A stretch of 64,000 bases of DNA from Polytrichum commune (taxonomy: Eukaryota > Streptophyta > Polytrichopsida > Polytrichales > Polytrichaceae): positions 53,997,169 through 54,061,168 of the forward strand of contig OX485806.1 of assembly GCA_950295325.1 (NCBI GenBank), given 5' to 3'. A program made the position numbers and the translations under genes. This document shows, in pieces, positions 1 to 64,000 of this stretch. The notes under the pieces were generated by a model, which ran no database searches, was not told where the DNA came from, and saw nothing but the letters and a program-made list of their open reading frames with translations. Within the stretch, counting starts at the first letter, position 1. Every line of letters starts with the position of its first letter.

Positions 1-59
1 AAGGCATTTAAGGTGAAAAATATATTATTTGAATTTTATGAGCGTATATACGAGCGTAT

Positions 60-694
60 GATGACATCATTTGACAACGAGGCCGCTATATTCATTGACA
101 AGTTCAATGGATGAAATTTCAACATTTGAAAGTTCAAAATCAAAATGTTGTTGGCATTCATGGATGTTTAGAACATTGTTGACATATCCGAGCATGATCC
201 ACCTTCCAATACAGATCCCAAAGTGTTGAAGGAGTATCAAAGGCGCATCAAGAAGGCCATGATCATTGGCCTTAATTTGGCAGACAACCAATTTGTGCAG
301 AGGACTCACAGGGGTTTAGGAGCCCCTTTGTAACATTCACGAGACGAAAAGTTTGTCCAACATCTTTTTCATTCGCAACAAGTTTTGCAAGTGGGAGATT
401 CAAAAAACTGATATTTTGTTGAACCACGTCGAGACATTCGCGGATGAGCTGGCTTGTTTAGAGGTACTCGTGAGAGGCAAAGACATTGTCATGACCTTAC
501 TAGAGAGTTTGTCGGTATTGTATGAATATATGATCATCACTATGCAGACGATGCCAATGAAAGAAATGATAATGAACTACATGACGGTGCATTTTATGCA
601 CAATATGTCGAAGCGCAAGGACAAAGACCCCCTAGGTCATAATGTTGTCATGGTGTTGCAACAAAGCAAAGACGACAACTTATTTTTGCGCTAA
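60..694 (+). pseudogene. Copia gag remnant (UBN2-type)
   Basis: The longest clean stretch is 353-694 (113 codons). It contains the copia gag signature of a leucine-rich segment (ACLEVLVRGKDIVMTLLESL) followed by a Tyr-Glu-Tyr and a TMPMKEM motif, then a MSKRK basic tail. Upstream, from about 60 to 350, the same protein can be followed only with frame changes and stops. In an intact element this would be the capsid-like protein that packages the RNA. Confidence 0.8.
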
Positions 695-700
695 AGCACA

Positions 701-748
701 AAATTATGTTTTTATTGTGACAAACTGACCCACTTTATATGATTTTGT
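701..748 (+). pseudogene. CCHC zinc knuckle of copia gag, with internal stop
   Basis: Reading from 701 gives Cys-Phe-Tyr-Cys, four residues, His, four positions, Cys: a CX2CX4HX4C nucleic-acid-binding knuckle. One of the last four spacer positions is a TGA stop at 740-742. All four metal ligands are preserved, so the stop is the main damage here. Confidence 0.75.
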
Positions 749-837
749 CACAAAGTAGAGAGTGAGAACAAACAAATATTGCAAAAGAAGATGAAGACTA
801 CACATTTGTAATGCGTAACGAAATACATTCCCAAAGC

Positions 838-935
838 ATATGCAAGTGGATTATGAATTGGGAGCATCCAACCATATGAATTTGCATAGGGCCGCATTTG
901 ACATGTATAAAATAATTATTCCATACAATGTGCAC
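838..935 (+). pseudogene. Copia aspartic protease remnant
   Basis: A Trp-Ile-Met stretch followed, after a one-base frame change, by LGASNHM and a segment ending in AAFDMY corresponds to the copia protease active-site region (normally D-S/T-G-A-S). The frame breaks just at the active-site Asp, and the Ser/Thr reads as Leu, so the protease is dead. Only the active-site neighbourhood is recognisable. Confidence 0.65.
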
Positions 936-1030
936 TTGGATAATAATAACATTGTCTAAACTATTGGAATGAGATAAATTGTTATGGAAACAATTTTGAA
1001 AAATAATATCAACAAAATTTGTATCAAACA

Positions 1031-1740
1031 TGTACTATACGTGCTCAAATTGCATGTCAATTTGCTCTCGATGAATAAATTTGTGTCGAATTATTTGAAG
1101 ATCCAATCCAACCTATACAAATTCATTGTCGATTTTGCGTTGGTGAAGCCATTGCAATTGTGCCATTCAAACGCAACTTGGACAAAATCAACTTTGTGAA
1201 AGTGCATGAAATGGAAGATGGCGCGCTCGAGCTTTGGCACCGCCTCTTTGGCCATTTCAATGTGAAGGGTATGCATACCTTCCGCAATATGATAAGTGGT
1301 ATGAACCTTGGCAAATTTTCTTACTCCACAATGTCATTGCTTTGTGAAGTGTGCATCAAAGACAAACAATATAGGGTTGAATTTCCAAACAAGGCGGAAG
1401 AAAGCAACCAAGCCTTTGGAAATTGTGTAATCCGACGTGTGTGGTCGTATGAAGGCTACATTTATGGGTAGTGCAAGTTATTTTGTAAATTTTATTGATA
1501 ATTTTTCAATGAAAGTGTGGTGAAATCCAAAAGGGTATTTCTTTGAAAAATTCAAGGAGTTCAAGGCACTTATAGCAACGCAATCGCAGCACATGGAGAT
1601 CATGTCCAAGGCATTCAACCATTTTTCAAAGAATTATGGTATCGAAAAACAAATATGTACCTTATATACACCCTAACAAAATGGAGTGGTGGAGCGTGGA
1701 AATCGTACCATTGTGGAGATGGCAAGGAGCATGTTTCATG
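1031..1740 (+). pseudogene. Copia GAG-pre-integrase and integrase remnant
   Basis: The ORF at 1160-1471 carries the pre-integrase zinc-binding pattern: LWHRLFGHFNVKGMH, then CEVCIKDKQ. The first part (VLYVLKLHVNLLSMNKFVSN) lies upstream in another frame near 1033-1092. Downstream of 1500 come FKEFKAL and, near 1677-1730, NGVVERGNRTIVEMARSM, which contains the catalytic Glu region of the integrase core. The intervening D residues are obscured by frameshifts. Confidence 0.8.
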
Positions 1741-2361
1741 CTCAAAACCTTGACAAAGTGTTTTAGGTGGTAGCGGTGGTTAATGCAATTTACAAATGAA
1801 CCGTTGTCCAATAAAGGTGTTGGATTCAATTACGCCCAAAAAAAGGTGGAGCGGAAAAAAACCTTTTATTACACACATGTGTGTGTATGGATGTGAAGCC
1901 TATGCAATGATGTCGGATGAAAAAATGGGTTAGTTCAATGCAAATGGCCAAAAAAATTTGTTTTTGGGCTATTATGAAGGAATTAATGTGTTTCTACGAA
2001 CGTCTTAGACTCATTGAGTCTACTAAAGGCTAATGCCTTTATACAATTTTATTTTTTTTAAATATATAGATGTGATATTCATGGAGTATGATACGAGCCT
2101 TAGAAATGCTTTGGAGATGTGTCCAAGTGGGAGAAATAAAAGCCCTACAACAATTGTTGTGGATAGATCTTCCAAGTCATCTTCATGTGATAATGGTGAG
2201 GAGCGCAAGGAGCAAATATGATATTACTTGATTGCAAATGAGGAGGCAATCAAAATTCATGTGAAAAATGATGGCCACGTCAAGAGATATTATATGAGGG
2301 AGCGGTGTCTACCTGGTAGAAAAACCACATTCTACCCCAACATGGCAAAGAACATGCCAAT

Positions 2362-3060
2362 GTGACATTTTTGGATGATTTTTTGAATTTGTGCGAAGCG
2401 TTAAGATCCGAAGGTGCGAGCAATTGGGAGGCTGCAATGCAAAAGGAGCACAACTCGCTCATGGCCAACAGTACATGGGAATTGACTAAGCTTCAAAAGG
2501 ATCGCAAGAGTGTAGGATGGAAATGGGTTTTTTGCACCAAGAATGATGCATTGGGTGAAATTGTTAGGTACATGGCATGGTTTATAACAAATAAATATTC
2601 TCAAATGGCCAAAGTGGATTTTAATGAGACTTTTGATTTTGTGGCCAAGTTGATTACCATTAGATGTGATCTCGCATTAAGAGAAGCCATGGATTGGAAG
2701 ATCCACCAAATAAATGTGAAAACGATATTTTTGAAGGTGGAGATATATATGGATCAACCAAAGGTTTTTGTACTAAAGGGGAAAGAAGATCTTATGTGCA
2801 AACTCAAGAAAGCTTTGTACGGGCTCAAACAATTGTTGAAAATGTGGTACTACTGTATCGATTTGTTCTTCTTTACCGAGGGCTTTTGTAGGATCCAAAC
2901 GGATCATTTGTTGTACGTCAAACAAATGGGAGAGCATTTGTTGATGACAATCCTCTACATGGACAATTTGATCATATTGGCAAGCAATGTAATCCAATTG
3001 AAGTGGCTCAAATTATAGCTCAATTTTTTTTGGATATGAATGATATTTAGGTTGCGTTAA
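2362..3060 (+). pseudogene. Copia reverse transcriptase remnant (RVT_2)
   Basis: A 218-codon frame (2362-3018) matches the copia RT fold: SNWEAAMQKEHNSLMANSTW, WKWVF, VDFNETFDFVAK, MDWKIHQINVKT and KKALYGLKQ in that order. The catalytic YVDD box reads Tyr-Met-Asp-Asn, so the second catalytic Asp is lost, and the usual LVA(K/R)GYSQ segment is altered. After the stop near 3018 the DMNDLG-like continuation is visible for a further 40 bases. Confidence 0.85.
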
Positions 3061-5590
3061 GAGAGATTTATGGTGTGAATTAAATACAAACTAAGAGGAA
3101 TTCCCAAAATAAAAGAGTTGGAGGATGCGCATCCAATACCACCTTCGACATTAAAGTATAGGAAGGATGAGAAACCTCCATACTAAAAATATGATTACTG
3201 ATGAGAGGTAGGAGGCCTTATCAAGGAAATGAATATCGCAGGGATGAAAGACCCTACCCTTATGATGGCCAATCATATAAAGCCAATGATGGCTATAGGA
3301 GTAATCTTAAGCCTACCAAGGCCAAGATTAACGAAGAGAATATGGGTACCTCTATTGAAAAGGGTCTAGGGGATTATTTTTTGTTTTGGCACAAATTGAC
3401 AGTCTAGGGGACCTATCAATCACATGCAACCTATATATCACTAACATATAATTGATGGTACTAACACCAAGGTAAGGCCTAAGGGTGGATTCTTCATAGG
3501 AAACCTAAATGACGTGTTTGGGTGACTATAAAATAAAACTTTGTGTGTAGACTAGAGATTTATACAAAAAAATGTATATGTACCGATGGTAGGCTAGAAA
3601 ACAGATTCATGTACATATACTAAATTTTTCAATTTTAAGTGATAATTGCATGCACTACACACACGAATATGTAAATGTAAAGTAAATAAGTATTTATCAC
3701 ATGTGGAAGTCATTGGAAACTATCACCATATAACAATAATGAATGGAAATGTAAATTATGTTAAACTATCACAATTATTGTCAATTTTTTCTCTAAACCT
3801 TAGGGCCTTCTTTTGTGAACCTTCATTTCTATGTATATATGCCTCCCATTATTGTATATCATGTATGACAATGCCTCAAATAAAACCCCTTATTACACCT
3901 ACATTAGTTTATATGTAGTATGATTATTCCACCCCTGGGGTAGTGCCAACAACATGTATTATGGCTTACTATAGCATGAATGCAATGTTGATGAATGTTA
4001 TTGTTGTCATCATAAAAGACACGAGATTCGATCATTTGCATTTGAGAATCCATTTATGAATGATTATGCCTTAATGGTTAAACAAATTCTTGAGGGTTTG
4101 GATATTGAAGACATCTTTATTGTATTTGAGCCCACAATTAGGTAGATGTATATGGATATGGAATGAAGGATTCACCCCTCATAACTTTTTTCTAGATGAT
4201 TTCCAATTTGGTCCCCCAACGTGCACAAATATGTGTATTTTTTAATTGTGATAAATATGTGAAAATGATAATATATATAGGTATATAATTCATGCTTACA
4301 TTATTTCACTCGCTTCAATATAAATGATTATAATATTGTAAGAAAAACCTTTGGATTGAGAACACAATCCCTATCCCTAGGTGCAAACACACACAAATTA
4401 TATTGTTTGATCATCAATGCCATCAATGACCAAATGGTGAAGCTCTCATTGTTATATGAATCCAATATGAATAGATTGGTATTATATTGAATATATCTCA
4501 AGATAAAAAAAATTTATAATTTGGTGAGGGCCTATAGCAATGGTGGAGATTGGTTGTACAATGGACTTCTTAAAACATACATCTAAGTTCTTCTAAATTT
4601 GCTTGCTATCATTGGGTTTGAGGATTTTTTAAGGCATGACAACATTTTGTCTCATAATTCATAAGAAACAAATCCTCATTGCACACTGATTATGGTATGG
4701 AGGGCCTCTTTTTGGAGGTTTTGGCCATGCATAAACAACCATGTCATCTTACCTTGTAAATTTTTAATAGATAATGGTATCAAATAAACATTTGCATGGT
4801 CTAGTGAGCACATTTTTATCTTGAACATGGCCACATGAACTTCCACCATTTATAAAATTTTGGAATGGTGATTATGCCTATGCCGACTAGGACTAGACAC
4901 CCACCTCTTTAAGTTGGGTCCCATCACTATTATCCAAATAAAAGGGGGTTTAACAAAATTTTGACTCTCATAAAACGATGGTTAAATTGTCTCAAATGAT
5001 TACACTAAATATGATATTTAGTGTCAATTATTATTTGGAGTTACAACAAAAATTCATTGTATGTTTTACTATTGATGTAATTTTTATACCAAATAAAGTT
5101 GTTATTGTTCTATAACCTCTAAACAACCTTTTTGAAATTTGTTGGAAAAATATGAACTATATAATAATTGAACATATCATAGTGCCTAATTCCAAATAAA
5201 AAGTGACACCAACACACTATTTAGTTTAGTGCTAGGCTAATTTAGTTTTTTTGGTATTAATTTCAAAATCAAATCATCTAAAAAATATGAAAAATGCTAT
5301 AATCAAATTGTATGAGTTTTCACCTTGAGTAATAGTGGTGGGGCTAAACTCAAAATAAGGGGTCTCTAGTTCGGGATGGGGTTACAACTCACACAATTTT
5401 GATGGGCCCCATTTCGTTGAGCCATGACCCCGTTGTGGGGGAAAAGGTTGTCATGGGCGTGGCCTACAATCCAGCACCCCCAAGGCAGTTTTGTCACAAA
5501 TCTGAAAAAAAATATCCCCGGCTGACAACTGCCACCCACCTCGTCCAATTCCCCCCCCCCAAAAAAATAAAAATAAAAATAAAAATCCTT
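3061..5590. other. AT-rich region without a supportable gene
   Basis: A 68-codon ORF at 3201-3407 is rich in Arg, Tyr, Asp and Gly (RRPYQGNEYRRDERPYPYD) and may be a scrap of a retroelement gag, but I recognise no family. The remainder is AT-rich with only short chance ORFs. A poly-C/poly-A block lies near 5550-5585. Confidence 0.5.
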
Positions 5591-5594
5591 TGCA

Positions 5595-6400
5595 TTCTTG
5601 AATGTTGTTTGTTCACAAATCCCATTTGAGTACACTTCACCTTGAAGGCCCAAATTTTAACATGTATGTTCACTTCCCCTTAGTAAAAAAACAATTGGCA
5701 TGGATTTCATTCTCGTATCAAAACCAAAAACATGTGAATGAATGTCAATAAAGTATGTAATGAACTTGGAAGTAAAAGATATTACAAAATCCTCGTTAGC
5801 ATTGAGGTTATAATGTAGGTGACTTACCATTTGAAAGGGTCTTTTGTTATTCTAAATTGAAACATATATTTGTGTGTTATTTTTAGTTTGTTAGTTATAA
5901 TAATTTAGTTATTGCCTTCTACTTTCCTAAGTATCATACACATATAGACTTATTAAGTGTGATTGAATGTAACAAAATCATAATTAATTCAAATAAAATA
6001 TATATATAATTAGGGTTAATTACCTGGGTAAGCATAAGTAATGGTTTAATTATATTGAATTATTTTTATTTAGCTTAAGGGGTTTGAATATGCATGAATA
6101 CTTGTGAAATAAAAGGCATTAATTAAGCTATCATAAAACTACAACTAAAAATAGCACACATATATAATTTTCATTCTAGAATGACAAAATAACCTTTCAA
6201 ATGGTAAGTCACCTACATTATAACCTCAATGCTAATGAAGATTTGAAATACCTTCTATTTCCAAGTTCATTACATACTTTATTGACATTCATTTACATGC
6301 TTTCAATTTCACTTTGGGAATGAAATCTTATTAAATTATTTATTTACTAAGGGGAAGTGCACTCAATATTGAATTTTGGACAAACAACCTTCAAGAAGAC
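5595..6400. mobile_element. Foldback or MITE-like element with long terminal inverted repeats
   Basis: The left arm (about 5595-5860) is the reverse complement, imperfectly, of the right arm (about 6175-6400). Examples: ATGTCAATAAAGTATGTAAT at 5746-5765 against its complement near 6271-6290; TTATAATGTAGGTGACTTAC near 5808-5828 against 6207-6227; and CACTTCCCCTTAGTAAA at 5671 against 6344-6360. Arms are about 200 bp or longer with an AT-rich centre and no ORF. The left arm has an extra ~38 bp that looks like an internal duplication. No clear target-site duplication was found. Confidence 0.7.
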
Positions 6401-6789
6401 AAGGGCAAATTTTTATGGAATCGAGTAGGACGGACAACATTTGTTGTTTGGGTATATATATATTTGATGGGATTGCTTAGGAGTGCTGGATCGTGGCTCC
6501 CAGCCTAGGGACCTTCTTCCTCCGTGATGGGTTATGGCTTGGCTTGTTGAGGCCTGCCGAAATTGCATGAGCTCTAGCCCCAACCGTCTAGTGTAGGCCA
6601 TCAGTACCCATACACCCTTGCCGTTTCAAAGTCTATATTGGTCACTATAACTTATTACTTTGCTGGAATTTATCTAAAAGTGTAGTCTTCTGTAAATCGA
6701 TTATGGATAGTGTGTAGTCATGCACTCCACACGGTGCATGGTACCTACCTGACTTCGTTCCTACCTGCCTTGTGATTGATGGTGTTGAT

Positions 6790-6990
6790 GATGTGGGATT
6801 TTTGGCGCTCTTCTAGGTTGCTATGGATGGGATGTGCGGATGGATGGTATGTGATGGGATATGTGCTTAGGGATGGTACGTGATGTGCGGAGGGATGGCA
6901 TGTGATGTGCGGAGGGATAGTATGTGATGGGTTATGTGCGGAGGGATGGCATGTGATGTGTGGGGGGATGGTATGTGATGGGATGCCAAG
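6790..6990. repeat. Minisatellite upstream of the TIC-like gene
   Basis: An array of imperfect ~20-26 bp units based on GGGATGG(C/T)A(T/C)GTGATG with GTGCGGA, running mainly 6830-6985. ORFs on the minus strand (repeating His-Ile-Pro-Ser) are products of the repeat and not genes. Confidence 0.75.
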
Positions 6991-8019
6991 GACCCCTTCT
7001 TCCTCCATCGAAGTCCCCTGGCCGTCTGTTCCTTGAGGTTGCTTTTGTTACGTTGTCCCACTACTGTCCCTGCTCACATTGTCCACCACCCCGCTCTTTC
7101 AGGCTCCTCCTGCAATCGATTTGTGGGCGAGAAAGTGGGGCATCTGGTAGCACCCCGAGGCGGTTGTTTTCTTAGCTGCCGAGGGAGTCATGGGATGCAT
7201 CTTATTTCGCAGAGACGAGTGAACGCAAGATGTCTTGCTACAAGAATGGCCCTGTTGTGTGGGAATAGGAGCGTAGGCCGTCCGAGGCACGGTTTTTGTG
7301 TGGCTATGGCTGAGAACAAAGAAGCGATTATGGTGCCAGGATCTTGCTACTCGCTGTGGCGCAGGGCGAATGATATTTCTGAGCTGCGTGAAGTGAATGC
7401 GGTCTCTACGGGGTCGCTTGCGTCGTGTCGTTGTACGTTCGGTTCTCGTGGTTGTACGTAAAGCTCCACGAGCATATTGCGTCAGGCGAATCAATTTAAC
7501 ATGATCACTGCCATTGTTGTTTTCCAACTACAATCTTCTTCGCCTTGTTCATGTGCCCGTCAGGCCCCTCACCTGTTTCTGGGGTTTCTTTTAAACTTCC
7601 AGTAATGTTCGAGGCTGCGGGACACCTTGAGAAAGGACATGAAGCTCACGTCGCTCGTCTCTGCATGTGTGTTCCTCAGTTTGTCTCTGCTTTTTTCCTC
7701 ACCTCTCCTTTCCATCTTTGACAGCGTAGCTTTCTCAGATTTTGACTTCCTGGCAACCTCTGCTTCATGACGCATCCAGCGGGAGACAATCAGATTGAAA
7801 CCAACGTAAGACCTGAAACTAGAAGACCCCAGTTTCAAGTGAAGGAACGCCATGGTGTTTTTTTTGATTTGAGACCGTTTTCTTCAAGAACCTTTCCGGA
7901 CACCCACACGTGTGACCGTGGTCCATGGTGCTAGCAGGTTGGAATTCAGTCATACTCCACGGCTAGGAAGCGGGTGAAGTCAAGCTCGGGTAAGAGGGGT
8001 CTGTTATCATCATACCCGC
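6991..8019 (+). promoter_or_regulatory. Presumed promoter and 5' UTR region of the TIC-like gene
   Basis: GC content rises here compared with the flanks, and a pyrimidine-rich stretch (about 7560-7760) of the kind common in plant 5' leaders precedes exon 1. Two 142-codon ORFs lie on opposite strands over nearly the same bases (7033-7461 and 7099-7527). Neither shows a recognisable motif and I do not call them. No TATA box or transcription start can be fixed from sequence. GGGTAAGAG at about 7988-7996 could be a 5'-UTR donor site. Confidence 0.4.
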
Positions 8020-8113
8020 ATGGAGCGCGGCCGTGAGGGTCGGCGTGGAGGTGCAGGAGGGGGCCCTGTTTATGCACCCCGTCGGCCACGCACAGGCTTT
8101 AAAGACGCTGCAG
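8020..8113 (+). CDS. TIC: TIC-like exon 1 with the start codon
   Basis: The ATG at 8020 in GCATGG context opens MERGREGRRGGAGGG, matching the conserved basic N-terminus of TIC proteins (Met-(E/D)-R-x-R-E-x-R-R). The exon ends CAG|GTCTGC at 8113 in phase 1. The next acceptor in matching phase (CTCTGCAG|TTGGGG, exon start 9945) gives a seamless reading into the acidic VGDDGDD stretch and RLRERPKKD. The intron is 1831 bases. Staying in the exon 1 frame meets a stop at 8161, so splicing is required. The donor is non-ideal, so its exact position is inferred. Confidence 0.75.
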
Positions 8114-11100
8114 GTCTGCCTTCGGTTAACGACCACCGGCCCCTTGTTGCATCGCCATCTTAGTTCTGAGACAATTGTTCTGAACCCAACCGTCTCATAT
8201 TCTAACTTCCAACTATTTATCTTGACCTTTGTTTCATGGAACTTCGTATTATCTATATGCACAGCACGTGTATGGATTGGTCTACAGATCCGAAATTCTA
8301 TTTCCAGAATAGCGACATCAGGAGGGGGTGGTTCTCACTCGATTGATTCCTCGTGAGCCGTCTGTGTTGGTGGAAGGCTGTTTTATCCAATTTTGTTCTA
8401 TTTGAGAGGCGTCATTTTATCTTCAGTATGTCAACAATGCTTTTTGGCCAGTATTTCAACCGAGTTTTGGATAGCACGCATCCTCGAATGGAAGTGTGTA
8501 ATGGGTTCTCTCAAGAGTGCACTATATCTACATTTTAAAAGAATTCCATATTCTCACGCCGACGGTGGATCTATTTCGAAGCACTGGCTTGAAACATATC
8601 GTCGGTGTATTGTATGGATTATTCCTGTTCGAAAGATTTTCGGTTTATGTTGAACATTCGGGATTCAGTTTACCTAGCCGGAGACCGAAAATTCCTGGGA
8701 CATCTGCTTACAAGGTCATCTATTTCCCATGTACAGCCTCTAGATGATACACGGACCTGGAATAAACTCAAGACTATACTCAAATCTGATCCATCCTCCT
8801 CAACGTCATAGCTCTCCTCGCCTTTAGTTGACTTGGTTACCGTCAACACTTTGTGTGTAATCCTACCTGTTTGATAGTTAGTAGTCTTGGCTTACATGTT
8901 GAGGCCAGGAACCGTTTAGCATTTTCCATCCCCGTAGCCCCGGTTGAGAGATCTTGCATCAACATGCGAGTGTTTATCTCGGATTATTCCCATTTATTAA
9001 TTATATCTGTTCTAAGAGCAGTTGTAGAGAGTTATTTTGGATATCGGCGGACATCTTTGTCTGACTTTATCACTAATTGCCCTTTGCCTGGACGGAGTGC
9101 TTGCTGATAAAATTTCTCTATGCGATGCGTGCGATCCTACTTCATAGGTTACATGCTTCCTTCAAGTCAGGGATGCTGCGCCATTTCTCGTTCTGTGGCT
9201 GTCATGTAGATGGCAACTTGTCACGTATTTAATAACCTCGGTGTTATCATGTCTGGAAGTTGGGCTAGAATTATCCGTTTCAGCACGTATGCTATTTGCC
9301 TCAGCAACAGTTTGAGGCCTGTAAGAGCGAAACCCGCCAGTCTTCTTCGTCTAGTTCTGGATGTGGGAATTGAACGGAGTTTACAGCGAAGCCTACGTAC
9401 TCATTATAGATTTTTGCAAGGAAATTTGTCTCGAACGATTCCAGTCTACCTATAATATCATGCTTTGTTTACTCTCCTGCTTTGTTTTACTATCCTGATT
9501 TGGGAAACCTTCTCTGTATTAGTCGGATGCTGTGGAAAGTTAAACCAAACACAGTAAACGATTCTGAAATCGTTTTTAATGCTCTGAGTGGTTGGTTACT
9601 TATGTTTTTAATGATGTTCTGTACTGTTTATCCATCTTGGAATATCCAAAAGTTTACACTAATGCTTCGTAAATGAAAGTATTATGTGCTTGTTAGACAC
9701 AGCTAAAACTTCTCTGGTTTTTGCATTAGCCGTATTTTGCCCTTCAGTAGATTAACATTAGAAGTGTATGTGAAGCTGCATTCAGAAATATCTGATGCCC
9801 TATTGTTAGTGTTCAGGCAAGGGTTTGGGCTAGTTATTAAAGCAGAAGTGAATGAGCAAGAGGTCAGAGAGATTGAAGGGAATTGTTGAATCAATTGACT
9901 GTATTGGGAAAATTTACTGTGGTCTGGTATTTGGGACTCTGCAGTTGGGGATGATGGCGATGACATAATGGACGACGTTCATAATCCAAGATTACGAGAA
10001 AGACCTAAGAAAGATAGCAGTGGCGTTACATCTGGACAGGCTTTAGTGTCTACCAGTGGAGTGTCCAGCTCACGCAACAAGAGAAAGAGGCAGGGGTCAC
10101 AAGAGGTGCAGGTGCATGCCAGAGGAAGCCCGGCTGATGATTTAGAGGAGACAACTGAAGATACAGAGATGGTTGTCTCTGAAGACGATGACGACCCTCC
10201 ACCCCCTATTATACCCCGAAGACCTGGAAAGTTGAGGCCGCAGGGAAAGGTCAGCACTGAAATACACTTGTCCATCACAAGATCATATTTTATGTGGAGG
10301 GTCTTGTTTATTGCTGCTTTCGCACATCTCACTTGTCCTTACTCCAATATGAACTGTTCACAGATTGCTGAGGATGGCATAACAGTTGATCTCCCAGCTG
10401 TTCCTAGGAAGGCCCGTACAGGTAAGTCGCAAACATGTACTGGTGACTTATGGTTTCATTGCATCAATGGGTATTGCTTGCAAGGGTGTTTGTGTTTTAG
10501 ATTCTTCAAAGATTTTATTCTACAACTGAAGCATTTCTTTGATTGCTTCTATTCAGCAATTTTGAAGCGGCCACAGGAAGCTCTTCTACCACCTCCAGCA
10601 GATATTCCATCACATCAACCATCAGCTGTCATTCCTTCCACTCCTGCTCCTTCCAGCACTCCTTCTTCGTCCATTGCATCTTTGAAGCCAGGAAGGAGAA
10701 CGGTATGTTAGGGTGACACTTGTCCATATCCTTTGCTTTTTTCAATGTTCTGCCTGGATCCAGTGTCTTCTTTGCTACTTACTGGTTTTCATTTTGGGTA
10801 CCCTGGTTCTTGTTGCAGAAACCAAGCAGCTCAAAAATCCGGGGCTCCAAGTTGCCAAAGGTAAATTTAAGAGATGTTTACATCTGGTAACTATCTCCAG
10901 TACCCCGTAGTAATTCTATACTCCTCCTCGTAGAACATGTCAATCCGTATGGGACAGCAGGGTGAACTCCTCTACTAATTATTTGCATTCAGGCTTGTTG
11001 TTCTTGTTACATCTGGTCCTGAAAGCCCATGGAATAAACTTACACTGAAGAAATGGTTACTTGTGGTTCATTTAGGCAACAACACCTACGCCAGTATCTG

Positions 11101-14100
11101 AGCAAGAGGTGGAAGTAGCTGAGGCATTATTTGATCTGGCAAGAATGTTTACACAACCTTCTGTATCATCAGTGGATGCTAAGTCTGAGGCAAAGTCAAG
11201 TTCGTATGACCTTCAATCTGAAAGTAAAGTTGATGCGAAAGCATTTGCTTGTGCTGTTGCTAGCACCCAACCCATGCATCCTTTTAATGGAGCATGCAAT
11301 TTTTCGTCTTCAATGTCTGCACCTGCATCTGTATCTCAAGCAGTGTCTGGTGGGGGACTGTCACCTATTCCTGCTTCGGCTTCTTCTCCTATTCCTTCTC
11401 CTTCCCCTCCTCCAGGACCTGGGCCAGCATCAGAAGGTATGTGGTCTTTTGATGCATACAGTTGAAGGGAGTGTGAGTTGCTAGTGAGGTGCAAATGCCT
11501 AGCTATACAACATGTTACTGGTCCACTTAATTGTAAGGGAGCCCAATGAGGCCTGCAGTTGTTAAAAATCATGAAAGATATCTGCAGTTCTTCTCAAGTA
11601 GCTGATGGTGTAAACATGGGCATACATCGGTTTTTACAAACTTGGGGTGAGGGGTTCTAGTAGATTGACTGACCTCATCTTGAAATTCACTGCTTTGCAA
11701 TGTGACAGCTCCGAAAAGGAAACGCCCCCGCATCAGGACTCGACCTGAGGAGGGTCCATCAAATCAATGCAAACCATCTGCTAGTTTGGCAAGTGCCCTG
11801 TCAAGTGCAATTGGAGCAAATTCTTCTCAAATAAAAGAGGCAGAACAAAGTATCAACTGGTCCTCTATTGCAGATAGAGGTGCTGTAAAAGTTGAGGCCA
11901 GCACTACCACTGCACCTGCTGTTTGTACAGCTGTACCCAGTCTCATGGTCAGTACAATTGTGACATCCAGCATGCCACTGGCTTCTAGTGCTGCTTCTCC
12001 TATGATATCTTCCTCAGTAGGTCCTTGTTCTGTTTCCCGACCTAGTATCTCCTTGGAGAAAAGAGCTTCCAGCTCTGAAAAGAAGAGTGTGGCCGCAGTA
12101 GCCAAACCAGAGCATGCAAATCCAAGTTTTGTGGAGACCAAACCTTCTATCCCATTGGTCATGGACAAGAAAGCCTCTGCAACTAGCTTACTAGCCTCCT
12201 CAACATCCAACAATAGGGAAGTGGATTCAACAGTCAGCACCAGCTCCCTACCTGAATCCCTCACAGCGCAGTTGGAAATTGGGAAGAGGTACTACGTACT
12301 TTCTGGTTCCAGAGTCCTTTCCACATGATGTTAGTCTTGTTTAGTTGTTTCTGTGATATAAGCTAGGCTGACAGTGGTCATCATCTACCAGGTCTCCCCA
12401 ACCAGCTGCTGCTGTCGATGATGATCCCTCAACCAAAGAACATATTGATCTCATGGTATGCCTGATACTAACTACAGATTATTGAAGAAAGTGCTTGTTT
12501 AGTCGATTTAATAAGAAGTTGCAGGTTTTAGAAACTGCTAATGGAGCTTTTGTGAACTCAGGCCTCTCCCAGCAAGTTGCCAGCAGCTTCAACTATTGAG
12601 AGGAATGGTGATGGTGCTGAAGCTGGAGTTCAAGATGTGCCAGGGAAATCTATTGTATGTCACACCTTGTTTAGTTGTTGACTTTGTTCTCATTGCCTCC
12701 ATGTAGTTGTAGTTTTGTTGGTTGTATTCACCGACTGCATGTACAGTGGAAGAGTTCAGTGCGTTAGTGTGGTCAACGGATTGTTGTACTCTGTGCAGGT
12801 TAATATGGCAATTGCACCAACTGGGGAAACGATTTGGTTGGATCAAGAAATGAAAAGTGAGGAGAAGCAAGTATTGGAGAATTATAATGAACCAGGAAAA
12901 GAATGGGAGACGGAACATAAACACTGTGAAGCAGATGGGGGCAGAGAGAAACAGAGTGAGTTAGATTATCAGACAGAGTTATCAAAGGACCGCGAAAAGC
13001 AGAGGGAAAGACACGATATTAGCAAAATCTCTGCCCAGAGATCAAGTAAAAGTCAAAAAGTGGACATTGGAAGGTCTCAGAAAGCAGGTTAGTTAACTTA
13101 TTTTCCTTTGTTTCTCCTCTTTTGAGTTATTTGTTAGTGCATCTTGGCAAGGCTTTTATCTCAGATGTCCTAGTGTAGGAGGCTTTCTGGTCTGGCACTT
13201 CAAAAATTAAGATTGAAAAATAAACAGTTTATTAAATGACAGGAAGAGTTTCAGAATAAGTGGAACACTAGCTTTTTATTGCTCTAAAATCGTATAGTAG
13301 TGTTTAGGACATTAGTGGTGCCAAATTCGATTGCTGCTGGATTTGGCAGAAAGGCTGTGGAGTTTCTCATAATTTGGCTTTTTGAAATGTCTATTTAATT
13401 CTTGCCAAACCATATTGTATGGATCAAATACCCTGATATTTGATGGACATGTTTGCAGTGTCTGCTACAGCAGCTGCGGCAGCATCATTTTTAGCCTCTG
13501 GCCCTCCTGGTTCTAATAGTGCCACCACAGGTGTGGCTGCTCTTCCTTTATCCATGGGCATGCTCAGCTGGCCTGGGGGATTACCGGGTGGCTTAAGGTG
13601 GGTCAAATGAAATTCAGTGCTAATGCTCATTTCACCGATTTGTCTTCATATAGATTTTATGAAGGACTAGCAATTGATGGTGTCATTGTTTCTCTTATGC
13701 AGCTATTTCCCTCCAGCTGCAGCTGAGGATAATCCTCCATCTGTACAGGTGCCAACGACATCTTGTTTTTCAAGTTCTGTGTTTGGGATATTGCTCTTAA
13801 TTTGATAGAAGTTGTTGCTTAGCTTATGGCCGTTTTTTACTTGTTCATGCTACGTACTCTTGATGCAAATTTTATTGTAGAAAGGATTTGTAATCAAGAA
13901 CCAGCTGACAGAGTCATTGCTTTGAGCAGTTGCCACCATACATCATGCCACCACGGCAAGCCTGGAAAAGATGTGCCTTGCATGTTTATATTGCACGATT
14001 TATCGACATGCAGCAGCAATTAAATAGCCACCATCCCTTCTATACTTCTGCAAATAATATGTATGGAGCTAAGCCTTACAATTTGAACATGCCTCTCTCC

Positions 14101-15932
14101 CCCGTGGAGTCCCTTTTTGGAAGTGCTACGGGTGCCCCTCTTGTGGGTAGTGCATCTGGCCCAGCAGCTGCCAGCTCTTCTGCAGCTGCAGTCAACCTTG
14201 AAGCTTGTGATCGTGGTTTGAGTGCTGCTGCGAATGCTGCAGCTGCTAGTATCAATGGATCCAAGGAGCGTGCTTATCATTCAGAGGTGTTGACCCGGAA
14301 ACTTCCAGCTCAGCAGCAGTCCACCCATCAGCAAGCAACACTTGCTATGCTGGTATTGCACATCTCATCCTCTTTGTGTGTTATGTGGCGTTTAAAAAAA
14401 TCCAGGTTTGTGCTGCTTTGTAGGCAATTGGTTTTGAATGGAATCTGTTATACCTGCAAAACTATTCATATTGTTGCTATTCATTGTATTCTTGCTTTTT
14501 ATGCAGCCTGGGCAAGCGTTTGGACTGCCTGGTACACAAACTGGTACAGCCGTAGTTACTGGAGCTGCACCAACCCCTGCGATAAGTGTATCTAGTGGAG
14601 GAACCAATCTTCTCCCTCCTGGAAGTGGAATGCCTGGATCCAACTCAGCTTCTGGAAGCAGCTCAGCAATGCTTGTAGGTGCTGGTCCACAGGGTGGGGT
14701 TCCATGCACAGCGAGCAATGGTGCTGCTGCCACAGCTGCAGTGCATGCCCAATACATGCATGCAATGATGCAACAGTCACAAAGCTTTCCCTTCACACAA
14801 TATCCACCTCCCCATTTTGGCCCAGCTACATTTAATGGACCTCCTTCACATATGGCCACTCCACAGGTTAGAACGCTACCTACTTTCAAGAATAATACCT
14901 TTTGATTTGGATCACAGTCTTTCTGTGGTCCCCTGTTGCAATGTTTTCATACAATTTCATCACAACCTGCAGTTTTGATGATTTCTTATAGGGATTGAGG
15001 GATTACAATGTACTCTTCTTTTGGATGTTGGTTTTGATGAGATAGTTCTTGTTGTACTATTTGTCTTTATATCCAAGTTTCTTAGACTAGCAATGCTAAT
15101 TGGAACAAGTAAATGCCATTTCCTACTACTTGCAGGCTGCTGCACAATTTTTTGCGGGGAGCCCATTCTTCACCACCCACTTGGTTTCGCATACCCAACA
15201 GCCGGGTAATACAGCAAATATTGGGCCTGCATCTATGCCAAAGCAGCAACAGGCAAGTCGCAGTTTCCCGCAAGCTGGTTCTCCACAGCAGCAGGTACCA
15301 CCACCTCAATCTCCATCCCGTTCCCAACAGCAGCTCTCTTCTCAACAACTGCAGCGGCCATCAGATAGAGATGTGCCCATCGTTGGAGATAATGGTTCAA
15401 CTGCTGATAGCAAGTTTTCAATGATGCATCGGACATTGTATGCACAGGCCTCTCCCAATACTTCTGTTTCAAATGCTAGTCCGCCTGCACCAGCAGTCCT
15501 TTCAGGAGGTTTGCAAACTATCTCATTACCTTCCCCTGATTACAACATGGTTGCTGTACTGGGGAAACAATCTAAGCAGAGGGATCAACAAATCCAACAG
15601 AGTTCTGGGCAGCAGCAGTCTCAATCCCAGCAATCTTCCACTCTTTCTTCACAGCTACAGCAGCAGCAGCAGCATCATAGTCCTGGAGCTGCATTGCAAT
15701 TGAGTGCAAAAGGCGTTGAGCCACAGACAACTCAATCCTTTTCCATGAGCATGGCTGCTGTGAATAGAGGTTCAGTAGTTGGTCCAGGACCGTTAGGTTT
15801 AGCCCCTGTTGCTGCAGTTATGGCACCACAAGGCCATGCTATGTTACAGAGCATTGGTGATTCTGGGAGAGGTCACTCATCATCTCAAGCTCCCCACCAT
15901 CAATTGAATGCAGGGACAACTCACTCAAACAT

Positions 15933-15981
<49 letters not shown>

Positions 15982-18900
15982 ATGCAGCAACAACAGCAGC
16001 AGCATCTCATACAATTGCACCAGGTTCAGCAGCAACAAGCACAAGCACATCAACAACTCCAGCAGCAGGTTCAACTTGCATCCTTGTCAAGATATTACCA
16101 GCTTCGTAGTTTCTCATACTTGTATTTGTAAACCAATTGACTATCAGGTCACGTCGTACCATCTCAATAGGAGAGGGGAAGAATTTCAGGATGAACATCC
16201 TGTAGTTTAAGATACATTGTCTGTTTTCCAACTACAGGTCTCTTTATTTGACAATGTCCCATGAGTACAGCTTTAAGGTGTTCTTCCCCTCATGTCTACC
16301 CATATTTTACTTGTATCATCAGGACAACTCTTTGTGCTAAGAGTCTTTATTGTTTCAGCAGCAGCAGCAGCAACAACAACAACAACAGCAATCAATACAA
16401 CCACAGCCTCAGCAACAGCGGGGTATACAGGTTCATAGGGGTACAACAAGTGGTTCTGAAGACAGCCGGCCAATGTTGGATGGGAACATAACCACTGGTA
16501 TTGGTCGAGGGCGTGACCGGGAAAGTCTGGACGACAGAAAGATGATTGCCAGGCGATCAATAGGACCAGCATCCTCATTGTCTAGAGATATGGAAGGTTC
16601 TACAAGCATACTACCCTCACCAACATGTGGTGGAGGCATGGCCAATTCTAGAAATGTTGGGACTACTCTGAACCTTATGGCGCCAACAAATCCCAACATT
16701 TCTTCTAGATCAAGCGGTCATCCACAACCCTTGACTGTATCAACTTCTATCTCACAGCAGGTGATCCAGGCCTCAAAACAAACAGGTAGCCGCTCAAAAA
16801 GCATGCCTGGTTCGAACACTACACCCTCTGCTGGCACAAATCAATCATCCTTGACTTCTTTCCCAGAACGTGTCCCTACTCCTGGAGCTGCTGTGCTAGG
16901 GAAAGTTCACTCTCCAGGGCTATCTTTGCCAGGGCAGCAGAATGCTACCGCCTCAAGCCAAGGAACTAGGCACACACAAGTTTCTCAGCATTCTCAGATA
17001 AAACTCAATCAGAGGACATCAATGGGGCCGATAGGAGTGCCAACACCCCCAACTGTTCCAGGTACTGCTTTACAAGTGGTTCTTGCTGCTGCAATGGCCA
17101 AAGGTCCTCAAGTTCAGCAGCAGCAACATCGATCACAGCAAGGAGCATTAAACCCTGGTTCTTCCCAGCGAATGTCCACTTCAATGGCAGGTCCCCCTTC
17201 TTCTAGTCCTGTTCCACTACCCCCACTCCCACCCGTTTCAAAGTCTTTGGGACCAAATCCTCTTAAAACTGCCTCATCTCAGAAGGGTCCCTTTCCTGTG
17301 TCTCAAAAGTCTAGTGCTACTTCTGGAAAACGATCATCCTCACCTTCACATTCCCACCCCTCATCTATACTGGGTCCAAGTCCTTTGGCTCAAAACATAT
17401 CAGCCCAAAATATTTCAGTAAAAACTTCTCAATCACAAGGGCAAAATCACCACCCACTGGTGCAACAACAGATGCAATCATTGCCACACACTTCTCAGCA
17501 GGGACAGCAACAACGTTTTCCGCAGCCCCAGCAGCAGGGCCAACTTCATAAACAGTCACTATCTCCACAGCAACAACAGCAAACCCAGCAAACACAACAG
17601 ATGGTGCGGCAACATCTCCTCCAGCATCATCATCAGCAGCAGACACAATTGCACATGTATCAAAACGTATGTTGCAGTTTAGTTACCTTTGATTTTGGAG
17701 AATTTACATGGTTTGTCTGCTTTGAGCTTCCAGATCTTCTCTTCATTCAATTTGGCTCCATCCATGTTGGCCTCCTTGAAGGGGTGGTGATGCAATATTC
17801 ATACAACCTTTCTTTTTAGTGATATTCATTGAATTATGATCATAGATGGTTTTGTATTGCCTCCCTCCTTTATGATATCAGTACATTTGAGTTCAACTTA
17901 AGCCAATATTATTTGTGTGTATAGGCTCTTAGTTACATACATGGAGAGTAAAAAATTGGAATTTGACATTCTACTCTTGCACCTCTTCACCCTATGGTTG
18001 TCTTCCTGAACAGAAAGTTTGCAGTCTGGATTTCTTATAACATGGTTGTTTTCGGTTTGTTTGGCTCTCTATTCTTATGGAACTGGTTCTTGCAGCAGCA
18101 ACAGCAGCAGCAGCCTTCACATTCTCAGTCTCTGCAACCTGGACCTGCCCAGCAGACTTCTCAACAACCATCACCACATCAGCAACAATCTTCACAACCA
18201 CAGCAGCAACAATCTTCCCAGCCACAGCAGCAACCTTCCTCTTCACAGCTTCAGCAGCACTCTTCTCTACAGCTCCATCTGCAACAACAGCAGCAGCCGC
18301 CGCCTCAGTCAACATTTCCTAGCCCAGCATCAAATGGTGGATTGGCTTTGGGCTCTGTTCTTTCATTGGGTACAGGGAACAATGGGACTTGTTCAACTCG
18401 GAACAGCACCTCCGAAATTGGTGGGAGCTCCCAAAGTAGGCCACTGCTCTCTACAAAGCAGCAATCAGCAACTGCTGGTATGCCCGTGGCTAACTCTGGA
18501 AGTCAGAGATCTAATAGTGCAGGCCCTACGTTTTTGCAACAGTTTGGATCTTCTGCATTGCCCTCAGTTCAGCAGCAATCAGGCAGTCCTCGCAACAGCA
18601 ATCCCTCAACATATATGCAGGCAGGGGTCCCCTCTGGTGGAGGGGGAAGATCAAGTGATGCGAAGTTGCTCACTGGTCAGTAATGCTCTATTGCCAGAGT
18701 TATATACCGTGTTTTCAGAAGTGTTGTATTGGTGGGAAGTTTGACTGGCTTGTAGGAAGTGTTGAACTTAAACCTAATTCTTGTGAATAAAATTCCAATT
18801 GACAAACATCAATTTCCTATTTTCCATATTCCTCTAAGATTGTGCACATCTACATTGTGGAATACAATAACTTTCACTCAGGTGTACCTTGTTGAGTTCT

Positions 18901-19374
18901 CATGAAAGGTATTGTAACATGACAGATGGACAAGAACAACTCAACGGTGTGCGCACAATGCAAGGTTCATCACCTGCCAGACCTTCCTCTACAATGTCAT
19001 CTTCTCCGGCCATTCAGCCTTCCTGTCAGAGGACTCAGGCAGGTGGCTCACTGTCAAGTAAGCCTGCAAGTGGACACTACACAGGGACCAACTATGTTGA
19101 GAATATTCAGTCTCGCAGCAGTATACTGCTATCTGGTGCTAACAATTCTACCATTGCACCCATTAATACATCAAATGGTCAAACCAATAGCAACACAAAT
19201 CTGCATATTGGAGGAGATGGTCGGGCACCATTTGTTTCAGGTGTTCCACCTTCCTTTGATTCAAGCCAAATGCACTCGCCATCATCGATATCTATGGCAA
19301 CTACTGTGATTGTACCTAGTGGTCCTGCACCACTGATTAGTCAACAACCAACAACCAATGTTGTACAGCCATGA
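8020..19374 (+). CDS. TIC: TIME FOR COFFEE (TIC)-like clock regulator, 18 exons
   Basis: Exons: 8020-8113, 9945-10249, 10364-10421, 10557-10702, 10819-10860, 11076-11436, 11709-12288, 12392-12455, 12562-12654, 12799-13087, 13459-13597, 13703-13748, 13930-14352, 14507-14866, 15136-16068, 16359-17666, 18096-18675, 18926-19374. All junctions are GT-AG, phases agree throughout, and the sum is 2089 codons plus TGA. Arabidopsis TIC is about 1550 residues; the excess is mainly Gln/Ser-rich C-terminal sequence. TIC-family landmarks in order: basic MERGREGRR start, a VPRKAR segment, PVSEQEVEVAEALFDLARM, a basic APKRKRPRIRTR patch, IDLM, SWPGGLP, and KRCALHVYIARFIDMQQQL followed by GAKPYNLNMP. TIC in Arabidopsis is a nuclear protein with no solved domain that sustains clock amplitude and links the clock to metabolism and hormone signalling. 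The exon 15 donor is the least certain (16023 is an in-frame alternative). No disabling mutation is seen. Confidence 0.9.
13930..14352 (+). CDS. TIC: TIC-like exon 13: most conserved core of the family
   Basis: This exon carries the segment that identifies the gene: PRQAWKRCALHVYIARFID, then MQQQLNSHHPFYTSA and MYGAKPYNLNMP. It matches the (P/R)xxKRCAxHxYIAR block of TIC proteins, followed by the Gly-Ala-Lys-x-(Y/C)-Asn-Leu-Asn element. The rest is Ala/Ser-rich. Both ends are phase 0, giving 141 codons. Confidence 0.88.
15934..16002 (+). repeat. CAACAG hexamer repeat encoding polyglutamine in TIC-like exon 15
   Basis: Eight tandem CAACAG units encode 16 Gln, then Met, then six more Gln. CAA/CAG alternation makes the tract less prone to slippage than pure CAG. 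It lies in the Gln-rich C-terminal half and is the longest perfect repeat in the coding region. Confidence 0.9.
16359..16391 (+). repeat. CAG/CAA repeat directly at the exon 16 acceptor
   Basis: The exon begins with CAG four times, then CAA repeats, encoding 11 Gln immediately after the acceptor TTTCAG. The splice site therefore offers several successive NAG triplets in one frame. The exon 17 acceptor (18094-18095) has the same arrangement. Confidence 0.85.
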
Positions 19375-20400
19375 GTCAAATATAGAGACCCTGGGCTTTC
19401 TTGCAGGTGCCTGGATTATCTTCTGTGATTTTCCCATAGATGTAACAAACAGTGCAGGAGAGAGGTTTTAAATAACCTGAGTTTCAGATTCCAGCATTTG
19501 TTGTGGCCTTTTTTCTTTTCATCACCCTCCCACCCTGGTTGTCCACTTCAGAGGACATTGGTTAGGTGCTTCTGCAGTGAGCAGCTATGTCTGCCAAGTA
19601 TTCCAGCGCATGTGCAGTTTGGAGGTGCTTCCTTGAAGTATTCAAACGGCTGAAGTGGCCATTGTAAGTCAGCTTGCCCTCTCATCTTGTGTCTGGTTCT
19701 CTCCGATGTAAATATTTCCACATGACATACATCAATCATTTTGAAGTAGACTGTATTTTTCAACAACAAAATCACCCTTACACTATGGTACATCTTAGTA
19801 TTTTTAGTATCCAATTCCCACTTAGATATCTTAGACATCAACGGCCAGTTGCATTCAAAAGTTGCTAGTCATTTCTCATATGCCCCTACCTTGGTCAATT
19901 GGCCAGAAGTGCAAATGGTACAAGACAGACCATTGAAGCTGTAGGTTTCTGGTGCACTGGCTGCCGCCAAAAGAGGATTCTCTTTGCTTGTAGAGAGGTA
20001 CATGAGTGCAATGATTACATGGTGCATAGTTGCTCATAAACATCTGCAAGACGGATTTCAAACCCTGCAATTTGCAATTTGTTGGTTCACTCTTTTGAGG
20101 AAGTTCTGGCCATAGCCAATGAGGTTTGATTAGGATGCATCTCATGGAACATTGCTGGTGTGTCTGTCAGGCTGTTCAGGTTTGAATTTGATCAAGGTTG
20201 GCAGAAGGCAAGTGCAACGTAATGGCAGGGGCAGGGGCATGGGAACTTCTGTAACCTATCTTGAAGCTTACAGGGATGTAAGAATCTTATTTGTTGGTTT
20301 GATTGTCACCAACGGACTATCTATCATGAAGGGCCATCATGTGTCCTATGGGATTCCGTGGGATGATCATTTAAAAAAAAATTGATGAGTAGCATTGTAA
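19375..20400 (+). other. 3' flank / 3' UTR of the TIC-like gene
   Basis: This follows the TGA at 19372-19374. No canonical AATAAA was seen close downstream, which is not unusual in plants, so the UTR end cannot be placed. A 77-codon ORF at 20152-20385 has no recognisable motif and is probably chance. Confidence 0.5.
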
Positions 20401-20754
20401 TTTTCGTTTTTGGCAATTTCCACCAATCTTTTAAAATGATTGTCAATGGCAGCAGTTTAATCTTTTTCAATATCGGGCTTTTCATGCTATATTTTTCCAT
20501 TATTTAACCACTCTATCATATGCTTGTTTACAGTTTCATCCTTAGAATGTGAAATATAATTCTAATGCACTCAGTGAGGTAAGCAGTGAGTGCATTGCAC
20601 CCTTGTATGTTCTAAATTGACTGATTGTGACATTGGACAAACGAACATTTGGAGATCTATGTTGTGAATGACAAGGCTAGTGCTATTCATATTCCAAGTT
20701 CCTTTGGCTGGTTGAGAGGACTACGCTTGTGCTATCCCAGATGTCAACTGTTGC

Positions 20755-20784
20755 ATATGGGCATACAAGTGTATGCCCATGTAC
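20755..20784. repeat. Short hairpin-forming inverted repeat
   Basis: ATGGGCATAC and its exact reverse complement GTATGCCCAT are separated by four bases. It lies alone in AT-rich DNA with no gene beside it, and its role is unknown. Confidence 0.6.
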
Positions 20785-23128
20785 CTTTCCTACCTCCATG
20801 AATATACCATAGGGTCCACATTTCAAATGTGTCGTTCTAATTTGGGGATGCGTATGTGAGTTTTGGTGTCAAACTATCTCAAAAAACTCCGCCAACGTTC
20901 ATACTACTTGGTTTGTGGATACTTTGTGGAAGGGACACTTGCATGTCAATTTTTGATGTTTTCTCCCTTGAGTTTGTGCCCGTTGGATTTGCATCCTCGA
21001 GTGCTTCAAATTGATATTTTATCCACAACCAGAAGTGACAATCAAAAAAAAGGAGTGGTTGAAGATTGAAGTGTAACTACAGTAATTATCCCAACTAGTG
21101 AGGAGGGCAAATAGTGCGTTTGGTGCGTTTGGGAAATTAGTGAAGGTGGTACTAAATTTCTTGATGCTATGAAATCAGTGTCACCAAAAGACACTGTTTA
21201 TCTCAACACTATTCACTGAACATATTATTCACTAATAAGGATGTTATTGTATATAATTTATTTATCACTCTACAAGCACCTTAGAGCACACACTAAGTTT
21301 TTTGAAATGTCAAGAAAATGAGCATGTATTTATGCATTTAATACCACTCAGTAAAAAATATCAGCCATCAGTAATTTTAAGACTTGGCAAATAGTTTGTG
21401 TTTTGGGTATTAGTACCAATCGCATTAATTGGGACAATCAGTGTAGTATAGCATGCATTGGAATTATTTTGTACTCTAGGGATGCGAAGGGTAAGTCACA
21501 TGACACATATTGCCACAATATTATTCATAAATTGTGTAGTTTCCCCAATAAATGTTTCTATCCGTCCAGGTAGGATATGCGTTACATTACCGTGGTAAGC
21601 ACCACACATCTTGGCTGATGGCTGATGGCCCATGCACATACCCTTTATTGCCAGAGCTGCCCCTGAGGCTTGCTTCTCCTGGGAAATCACTCGTGGAGAC
21701 CCCAGATTGTCCGCTGAGTGTCCACCTTGGAGCCCATGCCCTCACATTATAGGAGCCAAGGATGTAACTTACACAGGGTGAAAACCAACTTCAGCCTCTA
21801 TGCTGGCATTATTCACAAATAGCTGCACACTCTGACACTTACCTTGGGTCGCGGGTCCCCATTGCTCGACCCTCTTTTCAACTCATGCAATATTGTGTCC
21901 CATTGCAAACGTGTTGTGGCCAACATACAATATACCAAGCATATCGTGTCCCAATACAGTTTGCCCTTTAAGTCTGTTACCTCTATAAGTGATAAATTTT
22001 AATTGGGGGTTTATATGAACCCCCTACTAGAAATGTTAACACTCGAATTGGTAAGAAATACAGATGGTGGATTGTACTAGGGCACATGTAAGGTAAGCTA
22101 CCCTATTAAAGATGACTACATTTTGAGCAATTTTTGTGATTTGTGCACATTAACATTTGGCATGAATTCTTTTTCATATGTAGAGGAAGTGAACAAAAAT
22201 TTGTCAACGTTTTTTAAATTTAAATTTATCATTTTGAACTAGTCATGAAATATTATAGTATTATGCTAGAATGTATTATAGTAGATTTCAAAGGTCTCAT
22301 TTTAGAATCGAACAACTCCTATCATAGAATCAAATCTTGTTTAATTATTACCTCTAAGTTTTATCTTTACACATTCACCATGTGTCTTGGAACCCAACAT
22401 CTAATGAGCTAAGTACACTCTAACTTGGCTCTAACTTTGAACTTCCTAGAAATTATTGTGGTTTCATTAGATCATCTAAAAAGTAAGCTTTCTAGAGCTC
22501 AAATTTTATTATACCTCAAAGAAAAGTTGTTGCTAATGATTGTAAGATCACATAATTATAGTGACAATATTTAGAAATTTTCATGATTGGTAAATAATCG
22601 ATTTAGAATCATTAAACTTCAAGAAATTATGATAAATACATGAAATAAAATTATGTCCAAATTTTAAAGATTATATTAAGAATAGATATACACTATGAGG
22701 TAAGAAAACATTCCATAGAAAACTGACAATTTTCAATCAAAATAATATGAAATGACTATATATAATAATGTATTGACAAAGGGAAAGTTAGGTCATTCTT
22801 GACTTTCAAAATCTCTTGTGAACAAGTATCTTTTCATAATGGCATGGGATGATCGCCATTGACAAGATGATTTGATGAGGAACACAATGATATTAATTGT
22901 GACCTTCCTAGCACCTTCTCTTTGGATGAATTTGCCTTCAAGAGTCATTCATAAGCCCAAAACGGGCCTCTCAAGAAGTTAAGGGCTAAATCCCTTCACC
23001 AAGTGCCCTATATTCAATACCCAAGCCAACCAAACATACCAAAGGAATAGGAAAAACATTTCTTGTCCTTGAAACCATGCTTATCTTGTCATATTTAGAG
23101 AGATCGTGTTCTTTATTTTGGGTACTTG
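20785..23128. other. AT-rich intergenic DNA, nothing recognised
   Basis: Only short ORFs without motifs occur. No retroelement protein, RNA gene or clear repeat boundary was found. Confidence 0.5.
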
Positions 23129-23181
23129 TGTGGCACTTTTGGGCCACCCCCTTTTGAGGGAGCCTAAAAGTGCCACACAAG
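23126..23181. repeat. Terminal hairpin of dispersed repeat copy A
   Basis: CTTGTGTGGCACTTTTGGG and CCTAAAAGTGCCACACAAG form near-perfect arms around a C-rich loop. The equivalent in copy B (60704-60755) is conserved but has compensating and non-compensating changes in the arms (GGTAC against GTATC). Confidence 0.8.
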
Positions 23182-25900
23182 CCCTTCGGTGAGGGTGGCG
23201 TGCACTTTCAAGTGTGCCCAAGCCGAACCCGGATAATAGGTGTATAAGGTGAGTGCTTAGATTTTGGAAGAAGATTGAATTTGCGTTGTAGCACCTCTGG
23301 AGGTTGGACCTTAGTTTTGACTATTGTACCTCTAGAACCCATTGATTATTTTCATATCTAGTTCTAACCTAGACCTACGATCTAGTCTAAGCGTAGATGC
23401 ACCAACCTTGGAACCAAAGCAATCCTAACTTATGAATTGAGATGACTTTGGTATACACCAATCGGGTGTGACTCATACCACCCCTAGCTCATGGGACGGA
23501 ATAGTGACGGTTTGATCGACCGCTCGATCCCTTCCTAATTTTTTATTTAGTTGTGTTTAGATTTCTTAAGCGGGAGGACTTGGCTTAAGTCCCACCCTTT
23601 ACACAACTTCCTTCTTACTTATTTAATTTTTTTTACACATCCTATCTTACTACATTCATGCATTAGGCATCATCCCTTACCTAATTGGTTCACCATTTAG
23701 CTCGTAACCTTCTAGGGCCTTGTGCAAGTACCTTAAAGGTTGAATGACAACTCAACCCTTTGGACTTCAACAGTCCGAAGGGTAGTGTCACCCTATCGAG
23801 TTAAGTTCCCAATTCGGGTTATCTTGCCAACAAGGGTTCACAATATTTTTGGTGATTTTCATTGTTAAGTGTGTTATATTCGATGAACCACAAAACGCAA
23901 CTTAATGGGACCACGGTCACATGCAACATGTAAGTTCATCTTGTTGCACAATCTTCATGAATTGGGGCCATAACTCCCAATCCATGGGGCCAATAACACA
24001 ACAGTGGATTTATGGGTTTATACTCTATTTTTCCACCAACAACATGTAGAATGGTTGTACCGGTGATTAATCTGACTTCACCACACATGAAATGTTTCTA
24101 ATAATTCAAGCTTTTACCACGAACATACCAAGGGCCCCAAGAACAACAAAGTTGGGTAATCCCTTTGGCGGTCAAGTGGTTAAATCACTTGACCGCGCTT
24201 TCTTCAATCCTAAATTGAAGGCTATGATTAGTTGGTTTACTTTAGTGCTCCTTGTTTGGTTTGGGCTTGATGTAGGCCGAGCCGTTTCCTTAATCCTCAA
24301 AACGTGTTCCGAACGCTTCCCTTGACCCTACAACGGACGTTCTCAGTATTTGTTCCATTTTGCGAGAGTTTACCTTATGTCTTTCTTTGTAGTTAAGTTG
24401 GTTGTGGAACTTAGGTTATTTAATGCTCAAAACATATACACATGTAATTTTGATACACATGTAATTTAATGCTCAAAACATCATGTAATTTTGATTTCAC
24501 CATAATTAATTTACTAGTACATATCATTAACTTTTCAGAGATCTAAAATCCTTTTTAATTATATAAGAATTGCAAAAGTTATGAGGCTTGGAAACACAAT
24601 GTCGATTCACCTAATTCTTCCACTCGCGCCTATTTAACCTCCAACTTCAAGAATCCATAACTAATTCATTATTATTCGGATTGGGGCTTGCCATATACCT
24701 TTGGAAAATTAACATAGAGATCTATTAGAAACAAATTATGAGTTCAAGAATGTAAACCAAGATGGATGCAACAACCTCATTCTAACGCAAACAATTAACT
24801 AGAAACCTAGACCATATTTAACTTGAGAAACATAAACCTCCCTAATTCAAAATTCCACTTAAATTCATAATGAAAAACAAATCTAGAAAGAACATGAATT
24901 TTCTTATAAATTTTTTTTATCAATTAGGTCCACACATCCACCTCAACACGGGGACATTGATTTCACACACCTAGGCAACATAAATGCCCAAATTATGTAT
25001 TTAATCTTCTTAAATTTATATGTAATTCATTATTTGATCAAATCATAATAAAAAACCATTGATATTCAGATAAAACCCTATTTGGATAAAATATAATATT
25101 AGATATTGAAGTTTTTCTCATGCCAATTGGTCTGATCCAGCAGCCACTGCTTGGATTAACACCTTATTTTGTATTCCAACTTTGGATATTCATACCTCCT
25201 TGCTTGTTCAACCAAATTACAAATGAAAAATGAATATGAATAGCTACAAAAGAACTCTACGGAAGAAAATAAAAATTGTTTTATTCAAGCTAATAACCTG
25301 AGCATTTATGTTATTAGCCGCCAAGGTCTATAATACCTCAACTCTTAAAATATGAACTTTAACCTACCTCTACAAGGAAGGGAGATAAATATTTTGTATG
25401 TTTAGAAATATACACACCAACTAGGAGAAGGTAGAGATAATGTTTTCTCAAGCCTTACTACAAGGAAAATAGAAGTTAAAATAGAGTTTTTTTGTCTAAC
25501 TACACGGAGGTAGGGCTTCGTCCAAGTGTCAGAAGGAAGAGAAAATTTGCAATGTGGGAGGTAGGGGGTTTTAATCCTCTCACAAAGGGGATGGACCCTT
25601 CCGCCACCGATTCCAATTTTTGAATTTTCTAAAATTTGGGTTTGGGAGTTTTCCTAGTTGGAGTTGCCACCGTCTCACCGGGAGGGGGGGGGGGGGGGGG
25701 GGGCTTTGACGGGAGTCGCTCAAAATTTTGCTAATTTTTTGCCACCTAGTTGGCAAGGGACAAATAGCCTTTTTGCTCTGTTTTTTTGTGCTTAAAAAAT
25801 CTTTACGTTAATTTTGCCTTCTTATGCCGAACACCTCCACTTATCTTGCGTGGCCCACACTAACTTATATATTAATGCTTGCTTAGTTAGCCTTGTAAAG
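23129..25900 (+). repeat. Dispersed 2.8-kb repeat, copy A
   Basis: This is homologous in the same orientation to 60704-63295. Shared blocks include the opening hairpin, CCAAGCCGAACCCGGAT near 23219, the (C/T)GGCGGTCAAGTGGT(T/C)AA block near 24168, GGCTTGATGTAGGCCGAGCCG near 24265, CCTCTCACAAA near 25577 and the AACACCTCCA / CTTGCTTAG ending near 25830-25890. It has no ORF of note. It is LTR-like in opening with TG and in size, but the right boundary and target duplication are not defined. Confidence 0.75.
25682..25703. repeat. Poly-G tract of about 20 bases
   Basis: An uninterrupted G run inside dispersed repeat copy A, where copy B has ordinary sequence. It could be real slippage or an assembly artefact. 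Confidence 0.8.
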
Positions 25901-28900
25901 CTTAACTACCTCCAATTGTTCCTAGGGTTGACCGTATCGTAGTGACTTAAAGCGTCATCCAAAATATGATGACTAAATTACCTAATCTTCTTGTTATTTG
26001 TTGTTGTTGTTGTTGTTGATTTTTAGTTGACCGTCCTTGTCAAATCGGTAGATGCCTTTGTTTTTCTTACAAAATCTCCAATACATTGTATTAACCATGA
26101 TGGATTTTTAAGTTTTTTTTTTTTTTTTTTTAAATTAAAATTTTAATTTATTTTGTAAGCATTTTTTCTTGATGATATCTCTTCAAGGAGTCTCGTTTGA
26201 TCAAAATTTGCTTCTAATTTATCAATTTGTTTGTTTGTAACTTTCTTCTTGTGTTCAACTTCATGTGCCACGGTTGTCTCTTTAAAGCTCAAGTATTATT
26301 TCTAAGTATTAATGTTGATCTTATTCACTTCTTCCCGTGTGTCGTATTGTTGTAACATCTTCATGTGCCGCAGTTGTATCCTCTTCTTCTCAAGTAACTA
26401 GTTAACATTTTCTTATAGGAATTAGGTAACTTAAATAACCAAGTAACAAGTTTAATTTGTCCTCCAAATCGCTAAGTAACCAAGTAACCAAGTAATATTT
26501 TCCTCCAATTTGCTAAGTAGCCAAGTAACCAAGTAACAAATTATATTTTTCTTTCAAGTATCCAAATATCTAAGTATCAAATTAATTTCTCCTCCGAGTA
26601 GTCAACAAGTTATTTTCTCCCCAAGTATCCAAGTGTCTGAGTATATGCCTACTCTTCTTCTTTGAATTAACTTTTTCTGTAGCTAAGTAGTCAAATTTCT
26701 CTTTTAAGATAGTCAAATAGCCTTGTATTTCTTGTATAGGTAGCCTTCGTTGTCAAAACTTCTTTCCATTGAAGAATGTACAGACAACAATCTAATGGTA
26801 ATCAAATTGTTGCTAAACACTCTTTTATCATGTAAAGGAGAATTCCTCTCTATCTGGGTACCAATGCCTTTACCAATTTCCCATTTCCTTTCCAACTCTT
26901 GACGAGGCATCTTTAAATCATTCTTTCAACTTAATTATTTTCTTTCAATTTCCAATTCATCTATAAGGTAGTTGCCTTAACAATTAGTATTTTAGAATCG
27001 TAATCATATGTGTGATGGTTTATTTTTAGTACAATTATATTATAGCTCAATCACAGTTACAATTAAAAAAATACGCCTATTTTTAGACATACTTATTGTA
27101 TTACAGTATTGTCTATAATTAGTCACATACTATTTAGCGCAAATTTGATATAATTACTCATGGTCTAATTTTAATATAGTCATAATATAGCCAATCAATT
27201 TTTATAGTAATATAATATGTAAGCAAATCAATGTTTGATTAAAAAACCATAGAAATACATTCCTTGTTTATAGCTCTCATCATTATCTTCAATTCTTCAA
27301 TCAATTAATTTTTTAGTGTTAGATACTGTAAATTATTGGTCGATGTATTCAATCGATAGTTAACAACATTAGATAAATAAGAACCGTTTATAATTGAATT
27401 GTGGTTAAGCAAAACAACTTAGTATATATATATATATATATATATATACACTCAATCGTTGTTTGTCCTTGTCTGTTTCCATTCACTTTCCCTATTCAAA
27501 CTCATTATCTCATCTTCTACTATTTTTTATAATCACTTATAATTACATGAGCTTCATAAGTCTCTCAAGCATCTATTCTCATCTCATATGAGTGCATGTA
27601 ATCAATTATTATACAATTTTCTTTCATTACTTACATTTTTCTTCACCACATGTGAGTTCTATTAAAACATCTTTGATAAGTGTCTCACCTCATATGAGTT
27701 GCTATAGAATATCTCAAGTTTTGTTCACAACTTCTGAGCTAACAATTATACTTTGTTTTTATCTTGAATAACTAAGGAGAAGGTGTGAGCTTGAAGTTCT
27801 TGTCTTCCAAAATGGTAAAGATACAAAGGACCTAGCTCTCGTGTAGCCTATTGTCATGAATAAGGTGATGTCTAACATGTGTCATCATCTTAGATTCCTA
27901 CATTTTTTAAAGAATAAGAGTGATTTTCTAATTTAATCTATTACAACATTTATGAGGTAAAGTAAACACCTCCTAGGTTTCCAAGCCAAAAGATTATTTT
28001 GCGTTTATCCTTAGTTCACAAATAACATATTCTAGATTCGAAAGCCTTACGGGTGAAAATCTTCTAATTAGCATTCCTAAACGTATAATTAGTCCAACAT
28101 AAGCGTAGTTGCTATGGAATATGCAACTTATACCCTTATAATATACTAATCGTAGTAAAAGTCAATACAAAGTGGCCTAAAAGATAATATGATATTTAAA
28201 TATTTCTAATTATTTAAGTGAAGAAATAAGGAGACAAATTTTTTGTGAGCAACCATATGGAAATGCTTATAACTTCTAGTTTAATTTTTAAATTGAAATA
28301 AAGCGAATTGAACCAAAAAAATATTTGTAAAACCTAATTATAAATATAAAAATTAGACAAAATGAATACTGTAGCAAGCTGGGGTGAACCTAGAAAGTCA
28401 GTAGTTCCAAAAAAATTGTTGTGTCATGAAAATGCTTATAACTTCTAAAAAAGTTGTCGATTTCTATAAAATTAATTTTGTTAGAAAAATAAAATTTAAA
28501 AATATCTATGCATATAAAATATGTTAGATTTGGACTATACATATAGATAAGATGAGCTTTTGAACTCTGCTGTCCCTTTTAATTCAAAATCACTAACTAA
28601 TGTTACATCTATAGAAACTACTTATGTTTTATCAACAAATAAAGAGGGATGAGCATGTAATTTAGACACAAAAAACAAATACTAAATAAATTATAAGAAA
28701 ACATATTTACTAAATGATGAAAACACCTAGCTTCGTTCTAAGAAGTATTCACATTCAAAATTATTAAGTGACTAACTATGAGTCCTTCGATCAAGAGTAA
28801 GGTTGGTCGAAAACAATAATGGTTGGAATTGGAGAAAAATATATTATGTTTCAAAGAGTCTAGACATCAAAGGGTCCGAGATCAATAAAAAGTGGAAGAG

Positions 28901-29439
28901 CAAGAAAATGATGTTTCAATGGAACTTCGATACTATTTAAATAAGGTTGTTTCACACGAGGGGGTTGAGTTTTCTTGTTGATTTTTGTTTTACCATGTAC
29001 CCTTGTGTATTGGATCTTCTTAGCCACCGTCGATCATTTTCGTTTAAATTTTATCAATATTTTAGCTAATAATATCAAAAGATATTTGCAAAAATAAATA
29101 TCACATCGTCGAGGCGCATCGGCTAAGTCAAAGGTCATCTTTGATAATCAAGATCATGTATTCCACTCGTTTGATTGTTTTAGCATTTAGTCGTTTGTAG
29201 ATCCTTGAAATATATTAAACCTTAGTCTTATCAACTATTCATTTATTAACTTTAGTTTGTTCAATCCTAAAATAATCATCTAATAATTCATTGCTGCTTG
29301 TTTCTTTAGAAATTTACAAACTAAGTTAATTTTTAAATCTAAATATTTTCAACCGACCTAATATTTTACAATCTAACACTTATTTGTCATTACTACTAGA
29401 TTAATTTGATAAAAGATTCAAAATAATTCTTCACAACAT
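25901..29439. other. AT-rich intergenic DNA with simple repeats
   Basis: No gene is supportable. There is a TTG run near 25999-26018, a poly-T/A-rich palindromic block at 26115-26150, degenerate repeats built on AAGTAACCAAGTAAC near 26440-26640, and a (TA)n microsatellite at 27422-27447. Confidence 0.6.
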
Positions 29440-32400
29440 TTTCATTTTCTTTAATTCCAAATTCATCGTCATCTTCGTAAGATGGTTCATCCTTATTTGT
29501 GTTTAAAGCTACAACTATTTGATCATTGCTTAAAATCACAACCTCATCTAATATTGGATCAGTTCATGTTGCATCATTGTCTAATGATGCTAGTACCAAT
29601 TCACAATATTCTTTAATATTGCCTAAAGATAGGCATGTTATGTTCGGCATAGAATCTTTTTCATAAAAAACTCTTGTTCTCCTTGGCTCTTTTTGTAGAA
29701 CCACCTTCCAATCATCCGCAAAGAAAACTTGTTCAACATGAAGTGGAATTGCAAAAGATTCGACTGATAATAACACAATTCCATCAAAATTCACTAGGCT
29801 AAACCCATAATCATCTTGTTTCGTAGTAGCATTATGCCCAACCATGTTTGCCATCACCTAATTACAATATAACACAACCAACTCATATCGACCATAATTC
29901 ATAGCCAATATTTCCTCCACCTATCCTACATTCTCTTAGTTTGTCGCATTTAAGTTCCTCGCATGTACATTTGAGCAACAATGTTGGGAGAATGTGGCGG
30001 CCACACCAGAGGCGACCGTTGTCAAAGTCCCTTCTACACTATGCACACTCGGATATGATATTTGAAAGTATACATGGAGCAGTACGATGTTATTTGGCTA
30101 CAGGGTGGAAGAGACAAGACCAACACATCATCGTAAATCTCATGTCCCACTTGTTTGGCACGTAAAACCTCTTATTTGAATCATTTGGAAAAATGTTCAT
30201 TTTGGAGATTTCTGGGATAAACAATCTTTCCATTTCGTTTTTTTCTTTGATAGTCTTCACGATCCAAATTGCGTTGTATCATAATTGTTGTGTGACACTT
30301 GTAAAATAAAACAATTTTGTGATGCATTTGATGTTTTAAAACTACATGCATACTAAATATACATAACTAGCATGTATTAATGATATAAATTAATTTTTAT
30401 CACTAACCAAATGCATTTCTAATTAACATAGCAAAAAATATGACTTCATTCTTTTGGTACCAACTCTCTATTTTAAAATATTAATTCAATCTACGTTTGG
30501 GATGAAGTAATTTACTTTCTCCATAATTCTAGGGAGCCACATTATTCACCACAAATTCATATATCCAATCGCTTAGCTTAGGTGTTAGTATCCTTGGTCG
30601 CCCAACACCTTCATGTATTTCATCGTTTAGTATAGGATCTTCCTTATCATCCCATACCCTGCGGTTTGTAATGATATGTTTGCATGTACTTTGTGCAAAA
30701 GCCAAACGCTTCATCTATGGCATATCCTTCAGCCATATTGGCTTCAGGTCTTACGCGATTTCGAACATAGCCCTTCAAAGTGCCTTTCTATAAGATACAT
30801 CTAGCGGGCATGTATTGGCCTGCAAATACCTAATTTTTCAACCAAATGAACCAACAAGTGCGTCATCATATCAAAAAATGCCGGCGGAATTTTTTTTTTC
30901 AAGCATGCACAAGGTGATGGTTGTATCCTCTCGTAATGCAATCATTTCTAATGGATTGATGATTTTTGCACATAAGCATTTGAATATCTGACTTAGTCTT
31001 ATTTTACATATACAGACCTCCTTTGACATGATTGTGCGTACACAAAGGGGCAAAACTTGTTGCATAAGGACATGGAAATTATGGGATTTCAATCTTTTGA
31101 GGATCCCATCCACGTTAACTTTTTTTCGCAATTGGCCAACATAATGAATTGGAGTTTTCAATTGCCGCACAACATCCACAAATACCTCCTTCTCTTTCTT
31201 TGTGAGCACATATGAAGCTTGCGGCAAAGTCAAGTTTCCTGGTTTTTTTTCCGGTATGGGCCACAAATGCGGCCGTATGTTGGTTTCCTTGAGGTCCATA
31301 CGAACCTTTAGTATATTTTTCTTCCCAAATATGGTTTTCATGAGACTATCTGTTATGTTTTTCTCGCAATGCATTACATCCAATGTATTGCGTATAAGAA
31401 GGCCATGTTCCACTAAAAAAATAAGGTTAATTATAGTTGCCTATCAAATACAAGATAACAAAATTTCAGGAAGTGTTACAATACATATAACCCTTTATAA
31501 CTATACAATTACATATATAAGTACTGAAGTATAACATGACTACAACTAGATATGTTTGATTACTTCCTATAATCATATTAAATAGTCATGTATCACTTCC
31601 AATAGTCCCGGTCTACATTTACAATGACAGTAACACAATAAAATTGTATACTTTGTAAACTTTTGATGTTCAAGTAGGACCTATAAGATATGGCCAATAA
31701 TTGTAGAATAAGTTTGCAGGGTGCACCTTCCAATATGGTAATGCAAAAAGTGTGTCCTTCCTCTTCAATCCATGCTCATGGATTACATCCAGTTTGTCTC
31801 TTTCTTTATTTCCGGTCGTCTCTACCAACCAATCTTCTCTTTGTTTTGCAAACCGCAAAATATCACGTGGAAGCAAGACATGTGGGGGAGCTTGGCGTTC
31901 ATTTTCTCTGTCAAAGCTAGTTTTCAATCGTCTGTATGGATGGCGCATTGTCAAATAACGACGATGACTGAGATAACGTTTTTTCCCAAAGACTTAGACC
32001 TCCTCGTTGACACATGTGGCCCACATGGGGGACAACCTCTGAACTCCTTTGTGACTTACCCGACAAGCAATCCATAGGCTGGAAAGTCATGAATGCTCCA
32101 CATAAGAATCGCTTGAAGCTTGAAATTTGTGTTCATATTATCATTATCCTCTACACATTCATGGGCCTTCTCCATTAATGAATCATCAATTTCATTTACC
32201 CTTTTCCACAACCTTTGTAGTTCCTCAATGAGTGGTGCTAAGTACACATGTATATATATATATATTTAACACTCTCTTTTCCGGGAATGATTAGGGTTAG
32301 CATCACAAAAAATTGCTTCGTAATCAACCATGGTGGCAAAATTGTAGTTTAGTAATACAATTGGCCATGTAGAATGACTTAAAAATTGGTTAGAAAAGGG

Positions 32401-33206
32401 ATTGACACCATCCAAAGCTAGTGCAAACGTAGATTCCTTAGCTCCTTTGCAAACTCTGGCCACCTAGCATCCACGTGTTTCCATGCCTTGGAATCCACAA
32501 TTGATCTTACTTTGGTGTCCTTGTTTTTTCCTTCAACATGCCACGTCATAAGCTCAGCCAACCGTTTACATCGGTACATTCAGAGTAAGCGAGGTATAAG
32601 AGGAAAATGTCACAACACTTTCACAAGAATGGTATTAGAATTGGGAACATACCAAGATTCTTTGCATTCAAGATATTCTTTTGCATCCTTGAGTTCAATC
32701 CTGAACAAAAAATGGCCATTCTTGCACGTGTGAATAGTATTGTAGCTCAAACCCAATTTCTTTGCCATTTTTTTGGCCTCATAATGTGAAGGAGGGCAAG
32801 TATTTTCTTTTGGAAGTAGATCATGTTTTAATAGTTTCAACAACTCATCAACACATGCGTTTGGAACTCCAAAAATGGTACATATATTAAAGAGCATGAT
32901 AACTGCTTGCAACTAGTTGGTAGATTTGTCCTTGAATAGTGGAGTTCTAGCTTCTTTCAATAATTCCTCCATGTTCTCAGCATTGTCATTATTATCTTCA
33001 TCATCTACATATGGTTCTAAATTGGCCAATTCGTCCAAGTCTTCATGAATTTCATGAAGTTTTTCTTTCATTTCTTCTTTGTTTGGAGTGATATTTGTAC
33101 ATCCGGGCAAACCATCATACCTCCTTAAACATTCATTGACCATCTGAATTACCTCCACTTCTTCATTATTATCCTGCACCATTTTTGCATTTTTTTCTAG
33201 TGCCAT
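29440..33206 (-). pseudogene. tnp2-type CACTA transposase, frameshifted
   Basis: Pieces in N-to-C order on the minus strand: 33206-32913 (acidic, LLKEARTPLF), 32912-32610 (VDELLKLLKHDLLP, YEAKKMAKKLGLSY), 32463-32266 (ALDGVNPFSNQ, WPIVLLNYN), 32247-32056 (MYLAPLIEELQ, ILMWSIHDFPAYGLL), 31954-31670, 31413-30871 (LDVMHCEKN, KSHNFHVLMQQVLP, ITLCMLEK), 30870-30529 (FFDMMTHLLVHLV, KGYVRNRVRPE, GRPRILTPKL, WIYEFVVNNVAP) and 29857-29440 (DDYGFSLVNFDG, VEQVFFADD, WKVVLQKEPR, acidic tail). All are standard tnp2 landmarks in order. Several frameshifts and stops, including a TGA after the DNDAT sequence near 29565, disable it. Confidence 0.88.
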
Positions 33207-34182
33207 GTCTCCTCTAAATTTGTTTCCATATCATTATTTCTTTATACCGTTGTATAGCTCCCTTTTTGTGTCACCATACATATGTATTTTTGTGCAATAT
33301 AAATGTCATTGTTCACCTCCTATATGTACACTAGGAATAAGAAAACAATACAATTGCTCTTAGTAAAAATATTTTTCCTACATCCAGTTTCCATAACATA
33401 CAAGATAAACCATATCCCTCTTATATGTACATTAAGGGTCAAAACTGAAACCCTAGAACCAGTAACCTAATGTATTTATGAAGGTTTAATATTCTATAAT
33501 GGCCAACCCAAAGGTTCAATACAATAGGCCAAATTTAGATTTTTTTTTATTGCATGACTACTGGAAGTTGTATATGTATTGTACGAAGTGATTTCACTCA
33601 ATATTGGAGATATGTATCGCACATATAATGATATTAAGCGAACCCTACATTTTAAATCTCATGCATGAGGAGCAAATGTTAAATGAAACTAGTAGATATT
33701 TATACAACTTTAGTTGTACAATGATATAATGACATGTAACATCATCTTATTACAAGTTATGACCCACTATGGCACCCTAGGTATGAATATGATTTTAAGG
33801 TGCCCTTTCTTTGCTACATGATAACTTGTGGTATTCTAAATACCTGAATGACAATATGACACCCCATGACAACACTTTGCTACTCCAAGTATTTGTATAT
33901 GTCCACTAATTATTAAAATTTGCTTAGATGTGACTATAATAAGATGATCCAAATATCCAAGTACAATACCTAGTTTTAAAATTAATAATAAGTTAAATAT
34001 GCAAAATAGCTTTAAAAAAAACATGAGTTCAATTCACAGAGTAATATGCATACAACTCTTCTCCGGCTTCTATATCCCTTGATGCAATTGTCATAACAAA
34101 ACCCCATTCATTCATCTTCTAAGGTTTCGGAGGCATGCCATATGCCTACATTACATTGCCAATTTCTTCTCGGCCTATGGAG

Positions 34183-34506
34183 CTATTTATAAAACCTGCA
34201 TACCTTTTGAAGTGGGGTACAGAATTGATTATTTTTTTGATATTCTAACTTGGTGTATTGGGGACCCACAAATGGCAAAAGAATATTGTTTGATTTTGCA
34301 GAATCCATAGCAAATAAACCCCATCCCATGAATGAAGATTTTGAAATTTTCACTTCCCAATTTCTTTGGTGAAAGTTAAAAATGGTGAACTTTGGTATGG
34401 GACCATTGCACCACTGCCCATCAAAGGCTTCAAACCTCCAATTCATCAATGTCAATTCTTCATTAGTGTAATTTCTGTTTTTGGGGACAAGTTTTGGGGT
34501 TCTCAC
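34183..34506 (-). pseudogene. ORF with SET-domain-like start, inside the CACTA region
   Basis: The 107-codon frame contains WEVKISKSSFMGWGLFAMDS, then NNILLPFVGPQYTKLEY. That is the shape of the first strands of a SET methyltransferase fold (GWGLFA ... I/L...G.. Y), as in proteins that methylate histone lysines. Only the N-terminal quarter of such a domain is present, and no NHxCxPN or catalytic Tyr region was found. It lies between the transposase N-terminal domain and the catalytic part, suggesting a captured gene fragment or an element-specific insert. The family call is tentative. Confidence 0.4.
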
Positions 34507-34659
34507 TCTTTAAAAAATAATTGAATGGCCACCTTAGTTGTTTCCTCAACAAAAGGCAGTTTTTGTGCCTACACAAATGCAATAAATATTACATCAAAAT
34601 TCAATCGACTCATTCATAAAATAATATAATACGATGAACGCAAATATATCACATACCAA

Positions 34660-34855
34660 TATGGATTTTGTAAATGCTGAATCTCGTTTATATCGACGTA
34701 GATGTTTTCATATGGTTGCTCTTGACAAAACCTTTCCCCCTGCACATATACTCCAAGGGCATCGATACTTTACCAATCTTCTTTTGTCTGCGTTTTTTTC
34801 CTCTGAGTTCCATAGTTCCAAGTCCAACATTGCTCGCCTTGATGTTTCATCCATA
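34660..34855 (-). pseudogene. CACTA transposase-associated N-terminal domain remnant
   Basis: The minus-strand reading gives an acidic/basic run, then KYRCPWSICAGGKVL and HLRRYKRD. This is the Cys-x(n)-Cys ... His-Leu pattern of the zinc-binding domain that precedes tnp2 in plant CACTA proteins. One stop interrupts it before the His. Confidence 0.6.
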
Positions 34856-35189
34856 TTGAATCCACACTAAAGTAAATGAAATTTGGTTACTCCAAATGTG
34901 AATTTAAATTATTTGATAAAAGATGTGGGCACAATTGCAAAATAAAATCTTCAACAACATCATTTGCCCCATATTTGTTGTAATTAGCTTTGAGAACTTA
35001 AAATGTGGGTTCCTTTAACTTAAAGTCCACAACTTTACTTAATGTAGTGAATGACACTACTTCACATAGTGAACAACAATTGGAGGCAGTGAACTATTTT
35101 TCCCGCTTAATACCCATGACACCAACAAAATGATTATTCAAATACTAAAAGGTATAAGAACTACAAGTGGGGGCCCTAGCGTTTTTTCT

Positions 35190-35650
35190 TCCTATATGTT
35201 TCACACATTAGAAACCCTACTTGCACACTTCATATCTTCTCAATCCCTACTTTGCACACTTCAACCTCTTCAAACCTTACTTGCACGCTTCATAACCTAA
35301 AAACCTTAGTTCCACACTTCACAACTTATGAAACCCTAATTTCCACTTCAAACCCTTCAATCTATTCAACTTTCTACACACAAAATGAAATTCTTATGGT
35401 TCCAACTTAGAATCGCTTGAAGGATAAAATACCAAAAGTGAGGCGACCTACTAGTGGGGCCCTTGGCCCATTTTCTACTTGCACGCTTCACAACTTCTCA
35501 AACCCTACTTTGCATGCTTCACTTTGTATAAACCCTAATTTGCAAGCATCACTTTCTAGAAAACCTATTTTGTAGGCTTCACTATCTAGAAACCCTACTT
35601 GGTACACTTCACAACTTAGAAACCTTGCTTGCACACTTCAACCTTTCAAT
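35190..35650. repeat. Degenerate ~30-40 bp tandem repeat
   Basis: Repeated units of the form AAACCCTACTTGCACACTTCA with variable spacers occur about ten times. It sits between the CACTA transposase and the exon-like relic, where CACTA elements often have subterminal repeats, so it may belong to that element. Confidence 0.65.
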
Positions 35651-35689
35651 ATTTGCAATTCTCTACACACAATGGAGATCTTATGGCGT

Positions 35690-37620
35690 GCACAATGATT
35701 TGCAAGGTCAAACGTGTGATTGAAGAGGAGCCCAATTACAAGGAACTTAGGCGGCAAAAAATTGAAGCCAACACTAGAAAGTTGGAATCCTTGGGGCTTC
35801 CAGCATTAGTGGTGGTGGTCCTACCGGAAACTAACTTGAAAAGGTAAACTTGCATCCCTAATCAAAGTTGATGGTGTTTTTGTGGTTTTAGTCTACATTA
35901 GGAATTGTTGTGGCTAGAAACTTATCACTGCAATTTGTCTCTCTTTCCACAATTCCTTTGTCGCAGCTACCCGGGTGCCCGAATACGACTCTACTTGCAA
36001 CTATACAAGCACATCCTTCCCCCTCCCGATTGTGGATCTTGATCTCTTAGGTTTTGGTCTTGGCTACCTCATTTGAGCTCCATATTTTGCATTCATTTAG
36101 CCTTGTTAGTTTCTCCATTGTTTCTCATTGTGTCATTGAATTTATTTAGATTTGAACTATTAAGACATGAACAAACTAATGTTAGTTTGAATACCCTAAA
36201 CTTATGTGAGGTTAGCTTATGTCAACTTAGCTTACCCTATGTCACACAGCTAATGTTAGTGTATGTTACTTTGGTAGTTGATCTCGACTCCCCAAACTTA
36301 AACAATGAATGTCAATTTGAAATCCCTAAACCAACATATAATTAAAGCTTATGTCAACTTAGCTCACCCTATGTCAAACATGCTATGTTAGTGTAGCCCA
36401 CACAAAAATTTGATTTGGACTCTTAAACCCTAAACAACTAATGTGAGTTTGAAGGAAACTAATGATACAAGCCCTTGTTGTGGCCTAAACCCTGGAACCT
36501 GATTGAGTTCTCTCTTTTTAGAAACAACAATTTATTGAAATTTTATCCTTCTTTCTTAAGCTCCCAACTCACATCAAATTATTATGGAGTATAAGCTACC
36601 CACCTCACTTAGTGTAATAGCTACATTGTGCAAAGAAGACGGAAATATATTGTTTGTAGAGGTTTTTCAATTCCGTGCAATCAATGCTTGTATGCTAGGA
36701 AAAATGCAAGAGTTACTAGCTAACACATTCAAGGATTCCAGGACAATCTCCGATTTCCTCAAGCCACCTAGGAGGAATTCAAGGTTGTCAACCTTACCAT
36801 CAATATCAACGCAAATAGAGGCAAGAGAAAACAACAAGGAAGATGGTTTGTCCAGTGAAGGAATAGAAAAATAAAATAATGATGTAGACTATGCCTTAGA
36901 ATCACAAACAAAAGAGGAAGAAGAAGAGCCCACAAAACCCCTCTCAGTTCAAAAAAAAACTGGTAAGTTAAACGAATCTTTGGCTACGTATGTCATTTCA
37001 GGTCTTGCATTATTTAAGTTATTCAATTTCATGCATTGAATGCAAACAAAAAGGAATAAGTATTGTAAGTGTTTTTGTGTGTACTATATGTACTTTTAAA
37101 AGTCAATCATAGTTCTGCATTGTGATCTACATCCAATCTGGTAGGACTGTAATTCTAGTCATGTATAGTTGAATATTACTATGTATAATTGAATATTACT
37201 ATGTACAATTGAACACTACTATGTACAATTGAACACCGTTATGTACAGTTTAACATCATTTTCTTTACAAAAAGTAGGTTATGAATTTACATGACTAAAA
37301 CTATTTTAACAATTTTTTTGCAGCCACCCAAGAATCCAAGAATCTGGTCACAAAGGAAGAAAAACATGGCTTCAACCCCTAGGGGGAAGAAAAAACTACC
37401 CGTTGACAATCTTAAAAATTGGGAGAAAGATGGTGACAATGAAGCGGAAGTGAAGAGGAAGGTGAAACTTTTAATGGAGCAAGCCAATCCATATAGAATA
37501 GGAGAGAGATTATGTACGGCGGAAACAACTACAAAGAGATGATGTGGTTGCTCCCAATGATGGTGTTGCAACTAAGTTGGCTTTAGAAATTGAAAAAAAA
37601 AATTAGAAATCATGAAAAAA
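35690..37620 (+). pseudogene. Multi-exon gene-like relic of unknown function
   Basis: Candidate exons: about 35690-35845, ending AAAAG|GTAAAC, with EEEPNYKELRRQKIEANTRK then LESLGLPAL; about 36584-36961, ending ACTG|GTAAGT; and from 37322 after TTTTTTTGCAG, with a Lys-rich stretch (RKKNMASTPRGKKKLP) and a further Lys/Glu-rich part that changes frame near 37510. The YxELRRxxxEANxxxLExLGL pattern recurs in several plant nuclear and transposon-encoded proteins, but I assign no function. It may be a second CACTA ORF or captured host exons. Confidence 0.4.
37150..37260. repeat. ~22-bp tandem repeat
   Basis: About five imperfect units of TATGTA(C/T)AATTGAA(T/C)A(T/C)TAC. It lies inside the presumed intron of the exon-like relic. 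Confidence 0.75.
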
Positions 37621-38011
37621 GAATTGGCATTAACATCACGTCTTTACTAGGTGAGGTCACATAATAGTGATGAAAAAAAGACGGGCTCGGCGAAGAATGA
37701 ATTGTAATACGAAGAAAATCAACACATAACTAGCAAATGAAGGCTAAGAGGAGGGCTGCCAATGACGCATGTCAGGAACAATTTGAAGTGATAGCGATGG
37801 AGGGAAAACAAAAATTTGTTGTGGATCTTGATGATAATGGTATGCAATAGTCAATTGATGGATTTGTAATCTACCTTAAATGCTTATTTAACATGTAATA
37901 ATATGGAGTACTATGTAAATATTTGTGATGTTTCAAGCTAATGTGGTTGTTATCTAACATGGGTTGTGGCTGATGTGGATTATTTTCCAATATTTCTTAG
38001 TAGGGTGTATA

Positions 38012-38987
38012 TGTCGCGCACCTCTCCATAAGGAGTGCCCGAAACACCATGGGCACAAGGGGGACCCCGGAGTGACACCCGGGACTTGTGGCGCCATTGG
38101 TGAGAGGGCCCAAGTGATCCTAGTGTGGGTGAGGGCCCCGGGCGTTGGGAACGCCTCCCACCCACGAAGATTAGGAGGCACAAGGGTAAGGCCATGAGTT
38201 ATGCGTAGCTCATGGCGTGGTGATTCTAGAAAGCTCAAGAACACCTCAATCGGAGGTGTGAGCTAGGAGTTATGGCCATTTGAGTGGGGCGCTGTCCCGG
38301 GACAGCGCCCTGGTACAGCAGTGCCTGGGAGTGATTCCCGGGACTGCCAAGGTTCAAACAGGCATAACTTCCTCAAGACTTGCTCAAATGGAGCAAGTGA
38401 GGAGTCCATCGGCATCTACGTGAAGCGTAGATGAACATGCAGTGGTTGGTTGTTATGATCAGACATCATACAAGGAAGTTATGATGGTCTGAAGCTGCTG
38501 GGGGGGTTCTAGGCCCAGCAGCTAAAGGAAAATGTCCACTTGGCCCCAACTCTTGGTAGAGAGACAAGAGGTTGGTTGACGGTGGGGTAGGGGCCCCGCG
38601 TGAAGTCCTAGAGGCTTATATGGGTGAGGTGGTGTGGCCTCACCCACCCGAGGCCGAACGGCAAGGCCTCCATGGGCTTTGGCCTATTGTGAGGCCATAG
38701 TTGCCTAGTATGGTTCGGGTTGTTGTAGTGTTGCTCCGGCAACGCGATGATCAACATAGGATTGGACTTCCATGGATGGAAGTCCACATTGGGGAAATGG
38801 GTTACCGATTAAGGGGTGAGTCCCGAAAGCAAAGTAGGAGGGTTGGTTCCCTCCTATGAACTATTGGTCCGGGGTTAGAGGAGCTAACCATTAGCATGGC
38901 GGTATGCGAAGGGTTAGCCACTCGTAACCTTTGCTAGAATTGAAAATTGGCAAGATGGTCAAGGGGGGGCTAGCAAGGGTTGCGACA
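38012..38987 (+). mobile_element. Solo LTR, family 'TGTCGC', copy 1
   Basis: 976 bp, opening TGTCGCGCACCTCTCC and closing GGGTTGCGACA, with TGTCGC/GCGACA inverted ends. A perfect 5-bp target duplication GTATA lies at 38007-38011 and 38988-38992. There is no internal coding region. This copy defines the family termini used for the other copies. Confidence 0.92.
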
Positions 38988-38992
38988 GTATA

Positions 38993-39464
38993 TGTCACGC
39001 ACCTCTCCATGAGGAGTGTCCAAAATATCATGGGCACAAGGGGGACCTCGGAGTGACACCCGGGACTTGTGGCGCCATTGGTGAAAGGGCCAAAGTGATC
39101 ATAGTATGGGTGAGGGCCCTGGGCGTTGGGAACGCCTCCCACCCATGGAGACTAGGAGGCATGAAGATAAGGCCATGAGCTATGCGTAGTTAATGGCGTT
39201 GTGATTGTAGAATGCTCAAGATCACCTCAATTGGAGGTGTGAGCTAGGAGTTATGGCAATTCGAGTGGGGCGCTGTCCCGGGACATCGCCCTGGTACAAT
39301 AGTGGCCCGGGAATGACTCCCGGGACTGCTATAGTTTGAAGAAGCATAACTTCCTCAATACTTGGCCGAATGGAGCAACTGAGGAGTTCATGGACATCTA
39401 CGTGAAGCGTAGATGTGGATGGAGTGGTGGCTTGTTAACATCAGACATCATACAAGGAAGTTCA
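38993..39464 (+). mobile_element. Truncated LTR, family 'TGTCGC', copy 2, abutting copy 1
   Basis: This begins TGTCACGCACCTCTCC directly after the GTATA duplication of copy 1 and follows it closely for about 470 bp. Homology stops after CATCATACAAGGAAGTT at about 39464, where copy 1 continues with TATGATGGTCTGAAG. Confidence 0.85.
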
Positions 39465-39544
39465 TACCAAAAGTTCATACAATGAGAACATGTCAAAAAT
39501 TCCGATCCGAGAAGAGAGAAATGCAAGCAAGCAAGTTAGAAGCC

Positions 39545-40870
39545 AAGAACGACCTTACGTATACAGGAAATCAAAATAACGCTTTGCCATCTTCCGGGAG
39601 AAAGAGCAAAAACTGACCCTCGTTGTGGGGCAACATGCTGAGAAATGTGTTCTTGCTCATATTCACGAATGGGGAGGAGGATGGACTTGAAGATGTCGAT
39701 GTCCGACTCAAGCGCCACAATATGGCATTGAATGGAGCAGCATGTAATGATGGAACATCCTAGAACAATGAAATGCGTACATGTTAGAATAAGGAAATGA
39801 ATGAAAAATAGAACAAGTACAAAAGAAATTAAAACATCAAAAATAAAAAAGATGAAAAACAAGGAGATGTCACATTGCCAATTCATGATAATTTCATCAT
39901 TGTTCGTGAGGGCGGAGAAAATGGTGGAGAAAAATTTGGGGCGTTTTTCACGAGCAGCTCTCCAAGGCACCCCGTCTTCCCTCATGGATTGGTACTTCAT
40001 ATCGGTAAAATTGTTGAGCCAATTATCTCTCTTGAGATTGTAATCCATGTCCTCGAAGTCTGAGGTCCGGACATTCAAAACGGACTCATTACACACAAAC
40101 ACCTTGATGAAGAACTTGCGAGTCTGCACGAAATTTGCACGGTAGAATTAGAAATACAAAAATGAAAGAAAGAAGGAAAGAATAAAAACAGATAAAGCCG
40201 AGGAGGATTTACCAACTCAAAAAAATTAGTGGGCGATTAGAGATGGAGGTCATTCATGCCAAACCAGTCTTCGACAACGTAGAATTCCTCAGTGTGTGCC
40301 TAGTTGTGAATTGATCTAGAGACATTAGGATCAGCGGCATGTATGAAGACGAGGCCGCCGTTGTCATGGAGGTTGGAATTTGCAAAGGCAAACAAAACCT
40401 CAAAGTATGTGGAAGTTTGTTTGTTCCATTGAGGAACATTCGAGAATGAGGCTGAAGTGCTCGGCATACGTAAGTTCTCGAATACATCTGCAAAGAGTAG
40501 ATCAATGCCCGTATGAACCTTAGGCTTGGTATTTGGACGAATACGGCCCGCTCCAACCTGAAAAGCAAAAATCCAAAAAGAAAAGAAAATAAGTGTTCAA
40601 TTCCATGGAATGAATGAATAAAACAATAAAACAATAAAACGGCACACAAACCTTGGTTAGGAATTCTTGTATGCGGCAGTAGGCCGGAGGGGGAACCTTG
40701 GTCTTCATGAGATCCTCAATGAGCTTTCCTATATCCACAAATTCTCAATTAAAGAAAGACTAGATGACCTCTCTGAGGAAGACGCAAATGTATCCGATGC
40801 AACAGCCTTCCTCTTGCGAGGCACCGATGGGATGGTTGCACCATTATGAGAAGGATCAGCAACAGAAAGA
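39545..40870 (-). pseudogene. N4/N6-type DNA methyltransferase-like gene relic
   Basis: Minus-strand exons: about 40870-40653 (Ser/Lys-rich, then DIGKLIEDLMKTK; donor AAG|GTTTGT), about 40555-40215 (DLLFADVFENLRMPSTSAS, a hydrophobic run, GGLVFIHAADPNVS, EDWFGMNDL; donor G|GTAAAT), about 40120-39865 (TRKFFIKVFV, NNFTDMKYQS, PWRAAREKRPKFF, NNDEIIMNWQC) and about 39755-39600 (GCSIITCCSIQCHIVALESD). The layout fits the N4/N6 methyltransferase fold with the catalytic-loop region first and the AdoMet-binding part last (EKRP..F ... (D/N)WxC..GxS ... RH.VALE.D). Two stops in exon 2 (TAG before AHTEEF, TAA after LHL), and loss of the donor after NWQCDI, mark a pseudogene. The DPPY motif reads ADVFEN, so the ancestor may not have been a standard enzyme. 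Confidence 0.6.
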
Positions 40871-41531
40871 TCAAGATTCGTCCGGAGATTTGTTAATCCG
40901 GGATAACTGGGAGATCCGTGCCACTTTCCGGATTGCCCCGCCCAAAGACTGTGAGACCTCTTCAGAAGGTCGGATGGCGGAAGTCCGGCACCTCCCTGAT
41001 CTTACCCAGTCCTAACGATGGCTATCTCACATGGACGTTACCCATGCATCCGGAATAATGAGGTTTCCTTCCCACTACACTCAGAAAGGATCCACAGTAT
41101 TGCAGTCGGATCCGATCCGGGTTTCCTCTCCTTTGTCCTATCCGTACCTCCTGCTCATTCATTCCCTCTAGAGCTGCAACATTCTCCTAACAGTTCGTGC
41201 ACCAAACAAATAAGAAGAGATTGAGAACTAGAATTTTATTGGGTGGGGAGTGACAAAATACAATAACGGAGAAGAGAACCCTTCTCTTGCTCCTTATTCA
41301 GCCTTAAGTAAAGACTATAATCCCTAACTACGGGTGGCGGCCCAGTTAGTCGCCCAAAAAACCCTAGCAACGAGAAATCCGGAAATTCGCCCTTCGCGGA
41401 ATTTCCGGATCTTGATTCGTTTTTTGCGCTGACAAAAAATTTGAATTTACAGTTTTGCCAAAAACTCAAAAGTATCATAAACCCTGTCTACCTAATTCTG
41501 GTCTGCCTACAACCGCATGCCTAAGTCTAAT

Positions 41532-44500
41532 TTAAGTGGTACGATGTTTCTTTGAAGCCGTCCCGTCCTTGGAGTGACTCGCGGGCCCACTTATGGCGGA
41601 GGAGCTTCCTCCGGGGGTCAAAAGTCGACGCTCCTGCAGCCTTGTAAATACCTTCCTCATGTTTGGGGAGGGGGCGATTTCTTCCTCAGAATCGCCCGCA
41701 GCGGACGGATCTTCTCCTGGTCCGTCACCCGATCCGGACCGCGCTGTACCGGAAGCCTTCTTCTCCTTCCGGGAGCTCCGGATAGGTGAAGGGTCCCTTC
41801 CGGGGGTCCGCTCCCCGTTTTGGCCACAAGAGACTGAAGTCGTCCGGGGATCCCTAGCTGACATCATGTGTGAGGGTGGGGGCGCCCACTGCTCCATTAT
41901 CATACAATCCGGAGCAGGAGCTAGCAAGACCTGCGACATCGGCGCCTTACCCTGATCCGGAGTCTTCGTCCGATTTTGTCGCAACTCTTGCTAGTCCCCT
42001 TAACTATCTTGCCAATTTCCATTTCTAGCAAAGGTTACGAGTGCTAACCCTTCGCATACCGCCATGCTAATGGTTAGCTCCTCCTACCCCGGACCTTATA
42101 GTTCATACGAGGGGAACCAACCCTTTCACTTTGCTTTCGGGACTCACCCCCTTAATCGGTAACCAATCCTTAGATGTGGACTTCCATCCATGGAAGTCCC
42201 ATCTAATGTTGATCATCGCATTGCCGGAGCAACACTACAACAACCTGTATCATACTAGGCAACTATGGCCTCACAATGGGCCAAAGCCCATGGAGGCCGT
42301 GCTGTTCGGCCTCGGGTGGGTGAGGCCACACCACCTCACCCATATAAGCCTTTAAGACTCTACGTGGGGCCCCTACCCCACCGTCAAGAAACCTCTTGTC
42401 TCTCTACCAAGAGTTGGGGCCAAGTAGACATTTTCCCTTAGCCGCTGGGCCTAGAAGCCCCTAGCACCTTTAGACCATCATAACTTCCTTGTATGATGTC
42501 TGATGCTAACAAGCAATCCCTCCATCTTCATCTAAGCTTCACGTAGATGCCGATGGACTCCTCACTTGCCCCATTAGGGCAAGTATTGAGGAAGTTATGC
42601 TTCTTCAAACCTTGGCAGTCCCGGGAGCCACTCCCAGGCCACTGCTGTTCCAGGGCGCTGTCCCGGGACAGCGCCCCACTCAAATTGCCATAACTCCTAG
42701 CTCACACCTCCGATTGAGGTGTTCTTGAGCATTCTAGAATCACCACGCCATGAGCTACGTATAGCTCATGGCCTTACCCGCATGCCTCCTAGTCTCCATG
42801 GATGGGAGGTGTTACCAACGCCCGGGGCCCTCACCCACACTAGGACCACTTGGGCCCTCTCACCACGGCGCCACAAGTCCCGGGTGTCACTCCGGGGTCC
42901 CCCTTGTGCCCATGGTGTTTCGGGCACTCCTCATGGAGAGGTGCACGACAGATTCGGTGTCCTCATCCTTTCCGGAGTTCTGGCCCTCTCTGGTGTTCTG
43001 GACCGCTCGGATGTCCTACCCTGATCCGGATCCGGTGATTGCCCCCGTCCGGATCTGGGTGATCGTTCTGTGCTCTTCCGTCGAACCTAGGATGAGCGGG
43101 TTCGTTCCGGAACAGGAGTCTTTTCCCGATCCGAGAATCTTCCGGATTCCGGTGGCTTGGAAGCTCTTGCTGGCTGACTGGGCCCCGCACTCGCCTGAGA
43201 GGCCGGTACTAGTTCAACCTCCCCTATAACCTCATACAGCGTGCCCGTTGGGGATCCGGGTGGACCCGGATAGAGCATCCGTCTGGGGGTACCACGCGGA
43301 GACAAAAGCTTCTGGATCTCCTTCAGCAGATCCTTCATTGAGCGGGAGTACTTCACCAGGATCTGGAGCGTTTGTCGGGCGGAAGACGGATCCGCTGACT
43401 CCATCAATTGGTCATAGAGGTGCGCCTTGTTGACGACTTCTCCCGAATGGCCCACTAATTCACGGACCCGACTTAGGACTACAGCTTGTTCCGCGTGGTA
43501 CTTCCGGATCTCCTCGCTCTTCTGGGTCAACTCCTGCGTCATAGCGGCCACCTGCGCGGCGAGCTGCGCCTTCTCCATCTCCAGGGTCTCTACCTGCTTC
43601 CGGTCCGTCCGCTTGGCCAAGTTCCGGAGGATATTTCCGGGTCCACAATTATCTAAGGCCCGGTTCACCCCACGAGTGATATGTTCCATCCGAAAATATT
43701 GGTTATGGAGTTCCGTCAACTCCTCCCGGATGCGCTTGAAGGGGGCTTCTAGAAACTCAAATGTCGATAGGTCGACGTCTCTCTAGGGAACTTCCCGGCT
43801 GGTTCCGGCTTCCTATCGTGGTGGTGGTGAGGCTGGTTTCCGGACTTTCGGAGGGCACGAAGCGGGAGGTGGTTCCGGAACCGCGGTGTCACTAGAGTCT
43901 TCAGTTTTAGTTTCCGCAATCTCGACTTCCCGACCGAGATTATACACCACCTCGTCTTCCGTTATCGTCAGCATATCCTCTTCCGCTTCATTGATGCAGT
44001 CGTGGTGCTGGTAGAGATGGAGAATGTAGGGAGAGAGGTAGGAGGGTTTTCGGCCAATGTGGGGGAGATATTTCTCCACATACTCTTGAATTAACCTTCC
44101 CCAATTGACAGGCCGGACCCCGGACATCGCTCCGAACAAGGTGTTGGCCATGGTAATGCTAAGCCGCTTGGGCTATTCCGGACTAAGGATGGGGAGGATG
44201 AATTATATTACTCTCCGTTTTCTAGGGTTTCGGCAATTTTCGGGATGGAATCCGTCTTTCGGATCATGATCCGTTCGGAATTTTCCTACATGAAAACTAT
44301 CCCGGCGGCTAGCCCAGCCCTCGCCCTTTCCTCGCGGAAATCTGTAAACCCCAGCCCATACCTCTGCCGTCCATTTTTCCGGATCCTGCCTAATCGTCCT
44401 AAACCACTGATTGCCTCTCTCGAATAGGAATTCGCGCAATGTGCCCTTCGCTCGGAGATTCCAGGGTTTGGCGAGTAGTCCCTCGCAACCCATCTGGCTA

Positions 44501-44613
44501 AGATCCTCTATGAGCTCCTTCAACTCAGATTCTCTCTTTGGAATGGCAGGCGATACATTTTTCACTGGAATCGGGACCTACTCCGTCTCATCTTCCTCTC
44601 GCGCTTCCGGCAT
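41532..44613 (-). pseudogene. LTR-encoded ORF of the gypsy family, with coiled coil
   Basis: Pieces in order on minus: start Met at 44613 (MPEAREED), interrupted by a stop soon after; 44565-44203 (LAKPWNLRAKGTLREFLFE, WTAEVWAGVYRFPRGKGEGW); 44151-43813 (MANTLFGAM, RPVNWGRLIQE, HIGRKPSYLSPYILHLYQH); 43719-43087 (a heptad-rich Gln/Glu/Leu coiled coil of about 60 residues near its start, then a Pro/Arg/Ser-rich stretch); then, beyond solo LTR copy 3, 41984-41532 (Ser/Pro/Arg-rich, EEEIAPSPNMRK, ending KKHRTT). It would exceed 600 residues. I recognise no family. The second copy at 50673-51540 shares start, core and tail but lacks the coiled coil. Confidence 0.7.
41977..42950 (-). mobile_element. 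Solo LTR, family 'TGTCGC', copy 3
   Basis: 974 bp in minus orientation, with ends TGTCGTGCACC and TTGCGACA on its own strand. Flanks are GATTT (41972-41976) and GATTC (42951-42955), a 5-bp duplication with one mismatch. It splits the LTR-encoded ORF. Confidence 0.9.
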
Positions 44614-45123
44614 TTTGCTGCGTGGCCTCAAACCCTCAACAATACCTGGATTCTCTTCTCCGGAATTCTACCCGCTAATCCCTATGGAATTCCAGCAAAC
44701 CAACTGCTGGTGACTCAAAAAAGCAACTCACCATTTGTTCTCTCAACAATGCCACTCGCGCAAATGGCTCGGAGAAGAGGAAAATTTCTCTTAAGTACTC
44801 TCTCCCACTTTCTCTCTCTCTTCTAATGGGTCTGGTTCCGTAACCGTTCCCCCGCAATCGTTTGGAGTCCGTTGTAACCGTCTCCCGATCCGGACGCTCC
44901 GGACCGGACCTTTCCTAAACGGTCTTCCCCGGTTAATATCCGGTCCGGCCAAAGTATCCGTTCTAACCATTTTAACGCGTAAGGCGGATGCCTAGAACCT
45001 TATTTCTTAAAACAACTAACCTACCCTAGGAAATCCTACTTTAATACAATCTCAGGGTATTATCCGGGTATTAATCCGGTTCGGAAGCCAATCCGAGCTT
45101 CCGTGGATTTTTGGGCTCCTACA

Positions 45124-45137
45124 TTACCCCACTTTCA
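45124..45137 (-). other. Polypurine tract before the gypsy 3' LTR
   Basis: On the minus strand GAAAGTGGGGTAA directly precedes the LTR start TGTAGGAGCCC, the position and composition expected for plus-strand priming. Confidence 0.7.
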
Positions 45138-45181
45138 CATGTGAGAGTCCCCGCGAACATCTCGTCTGAGCCGTACCTGGT

Positions 45182-46065
45182 TTAGAACATTCCCGGCGCA
45201 GACTCGTCGTCCACGTGGGTATTGTCCTCGTCCTTGGTTGGAACCTCCGGTTGAAACTCTTTGACCTGGGAACCGTTCACCCTCGTCCCCAACCAGTTCC
45301 CTTGTAGGTCCTCCAGTTGGAGTGATCCATTCTCAGACATTTCCGCTACCCGGTACGGACCCATCCACCGGGTGTGCAGTTTACCCGGGAACTGTTCGTG
45401 CTGGTTATCGTAGAGTAATACCAGTCTGCCCTGCTGAATTTTGTGACTCCGTGGTAACTTAGCATCAAACTTCTCCTTCTGGTTGGCTTGGACGGAAACA
45501 GTCCGCTAGAGGGCCTTTGTACGGGCTTCCTCTAAGTCCTGGAGAGCGACCATCCCAAACCCCGGATCTTCCGTGCAGCCCTTCCGGTAGGCCATGACCC
45601 GTAAGGTTTCTACCTCCAGTTCTACCCCATGCACAACCTCCTGCCCGAATACCAGGAAGAATGGGTTTTGTCCGGTGGTCTTCTTCTCGGAGGTGTTGTA
45701 GACGTGGACGGCCGAAGGCAGCTTCCGGTCCCAATCCGTCTTGTGGGCGGAAACCATTTTGTTCAAAATTTTGCCGACGATTCCGTTAGCCCTCTCCATC
45801 AGCCCGTTGGCTTTTGGATTGTACGGCGTCGTCTTCCGGTGCTTGATCAGGTACTTGGAAGTGATGTTAAAAATAACATCATTAAGGAAGTGTTTTCCGC
45901 GGTCACTTACCAACTCGAGTGGATGTCCGGACCGCATCATAATCTCCTCGAAGATAAATGATGCCGCCGTCAAAGCATCGTTCTTCATGGTTGCACGGGC
46001 CTCCATCCACTTAGTAGCATAATCAGTGGCAAGGATGATGTATCTTCTCTTCCGTGCACTCATGG
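45182..46065 (-). pseudogene. Gypsy integrase catalytic core and C-terminal tail
   Basis: The frame 46063-45506 (185 codons, no stop) has the integrase core: TDYATKWMEA (first Asp), LVSDRGKHF (second Asp) and NGLMERANG (Glu), with exactly 35 residues between the second Asp and the Glu. HVYNTSEKKTTGQNPFFLVF follows. After one stop the reading continues to 45182 with QQGRLVLLYDNQ, GKLHTRWMGPYRV and a terminal LEDLQGNWLGTRVNGSQVK, the usual gypsy integrase C-terminal domain. The catalytic triad is intact, but the N-terminal part is cut off by the 1497-bp insertion. Confidence 0.9.
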
Positions 46066-47562
46066 CATGAGCCCAAAATGAGTGCTCATATTGGTTTTAT
46101 GTTTAGAATTTATTTAGAATTGCATTTGGAGTGTTATTGAAACAATCAAAAGTATAAAAAAAAGTGAGGCTTGGTTTGGTTTATGTTTTAGGCCTTAAGC
46201 CCATTTTGTGTGGTTAATTAGAGGCTTAGTGACATTAAGGAGTATTTGGTTAGGTGTGTAGTATTTGATGAAGCAAGGGGAAGGGCCTTGGACTTTAATG
46301 TTTGAATTAGAACATGCTCTTGTTGGTTTAGAGGGTGAGGATTTAGTGGATAGGATAAGGTCCTACTAAGTAGGAGAAGGTTAAGGGGCTTGTGGTCTTG
46401 GGTGCCCTCTCCTCCTCCTCCTCTCTTCTCTTCATTTTCTCTCTCTTCTTCCTCTTCTTCCTCTCTCTCTCTCTCTCCCCCTCTTCTCTAGGATTTTGAG
46501 CTCTTAGAGCTAGAAAAAAATGTGTAATTAGTAAGGGGGTATTAGGGAAATTAGTGGAATTAGGTAGGAAAATTAGGTAGGGGGCTTTGGGGAATTAGTG
46601 GGATTAGGTAGAGGACCGAATGTGGGATTTGAAGGCAGTTGGTCTAAGGGCCTGAATCTGGTTGAGGCAACTGGTCTAAGACCGAATGGGGATTTGAAGG
46701 CAGTTGGTCTAAGGGCCTGAATCTAGTTAAAGGCAACTGGTTAGGACCGAATGGAGGATTTGAAGGTGGCTGGGCTAAGGGCATGAATCTGGTTGAGGCA
46801 GCTGGTCTAAGACCGAATGTGGGATTTGAAGGCAGTTGGTCTAAGGGCCTGAATCTGGTTCGAGGCAGCTGGTTAGGACCGAATGGAGGATTTGAAGGTG
46901 GTTGGGCTAAGGGCCTGAATCTGGTTGAGGCAGCTGGTCTAAGACCGAATGTGGGATTTGAAGGCAGTTGGTCTAAGGGCTTGAATCTGGTTCGAGGCAG
47001 CTGGTTAGGACCGCATGGAGGATTCGAAGGTGGCTGGGCTAAGGGCCTAAATCTGGTTCAAGGCAGCTGGTTAGGACTGAATGGAGGATTTGAAGGTGGT
47101 TGGGCTAAGGGCCTGAATCTGGTTGAGGCAGCTGGTTAGGACCGAATGTGGGATTTGACGGTGGCTGGCTAAGGGGTGAGACCAAAGTGGTGTAGGGGGG
47201 AGGAACTAATGGTATCTACTAGCTTATGTTTAGTTAGTAAATTAGTTATTACATAATATTTATTTAGGTAGATAGCTCATTAGCAAGTTAGGTGAACACC
47301 GGCATTAGCAGGTGGTATTAGGGGGTGGACTTGTGGTTGTGTTGTGTGGAATTGTAAGGGAGGGAGTCAATAGTGCCATAATAGAAAAGAGTGTTTCTTA
47401 ACACTTGTAATCTTGTTGTGGAATAAATTGGGGTACCTACCAATGATGTGAGATGCAATGGAAGTTAATGGCATTGGGATGATTTAGCTAGGCTAGCATG
47501 AATGTGATCCCCATGCCTTCACCTGGACTAGGATGCTTAAGTATGGGTGGTTTGGCCTCACA
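46066..47562 (-). mobile_element. 1497-bp LTR-like insertion with minisatellite
   Basis: It interrupts the integrase reading after FVGPIDP. A perfect 5-bp duplication CATGG flanks it (46061-46065 and 47563-47567). On the minus strand it opens TGTGAGGCCAAA and its far end is the near-complement (CATGAGCCCAAA read inward), so the expected CA end appears mutated. It contains a CT-rich tract (46405-46490) and a tandem array, and no protein of its own. Confidence 0.8.
46610..47185. repeat. Minisatellite, ~65-70 bp unit
   Basis: About eight units of GACCGAATG(T/G)(G/A)GGATTTGAAGG, then TGG(T/G)CTAAGGGCCTGAATCTGGTT and AGGCAGCTGGT. The 118-codon ORF at 46783-47139 (repeating GFEGGWAKGLNLV) is produced by the repeat and is not a gene. 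Confidence 0.9.
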
Positions 47563-47567
47563 CATGG

Positions 47568-48098
47568 GATCGATGGGACCGACAAAATTGATTCCCCACT
47601 TCTCGAACGATGCTAATGGTATGATGGGTGTTAACGGCCAGTGATTGCGGAATGATGGTGCTCCAATACGTTGGCATTGGTCACATCTTCCAATGAAATC
47701 CTTCACATCTCGGTTGATGTACAGCCACCAGTATCCGGATGACCGGATCCGGTTGATCGTGGTGACGGCTGCAAAATGGCCTCCTGACAAACCCCATGCA
47801 GCGCCCTCACGACTTGTTTCCTCTACGACTTCTCGAGACAGCGCCTGAGTTAGTCATCCGGCCCCATCCGGAAAAGGATCCCTTTGATCAAGGTGAAGGG
47901 AACTACCTTGGTCTGGAACACCATCTTCTCCTCTCGCGACATTCCGGTTGGATATTTTTTCCCTGTGAGATATCCAATGATATCCTCAAACTTGGAAGGC
48001 TCTCTTCCGGAGAGGTGGAAGACTGGTGCTTCTTCCGGGAACTTCTCCGGAACCTTCTCCGGAACCTCATCCGGAAACTCATCCGGAACTGGTGACAC
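47568..48098 (-). pseudogene. Gypsy linker and integrase zinc-finger region
   Basis: From 48098 the reading is Glu/Pro-rich (PDEVPEKVPEKFPEE), then FHLSGREPSKFEDIIGYL and FTLIKGILFRMGPDD, a stop, and a segment with LSGGHFAAVTTINRIRSSGY, IGRCDQCQR and WGINFVGPIDP near 47580. GGHF and CxxC are the ligand positions of the HHCC finger; the second His is not evident. The reading stops at the 1497-bp insertion. The Pro-Glu repeat is longer than in most gypsy linkers. Confidence 0.85.
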
Positions 48099-48125
48099 AA
48101 TGTTCGAGACTACTTCTGGGCCTCT

Positions 48126-48675
48126 CTAACGAGACAAGTAGTTTGCATTGGAATTGGTTTTTCCGGGTTTTACCACAACCTCGTAATTGAACTCCTGGAG
48201 TAGAAGGATCCACCTGGCAATCCGTCCAGAAAGATTCGGTTTATTTACCATGTACTTTAGGGAATCGTGATCAGTATGAAACACGATCCGGTAACCCAGT
48301 AGATAATGCCGGAACTTTTTACAGGCGTATACCACGGCCAGTACTTCTCTCTCCGTGGTGGTGTAATTCCGCTCCGTAGGACTCATCTGCCGGCTGGCAT
48401 AGTAAATGGGTTTCTCCCTCCGGTCCTCCTGATATTACCATAGTATGGCCCCGAGGCACCATCCGGAAGCGTCGAGGGTGACGTGGAATTCCCGCTCCCA
48501 ATCCGGCGAAGATAAAACCGGTGCCGTAGTCAAAGCTTTCTTTAGCTCCTCAAATGCCTCGTGCCTCCGATCCGTCCAGACGAAGTCCGTTTCCCTTTTT
48601 AGAAGTTCCGTCAGGGGCGTAGCTACCTTAGCATAGCAGATTATGAATCTCCAGTAGTATCCCACGCACCCAAGG
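48126..48675 (-). pseudogene. Gypsy RT connection and RNase H
   Basis: The minus reading resumes directly next to solo LTR copy 4 with GCVGYYWRFI, then LTELLKRETDFVWTD, FEELKKALTTAPVLSSPDW, FHVTLDASGWCLGAIL (first RNase H Asp), YTTTEREVLAVVYACKKFRH (catalytic Glu) and FHTDHDSLKYM (second Asp). It ends near NANYLSR. One frame change near 48430 separates two open stretches. The RNase H acidic residues seen are conserved. Confidence 0.9.
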
Positions 48676-49639
48676 TGTTGCGCACCTCTCCATGAGGAAT
48701 GCCCGAAACACCATGGGCACAAAGGGGACCCTGGAGTGACACCCGTGACTTCTGGCGCCGTTGGTGAGAGGGCCCAAGTGATCCTAGTGTGGGCGAGGGC
48801 CCCGGGCGTTGGGAACGCCTCCCACCCACGGAGACTAAGAGGCACAAGGGTAAGGCCAACAGCTATGCGTAGCTCATGGCGTGGTGATTCTAGAATGCTC
48901 AAGAACACCTCAATCGAAGGTGTGAGCTAGGAGTTATGGCAATTTGAGTGGGGCGCTGTCCCGGGACAGCGCCCTGGTACAGCAGTGCCTGGGAGTGATT
49001 CCCGGGCCTGACAAGGTTCAAACAGGCATTACTTCCCCAAGACTTGCCCAAATGGGGCAAGTAAGGAGTTCATCGGTATCTACGTGAAGCGTAGATGAGG
49101 ATGGAGTGGTTGGTTTTTGGAATCAAGGAAGTTATGATGGTCTGAAGCTGCTAGGGGTTTCTAGGCCCAGCAGCTAAGGGAAAATGTCTACTTGGCCCCA
49201 ACTCTTGGTAGAGAGACAAGAGGTCTCTTGACAGTGGGGTAGGGGCCCTGCGTAGAGTCCTAGAGGCTTATATGGGTGAGGTGGTGTGGCCTCACCCATC
49301 CGAGGCCGAACGGCACAGCCTCCATGGGCATTGGCCCAATGTGAGGCCATAGTTGCCTAGTATGGTTTGGGTTGTTGTCGTATTGCTCCGGCAACGCGAT
49401 GATCAACATGGGATTGGATTTCCATGGACGGAAGTCCACATCTAGGAATGGGTTACCGATTAAGGGGTGAGTCCCAAAAGAGCAAAGTAGGAGAGTTGGT
49501 TCCCTCCTATGAACTATATGGTCCGGGGTAGGAGGAGCTAACCATTGGCATGGCGGAATGCGAAGGGTTAGCGCTCGTAACCTTTGCTAGAATTAAAAAT
49601 TGGCAAGATTGTCAAGGGGGGTTAGCAAGGGTTGCGACA
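48676..49639 (+). mobile_element. Solo LTR, family 'TGTCGC', copy 4
   Basis: 964 bp, opening TGTTGCGCACCTCTCC and closing GGGTTGCGACA, with a perfect duplication CAAGG (48671-48675 and 49640-49644). It lies between the RT thumb (TTVREVWGFL) and GCVGYYWRFI, which join when it is removed. Confidence 0.93.
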
Positions 49640-50055
49640 CAAGGAATCCCCAAACTTCCCGGACCGTCGTGGGAGCTAAAATAGCTAAAATAACTCTGAC
49701 TCTGTCCGAGTCTACCTCTAATCCCTGATTACTGACCACATGTCCTAGTAGGACCCCGGATTCCATCCCTAGGAAGCATTTCCCGGGTGTAATTTTAATC
49801 TGGTTTCTCGGCATCGTTGAAAGGTCTTCCGGAGGAACTGGTGGTGTTCCATCCGAAGACTAAAAACTGCAAAGTCATCTATAAATACCTCTAGGAAGTG
49901 TCTTAAGAAATCCTTAAAAATATCCATCATGAGTCTTTGGAACGTACCGGGAGCGTTGCACAGTCCGAAGGCCATCCGGTTAAAGGCGAACGTTCCCCAC
50001 TCGGTGGTGAAAGTCGTCTTTAGTTGGTCTCCTTTCTGGATGAAGACCTGGTTGT
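49640..50055 (-). pseudogene. Gypsy reverse transcriptase, C-terminal half
   Basis: From the 50056 boundary the minus reading runs NQVFIQKGDQLKTTFTTEWG, FAFNRMAFGLCNAPGTFQRL, then VFIDDFAVFS with the catalytic Asp-Asp intact, and continues with PGKCFLGMESGVLLGHVVS and REVWGFL. One frame change occurs near 49800. The upstream half lies beyond the 2848-bp insertion. Confidence 0.92.
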
Positions 50056-50672
50056 TGTGGGAGCCCAATATTCTACGAAAATACGGAAATATGGAAATAC
50101 GGATCCATTTTCCATATTTTACCCTGCTCATATAGGGATAATAGGGTCTCTTAGGTTAAAATTAAATATACTAGGAAATAAGGCGTTCTAAATCCGCCTC
50201 GCACGATAAAAATGACAAAAAGGGGTATTATTACCGGTCCGGCAAAATGGATTAAGGGAGACCGTTTGATCAATGGTCCGGACCGCTGGTCCGGACCTAG
50301 TAATGGTTACGCCAAGATTAACCAACGGTCCGGAAATGGCGATTACAACAGACTTATGACAGTTGGGGGAAAACCGTCGAAAAACGGTTGGCAACCGTTT
50401 TCCGTTAAACACTAACGATAACAGGGGGAAGGATATTTAAGGGTCCCTTCCTTCTCCTCCCCACTTTTTGCAAGAAAAAAAAAATTGTTGAGAGATTGAG
50501 TGGTGAGGCTGTTTTTTTGTCCGAGCCGCCAGCAATTGGATTGCTGGGACTCCGTAATTTCTAGTCACCGGCAGTTGGCTTGCCGGGACTCCGTAGCAGT
50601 TGAGCGGAAGAGAGGGAATCCGGAGGGGAGAGAATTTCCGTGGTTGAGACCGAAGTTGGGAGAAGTAGGAAA

Positions 50673-51540
50673 ATGCTGGAAGCACGGGAAGAGGATCGAA
50701 GGGAACCCATCCCGGTTCCGCTCAAAGCCCTCATCCCTGCAATTCCGAGGGAGGATGGGGAGCTGCAGGAGCTAGCGGAGGATCTTCGGGTTATGGGTTG
50801 CGCGGGGTTGCTCCCCAAACCTTGGAACCTCCGAGCGGAAGATACCCTCCGGGAGTTCAAGTTCGAGAGAGGTAATCAGTGGCTATGGACCAAGAGGAAG
50901 GATCCAGATAGTTGGACTCCAGATGTTTGGAATAGGGTCTACGGGTTTCCGAGGGGAATTGCAGAGGGATGGCCGGCCGTCGCGATGGCCTGTTCGCCGG
51001 AAAGTTTAGAGGGGACGCGGACCCGAAGGACAGCTTCCACCCCGGGAACTGCCGGAACCTTAGAGAGCGGAGAGTATTAGAGTTCCTCCTGCCCATCCTT
51101 AACCCAGACAAGCCTAAGCGGATTAGCCTTACCATGGTTAACACCCTGTTTGGTGCTATGTCCAGAGTCCGGCCCGTGAATTGGGGGTTGATAATTCAAG
51201 AAAAAGCAGGGCGGGCCCTCCCCCATATAGGCCGGAAACCCTCCTTCCTCTCCCCCTTCATTATGCACCTCTATCAGCACTTTGACTGCATCACGGCCGA
51301 GGAGGAGGACATGCTGACGATTGCAGCGGATGAGGTCACCTACAAGCTCCATCCAGGTTCCGAAACACCGCGGACCGAAGGAGCAGCGGACTAGGAGGAT
51401 GAGATTGCCCCTTCCCCAAACATGAGGAGGATGCTTACACGGCTACAGAAGGCCTCGCCGGGAGGGGGTTCATCCGCCGTCAGTGGACTCGGCAGCCATT
51501 CGAAGGAGGGAGCAGCTCAGAAGAAGCACCGCTCTTCTTA
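50673..51540 (+). pseudogene. LTR-encoded ORF, second copy (coiled coil deleted)
   Basis: Begins MLEAREEDRREPIPV at 50673 and continues MGCAGLLPKPWNLRAEDTL and WTPDVWNRVYGFPRG. It changes frame near 50970 (DGLFAGKFRGDADPK, HPGNCRN), then RPVNWGLIIQE, HIGRKPSFLSPFIMHLYQH and EEEDMLTIAADEV. A TAG near 51393 precedes EDEIAPSPNMRRML and the KKHRSS end at 51540. Compared with the copy at 44613-41532 the coiled-coil and Pro/Arg segment is missing. Both copies keep the same reading over most of the core, suggesting past protein-level constraint. Confidence 0.75.
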
Positions 51541-51739
51541 GCTTAAGATGGTAGTTAGATTAGTTAGGCAGAATAGAGGTAGGAAGATAGGACTTAGGAG
51601 TTTTTGAAGATGAGGAATAAAATTTTCCCTTGGGTTTTGTCAGCGGAAAATCCGGATCTTGATCCGGGAAATCCGGGAGGTCGGAAGCAGTTAGGGTTTT
51701 CTTAGCGGCGGCCGCCTGGGCCGCCGCCCTCAGGTTAGG

Positions 51740-51830
51740 GATTTTGGGCCTCTACTTAAGGCTGAATAAGGAGTTGGAGAAGGGTTTCTTCTCCATTGTT
51801 GTATTTTGATTGCTCCTACTCTAATAAACT
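51740..51830 (+). promoter_or_regulatory. Putative LTR promoter / poly(A) region
   Basis: TACTTAAGGCTGAATAAGGAG followed by TCTAATAAACTC is conserved between this LTR and the 3' LTR (minus, about 41309-41233). It would put the U3/R boundary after the ORF, so the ORF is in U3. The assignment rests on conservation and position only. Confidence 0.4.
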
Positions 51831-52908
51831 CTTTGATCTCTCACTCCTTGACTGTCCTTGCTTGATTTTGCATACGAATGATTCTGATATTGTTAGCGGA
51901 GAAGAGAGAGCATGAGGGGATAGGAGTTCCGGATAGGGCATAGAAGAGGAGAACCGGATCAGAACTAGTTATTGCCTTGCGGATCCTCTCTGTGTGTAGT
52001 GGGAGGGAAACCTCACTATTCCGAATGGTTGAGTAACGTCTAGGTGGGATAGCCGCTGGGAGGATTGGGTGAGATCCGGAAGGGATCCGGACTTACGCCA
52101 ATCTGATCTTCTGAAGAGGTCCCACCGCCCTTAGATGGACCAATCCGGAAAGTGGTACGGATCGCCCAGTTAGCTCGGATTGAGTACAGTCCAAGGTAGT
52201 GGTAGCCGGATCGATCCATCGGAAGGAGGCGGGAAGGACCAGAACAGTTAGGATTCCGGGTCGGAGGCCATCTCCGGAGAGTAGTGGGGAGGAGACCTCA
52301 TTGTTTCGGATGTCTGGGTAACGTCTAGGTGAGATAGCCGTGGGGAGGACTGGGTAAAGATCCGAAAGGGATCTGGACTTGCGCCAATCTGATCTTCTGA
52401 AGAGGTCTCACCGCTTGTGGACGGGACAATCCGGAAAATGGTACGGATCACCCACTTATCCCGTCGAATCATATCTCCGGGTGGAATCTGGAATACTCCG
52501 ATCGTTGTAGCCCTAAGACATAACCCAGATCTCCCTGTGTGACCTGCCAAAACGGATTTGGCCAATCCGGATTGGTTGTGAGGGAATATCCGGATCCTAA
52601 CCTTATAAGGGACGCCTTCACCGGAAGAAACCACCTATTCTAGAGGGTAGAACGTAGAGGGATAAATCTGGATCATAGGGGTGAGTAAGTATTATAATTA
52701 GGACCTAGAGATACAATCTGGAAAGGCAAATTCTGGGGGTTTCCGGAAATTCGGCTAAGGAGTGGAAAATAAGTGAGTACGGGGAGTTCCCAACCTCCTA
52801 CACTTCACAGAATCCCTAGACAATACTAGGGTCATCCGGACAAAACCGGATTAGGCACTTAAAAACGCCAATCCGGATATTTTGGTGTTCGTGTGTCCCC
52901 ACAGTTGT

Positions 52909-53137
52909 ATCCGGAAAATTTGTCTAGGAAGCTATAGCACTCATATCCGGAGACATGATCTAGAATGATATCCGTGAATGGTAGAGGGAAATAGTCATTT
53001 TTCGTAGCTGCATTCAACTTCCGGAAATCCTGGCAGACCAAGATCTTCACTTTCCTATCCGCCCCGACCTTCTTGGGCACGACAACAATGGGGGAGACCC
53101 ATTCGGAGTTGCTCACCGGATAGATGAAGCCAACCTT
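52909..53137 (-). pseudogene. Gypsy reverse transcriptase, N-terminal half
   Basis: Minus reading: KVGFIYPVSNSEWVSPIVVV, PKKVGADRKVKI, VCQDFRKLNAATKNDYFPLP, DHVSGYECYSFLDKFSGYN. The first catalytic Asp (FLDxFSGY) is present. It is open up to both bounding insertions. Confidence 0.92.
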
Positions 53138-53141
53138 CAGA

Positions 53142-54221
53142 CATGGGGAGGCCACTCAGTAGGATTTTTGTGTACTACGTGTGGCGGAGGGATATTTGTT
53201 TAGGGGCTATTTCCCTCCAAGGCACAAATTAAAAGCTTCCTATAATTACATAATATTCTAAAATGGCCTATTTTTTTGTACCCTACCATTACTTATAATG
53301 CCCATGTCATTGAAATTTTTTGTAGTTTATATTCCTTTTAATTAAAAAAACTGAATTTAAGAATGTATGCAATGCAAAAGTGATGGGAAAAGGATGGCAA
53401 CAAAAAAATATAAAAATTACGTACCATTGCAAAAACCAAGTACAAAAACTTAAAGTGAAAATACAAAAAGAAGACTTAGGATGGAACACAACATGATTGA
53501 GTGTGTGTTTACAAACACAACAAGATTGTGTGTGTGTTCACAAACACAACACCCGCTCCATAAAAATCCTTTATTCAAAATCACTTTACATGCTAGTGAA
53601 GACCAAAACCATATAGTGTGAAACACTTTAAGCTTGGTCATAAATCTTATATAGTTCGTTCTGTCACAAACTTGGATAGTTGCTCTGAATCATTCCTATC
53701 AAGAGTGTACACCTCATTTGTAGAATTGTAGCTCATGGTTACCGTAGATATAATGCAATCTACATCAATCCATTTGCTATCCGTGTGATCATACTTAAAT
53801 TTGTTACGGCCTGGATATTTTCTATAATATTGCAACATTACTTCGATGTGGGAATTATTAGGATTTCTCCTCCTTGATTCTTCCGTTCGAGCAAGGAGGT
53901 CAACCGCTTGCCAAAGTACTCCAAATTGTTTCCCATTGCGCCGCCGCATAGCCTGCACCCTACCCACCCACCATGAATTGGAATCTACTCCGTTCAATAT
54001 GTTAGTAGCATTTCCAACTTTAACATCTGTCATTGAACGTCCCCTTTTTTGTTTGGCAGCGGATTTTATAATTGACAATAGTATTGTTGTGCTCCGTTAT
54101 GTACTTTTAATGGACCCTTCATTATTTGGAATTCTTTTATAATTTTTATGTCAAATGATTTTAATCCTCCCTATATTATGCCGCACGTCGTTTTTAAAAT
54201 GCACTAGGTGACCTCCCCGTG
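53142..54221 (-). mobile_element. 1080-bp TIR element, 'CACGGGG' family, member 1
   Basis: Ends CATGGGGAGGCCACTCAGT (left) and CACGGGGAGGTCACCTAGT (right, inverted). Partial matching (ACGTG(T/C)GGC) extends to about 50 bp. A perfect 8-bp duplication CCTTCAGA occurs at 53134-53141 and 54222-54229. Eight-base duplications and CA-GGG ends suggest hAT, but the TIR is not a textbook hAT end. It carries a 143-codon ORF on the minus strand and no transposase. Confidence 0.9.
53647..54078 (-). CDS. Uncharacterised 143-codon ORF inside the TIR element
   Basis: The frame is intact from Met to stop. It has a basic N-terminus (SAAKQKRGRSM), then SWWVGRVQAMRRRNGKQFGV, a hydrophilic stretch, EVMLQYYRKYPGRNKFKYDH, SKWIDVDCIISTVTMSYNS and VYTLDRNDSEQLSKFV. 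The aromatic-rich WWVGRV / KWIDV pattern is loosely like small beta-barrel readers (BAH- or Tudor-like), but no family is recognised with confidence. It fills 40 percent of a 1080-bp non-autonomous element, so it is either a captured host fragment or an element gene. Expression is unknown. Confidence 0.45.
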   Translation of the reverse strand: MSIIKSAAKQKRGRSMTDVKVGNATNILNGVDSNSWWVGRVQAMRRRNGKQFGVLWQAVDLLARTEESRRRNPNNSHIEVMLQYYRKYPGRNKFKYDHTDSKWIDVDCIISTVTMSYNSTNEVYTLDRNDSEQLSKFVTERTI

Positions 54222-54444
54222 CCTTCAGAAGGCTGTCAATTTCCTCTTTCACCATCAGTGAATACTTTGGATTCAACCGGTATTGCCTTTGCTTTTCCGG
54301 GGCGGATCCGTCAATGAGGTCGATGTGGTGTTGTCCTAGTTCGGGAGGGATGCCTCGTAAGTCAGCCGGACCCCATGCAAATACGTCTGAGTATTCCAAT
54401 CCAAGGCCCTTACCTACACTAAACCCACCTACTTTGGGACTCAC
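54222..54444 (-). pseudogene. Gypsy RT leader segment
   Basis: The minus reading has LEYSDVFAWGPADLRGIPPE, HHIDLIDGSAPEKQRQYRLN and VKEEIDSLLK. This is the usual segment just before the RT palm, joining KVGFIYPVSN once the TIR element is removed. Upstream of 54444 homology stops in a poly-C run, so the element is truncated there. Confidence 0.88.
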
Positions 54445-55249
54445 TTGGGTTGCCCCTTCTTTGCCCCCCCCCCCCGTTAGGCTCCATTAACCTAACATGA
54501 CACATCTAGGTGAGACCTCAACGCTTCCACTAAGTTGTCTCGGTTGCAACCCCGAGATGGCTTTCCATTGTTAAGCCACGCCTCGATCGCACAGGGGTGA
54601 TGCCAAGTCCCGCCCGACTCGGTTCCCACTTTGCTTTTTCGAGACATGGGTTCATGACTCCCATGCGCCAACTCGCGTTAGCTCGCGGGTAGCACTTTTA
54701 TGAGCACACGCCATCACCTTGCCCCGCTCGGACAAACCCAAGGCTAAGAAGTTTCTCGGTTTTATCCAAGGCCCCTCCTAGCCATGGCCCCCAATTACTC
54801 GGCTTACCCAACCTAGTTTGGCATGTCTATTCCCCTTCTTCCACTAACCAAGCACAAGTACAAGACTAGGACCTCCTCACAAGCACAAGACTAAGACTAG
54901 TTTGGTGCTTCAGGCACTCCTCATGGAAAGGTGCGCGAAGGTTAGAGGAGGGACAACGGACACAATGGAGGCCTCCCGGCATCTAAACATTACTAGGGCA
55001 AGGTAATATACTGAGACCTCCCAGTTCGGGTCGATCGACCCAAACTTCTAGGGTCATTATCTTGTTGGCGTGGTTGTGTCCCCCTAGCTAGGAGGAACTA
55101 CACCCCCACCCCTAACCCCATGCCCATCACTTGTGCCCTTCGTGCCCCCCGCAATCCCTCTGTCTCCCTACGCCCGAGTACGCTCGACCTTGGTGGCCGC
55201 CTAAGACCCAATTTTCGGTGTTAAACTTCAACGGGGTCCTTGTCTAGTG
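54445..55249. other. No gene recognised; contains an LTR scrap
   Basis: GC-rich compared with the AT-rich flanks, beginning with a poly-C run (54465-54477). At 54901-54940 a 40-base piece matches the 5' end of the 'TGTCGC' LTR in inverted orientation (GGCACTCCTCATGGAAAGGTG). The rest has no recognisable protein. Confidence 0.5.
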
Positions 55250-55429
55250 CATGCATTGTCGAAGGCCCCCACGATGCCTTTCTGCAAGCCCGAGGATGCA
55301 AACTACGATGCCCCCCTGCGTACATCAAAAGCAAGCTAGTGTACCTCCAGCCGTGGTTTCGGCATTCTTACAGGTCACCCTATCGAAATGGTGGGTGATC
55401 GTATGGAGCTCCATGAAGTCCAAGAACAC

Positions 55430-56058
55430 CTAGACAGTTGTGGAGTTCATCTTCAAGGGCCTCCAACCCCCTTGTTTGGTCCTAGGATAGAAATTTTGTA
55501 GAATGTTATACACCCCCACGGCAGGGTTGTCAGGAAACCCAATAGCCCTACCGTAAATCAATATCTTAAGGTCTTGAAGCCAATTGTATGGGACCAGCAT
55601 CCCACTATGGTCGGTTGTCCCACTCGTGACAACACGCTCATGGTGGATGACAATGCTTCCAGAATAATTTTGAATCCGCCCTCCAACTTCATAGTTTGCC
55701 CTACGTGGACATCCGAGAAAGTCCAAAACTGCTTTGTCACATTATGCGGCGTCGGTGACCACACCGCGTCCGGAGGGATTTCATCCATTTGGATATGGAT
55801 GGATGAAACCCTTGGTTTTGTGGAGATGCTCCTAGGTGAGGAATCTCCTCCTTGGCTTGGCATTCTTGCCAAGTCAAGTGTTGTGAGTGAGTGTGTGGAG
55901 AGAGCTTGTGGGAGGTGAAGATTGCATGTGTTTGCAATAAATCTTGAGTTCTTCTCCATTTTTCTACACTCTTGGATTCTCCCGTGGTGGAGTGAAAGAT
56001 AGCTTGATTCATTGTGTGCTTTTGAAAAGAGATTAGAGCTCTTATGAGTGTTTGACAT
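55430..56058 (-). pseudogene. Unclassified minus-strand coding-like segment
   Basis: Two overlapping frames (56058-55558 and 55726-55430) can be read as one protein with a frame change near 55690: MDEIPPDAVWSPTPHNVTKQ, FWTFSDVHVGQTMKLEGG, then IQNYSGSIVIHHERVV, MLVPYNWLQDLKILIYGRAI and NPAVGVYNILQNFYPRTKQ. The composition looks coding, yet I recognise no family. It may be part of a retroelement or a decayed host gene. Confidence 0.3.
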
Positions 56059-56540
56059 TTTTCCTTCTCACTTGGCAAGAATGCTTCATTTTTCTATTTT
56101 TGTCTCTTTTCTTCTTGATTCTTGAGATTTAACGCGCAAGGGGGCACGTGGGGGCAAGGAGCGACAAAATTCCGGAGTTTTGGAGCGGAGAAAGCTGCGG
56201 ATTGTTGAAGCAACAAGAAGAATTTTTTTTTTGTGAATGTCACATCAAGTTGAAGTGTGGTGAGAAATCTTTGATTTTTTCACGGAATTTCATGTTATTT
56301 GCTTGTGGAGTTGTGATTCTAAGTGGACGAAACTTTGAATCAAATACACAAAAGGGGGGGGGGAATCCTCTGAGAGCCGGAGCCCCCCGGCTCTTCCATG
56401 GCCCGGCGTCTACCGGCTGCAGGGCGGGCAACAGTATGTAGCTGTTGTACCTTTGTTCACAGTGTCGTCATCCGGCATCCAACCCGCTAAGGTTTTTCAC
56501 CTAGCAAGTAGGATTTTGGAAGGAAAGGCACCCCATCTTC
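56059..56540. other. Leader-like region before the protease reading, nothing recognised
   Basis: No clear ORF. There is a G run at 56355-56363 and a GC-rich patch (56370-56430). It could be the 5' part of the protease-methyltransferase element, but no LTR end or primer-binding site was identified. Confidence 0.35.
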
Positions 56541-56547
56541 TTTGACT

Positions 56548-57062
56548 GTGGCTCAAGCCAACGATGACCTTCTTATCACGGAGGATCCGGAGGAAGCGGC
56601 TAGACGACAAGCGAGGCTTGCAGCAGAGGCCATTTCGTCTTTTGACGCACACGCCTTGGATGACCAAGAACCCACCTCATCTTATGATTCATCAGCCTCC
56701 GCGGGCGCAACTTATCTTCAGGTGTAGCTGCTCGACATGCTCGCGAGCATCGAGGCATTCGACCTAGCGTGGTACATATATTGAATGATTCTGGCATTTT
56801 GGTGGTCAGTCAGGCTAGGGCAACCCTATTTGAGTTGCTCCCCGATGTGTGATGATGGATTCGGGAGCACAACCTATTATGATCGGCAAAAAACTTGCAC
56901 AAGAATTGCAGTTGACAGCCGATGACTTGGCTCCTTGCCCATTCACCATCGTCACATCGGTTGGCCACGTGGAGCGGGCCACAGGCTATACGCGGGAGCC
57001 ATTACAGCTTAGTTTCCGCGCAAAACCTGGAGATCCACGTGCACCTCTTCTTCTTCGGTGTG
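56548..57062 (+). pseudogene. Retroviral-type aspartic protease, N-terminal part
   Basis: An Ala/Arg/Asp-rich segment (EDPEEAARRQARLAAEA) comes first. After frame changes, HILNDSGILVVSQARATLFE leads, with a 1-base shift at 56850, into VMMDSGAQPIMIGKKLAQEL, where Asp-Ser-Gly-Ala is the catalytic motif. PCPFTIVTSVGHVERATGYT and LLLRC follow. The fold continues after the insertion with a TNYHILVG segment (59636-59687), equivalent to the closing hydrophobic-hydrophobic-Gly strand. Frameshifts before the active site make it a pseudogene, though the catalytic residues remain. Confidence 0.8.
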
Positions 57063-59635
57063 TGTAGTAAGGTTTTTAGGGTAGGGTTCAAACTCTGAAA
57101 AACCCCAGGGAAGACCAAATGAGTGTCAAATGTATCTCTAGTTTGTCATGATAAGGCACGTGATAAGGTTAATTGATAGGTTAAAACGTTTATGGAATGC
57201 TTTTGATAGTCAATTAATTTAAATTTTACTTCCTCATTTGCACTTGGTTATCACTTGTTAGGCTTAATTAACTTATAAAGAGTAAATTACTCAGCCCCAA
57301 TTTTATATCTCATGAACATTGATAAAAACTCTTAGTGCTCATAAATAAATTATCATGCTCTTATATTTAACAAAAGTCTAGTAACGAGTGACGGGAACCG
57401 AGTCTGAGCGAACGAGTCTTAAAGCGTGCGAACCGGCCTAGGATAGTGACACGAGTCTAGTAGCGAGTATCGAGTCAAAAGTCTAGAGTCCAAAGTCACG
57501 AGTAGACAGCGTAATCACAAGTGCCAAGTAGACAGTCTTAGTTCCAAGTAACAAGTCTAGTCACCAGTAACCAATAGCGAGTCTTGTTGTATCATGGGAA
57601 GCGTCTGGACACATTAGCCACTGTGGAGGGATAGGTTTTATACCTGCCCTTATGATAACTCCCAATCGATATGGGATAAAGGGGCGCTCAGCTCCCGCAC
57701 GCAGCTCCTTCCTCTCTCGCGATTCCATCTACGCTTTTCGACTCTCTGGAGAACTTCACAGGGCCGATTCGCTCGTCCACCTTCTCTTTCGCGTTTGCTA
57801 CTACAATCACATCAATTCCATGGTCCCAAGCTCCTCCTTTTTCACATAGCTCGCTCGCAACTGAAATCTTGAGGTGATCTCCTCGAAATTGGTAAGGCAA
57901 TGTTTATCAATCACAAAGGCTACTTCAAAATCTGCTACCGAATCAGACACATCGTCTTCGCTCGGCGAATTTGCAGGACTGTTCTCTCCGTCCTTCCTTA
58001 GCTTATATTTGCTAACACAATCTGATAGAATCCTCGGCGACAGGTTATTTCTTCGATGAGGTTACAGGGGATAATGAGGGTCGAAACTCACTTTCTCTCG
58101 ATCAACGAAGGCAAGGGCTACCAATCAGGCTTGCTCGCATCACACCTTACTCAAAGCTTCCAGGGAATCTCTCCATTCGCTCTCCAGGTGTACGAAAGAG
58201 ACATTTTCCACATTCCTAGATCAGATAAGTTTATATTCCGAACACATTGGCACGCATAACAAATCTCACCTCCTTTCACAGGGGTGACGCAAAATTTCTG
58301 TTCATATTTCTCACACTCTACAGGGAACTCGAAGGAGTACAATTCCCTACTTTCTCAACAAGAATCAAGTATTTATTTCTCTTATCTCTCAATTTAACCT
58401 TACTGGCGAGTAGTGTAGACTTTGAAGTTTCAGAAGTTGGTTAAAGTTTTTGTCCGTTTCTTCCCTCAATAACTAGCTCTAAGGGTTGTGAACAGTTTAT
58501 AACATTAAACAAAATCAATTAGCTCCTTTCACAGGTTTCAGCCTCGAAGACTACACTCGTACTTAGATTCGACCACTTTATGACTTTCTACACATCAAGT
58601 TTCTTCAGAAGAATTATGTGAGATCACTTCCGTGTGCAGGTGATTCTTTATCTCCTCTTACAGATCTCGCAAGAGTAATTTATGGATCAACCCACAGTGG
58701 AATTTCCCATTCCCCTTATGCGGTATTGTCATGAACAGTAATATTAGATTTGAGACACTTCAACTGTTTCACACAATTTAACTCTTAACACATGCTTACA
58801 ACAGTAAGTCACAATTGGGAAATTAGAACTACACTAATTTGTGCCAAGATATCTCTTTTCAAGAATTCACAATTAGATCCAGAGTTTCACACTCCATCCC
58901 GGTAACTGATATACTTACAGAAGTTAAGATCACACCACAAAGTACTTACTTCTCTTCACAAGAGTAGTATATTAAAATTGCTCACTGGATTCTTCCCAAA
59001 CCCCAAGGGCTTTCACTTCCCACACATTAACTTCATCTTTAGAATTCAGAATCTTAAGAGACTGTCCAAGAAATTATGGACTAAACTGTTCTTAATACAC
59101 ACATGAAACTCCCACAGATTTCTACTCACAAGGGTCACATTACCCGGACACATTCCAATCAACAACAATATTCCCAATTTCACATTCACCACTCACTGAG
59201 AAAGGATTTGATAATTGCACTTTGTATTGATATATTCCGAAAGATGATGTACAATAAAATTAAGGGTTTCACACCCTGTAATTGGGAGAATTGACAAAAC
59301 AGCATTCACTCTCTTCACGAGAGGAAGTTCAAAATTACAATGCTCTCCTCTTTGTCCTCTTCCTCCTCCTTCTTATCTTTCTGTCCCCAAAAGGTGGTGA
59401 CTGACTGTAGCTAGGATACCAAGTGCTACTTCTAATTGTCACATGTGAATTCCATGCCTCCTGATATCCTCTAGACTATGGGCAACAAAGAAAATTCTGA
59501 TTTCCTGGCCCGTTTCCCTTTCCAAGCAACTAATTGCCTAATGTTTCACTATTTGACTAATCTTGAGTAAAAATTATCATTCATTTACATTTCAAGACTA
59601 AAATTTAGGCATTCTGTCCAAAAAATGGTACCACA
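57063..59635 (+). mobile_element. 2573-bp TG..CA insertion (solo-LTR-like)
   Basis: Opens TGTAGTAAGG and closes GGTACCACA, with TGT(A/G)GTA inverted ends. A perfect duplication GTGTG lies at 57058-57062 and 59636-59640. Removal joins LLLRC to AVTDATNYHILVG in frame. There is no pol, and only short ORFs. A CGAGTC/AAGTC-rich degenerate repeat occurs at 57370-57590. Orientation is not determined. Confidence 0.85.
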
Positions 59636-60304
59636 GTGTGCGGTGACGGATGCGACCAACTATCACATTTTAGTTGGTTAGCAAGCACTTTACCCTCTTG
59701 GTTTTGGTTTGGACAATTCGACTGAGGAGGCGTGGATCCGACTAGGTTGGTCGGCTGGGGATGGCCGTAGGGAACTTATTCATGTGGCGTTCGCGGCGGC
59801 CGCTACCATAGCACCCTTATGCATGGTTTTTGGATGTGGTGTTATTGTTGACACATTGCCCTATGGGTCCGCATTATTAGAGGAATCGTTGGCATTTATG
59901 GGGAGTGCTGAGGATCATCGAGAGATGGCACCTCACAATACATTGGTGCGTCATTTCCGGGATCCTCATCCTCCTTGGCACAATTCCCCGAGCTATTCCG
60001 GCGATGTGAGGACATTGTCTTTTCTTTCGCCTCTACGACACCGGTCATACCTAATAGCCCATCGGCGTTGGCACACCCCATTTTGTGGTGCCCGTCAAAC
60101 GCAAGGATCACTTTGGTGGAATTGTTTGGGGCATCGGGACGGGCTTAGCGGCCATATTGGAGGTTGGCCTCATGGTCATACGGTATGTCTATGTGGACAC
60201 CTCACAAGTTTCCACCCTTGTAGCTCGTCACCATCTTCACCAGTTGATGGTATTGTACCCACATCATTTATAGCCGACTGGCATTCATGGGTGTTTCTTA
60301 CGTC
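59636..60304 (+). pseudogene. Protease end, linker and methyltransferase N-terminal part
   Basis: After TNYHILVG and a TAG stop (near 59680) comes QALYPLGFGLDNSTEEAWIR, then LGWSAGDGRRELIHVAFAAA, an open stretch to about 60000, and a change of frame. ITLVELFG (60107-60130) and, one base out of frame, GIGTGLAAILEVGL (60130-60171) make methyltransferase motif I, the AdoMet-binding Phe-x-Gly-x-Gly loop. RYVYVDTSQVSTLVARHHLH follows as motif II, with the acidic residue after the second strand. The reading meets a TAG at 60271 and ends at the TIR element. The frameshift inside motif I looks like loss of one G. Confidence 0.8.
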
Positions 60305-63300
60305 CACGGGGAGGTCACTTCATTGTCCAGTTAACACCACGTGCGGACAAAGTTTGCTACCCCTATATTACATGCCATATATAATTTTAAAATTTATGAT
60401 ATTTTTTCTGTATATACATAACCATTGATAGTATATTTTGTATATTTTTTTGAAATTTTTAGTCATCTTTATTTTTTAGTAATTTTTTTAGTTCAATTAT
60501 GTGTCATTATAGTTAGAAACAATATATTTTATGAAAAAAACAAATCATCAAATTTAATTACTACTTTTAACTATGTCATAGATACTGTGTATATTTATTC
60601 ATGAAAACAAATTGGTAAAATTTTGACCCATTTTAGTGGTGCAACTTACCAAAAGAAGATTTTTTTTGGTCGCACGTGGTGTTCAACTTGACAATGAAGT
60701 GATTGTGGTACTTTTGGGCCACCCCCTTTCGAAGGAGCCTAAAAGTATCACACAAGCCCTTCGGTGAAGGTGGCCTGCATTTGCAGGCGCCCAAGCCGAA
60801 CCCGGATGATAGGTGTATAACGTGAGTAGTTAGATTTTTAAGGGAGATTAAATATGCGTCGTAGTACCTCCGGAGGTTAGGCCTTAGTTTTTTACTAGTG
60901 TGGCTTTAAACTCCACTAACCAATTTCATATCTAGTTCTAACCTTAACCTACAACCTATTCTACGCGCAGACGCACCAGCCTTGAAACCAAGGCAATCCT
61001 AATTTGTGAATTGGGATGGTTCTGATACACCCAACCGGGTGTGACTCATACCACCCTAACTCAACGAACGGAATAACGACAATTTGATGGACCATTCAAT
61101 TCTTCCTATTTCTTTATTTAGTTCTATTTAGTTTTCTAAGCGGGGGAACTTGGCCTAAGTCCCACCCTTCACACAAATTCCTTCTTAATTACTTACTTTT
61201 GTTTGCACGTCCTAACTCACTACATTAACATATTAGGCATCACCCCTTACCTCGGGTCTCTTGCCAACAAGGGTTTACGATTTATTTTGTATGTTTTGAT
61301 TGTTAAATGTGTTTACACTGGATAGACCACGAAATGCAACTCAATGGGACCAGGGTGACGGGCGACCTGTAGGTTCAACCTGTTGCGCAATCTTCATAAA
61401 TTGGGGCCATTACTCCCAATCTATGGGGCCAACAACATAATAGTGGATTCGCGGGTCATTAACCCCACCTTTCCACCAACAACATTCAGAGTGGTCGTGT
61501 CGGTGATTAATCCGACTTACCACACACGAAACTTGCTAATAAATGAAGCTACTACCACAAAACATACCAAGGGCCCCGAAAACAATGCAATTGGGTACTC
61601 CCTTGGCGGTCAAGTGGTCAAGCCACTTGACCTTACGAGGTAGGTGAGTGGGTTTAGAGATGCGTACCTTAGCCGTGCTCCCTCCAATCCTAAATGGAAG
61701 GCTTAAGGTTAGTTAATTTACCTCAATTTTCCTCGGTTGATTTAGGCTTGATGTAGGCCGAGCCGCTACCTCCTTCCTTGCTCCACTTTCCGAGCGTCGA
61801 CCTTGCCTCCTTCTTTGTAACTAGTTTGGTAGTAAGCGTACCTTAGTTAACAATTAAAATATAAAGTGTTATTCTTCCCTGTAATTTAATCCTAAGCATA
61901 ATATTTATACTTAGTGCACCAAATTATCTTTCCAATGATCTAAAAATCACTCTAATCGGATAAGAAATGCAAAAGTTATGAGGGTTGGAAGTGTGAGGTC
62001 GATTCAACCAACCCTTCCAACCCACCTATCTACCTTCTAACTTCAAAAATTCATAGCACATTCCTTACTACTTGGATCTAGGCTTTCCTTATACCATTGG
62101 AAAGCTATGAACAAGCTCTAACTAGAAAAATTATGACATCAGCAGGTTAAGCTAATAGAAATTCAGCGGACTCCTTGTAACACAGCAGTCAATCAAGAAG
62201 GCTTAAACTATGTATCTCGCCTTCAACAATTCATATCTAATTCAAATCTTAGTCAAATCAAACGTTCTATATGACCCTGCAGAGATATTAAAAAGATGTA
62301 TTTGATAAAAATATGTGATCAGAAAGGTAAGCCGAAGTGAACCCAGCAGGTCCTCTGTAATGCAGCAGTCAACCAAAAGTTCTCAAACTATGTGTCCCAT
62401 CTTCCACAATTCATATCTAATTCAAATCATGCTCAAATCAAATGTTCTAAGCCATTTTGGAAAGCTACACAAAAGTTCTACTTGGAAAAAATATAATTTC
62501 TTGGAATTAAAATTCCTATTGGGCTCGCAGGTCTGATCCAGCAGCCGCTACCCACAAGACCACCCAGTTTTTCTACTCCATCTTTGAAAATCCATAACTA
62601 ATTGTCATCTCAACCAAATCACAAATGGGAAACGGCTATGGATAGCTATATGAAATCTCTCTAAGAGAAAAATGATAAGTATCTTGTTCTAGCTTTTGAA
62701 CTAAGCCTTCAGGGCATTGGCAGATGAGGTCTATAATGCCTCTACTCAAAACTCTACCGTCCAACCTACCTCTACAAAAGAAGGAATAATTTTGTTGGTG
62801 TGTTAATAAACACACAACCTAACTAGGAGAGAGAGAGTAGAGGAGGTTCTCAAGCCTTTCTTTTAGACCATTGAGAATACATGCTAAAGGATTTTTTCCT
62901 AACTACATTGAAGCAGGGCTTCGCCCAAAAACTAGAGAAAGAGAGAGAGCTACAAGGTGGAAGGAGGAGTTTTTAAACCCTCTCACAAAAGGGTTGGACC
63001 CCTCCTCCACCGGATCCATTTTTCAAACCCTTTCCCGAAATTTTGGCTCGGGGGTTTTCCCGGTTAAGGTTGCCACCCTCTCGCCGAGGTGGCTCCGACA
63101 AAAAACCTTTAGAAATCTTTCTAATTTTTCCGCCATCGAGTTGGCAAGGGGGCAAGTGGACAAGTATCCCCCTTGCTCTCTTTCTTTTTTGTCTTCAAAA
63201 TTCTTCACGCCGATTTTATCTTCTTACGTAAAACACCTCCAATAGTCTTGTGTGCCTCACACTAACTAATAAACTAACACTTGCTTAGCTAGCATCTACT

Positions 63301-63556
63301 AACATTTGCTTAATAACTACCATCTACTAATATTTGCTTAGCTAGTTGTTTTTACTAGCTAGCACATTTTTTCTACTTTGCTATCTTCTAGCACTACTTA
63401 GTTTCATTTTGACCTTCCTTCTTCTAGGCTAAATGCTAAATGAACTAATTTTTCCTAAATTCCCTATCAATTCTAACTTTTAATGCTAACATTCTAACTA
63501 AAAGTGATCCCGCAGAGTGGTGGACCACTCAAAGGGTTCACAGTGATCTCCCCGTG
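60305..63556 (+). mobile_element. 3252-bp TIR element, 'CACGGGG' family, member 2
   Basis: Left end CACGGGGAGGTCACTT, right end complement CACGGGGAGATCACTG, matching member 1 at 53142-54221. Flanks CTTACGTC (60297-60304) and TTCACGTC (63557-63564) are an 8-bp duplication with two mismatches, so this is older than member 1. Most of it is dispersed repeat copy B, probably a secondary insertion. No transposase was found. Confidence 0.8.
60704..63295 (+). repeat. Dispersed 2.6-kb repeat, copy B
   Basis: Homologous to 23129-25900 from the terminal hairpin (GTGGTACTTTTGGGCC ... CCTAAAAGTATCAC) to the AACACCTCCA / CTTGCTTAGCTAGC ending. Internal segments differ by several hundred bases of indels. 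It lies inside TIR element member 2. The GGTCTGATCCAGCAGCC block (62532) recurs in copy A near 25129. Confidence 0.75.
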
Positions 63557-64000
63557 TTCACGTCTCCCTCGTGATGTCACATTTACGACACTTAGGTCCG
63601 GTGGATATGGTGATTGCGGGATGGCCATGCCAAGGCCACTCACATGCTGGAGCATGCCGAGGTTTAGAAAATCCCAGGTCTAGCCTTTTTTGGGACCTCA
63701 TCCGGCTGATGCAGTGGTGGTTTACCCACCAACCTTCCCCTCCAGGGTATATCTTCGAGAATGTACCTTTGTTGGAAGACTCTCGTGACAAGGTGTTGGA
63801 AGGCGTTCATTATGTTTGTCAACACCTTGGAGATCCCATTTTTGTGGATGCCACGAGCATTGGTTCTTATGCCCAACGGCCTCGGTGGATTTGGACCAAC
63901 CTCGCATCGTCATCTACTTTAACTGCAAAATTATCTGTAGTGCCTCCACCTTCTAGTCAGAAGGTGGATGACATCTTGAATCCAAACCGGGTCTCTTTGC
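63557..64000 (+). pseudogene. C5-cytosine DNA methyltransferase, catalytic part, continuing past the window
   Basis: A frame from ATG 63574 to the window end (142 codons, no stop) reads LGPVDMVIAGWPCQGHSHAG, with Pro-Cys-Gln at 63625-63633 (motif IV, catalytic Cys). It then has GLENPRSSLFWDLIRLMQWW, YIFENVPLLED with Glu-Asn-Val at 63757-63765 (motif VI), DPIFVDATSIGSYAQRPRWI with Gln-x-Arg-x-Arg at 63874 (motif VIII) and WTNL. Order I-II-IV-VI-VIII is canonical, unlike the rearranged plant DRM enzymes. Right of the TIR element, before the ATG, CSRLPRDVTF is in another frame, so there is a frameshift near 63585. The C-terminal target-recognition region and motifs IX-X are outside. It would transfer a methyl group to cytosine C5. 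Confidence 0.82.

Follow-up and report, generated by a model that had tools for sequence, protein, structure and literature searches.

The best overall explanation for the features described here, to which we assign a probability of about 0.8, is that the window (the whole 64-kb stretch of Polytrichum commune DNA analyzed) contains a decayed and twice-interrupted copy of a retrotransposon with Gypsy-type domains, belonging to a land-plant family that has captured a DNMT3-type methyltransferase. DNA methylation is a main weapon of plants against retrotransposons, and an element equipped with a DNMT3-type methyltransferase of its own reverses the usual story of methylation versus retrotransposons.

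The copy in the window

The 5′ end of the element is represented by a remnant of a terminal repeat, repeat A (55735..56018, + strand, starting with TGTCAC), which was recognized by DNA matches to repeat A of a copy from the same genome (52 bp at 90% and 65 bp at 78%) and to the same region of the related copy L029. It is followed, on the same strand, by the end of the Gag region (56478..56811; 77.5% DNA identity to positions 158–493 of the paralogue L078, and tblastn matches to relatives), the remaining upstream part of Gag not being found in the window copy, by the first part of an aspartic protease with its DSGA active site (56821..57062; 82.6% DNA identity to L078 2226–2467), by the protease end (YxILVG) and a linker (59636..60139), by motifs I–II of a DNMT3-like methyltransferase (60130..60304), the last two features being based on tblastn to relatives and L078, and finally by methyltransferase motifs IV (PCQ), VI (ENV) and VIII (63557..64000; Pfam PF00145, E = 2e-12). 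DNA identity to L078 amounts to 83% for 59636–60304 (L078 2463–3133) and to 84% for 63557–64587 (L078 3126–4200). With L078 as the query, tblastn returned the protease (56822–57061, 84% identity), the protease end and linker up to 59987 (72%; the tblastn start at 59571 overruns into the first insert, and the DNA match begins at 59636), the linker (59990–60139, 70%), the motif I region (60130–60330, 72%) and the methyltransferase (63550–64572, 68%), and these matches scored 72–426 bits as compared with 27.7 bits for the best among 200 shuffled queries.

By tblastn with L078 and by DNA identity, the protease and methyltransferase pieces are colinear on the + strand in the order proposed in the initial annotation, the limits of which have to be revised on both sides. 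Its start at 56548 is too late, given the Gag-tail homology from 56478 and repeat A from about 55735, and its end at 64000 is only the edge of the window. The copy extends to at least 65116 (window numbering) and includes the methyltransferase C-terminus and the start of a Gypsy reverse transcriptase (RT); in the stretch L038, which covers this region, the methyltransferase reaches to about 64575, UAG-CAGUUA is present and RT begins at 64579. The window copy contains stops and frameshifts and is a pseudogene. In Pfam scans of its pieces, DNA_methylase was found with E = 2e-12 on 63547–63999, the protease piece alone scored weakly (gag-asp_proteas/Asp_protease_2, E = 0.002–0.004, under the curated cut-offs), and two other pieces gave no matches. 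An Rfam scan of the whole 64-kb window also gave no matches. For the host gene in the window, the named matches (5 of 12) were all from Sphagnum, the best at 44%, in a comparison that scored the best 7,966 candidates by word sharing.

Both insertions that had been proposed to interrupt the copy are real, as the corresponding empty sites are visible in L078. Insert 1 is of the LTR type (57063..59635, 2,573 bp, TG...CA ends) and its 5-bp target duplication, GTGTG at 57058–57062 and 59636–59640, is exact; no second copy of it occurs within the window or in the 20 kb after it. Insert 2 (60305..63556, 3,252 bp) has terminal inverted repeats of about 15 bp (CACGGGGAG[G/A]TCACT), which match in 14 of the first 16 positions. 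Here, the claimed target-site duplication holds in part: the 8-bp duplication is imperfect, its flanks CTTACGTC and TTCACGTC agreeing in six of eight positions, with a chance of 0.006 per random pair for a pair that was picked after looking. A part of insert 2 (60704–63293) is repeated at 23129–25891 of the window.

Protease and methyltransferase form one polyprotein

In the paralogue L078, which lacks both inserts, protease, linker and methyltransferase lie within a single frame of 670 aa. In P. commune itself, the best-kept 37, 44 and 66 of 981, 4,166 and 1,187 first-look candidates, respectively, were scored, and all copy numbers are thus lower bounds. ORF1 was free of stops in 15 of the 37 places of one subfamily and contained stops in the other 22, with stop-free Gag-protease-DNMT frames of 1,356–1,386 aa. 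Among the 66 protease–methyltransferase places of the subfamily to which the window copy belongs, 26 were stop-free and 40 had stops; ten stop-free places lay in frames of 1,360–1,372 aa. ORF1 carries Gag zinc knuckles and the protease motif, the protease scoring under the Pfam cut-off in most cases. The homology search yielded 19 relatives, all of which were used in the tblastn analysis of the window and 13 of which entered alignment A1. Gag-protease-DNMT proteins of 1,330–1,376 aa were found on other public contigs, and annotated proteins of Marchantia polymorpha carry the same fusion. One of the latter (P0017) lacks DSGA and two (P0018 and P0019) are partial, gaps that perhaps stem from gene-model splicing. 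The contigs of the other relatives are from jgi, ena and lgn sources and presumably metagenomic.

Behind the fusion, ORF1 of related copies ends at UAG followed by CARYYA, the signal for type I readthrough, and ORF2 follows in frame with RT, RNase H, an H2C2 plus DDE integrase and a C-terminal PHD finger. Pfam identified RVT_1, RT_RNaseH, Integrase_H2C2 and rve in ORF2 of L029 and the PHD finger (PF00628, E = 4e-10) at the C-terminus of its integrase; the PHD finger was seen in L029 and in P. commune genome copies, and the window copy ends before it. The Pfam list of L029 holds no chromodomain, a scan of both its ORFs with E values up to 0.1 revealed no tyrosine recombinase family, and ARAGORN found no tRNA genes in it. 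The part of ORF2 read after the UAG was free of stops in 18 of 30 loci, had one or two stops in seven and 13–16 stops, indicating shifted frames, in five, all 30 loci with the signal being close kin from one lineage. The two suppositions of the initial annotation, a single polyprotein and a retrotransposon as its carrier, were thus borne out by one-frame fusions in the same genome and on other public contigs and by the in-frame RT, RNase H and integrase.

Ends and class of the element

The element has TG...CA ends and is flanked by target duplications, which were exact over 4 bp in five of six copies testable at both ends and agreed in three of four positions in the sixth; in a second set of tests, two of six copies could be assessed at both ends. 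The pair of ordinary LTRs that had been expected was not found. Instead, three of the four copies with ends read show split repeats in the layout A-coding-B-A-B, in which A1 forms the 5′ terminus and B1-A2-B2 the 3′ terminus, and this layout accounts for these three copies. The fourth, L040, is the best-scoring ORF1 place; it reads A-coding-B only, with A and B present once each and without A2-B2, and has a stop in ORF2. In the three split-repeat copies, A1 and A2 are 99.3–99.6% identical, and the family has therefore moved recently.

The order RT-RNase H-DDE integrase behind Gag and aspartic protease is that of Ty3/Gypsy elements, as are the TG...CA ends and a target duplication within 4–6 bp; a pair of identical direct LTRs, one at each end, is lacking. 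The split repeats of three of the four copies are those of DIRS elements. DIRS elements are not known to make target duplications. They have a tyrosine recombinase instead of a DDE integrase (PMC5890265), while the moss family has an rve integrase and duplications. The integrase C-terminus bears a PHD finger and not the chromodomain of chromoviruses.

The methyltransferase

By profile and predicted fold, the catalytic domain is nearest to DNMT3, and its motif order is unrearranged (I-II-IV-VI-VIII-IX/X). The fold was predicted from 33 sequences, a model from six sequences having been discarded (mean pLDDT 31), and the outsiders in the methyltransferase tree were aligned fragments of DNMT3A/B/C only. 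The enzyme may methylate DNA. DSGA, ILVG, the linker, motifs I and II, PCQ and ENV are all present as initially annotated, but motif VIII, which had been read as QxRxR, a bacterial pattern, is of the DNMT3 type HRxR: it reads AQRPRW in the window copy and AHRPRW in most relatives. Like animal DNMT3A/B/C with solved structures, the enzyme shares catalytic-domain motif order, profile and predicted fold; unlike them, it has PCQ where the aligned chains have PCN, is embedded in Gag-PR, has no adjoining PWWP or ADD domain according to Pfam, and the PHD finger resides on another part of the polyprotein.

Among copies of the P. commune genome, pN/pS was 0.53 for DNMT, 0.35 for gag, 0.42 for the protease and 0.77 for the linker (29 of 30 loci compared, one with unequal ORF1 being dropped, and pairs more than 15% different in a domain being skipped). 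Constraint on DNMT is weaker than on gag, perhaps as a result of decay once the copies had inserted. Both the linker and the C-terminal tail change rapidly. Motifs I, IV, VI and VIII and the C-terminal IX/X region are conserved across lineages with near-saturated synonymous sites.

Alternative explanations and proposed mechanism

With its two inserts and several stops, the window copy by itself could be taken for a chance neighborhood, produced by nested insertions, of a protease fragment and a host DNMT3 gene that have nothing to do with each other. This has a negligible probability in view of the many copies in the same genome, and the other public contigs, in which the fusion is uninterrupted and in one frame, and of the RT-integrase behind it; the ten stop-free places of 1,360–1,372 aa together with the 37-place set refute it. 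Of the findings that would have spoken against the initial annotation, neither came up: the two domains were not seen apart in different elements, nor was the methyltransferase that of a normal host gene present once. Bacterial cytosine methyltransferases read PCQ in the catalytic loop, and this feature of the moss enzyme could be accounted for if it had been captured from bacteria, phages or giant viruses instead of a eukaryotic DNMT3 gene. Furthermore, 28 loci on viral contigs, whose own genes are unannotated, match the methyltransferase part only (29–61% over short stretches), and the homology matches, obtained with a word filter blind to distant kin, included no host-plant DNMT3. The DNMT3-like profile and predicted fold speak against a bacterial or phage source, and we consider such an origin improbable.

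As to function, the domain might have lost its methylating activity and serve Gag as a structural or nucleic-acid-binding module. Its position in a Gag-level product, the rapid evolution of linker and C-terminal tail and the loss of the strict AGWPCQGH string in four of 30 loci fit this idea; motifs I, IV, VI, VIII and IX/X have, however, been retained despite near-saturated synonymous sites, as for an enzyme, and we hold a structural role to be unlikely. It is slightly less plausible still that the enzyme has its targets outside the element and would shut off host genes or competitors, namely other transposons or DNA viruses. An antiviral role has been speculated upon for transposon-encoded DNA methylases (PMC6338049), and the enzyme would be made in Gag amounts; nothing in our data points to action away from the particle, and a PHD finger on the integrase would better suit insertion-site targeting.

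In the best explanation, the enzyme would work within the element's own cycle. Translation would in most cases end at the UAG and provide abundant Gag-PR-DNMT, while a minority would read through to Gag-PR-DNMT-RT-RH-IN-PHD; the protease would cut both products and DNMT would thus enter the particle together with Gag, a scheme that we consider quite probable. With somewhat less than even odds, DNMT may then carry out de novo methylation of the element's cDNA or of the insertion-site DNA, either ahead of integration or as it takes place, whereby the new copy would come to resemble host heterochromatin, and the PHD finger may anchor the integrase on the tails of histone H3 and steer the choice of insertion site. 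Writer (DNMT) and reader (PHD) would then reside on one element. More speculatively, and in our opinion doubtful as a whole, this would be a split-repeat Gypsy lineage in which a Gag-delivered DNMT3 writer and an integrase-borne PHD reader, joined by tobamovirus-like readthrough, mark the element's own cDNA and pick silent chromatin, and which descends from the element known in charophyte algae and has been maintained by mosses and liverworts ever since land plants arose.

Relation to known elements

DNMT-bearing Gypsy elements are already known from a charophyte alga (PMC5890265). KnitGypsy-Dnmt3 from Klebsormidium nitens is described as having Gypsy-type domains, an unrearranged DNMT3 and a DIRS-like repeat layout, with its DNMT encoded within the ORF for the Pol polyprotein (PMC5890265). 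Compared by description only, it shares Gypsy domains, DNMT3 and DIRS-like repeats with the moss element, which differs in residing in a land plant, in placing DNMT with Gag and protease ahead of UAG-CARYYA and in the PHD finger that ends its integrase. A term search found "PHD", "readthrough", "gag" and "protease" absent from the main text of that paper (PMC5890265), and our homology searches returned no Klebsormidium-named proteins. Two retroelements with a C5 cytosine methyltransferase, SymbioDIRS-Dnmt3, with A-coding-B-A-B repeats and a Dnmt3-type enzyme, and SymbioLINE-Dnmt, have been described from Symbiodinium (PMC5890265). They rely on a tyrosine recombinase or LINE machinery, whereas the moss element has a DDE (rve) integrase, a protease and 4-bp target duplications. 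Chromoviruses, i.e. chromodomain Gypsy elements, likewise carry a histone-reader module at the integrase C-terminus (PMC7466625); the moss element differs in having a PHD finger in place of the chromodomain, a DNMT, and no ordinary LTR pairs.

Within the open-access literature searched, an abundant and recently mobile DNMT-bearing family in a land plant is new, as are the placement of DNMT behind Gag and protease, the signal for readthrough and an integrase that ends in a PHD finger. DNMT-bearing retrotransposons are thus not confined to algae: this land-plant genome holds many better-preserved copies than that in the window, dozens altogether and some of them recent, and proteins with the same fusion occur in Marchantia polymorpha. 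Some bryophytes are laboratory plants, and self-marking by a transposon-borne DNMT becomes testable; the PHD finger and the UAG-CARYYA junction provide testable hypotheses on targeting and protein stoichiometry. Stop readthrough is also used by the SIRE1 retrotransposon. In type I readthrough of the tobamovirus type, UAG is followed by CARYYA (PMC5382211), and the same combination is placed in the moss element between Gag-PR-DNMT and RT-RH-IN-PHD.

A protease–methyltransferase polyprotein

The initial annotation had read the end of the window as an aspartic protease and a C5 cytosine methyltransferase (DNMT) in colinear order on the plus strand. Both motifs are present: positions 63547–63999 match the methyltransferase (Pfam, E = 2e-12), and the DSGA piece gives a weak aspartic protease match under the Pfam curated cut-offs. 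Used as a protein query, the methyltransferase piece retrieved 19 relatives. Ten of them, 1,228–1,376 aa long, come from public contigs, five are shorter, and the remaining four are from Marchantia polymorpha; among these four, P0016 runs on into reverse transcriptase (RT) and RNase H. In the long relatives a single frame spans Gag (zinc knuckles), protease (DSGA...ILVG or near), linker and methyltransferase. When all 19 were compared with the window by tblastn, the order was borne out by colinear plus-strand matches at 56.5–57.06, 59.63–60.33 and 63.55–64.0 kb. With the paralogue L078 (below) as tblastn query, the true pieces scored 72–426 bits and shuffled controls less than 28 bits. Another public protein, P0083 (281 aa), has a DNMT fragment (63% over 78 residues versus the window's) fused directly to integrase and is probably an internally deleted copy.

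The paralogue L078 from the same genome carries protease, linker and DNMT without interruption in one 670-aa frame, its Gag region being itself interrupted elsewhere. Insert limits were taken from comparison of the window pieces with L078, the inserts being left in place. Of the two insertions with target-site duplications proposed earlier, insert 1 (57063–59635, ends TG...CA) has the duplication GTGTG; insert 2 (60305–63556, short terminal inverted repeats) is also real, with an imperfect 8-bp duplication. One of two repeat copies that are 66–82% identical (23129–25891 and 60704–63293), the second, lies inside insert 2.

The P. commune genome (408 Mb, 64 contigs) was searched for further copies, and all counts are lower bounds. 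With the ORF1 protein P0003 as query, at least 37 places were found (the best 37 of 981 candidates were scored); all 37 align over nearly the full protein and 15 are stop-free. L078 retrieved at least 66 places (best 66 of 1,187 candidates scored), with the matched part stop-free in 26, ten of these in frames of 1,360–1,372 aa, so the subfamily to which the window copy belongs also has the fusion. The idea of a single protease–methyltransferase polyprotein is upheld by these long frames together with the uninterrupted L078 frame.

The carrier is a Gypsy element with unusual ends

A retrotransposon carrier had been surmised, to be sought via RT and integrase, and it was found. Past the window edge, in the 20 kb downstream (L038 and L039), the same copy continues: the DNMT C-terminus is followed by a stop and the first 185 residues of Gypsy Pol, spread over two overlapping frames, until an unrelated repeat breaks off the match. 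From about position 1117 of L038, where the RT match stops, this repeat is rich in GATCGGGATC-like units, and L038 6656–8302 holds a different Gypsy with 29% identity to L029 ORF2.

A full ORF2 is present in L029, a 9,285-bp contig (CADCWO010000201.1) under a cyanobacterial MAG record, which we take for plant DNA because its ORF2 is 88% identical to that of the P. commune genome. The protein P0001 is likewise filed under a prokaryote name, Candidatus Obscuribacterales; both are probable contaminations of prokaryote records. The ends of L029 overlap by 127 identical bases, so that one whole element unit is present, with ORF1 followed by an ORF2 of 1,047 aa encoding RT, RNase H, H2C2, rve integrase and a PHD finger (E = 4e-10). 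The nearest solved structures of the latter are the PHDs of Cph2, CHD4, PHF12, UHRF1 and KDM5; that of ATXR5 is listed too. The extension through the PHD finger occurs in all 44 scored ORF2 places of the moss genome (best 44 of 4,166 candidates).

Intact copies with LTRs had been anticipated; intact frames exist, and none of the four copies read at both ends has an ordinary LTR pair. Three of these begin at the 5′ side with a repeat A of ~440 bp; their 3′ side consists of a repeat B of ~105 bp followed by further copies of A and B, with the dinucleotide GC between B1 and A2. The fourth, L040, has A-coding-B only and could have arisen by recombination between B1 and B2. A1 and A2 are 99.3–99.6% identical, and these insertions are therefore recent. 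The A-coding-B-A-B layout is that of DIRS elements, the tyrosine-recombinase retroelements. Unlike what this layout alone suggests, the moss element ends in TG...CA and is flanked by 4-bp duplications (AACG, CATC, GAAG; three of four bases in one copy), which are what a DDE integrase would leave. Two further exact duplications (ACTT, TGGA) occur among six extra copies, four of them testable at one end at most. According to the available part of PMC5890265, KnitGypsy-Dnmt3 of the charophyte Klebsormidium nitens shares with the moss element the combination of Gypsy domains and DIRS-like repeats.

Junction and divergence

In L029 and the own-genome copy L042, ORF1 stops at UAG and ORF2 continues in the same frame. 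At 30 junction loci, close kin that count as one lineage, the part of ORF2 read after UAG lacks stops in 18, has one or two in seven and is frame-shifted in five; the six post-stop bases fit CARYYA in all 30 (29 CAATCA, one CAACCA). Elsewhere the hexamer is CAATCA (L029), CAGTTA (window copy) and CAATTA (L078). Since synonymous sites are near saturation (pS 0.63–0.91; window copy and L042, each versus L029), persistence of UAG-CARYYA is not inertia. PMC5382211 describes this motif as the type I signal for stop readthrough in plant viruses, and from the sequence we infer readthrough at the junction.

Between L042 and L029, identity amounts to 59% for ORF1 (1,155 residues compared) and 88% for ORF2 (1,042 residues); pN is 0.18 for protease and DNMT, 0.30–0.37 for gag, linker and tail, and 0.04–0.09 for RT, integrase and PHD. 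Either Gag-PR-DNMT changes at a much higher rate than Pol, or it was swapped between subfamilies. Comparison of own-genome copies with one another gives pN/pS values of 0.35 (gag), 0.42 (PR), 0.53 (DNMT) and 0.77 (linker). Constraint is visible between lineages and weaker among young copies.

Possible working and precedents

In the open-access literature, DNMT-bearing Gypsy elements were found only for a charophyte (PMC5890265, in part); earlier notice elsewhere is possible. A 2025 survey places DNMT3 in ‘LTR Copia and DIRS’ elements of streptophytes and dinoflagellates (PMC12344493, excerpt), and an extract of PMC6338049 states that such elements are absent from land plants such as tracheophytes. 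Term searches in PMC6453930, PMC9516144, PMC9033089, PMC11244446, PMC6317226 and PMC7466625 turned up no passage on a bryophyte DNMT-bearing element. Translation would mainly yield Gag-PR-DNMT and, in smaller amounts, the readthrough polyprotein, so that DNMT would be packaged in Gag-like amounts. It might methylate cDNA, either inside the particle or where the element inserts; PMC5890265 suggests this for its DIRS elements. The PHD finger may guide integrase to particular H3 tails.

Other features of the window

Another Gypsy element lies on the minus strand (45509–54486; 29–34% identical to L029 ORF2). Three related ~980-bp copies (38.0–39.0, 42.0–43.0 and 48.7–49.6 kb; 89–91% identical) could represent either its LTR or a repeat that inserted there. 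A minisatellite at 46612–47175 (66-bp unit, 8.6 copies, 132-bp higher-order period) has open frames on both strands. A plus-strand host gene (9899–19371) shows glutamine-rich stretches and several long frames that look like exons. Those of its relatives that carry a name come from Sphagnum (44% at best), and the gene resembles TIME FOR COFFEE. Going by translated text alone, frames at 320–3015 (plus) resemble Copia pol fragments, and one at 30874–31440 (minus) resembles a CACTA tnp2-like transposase.
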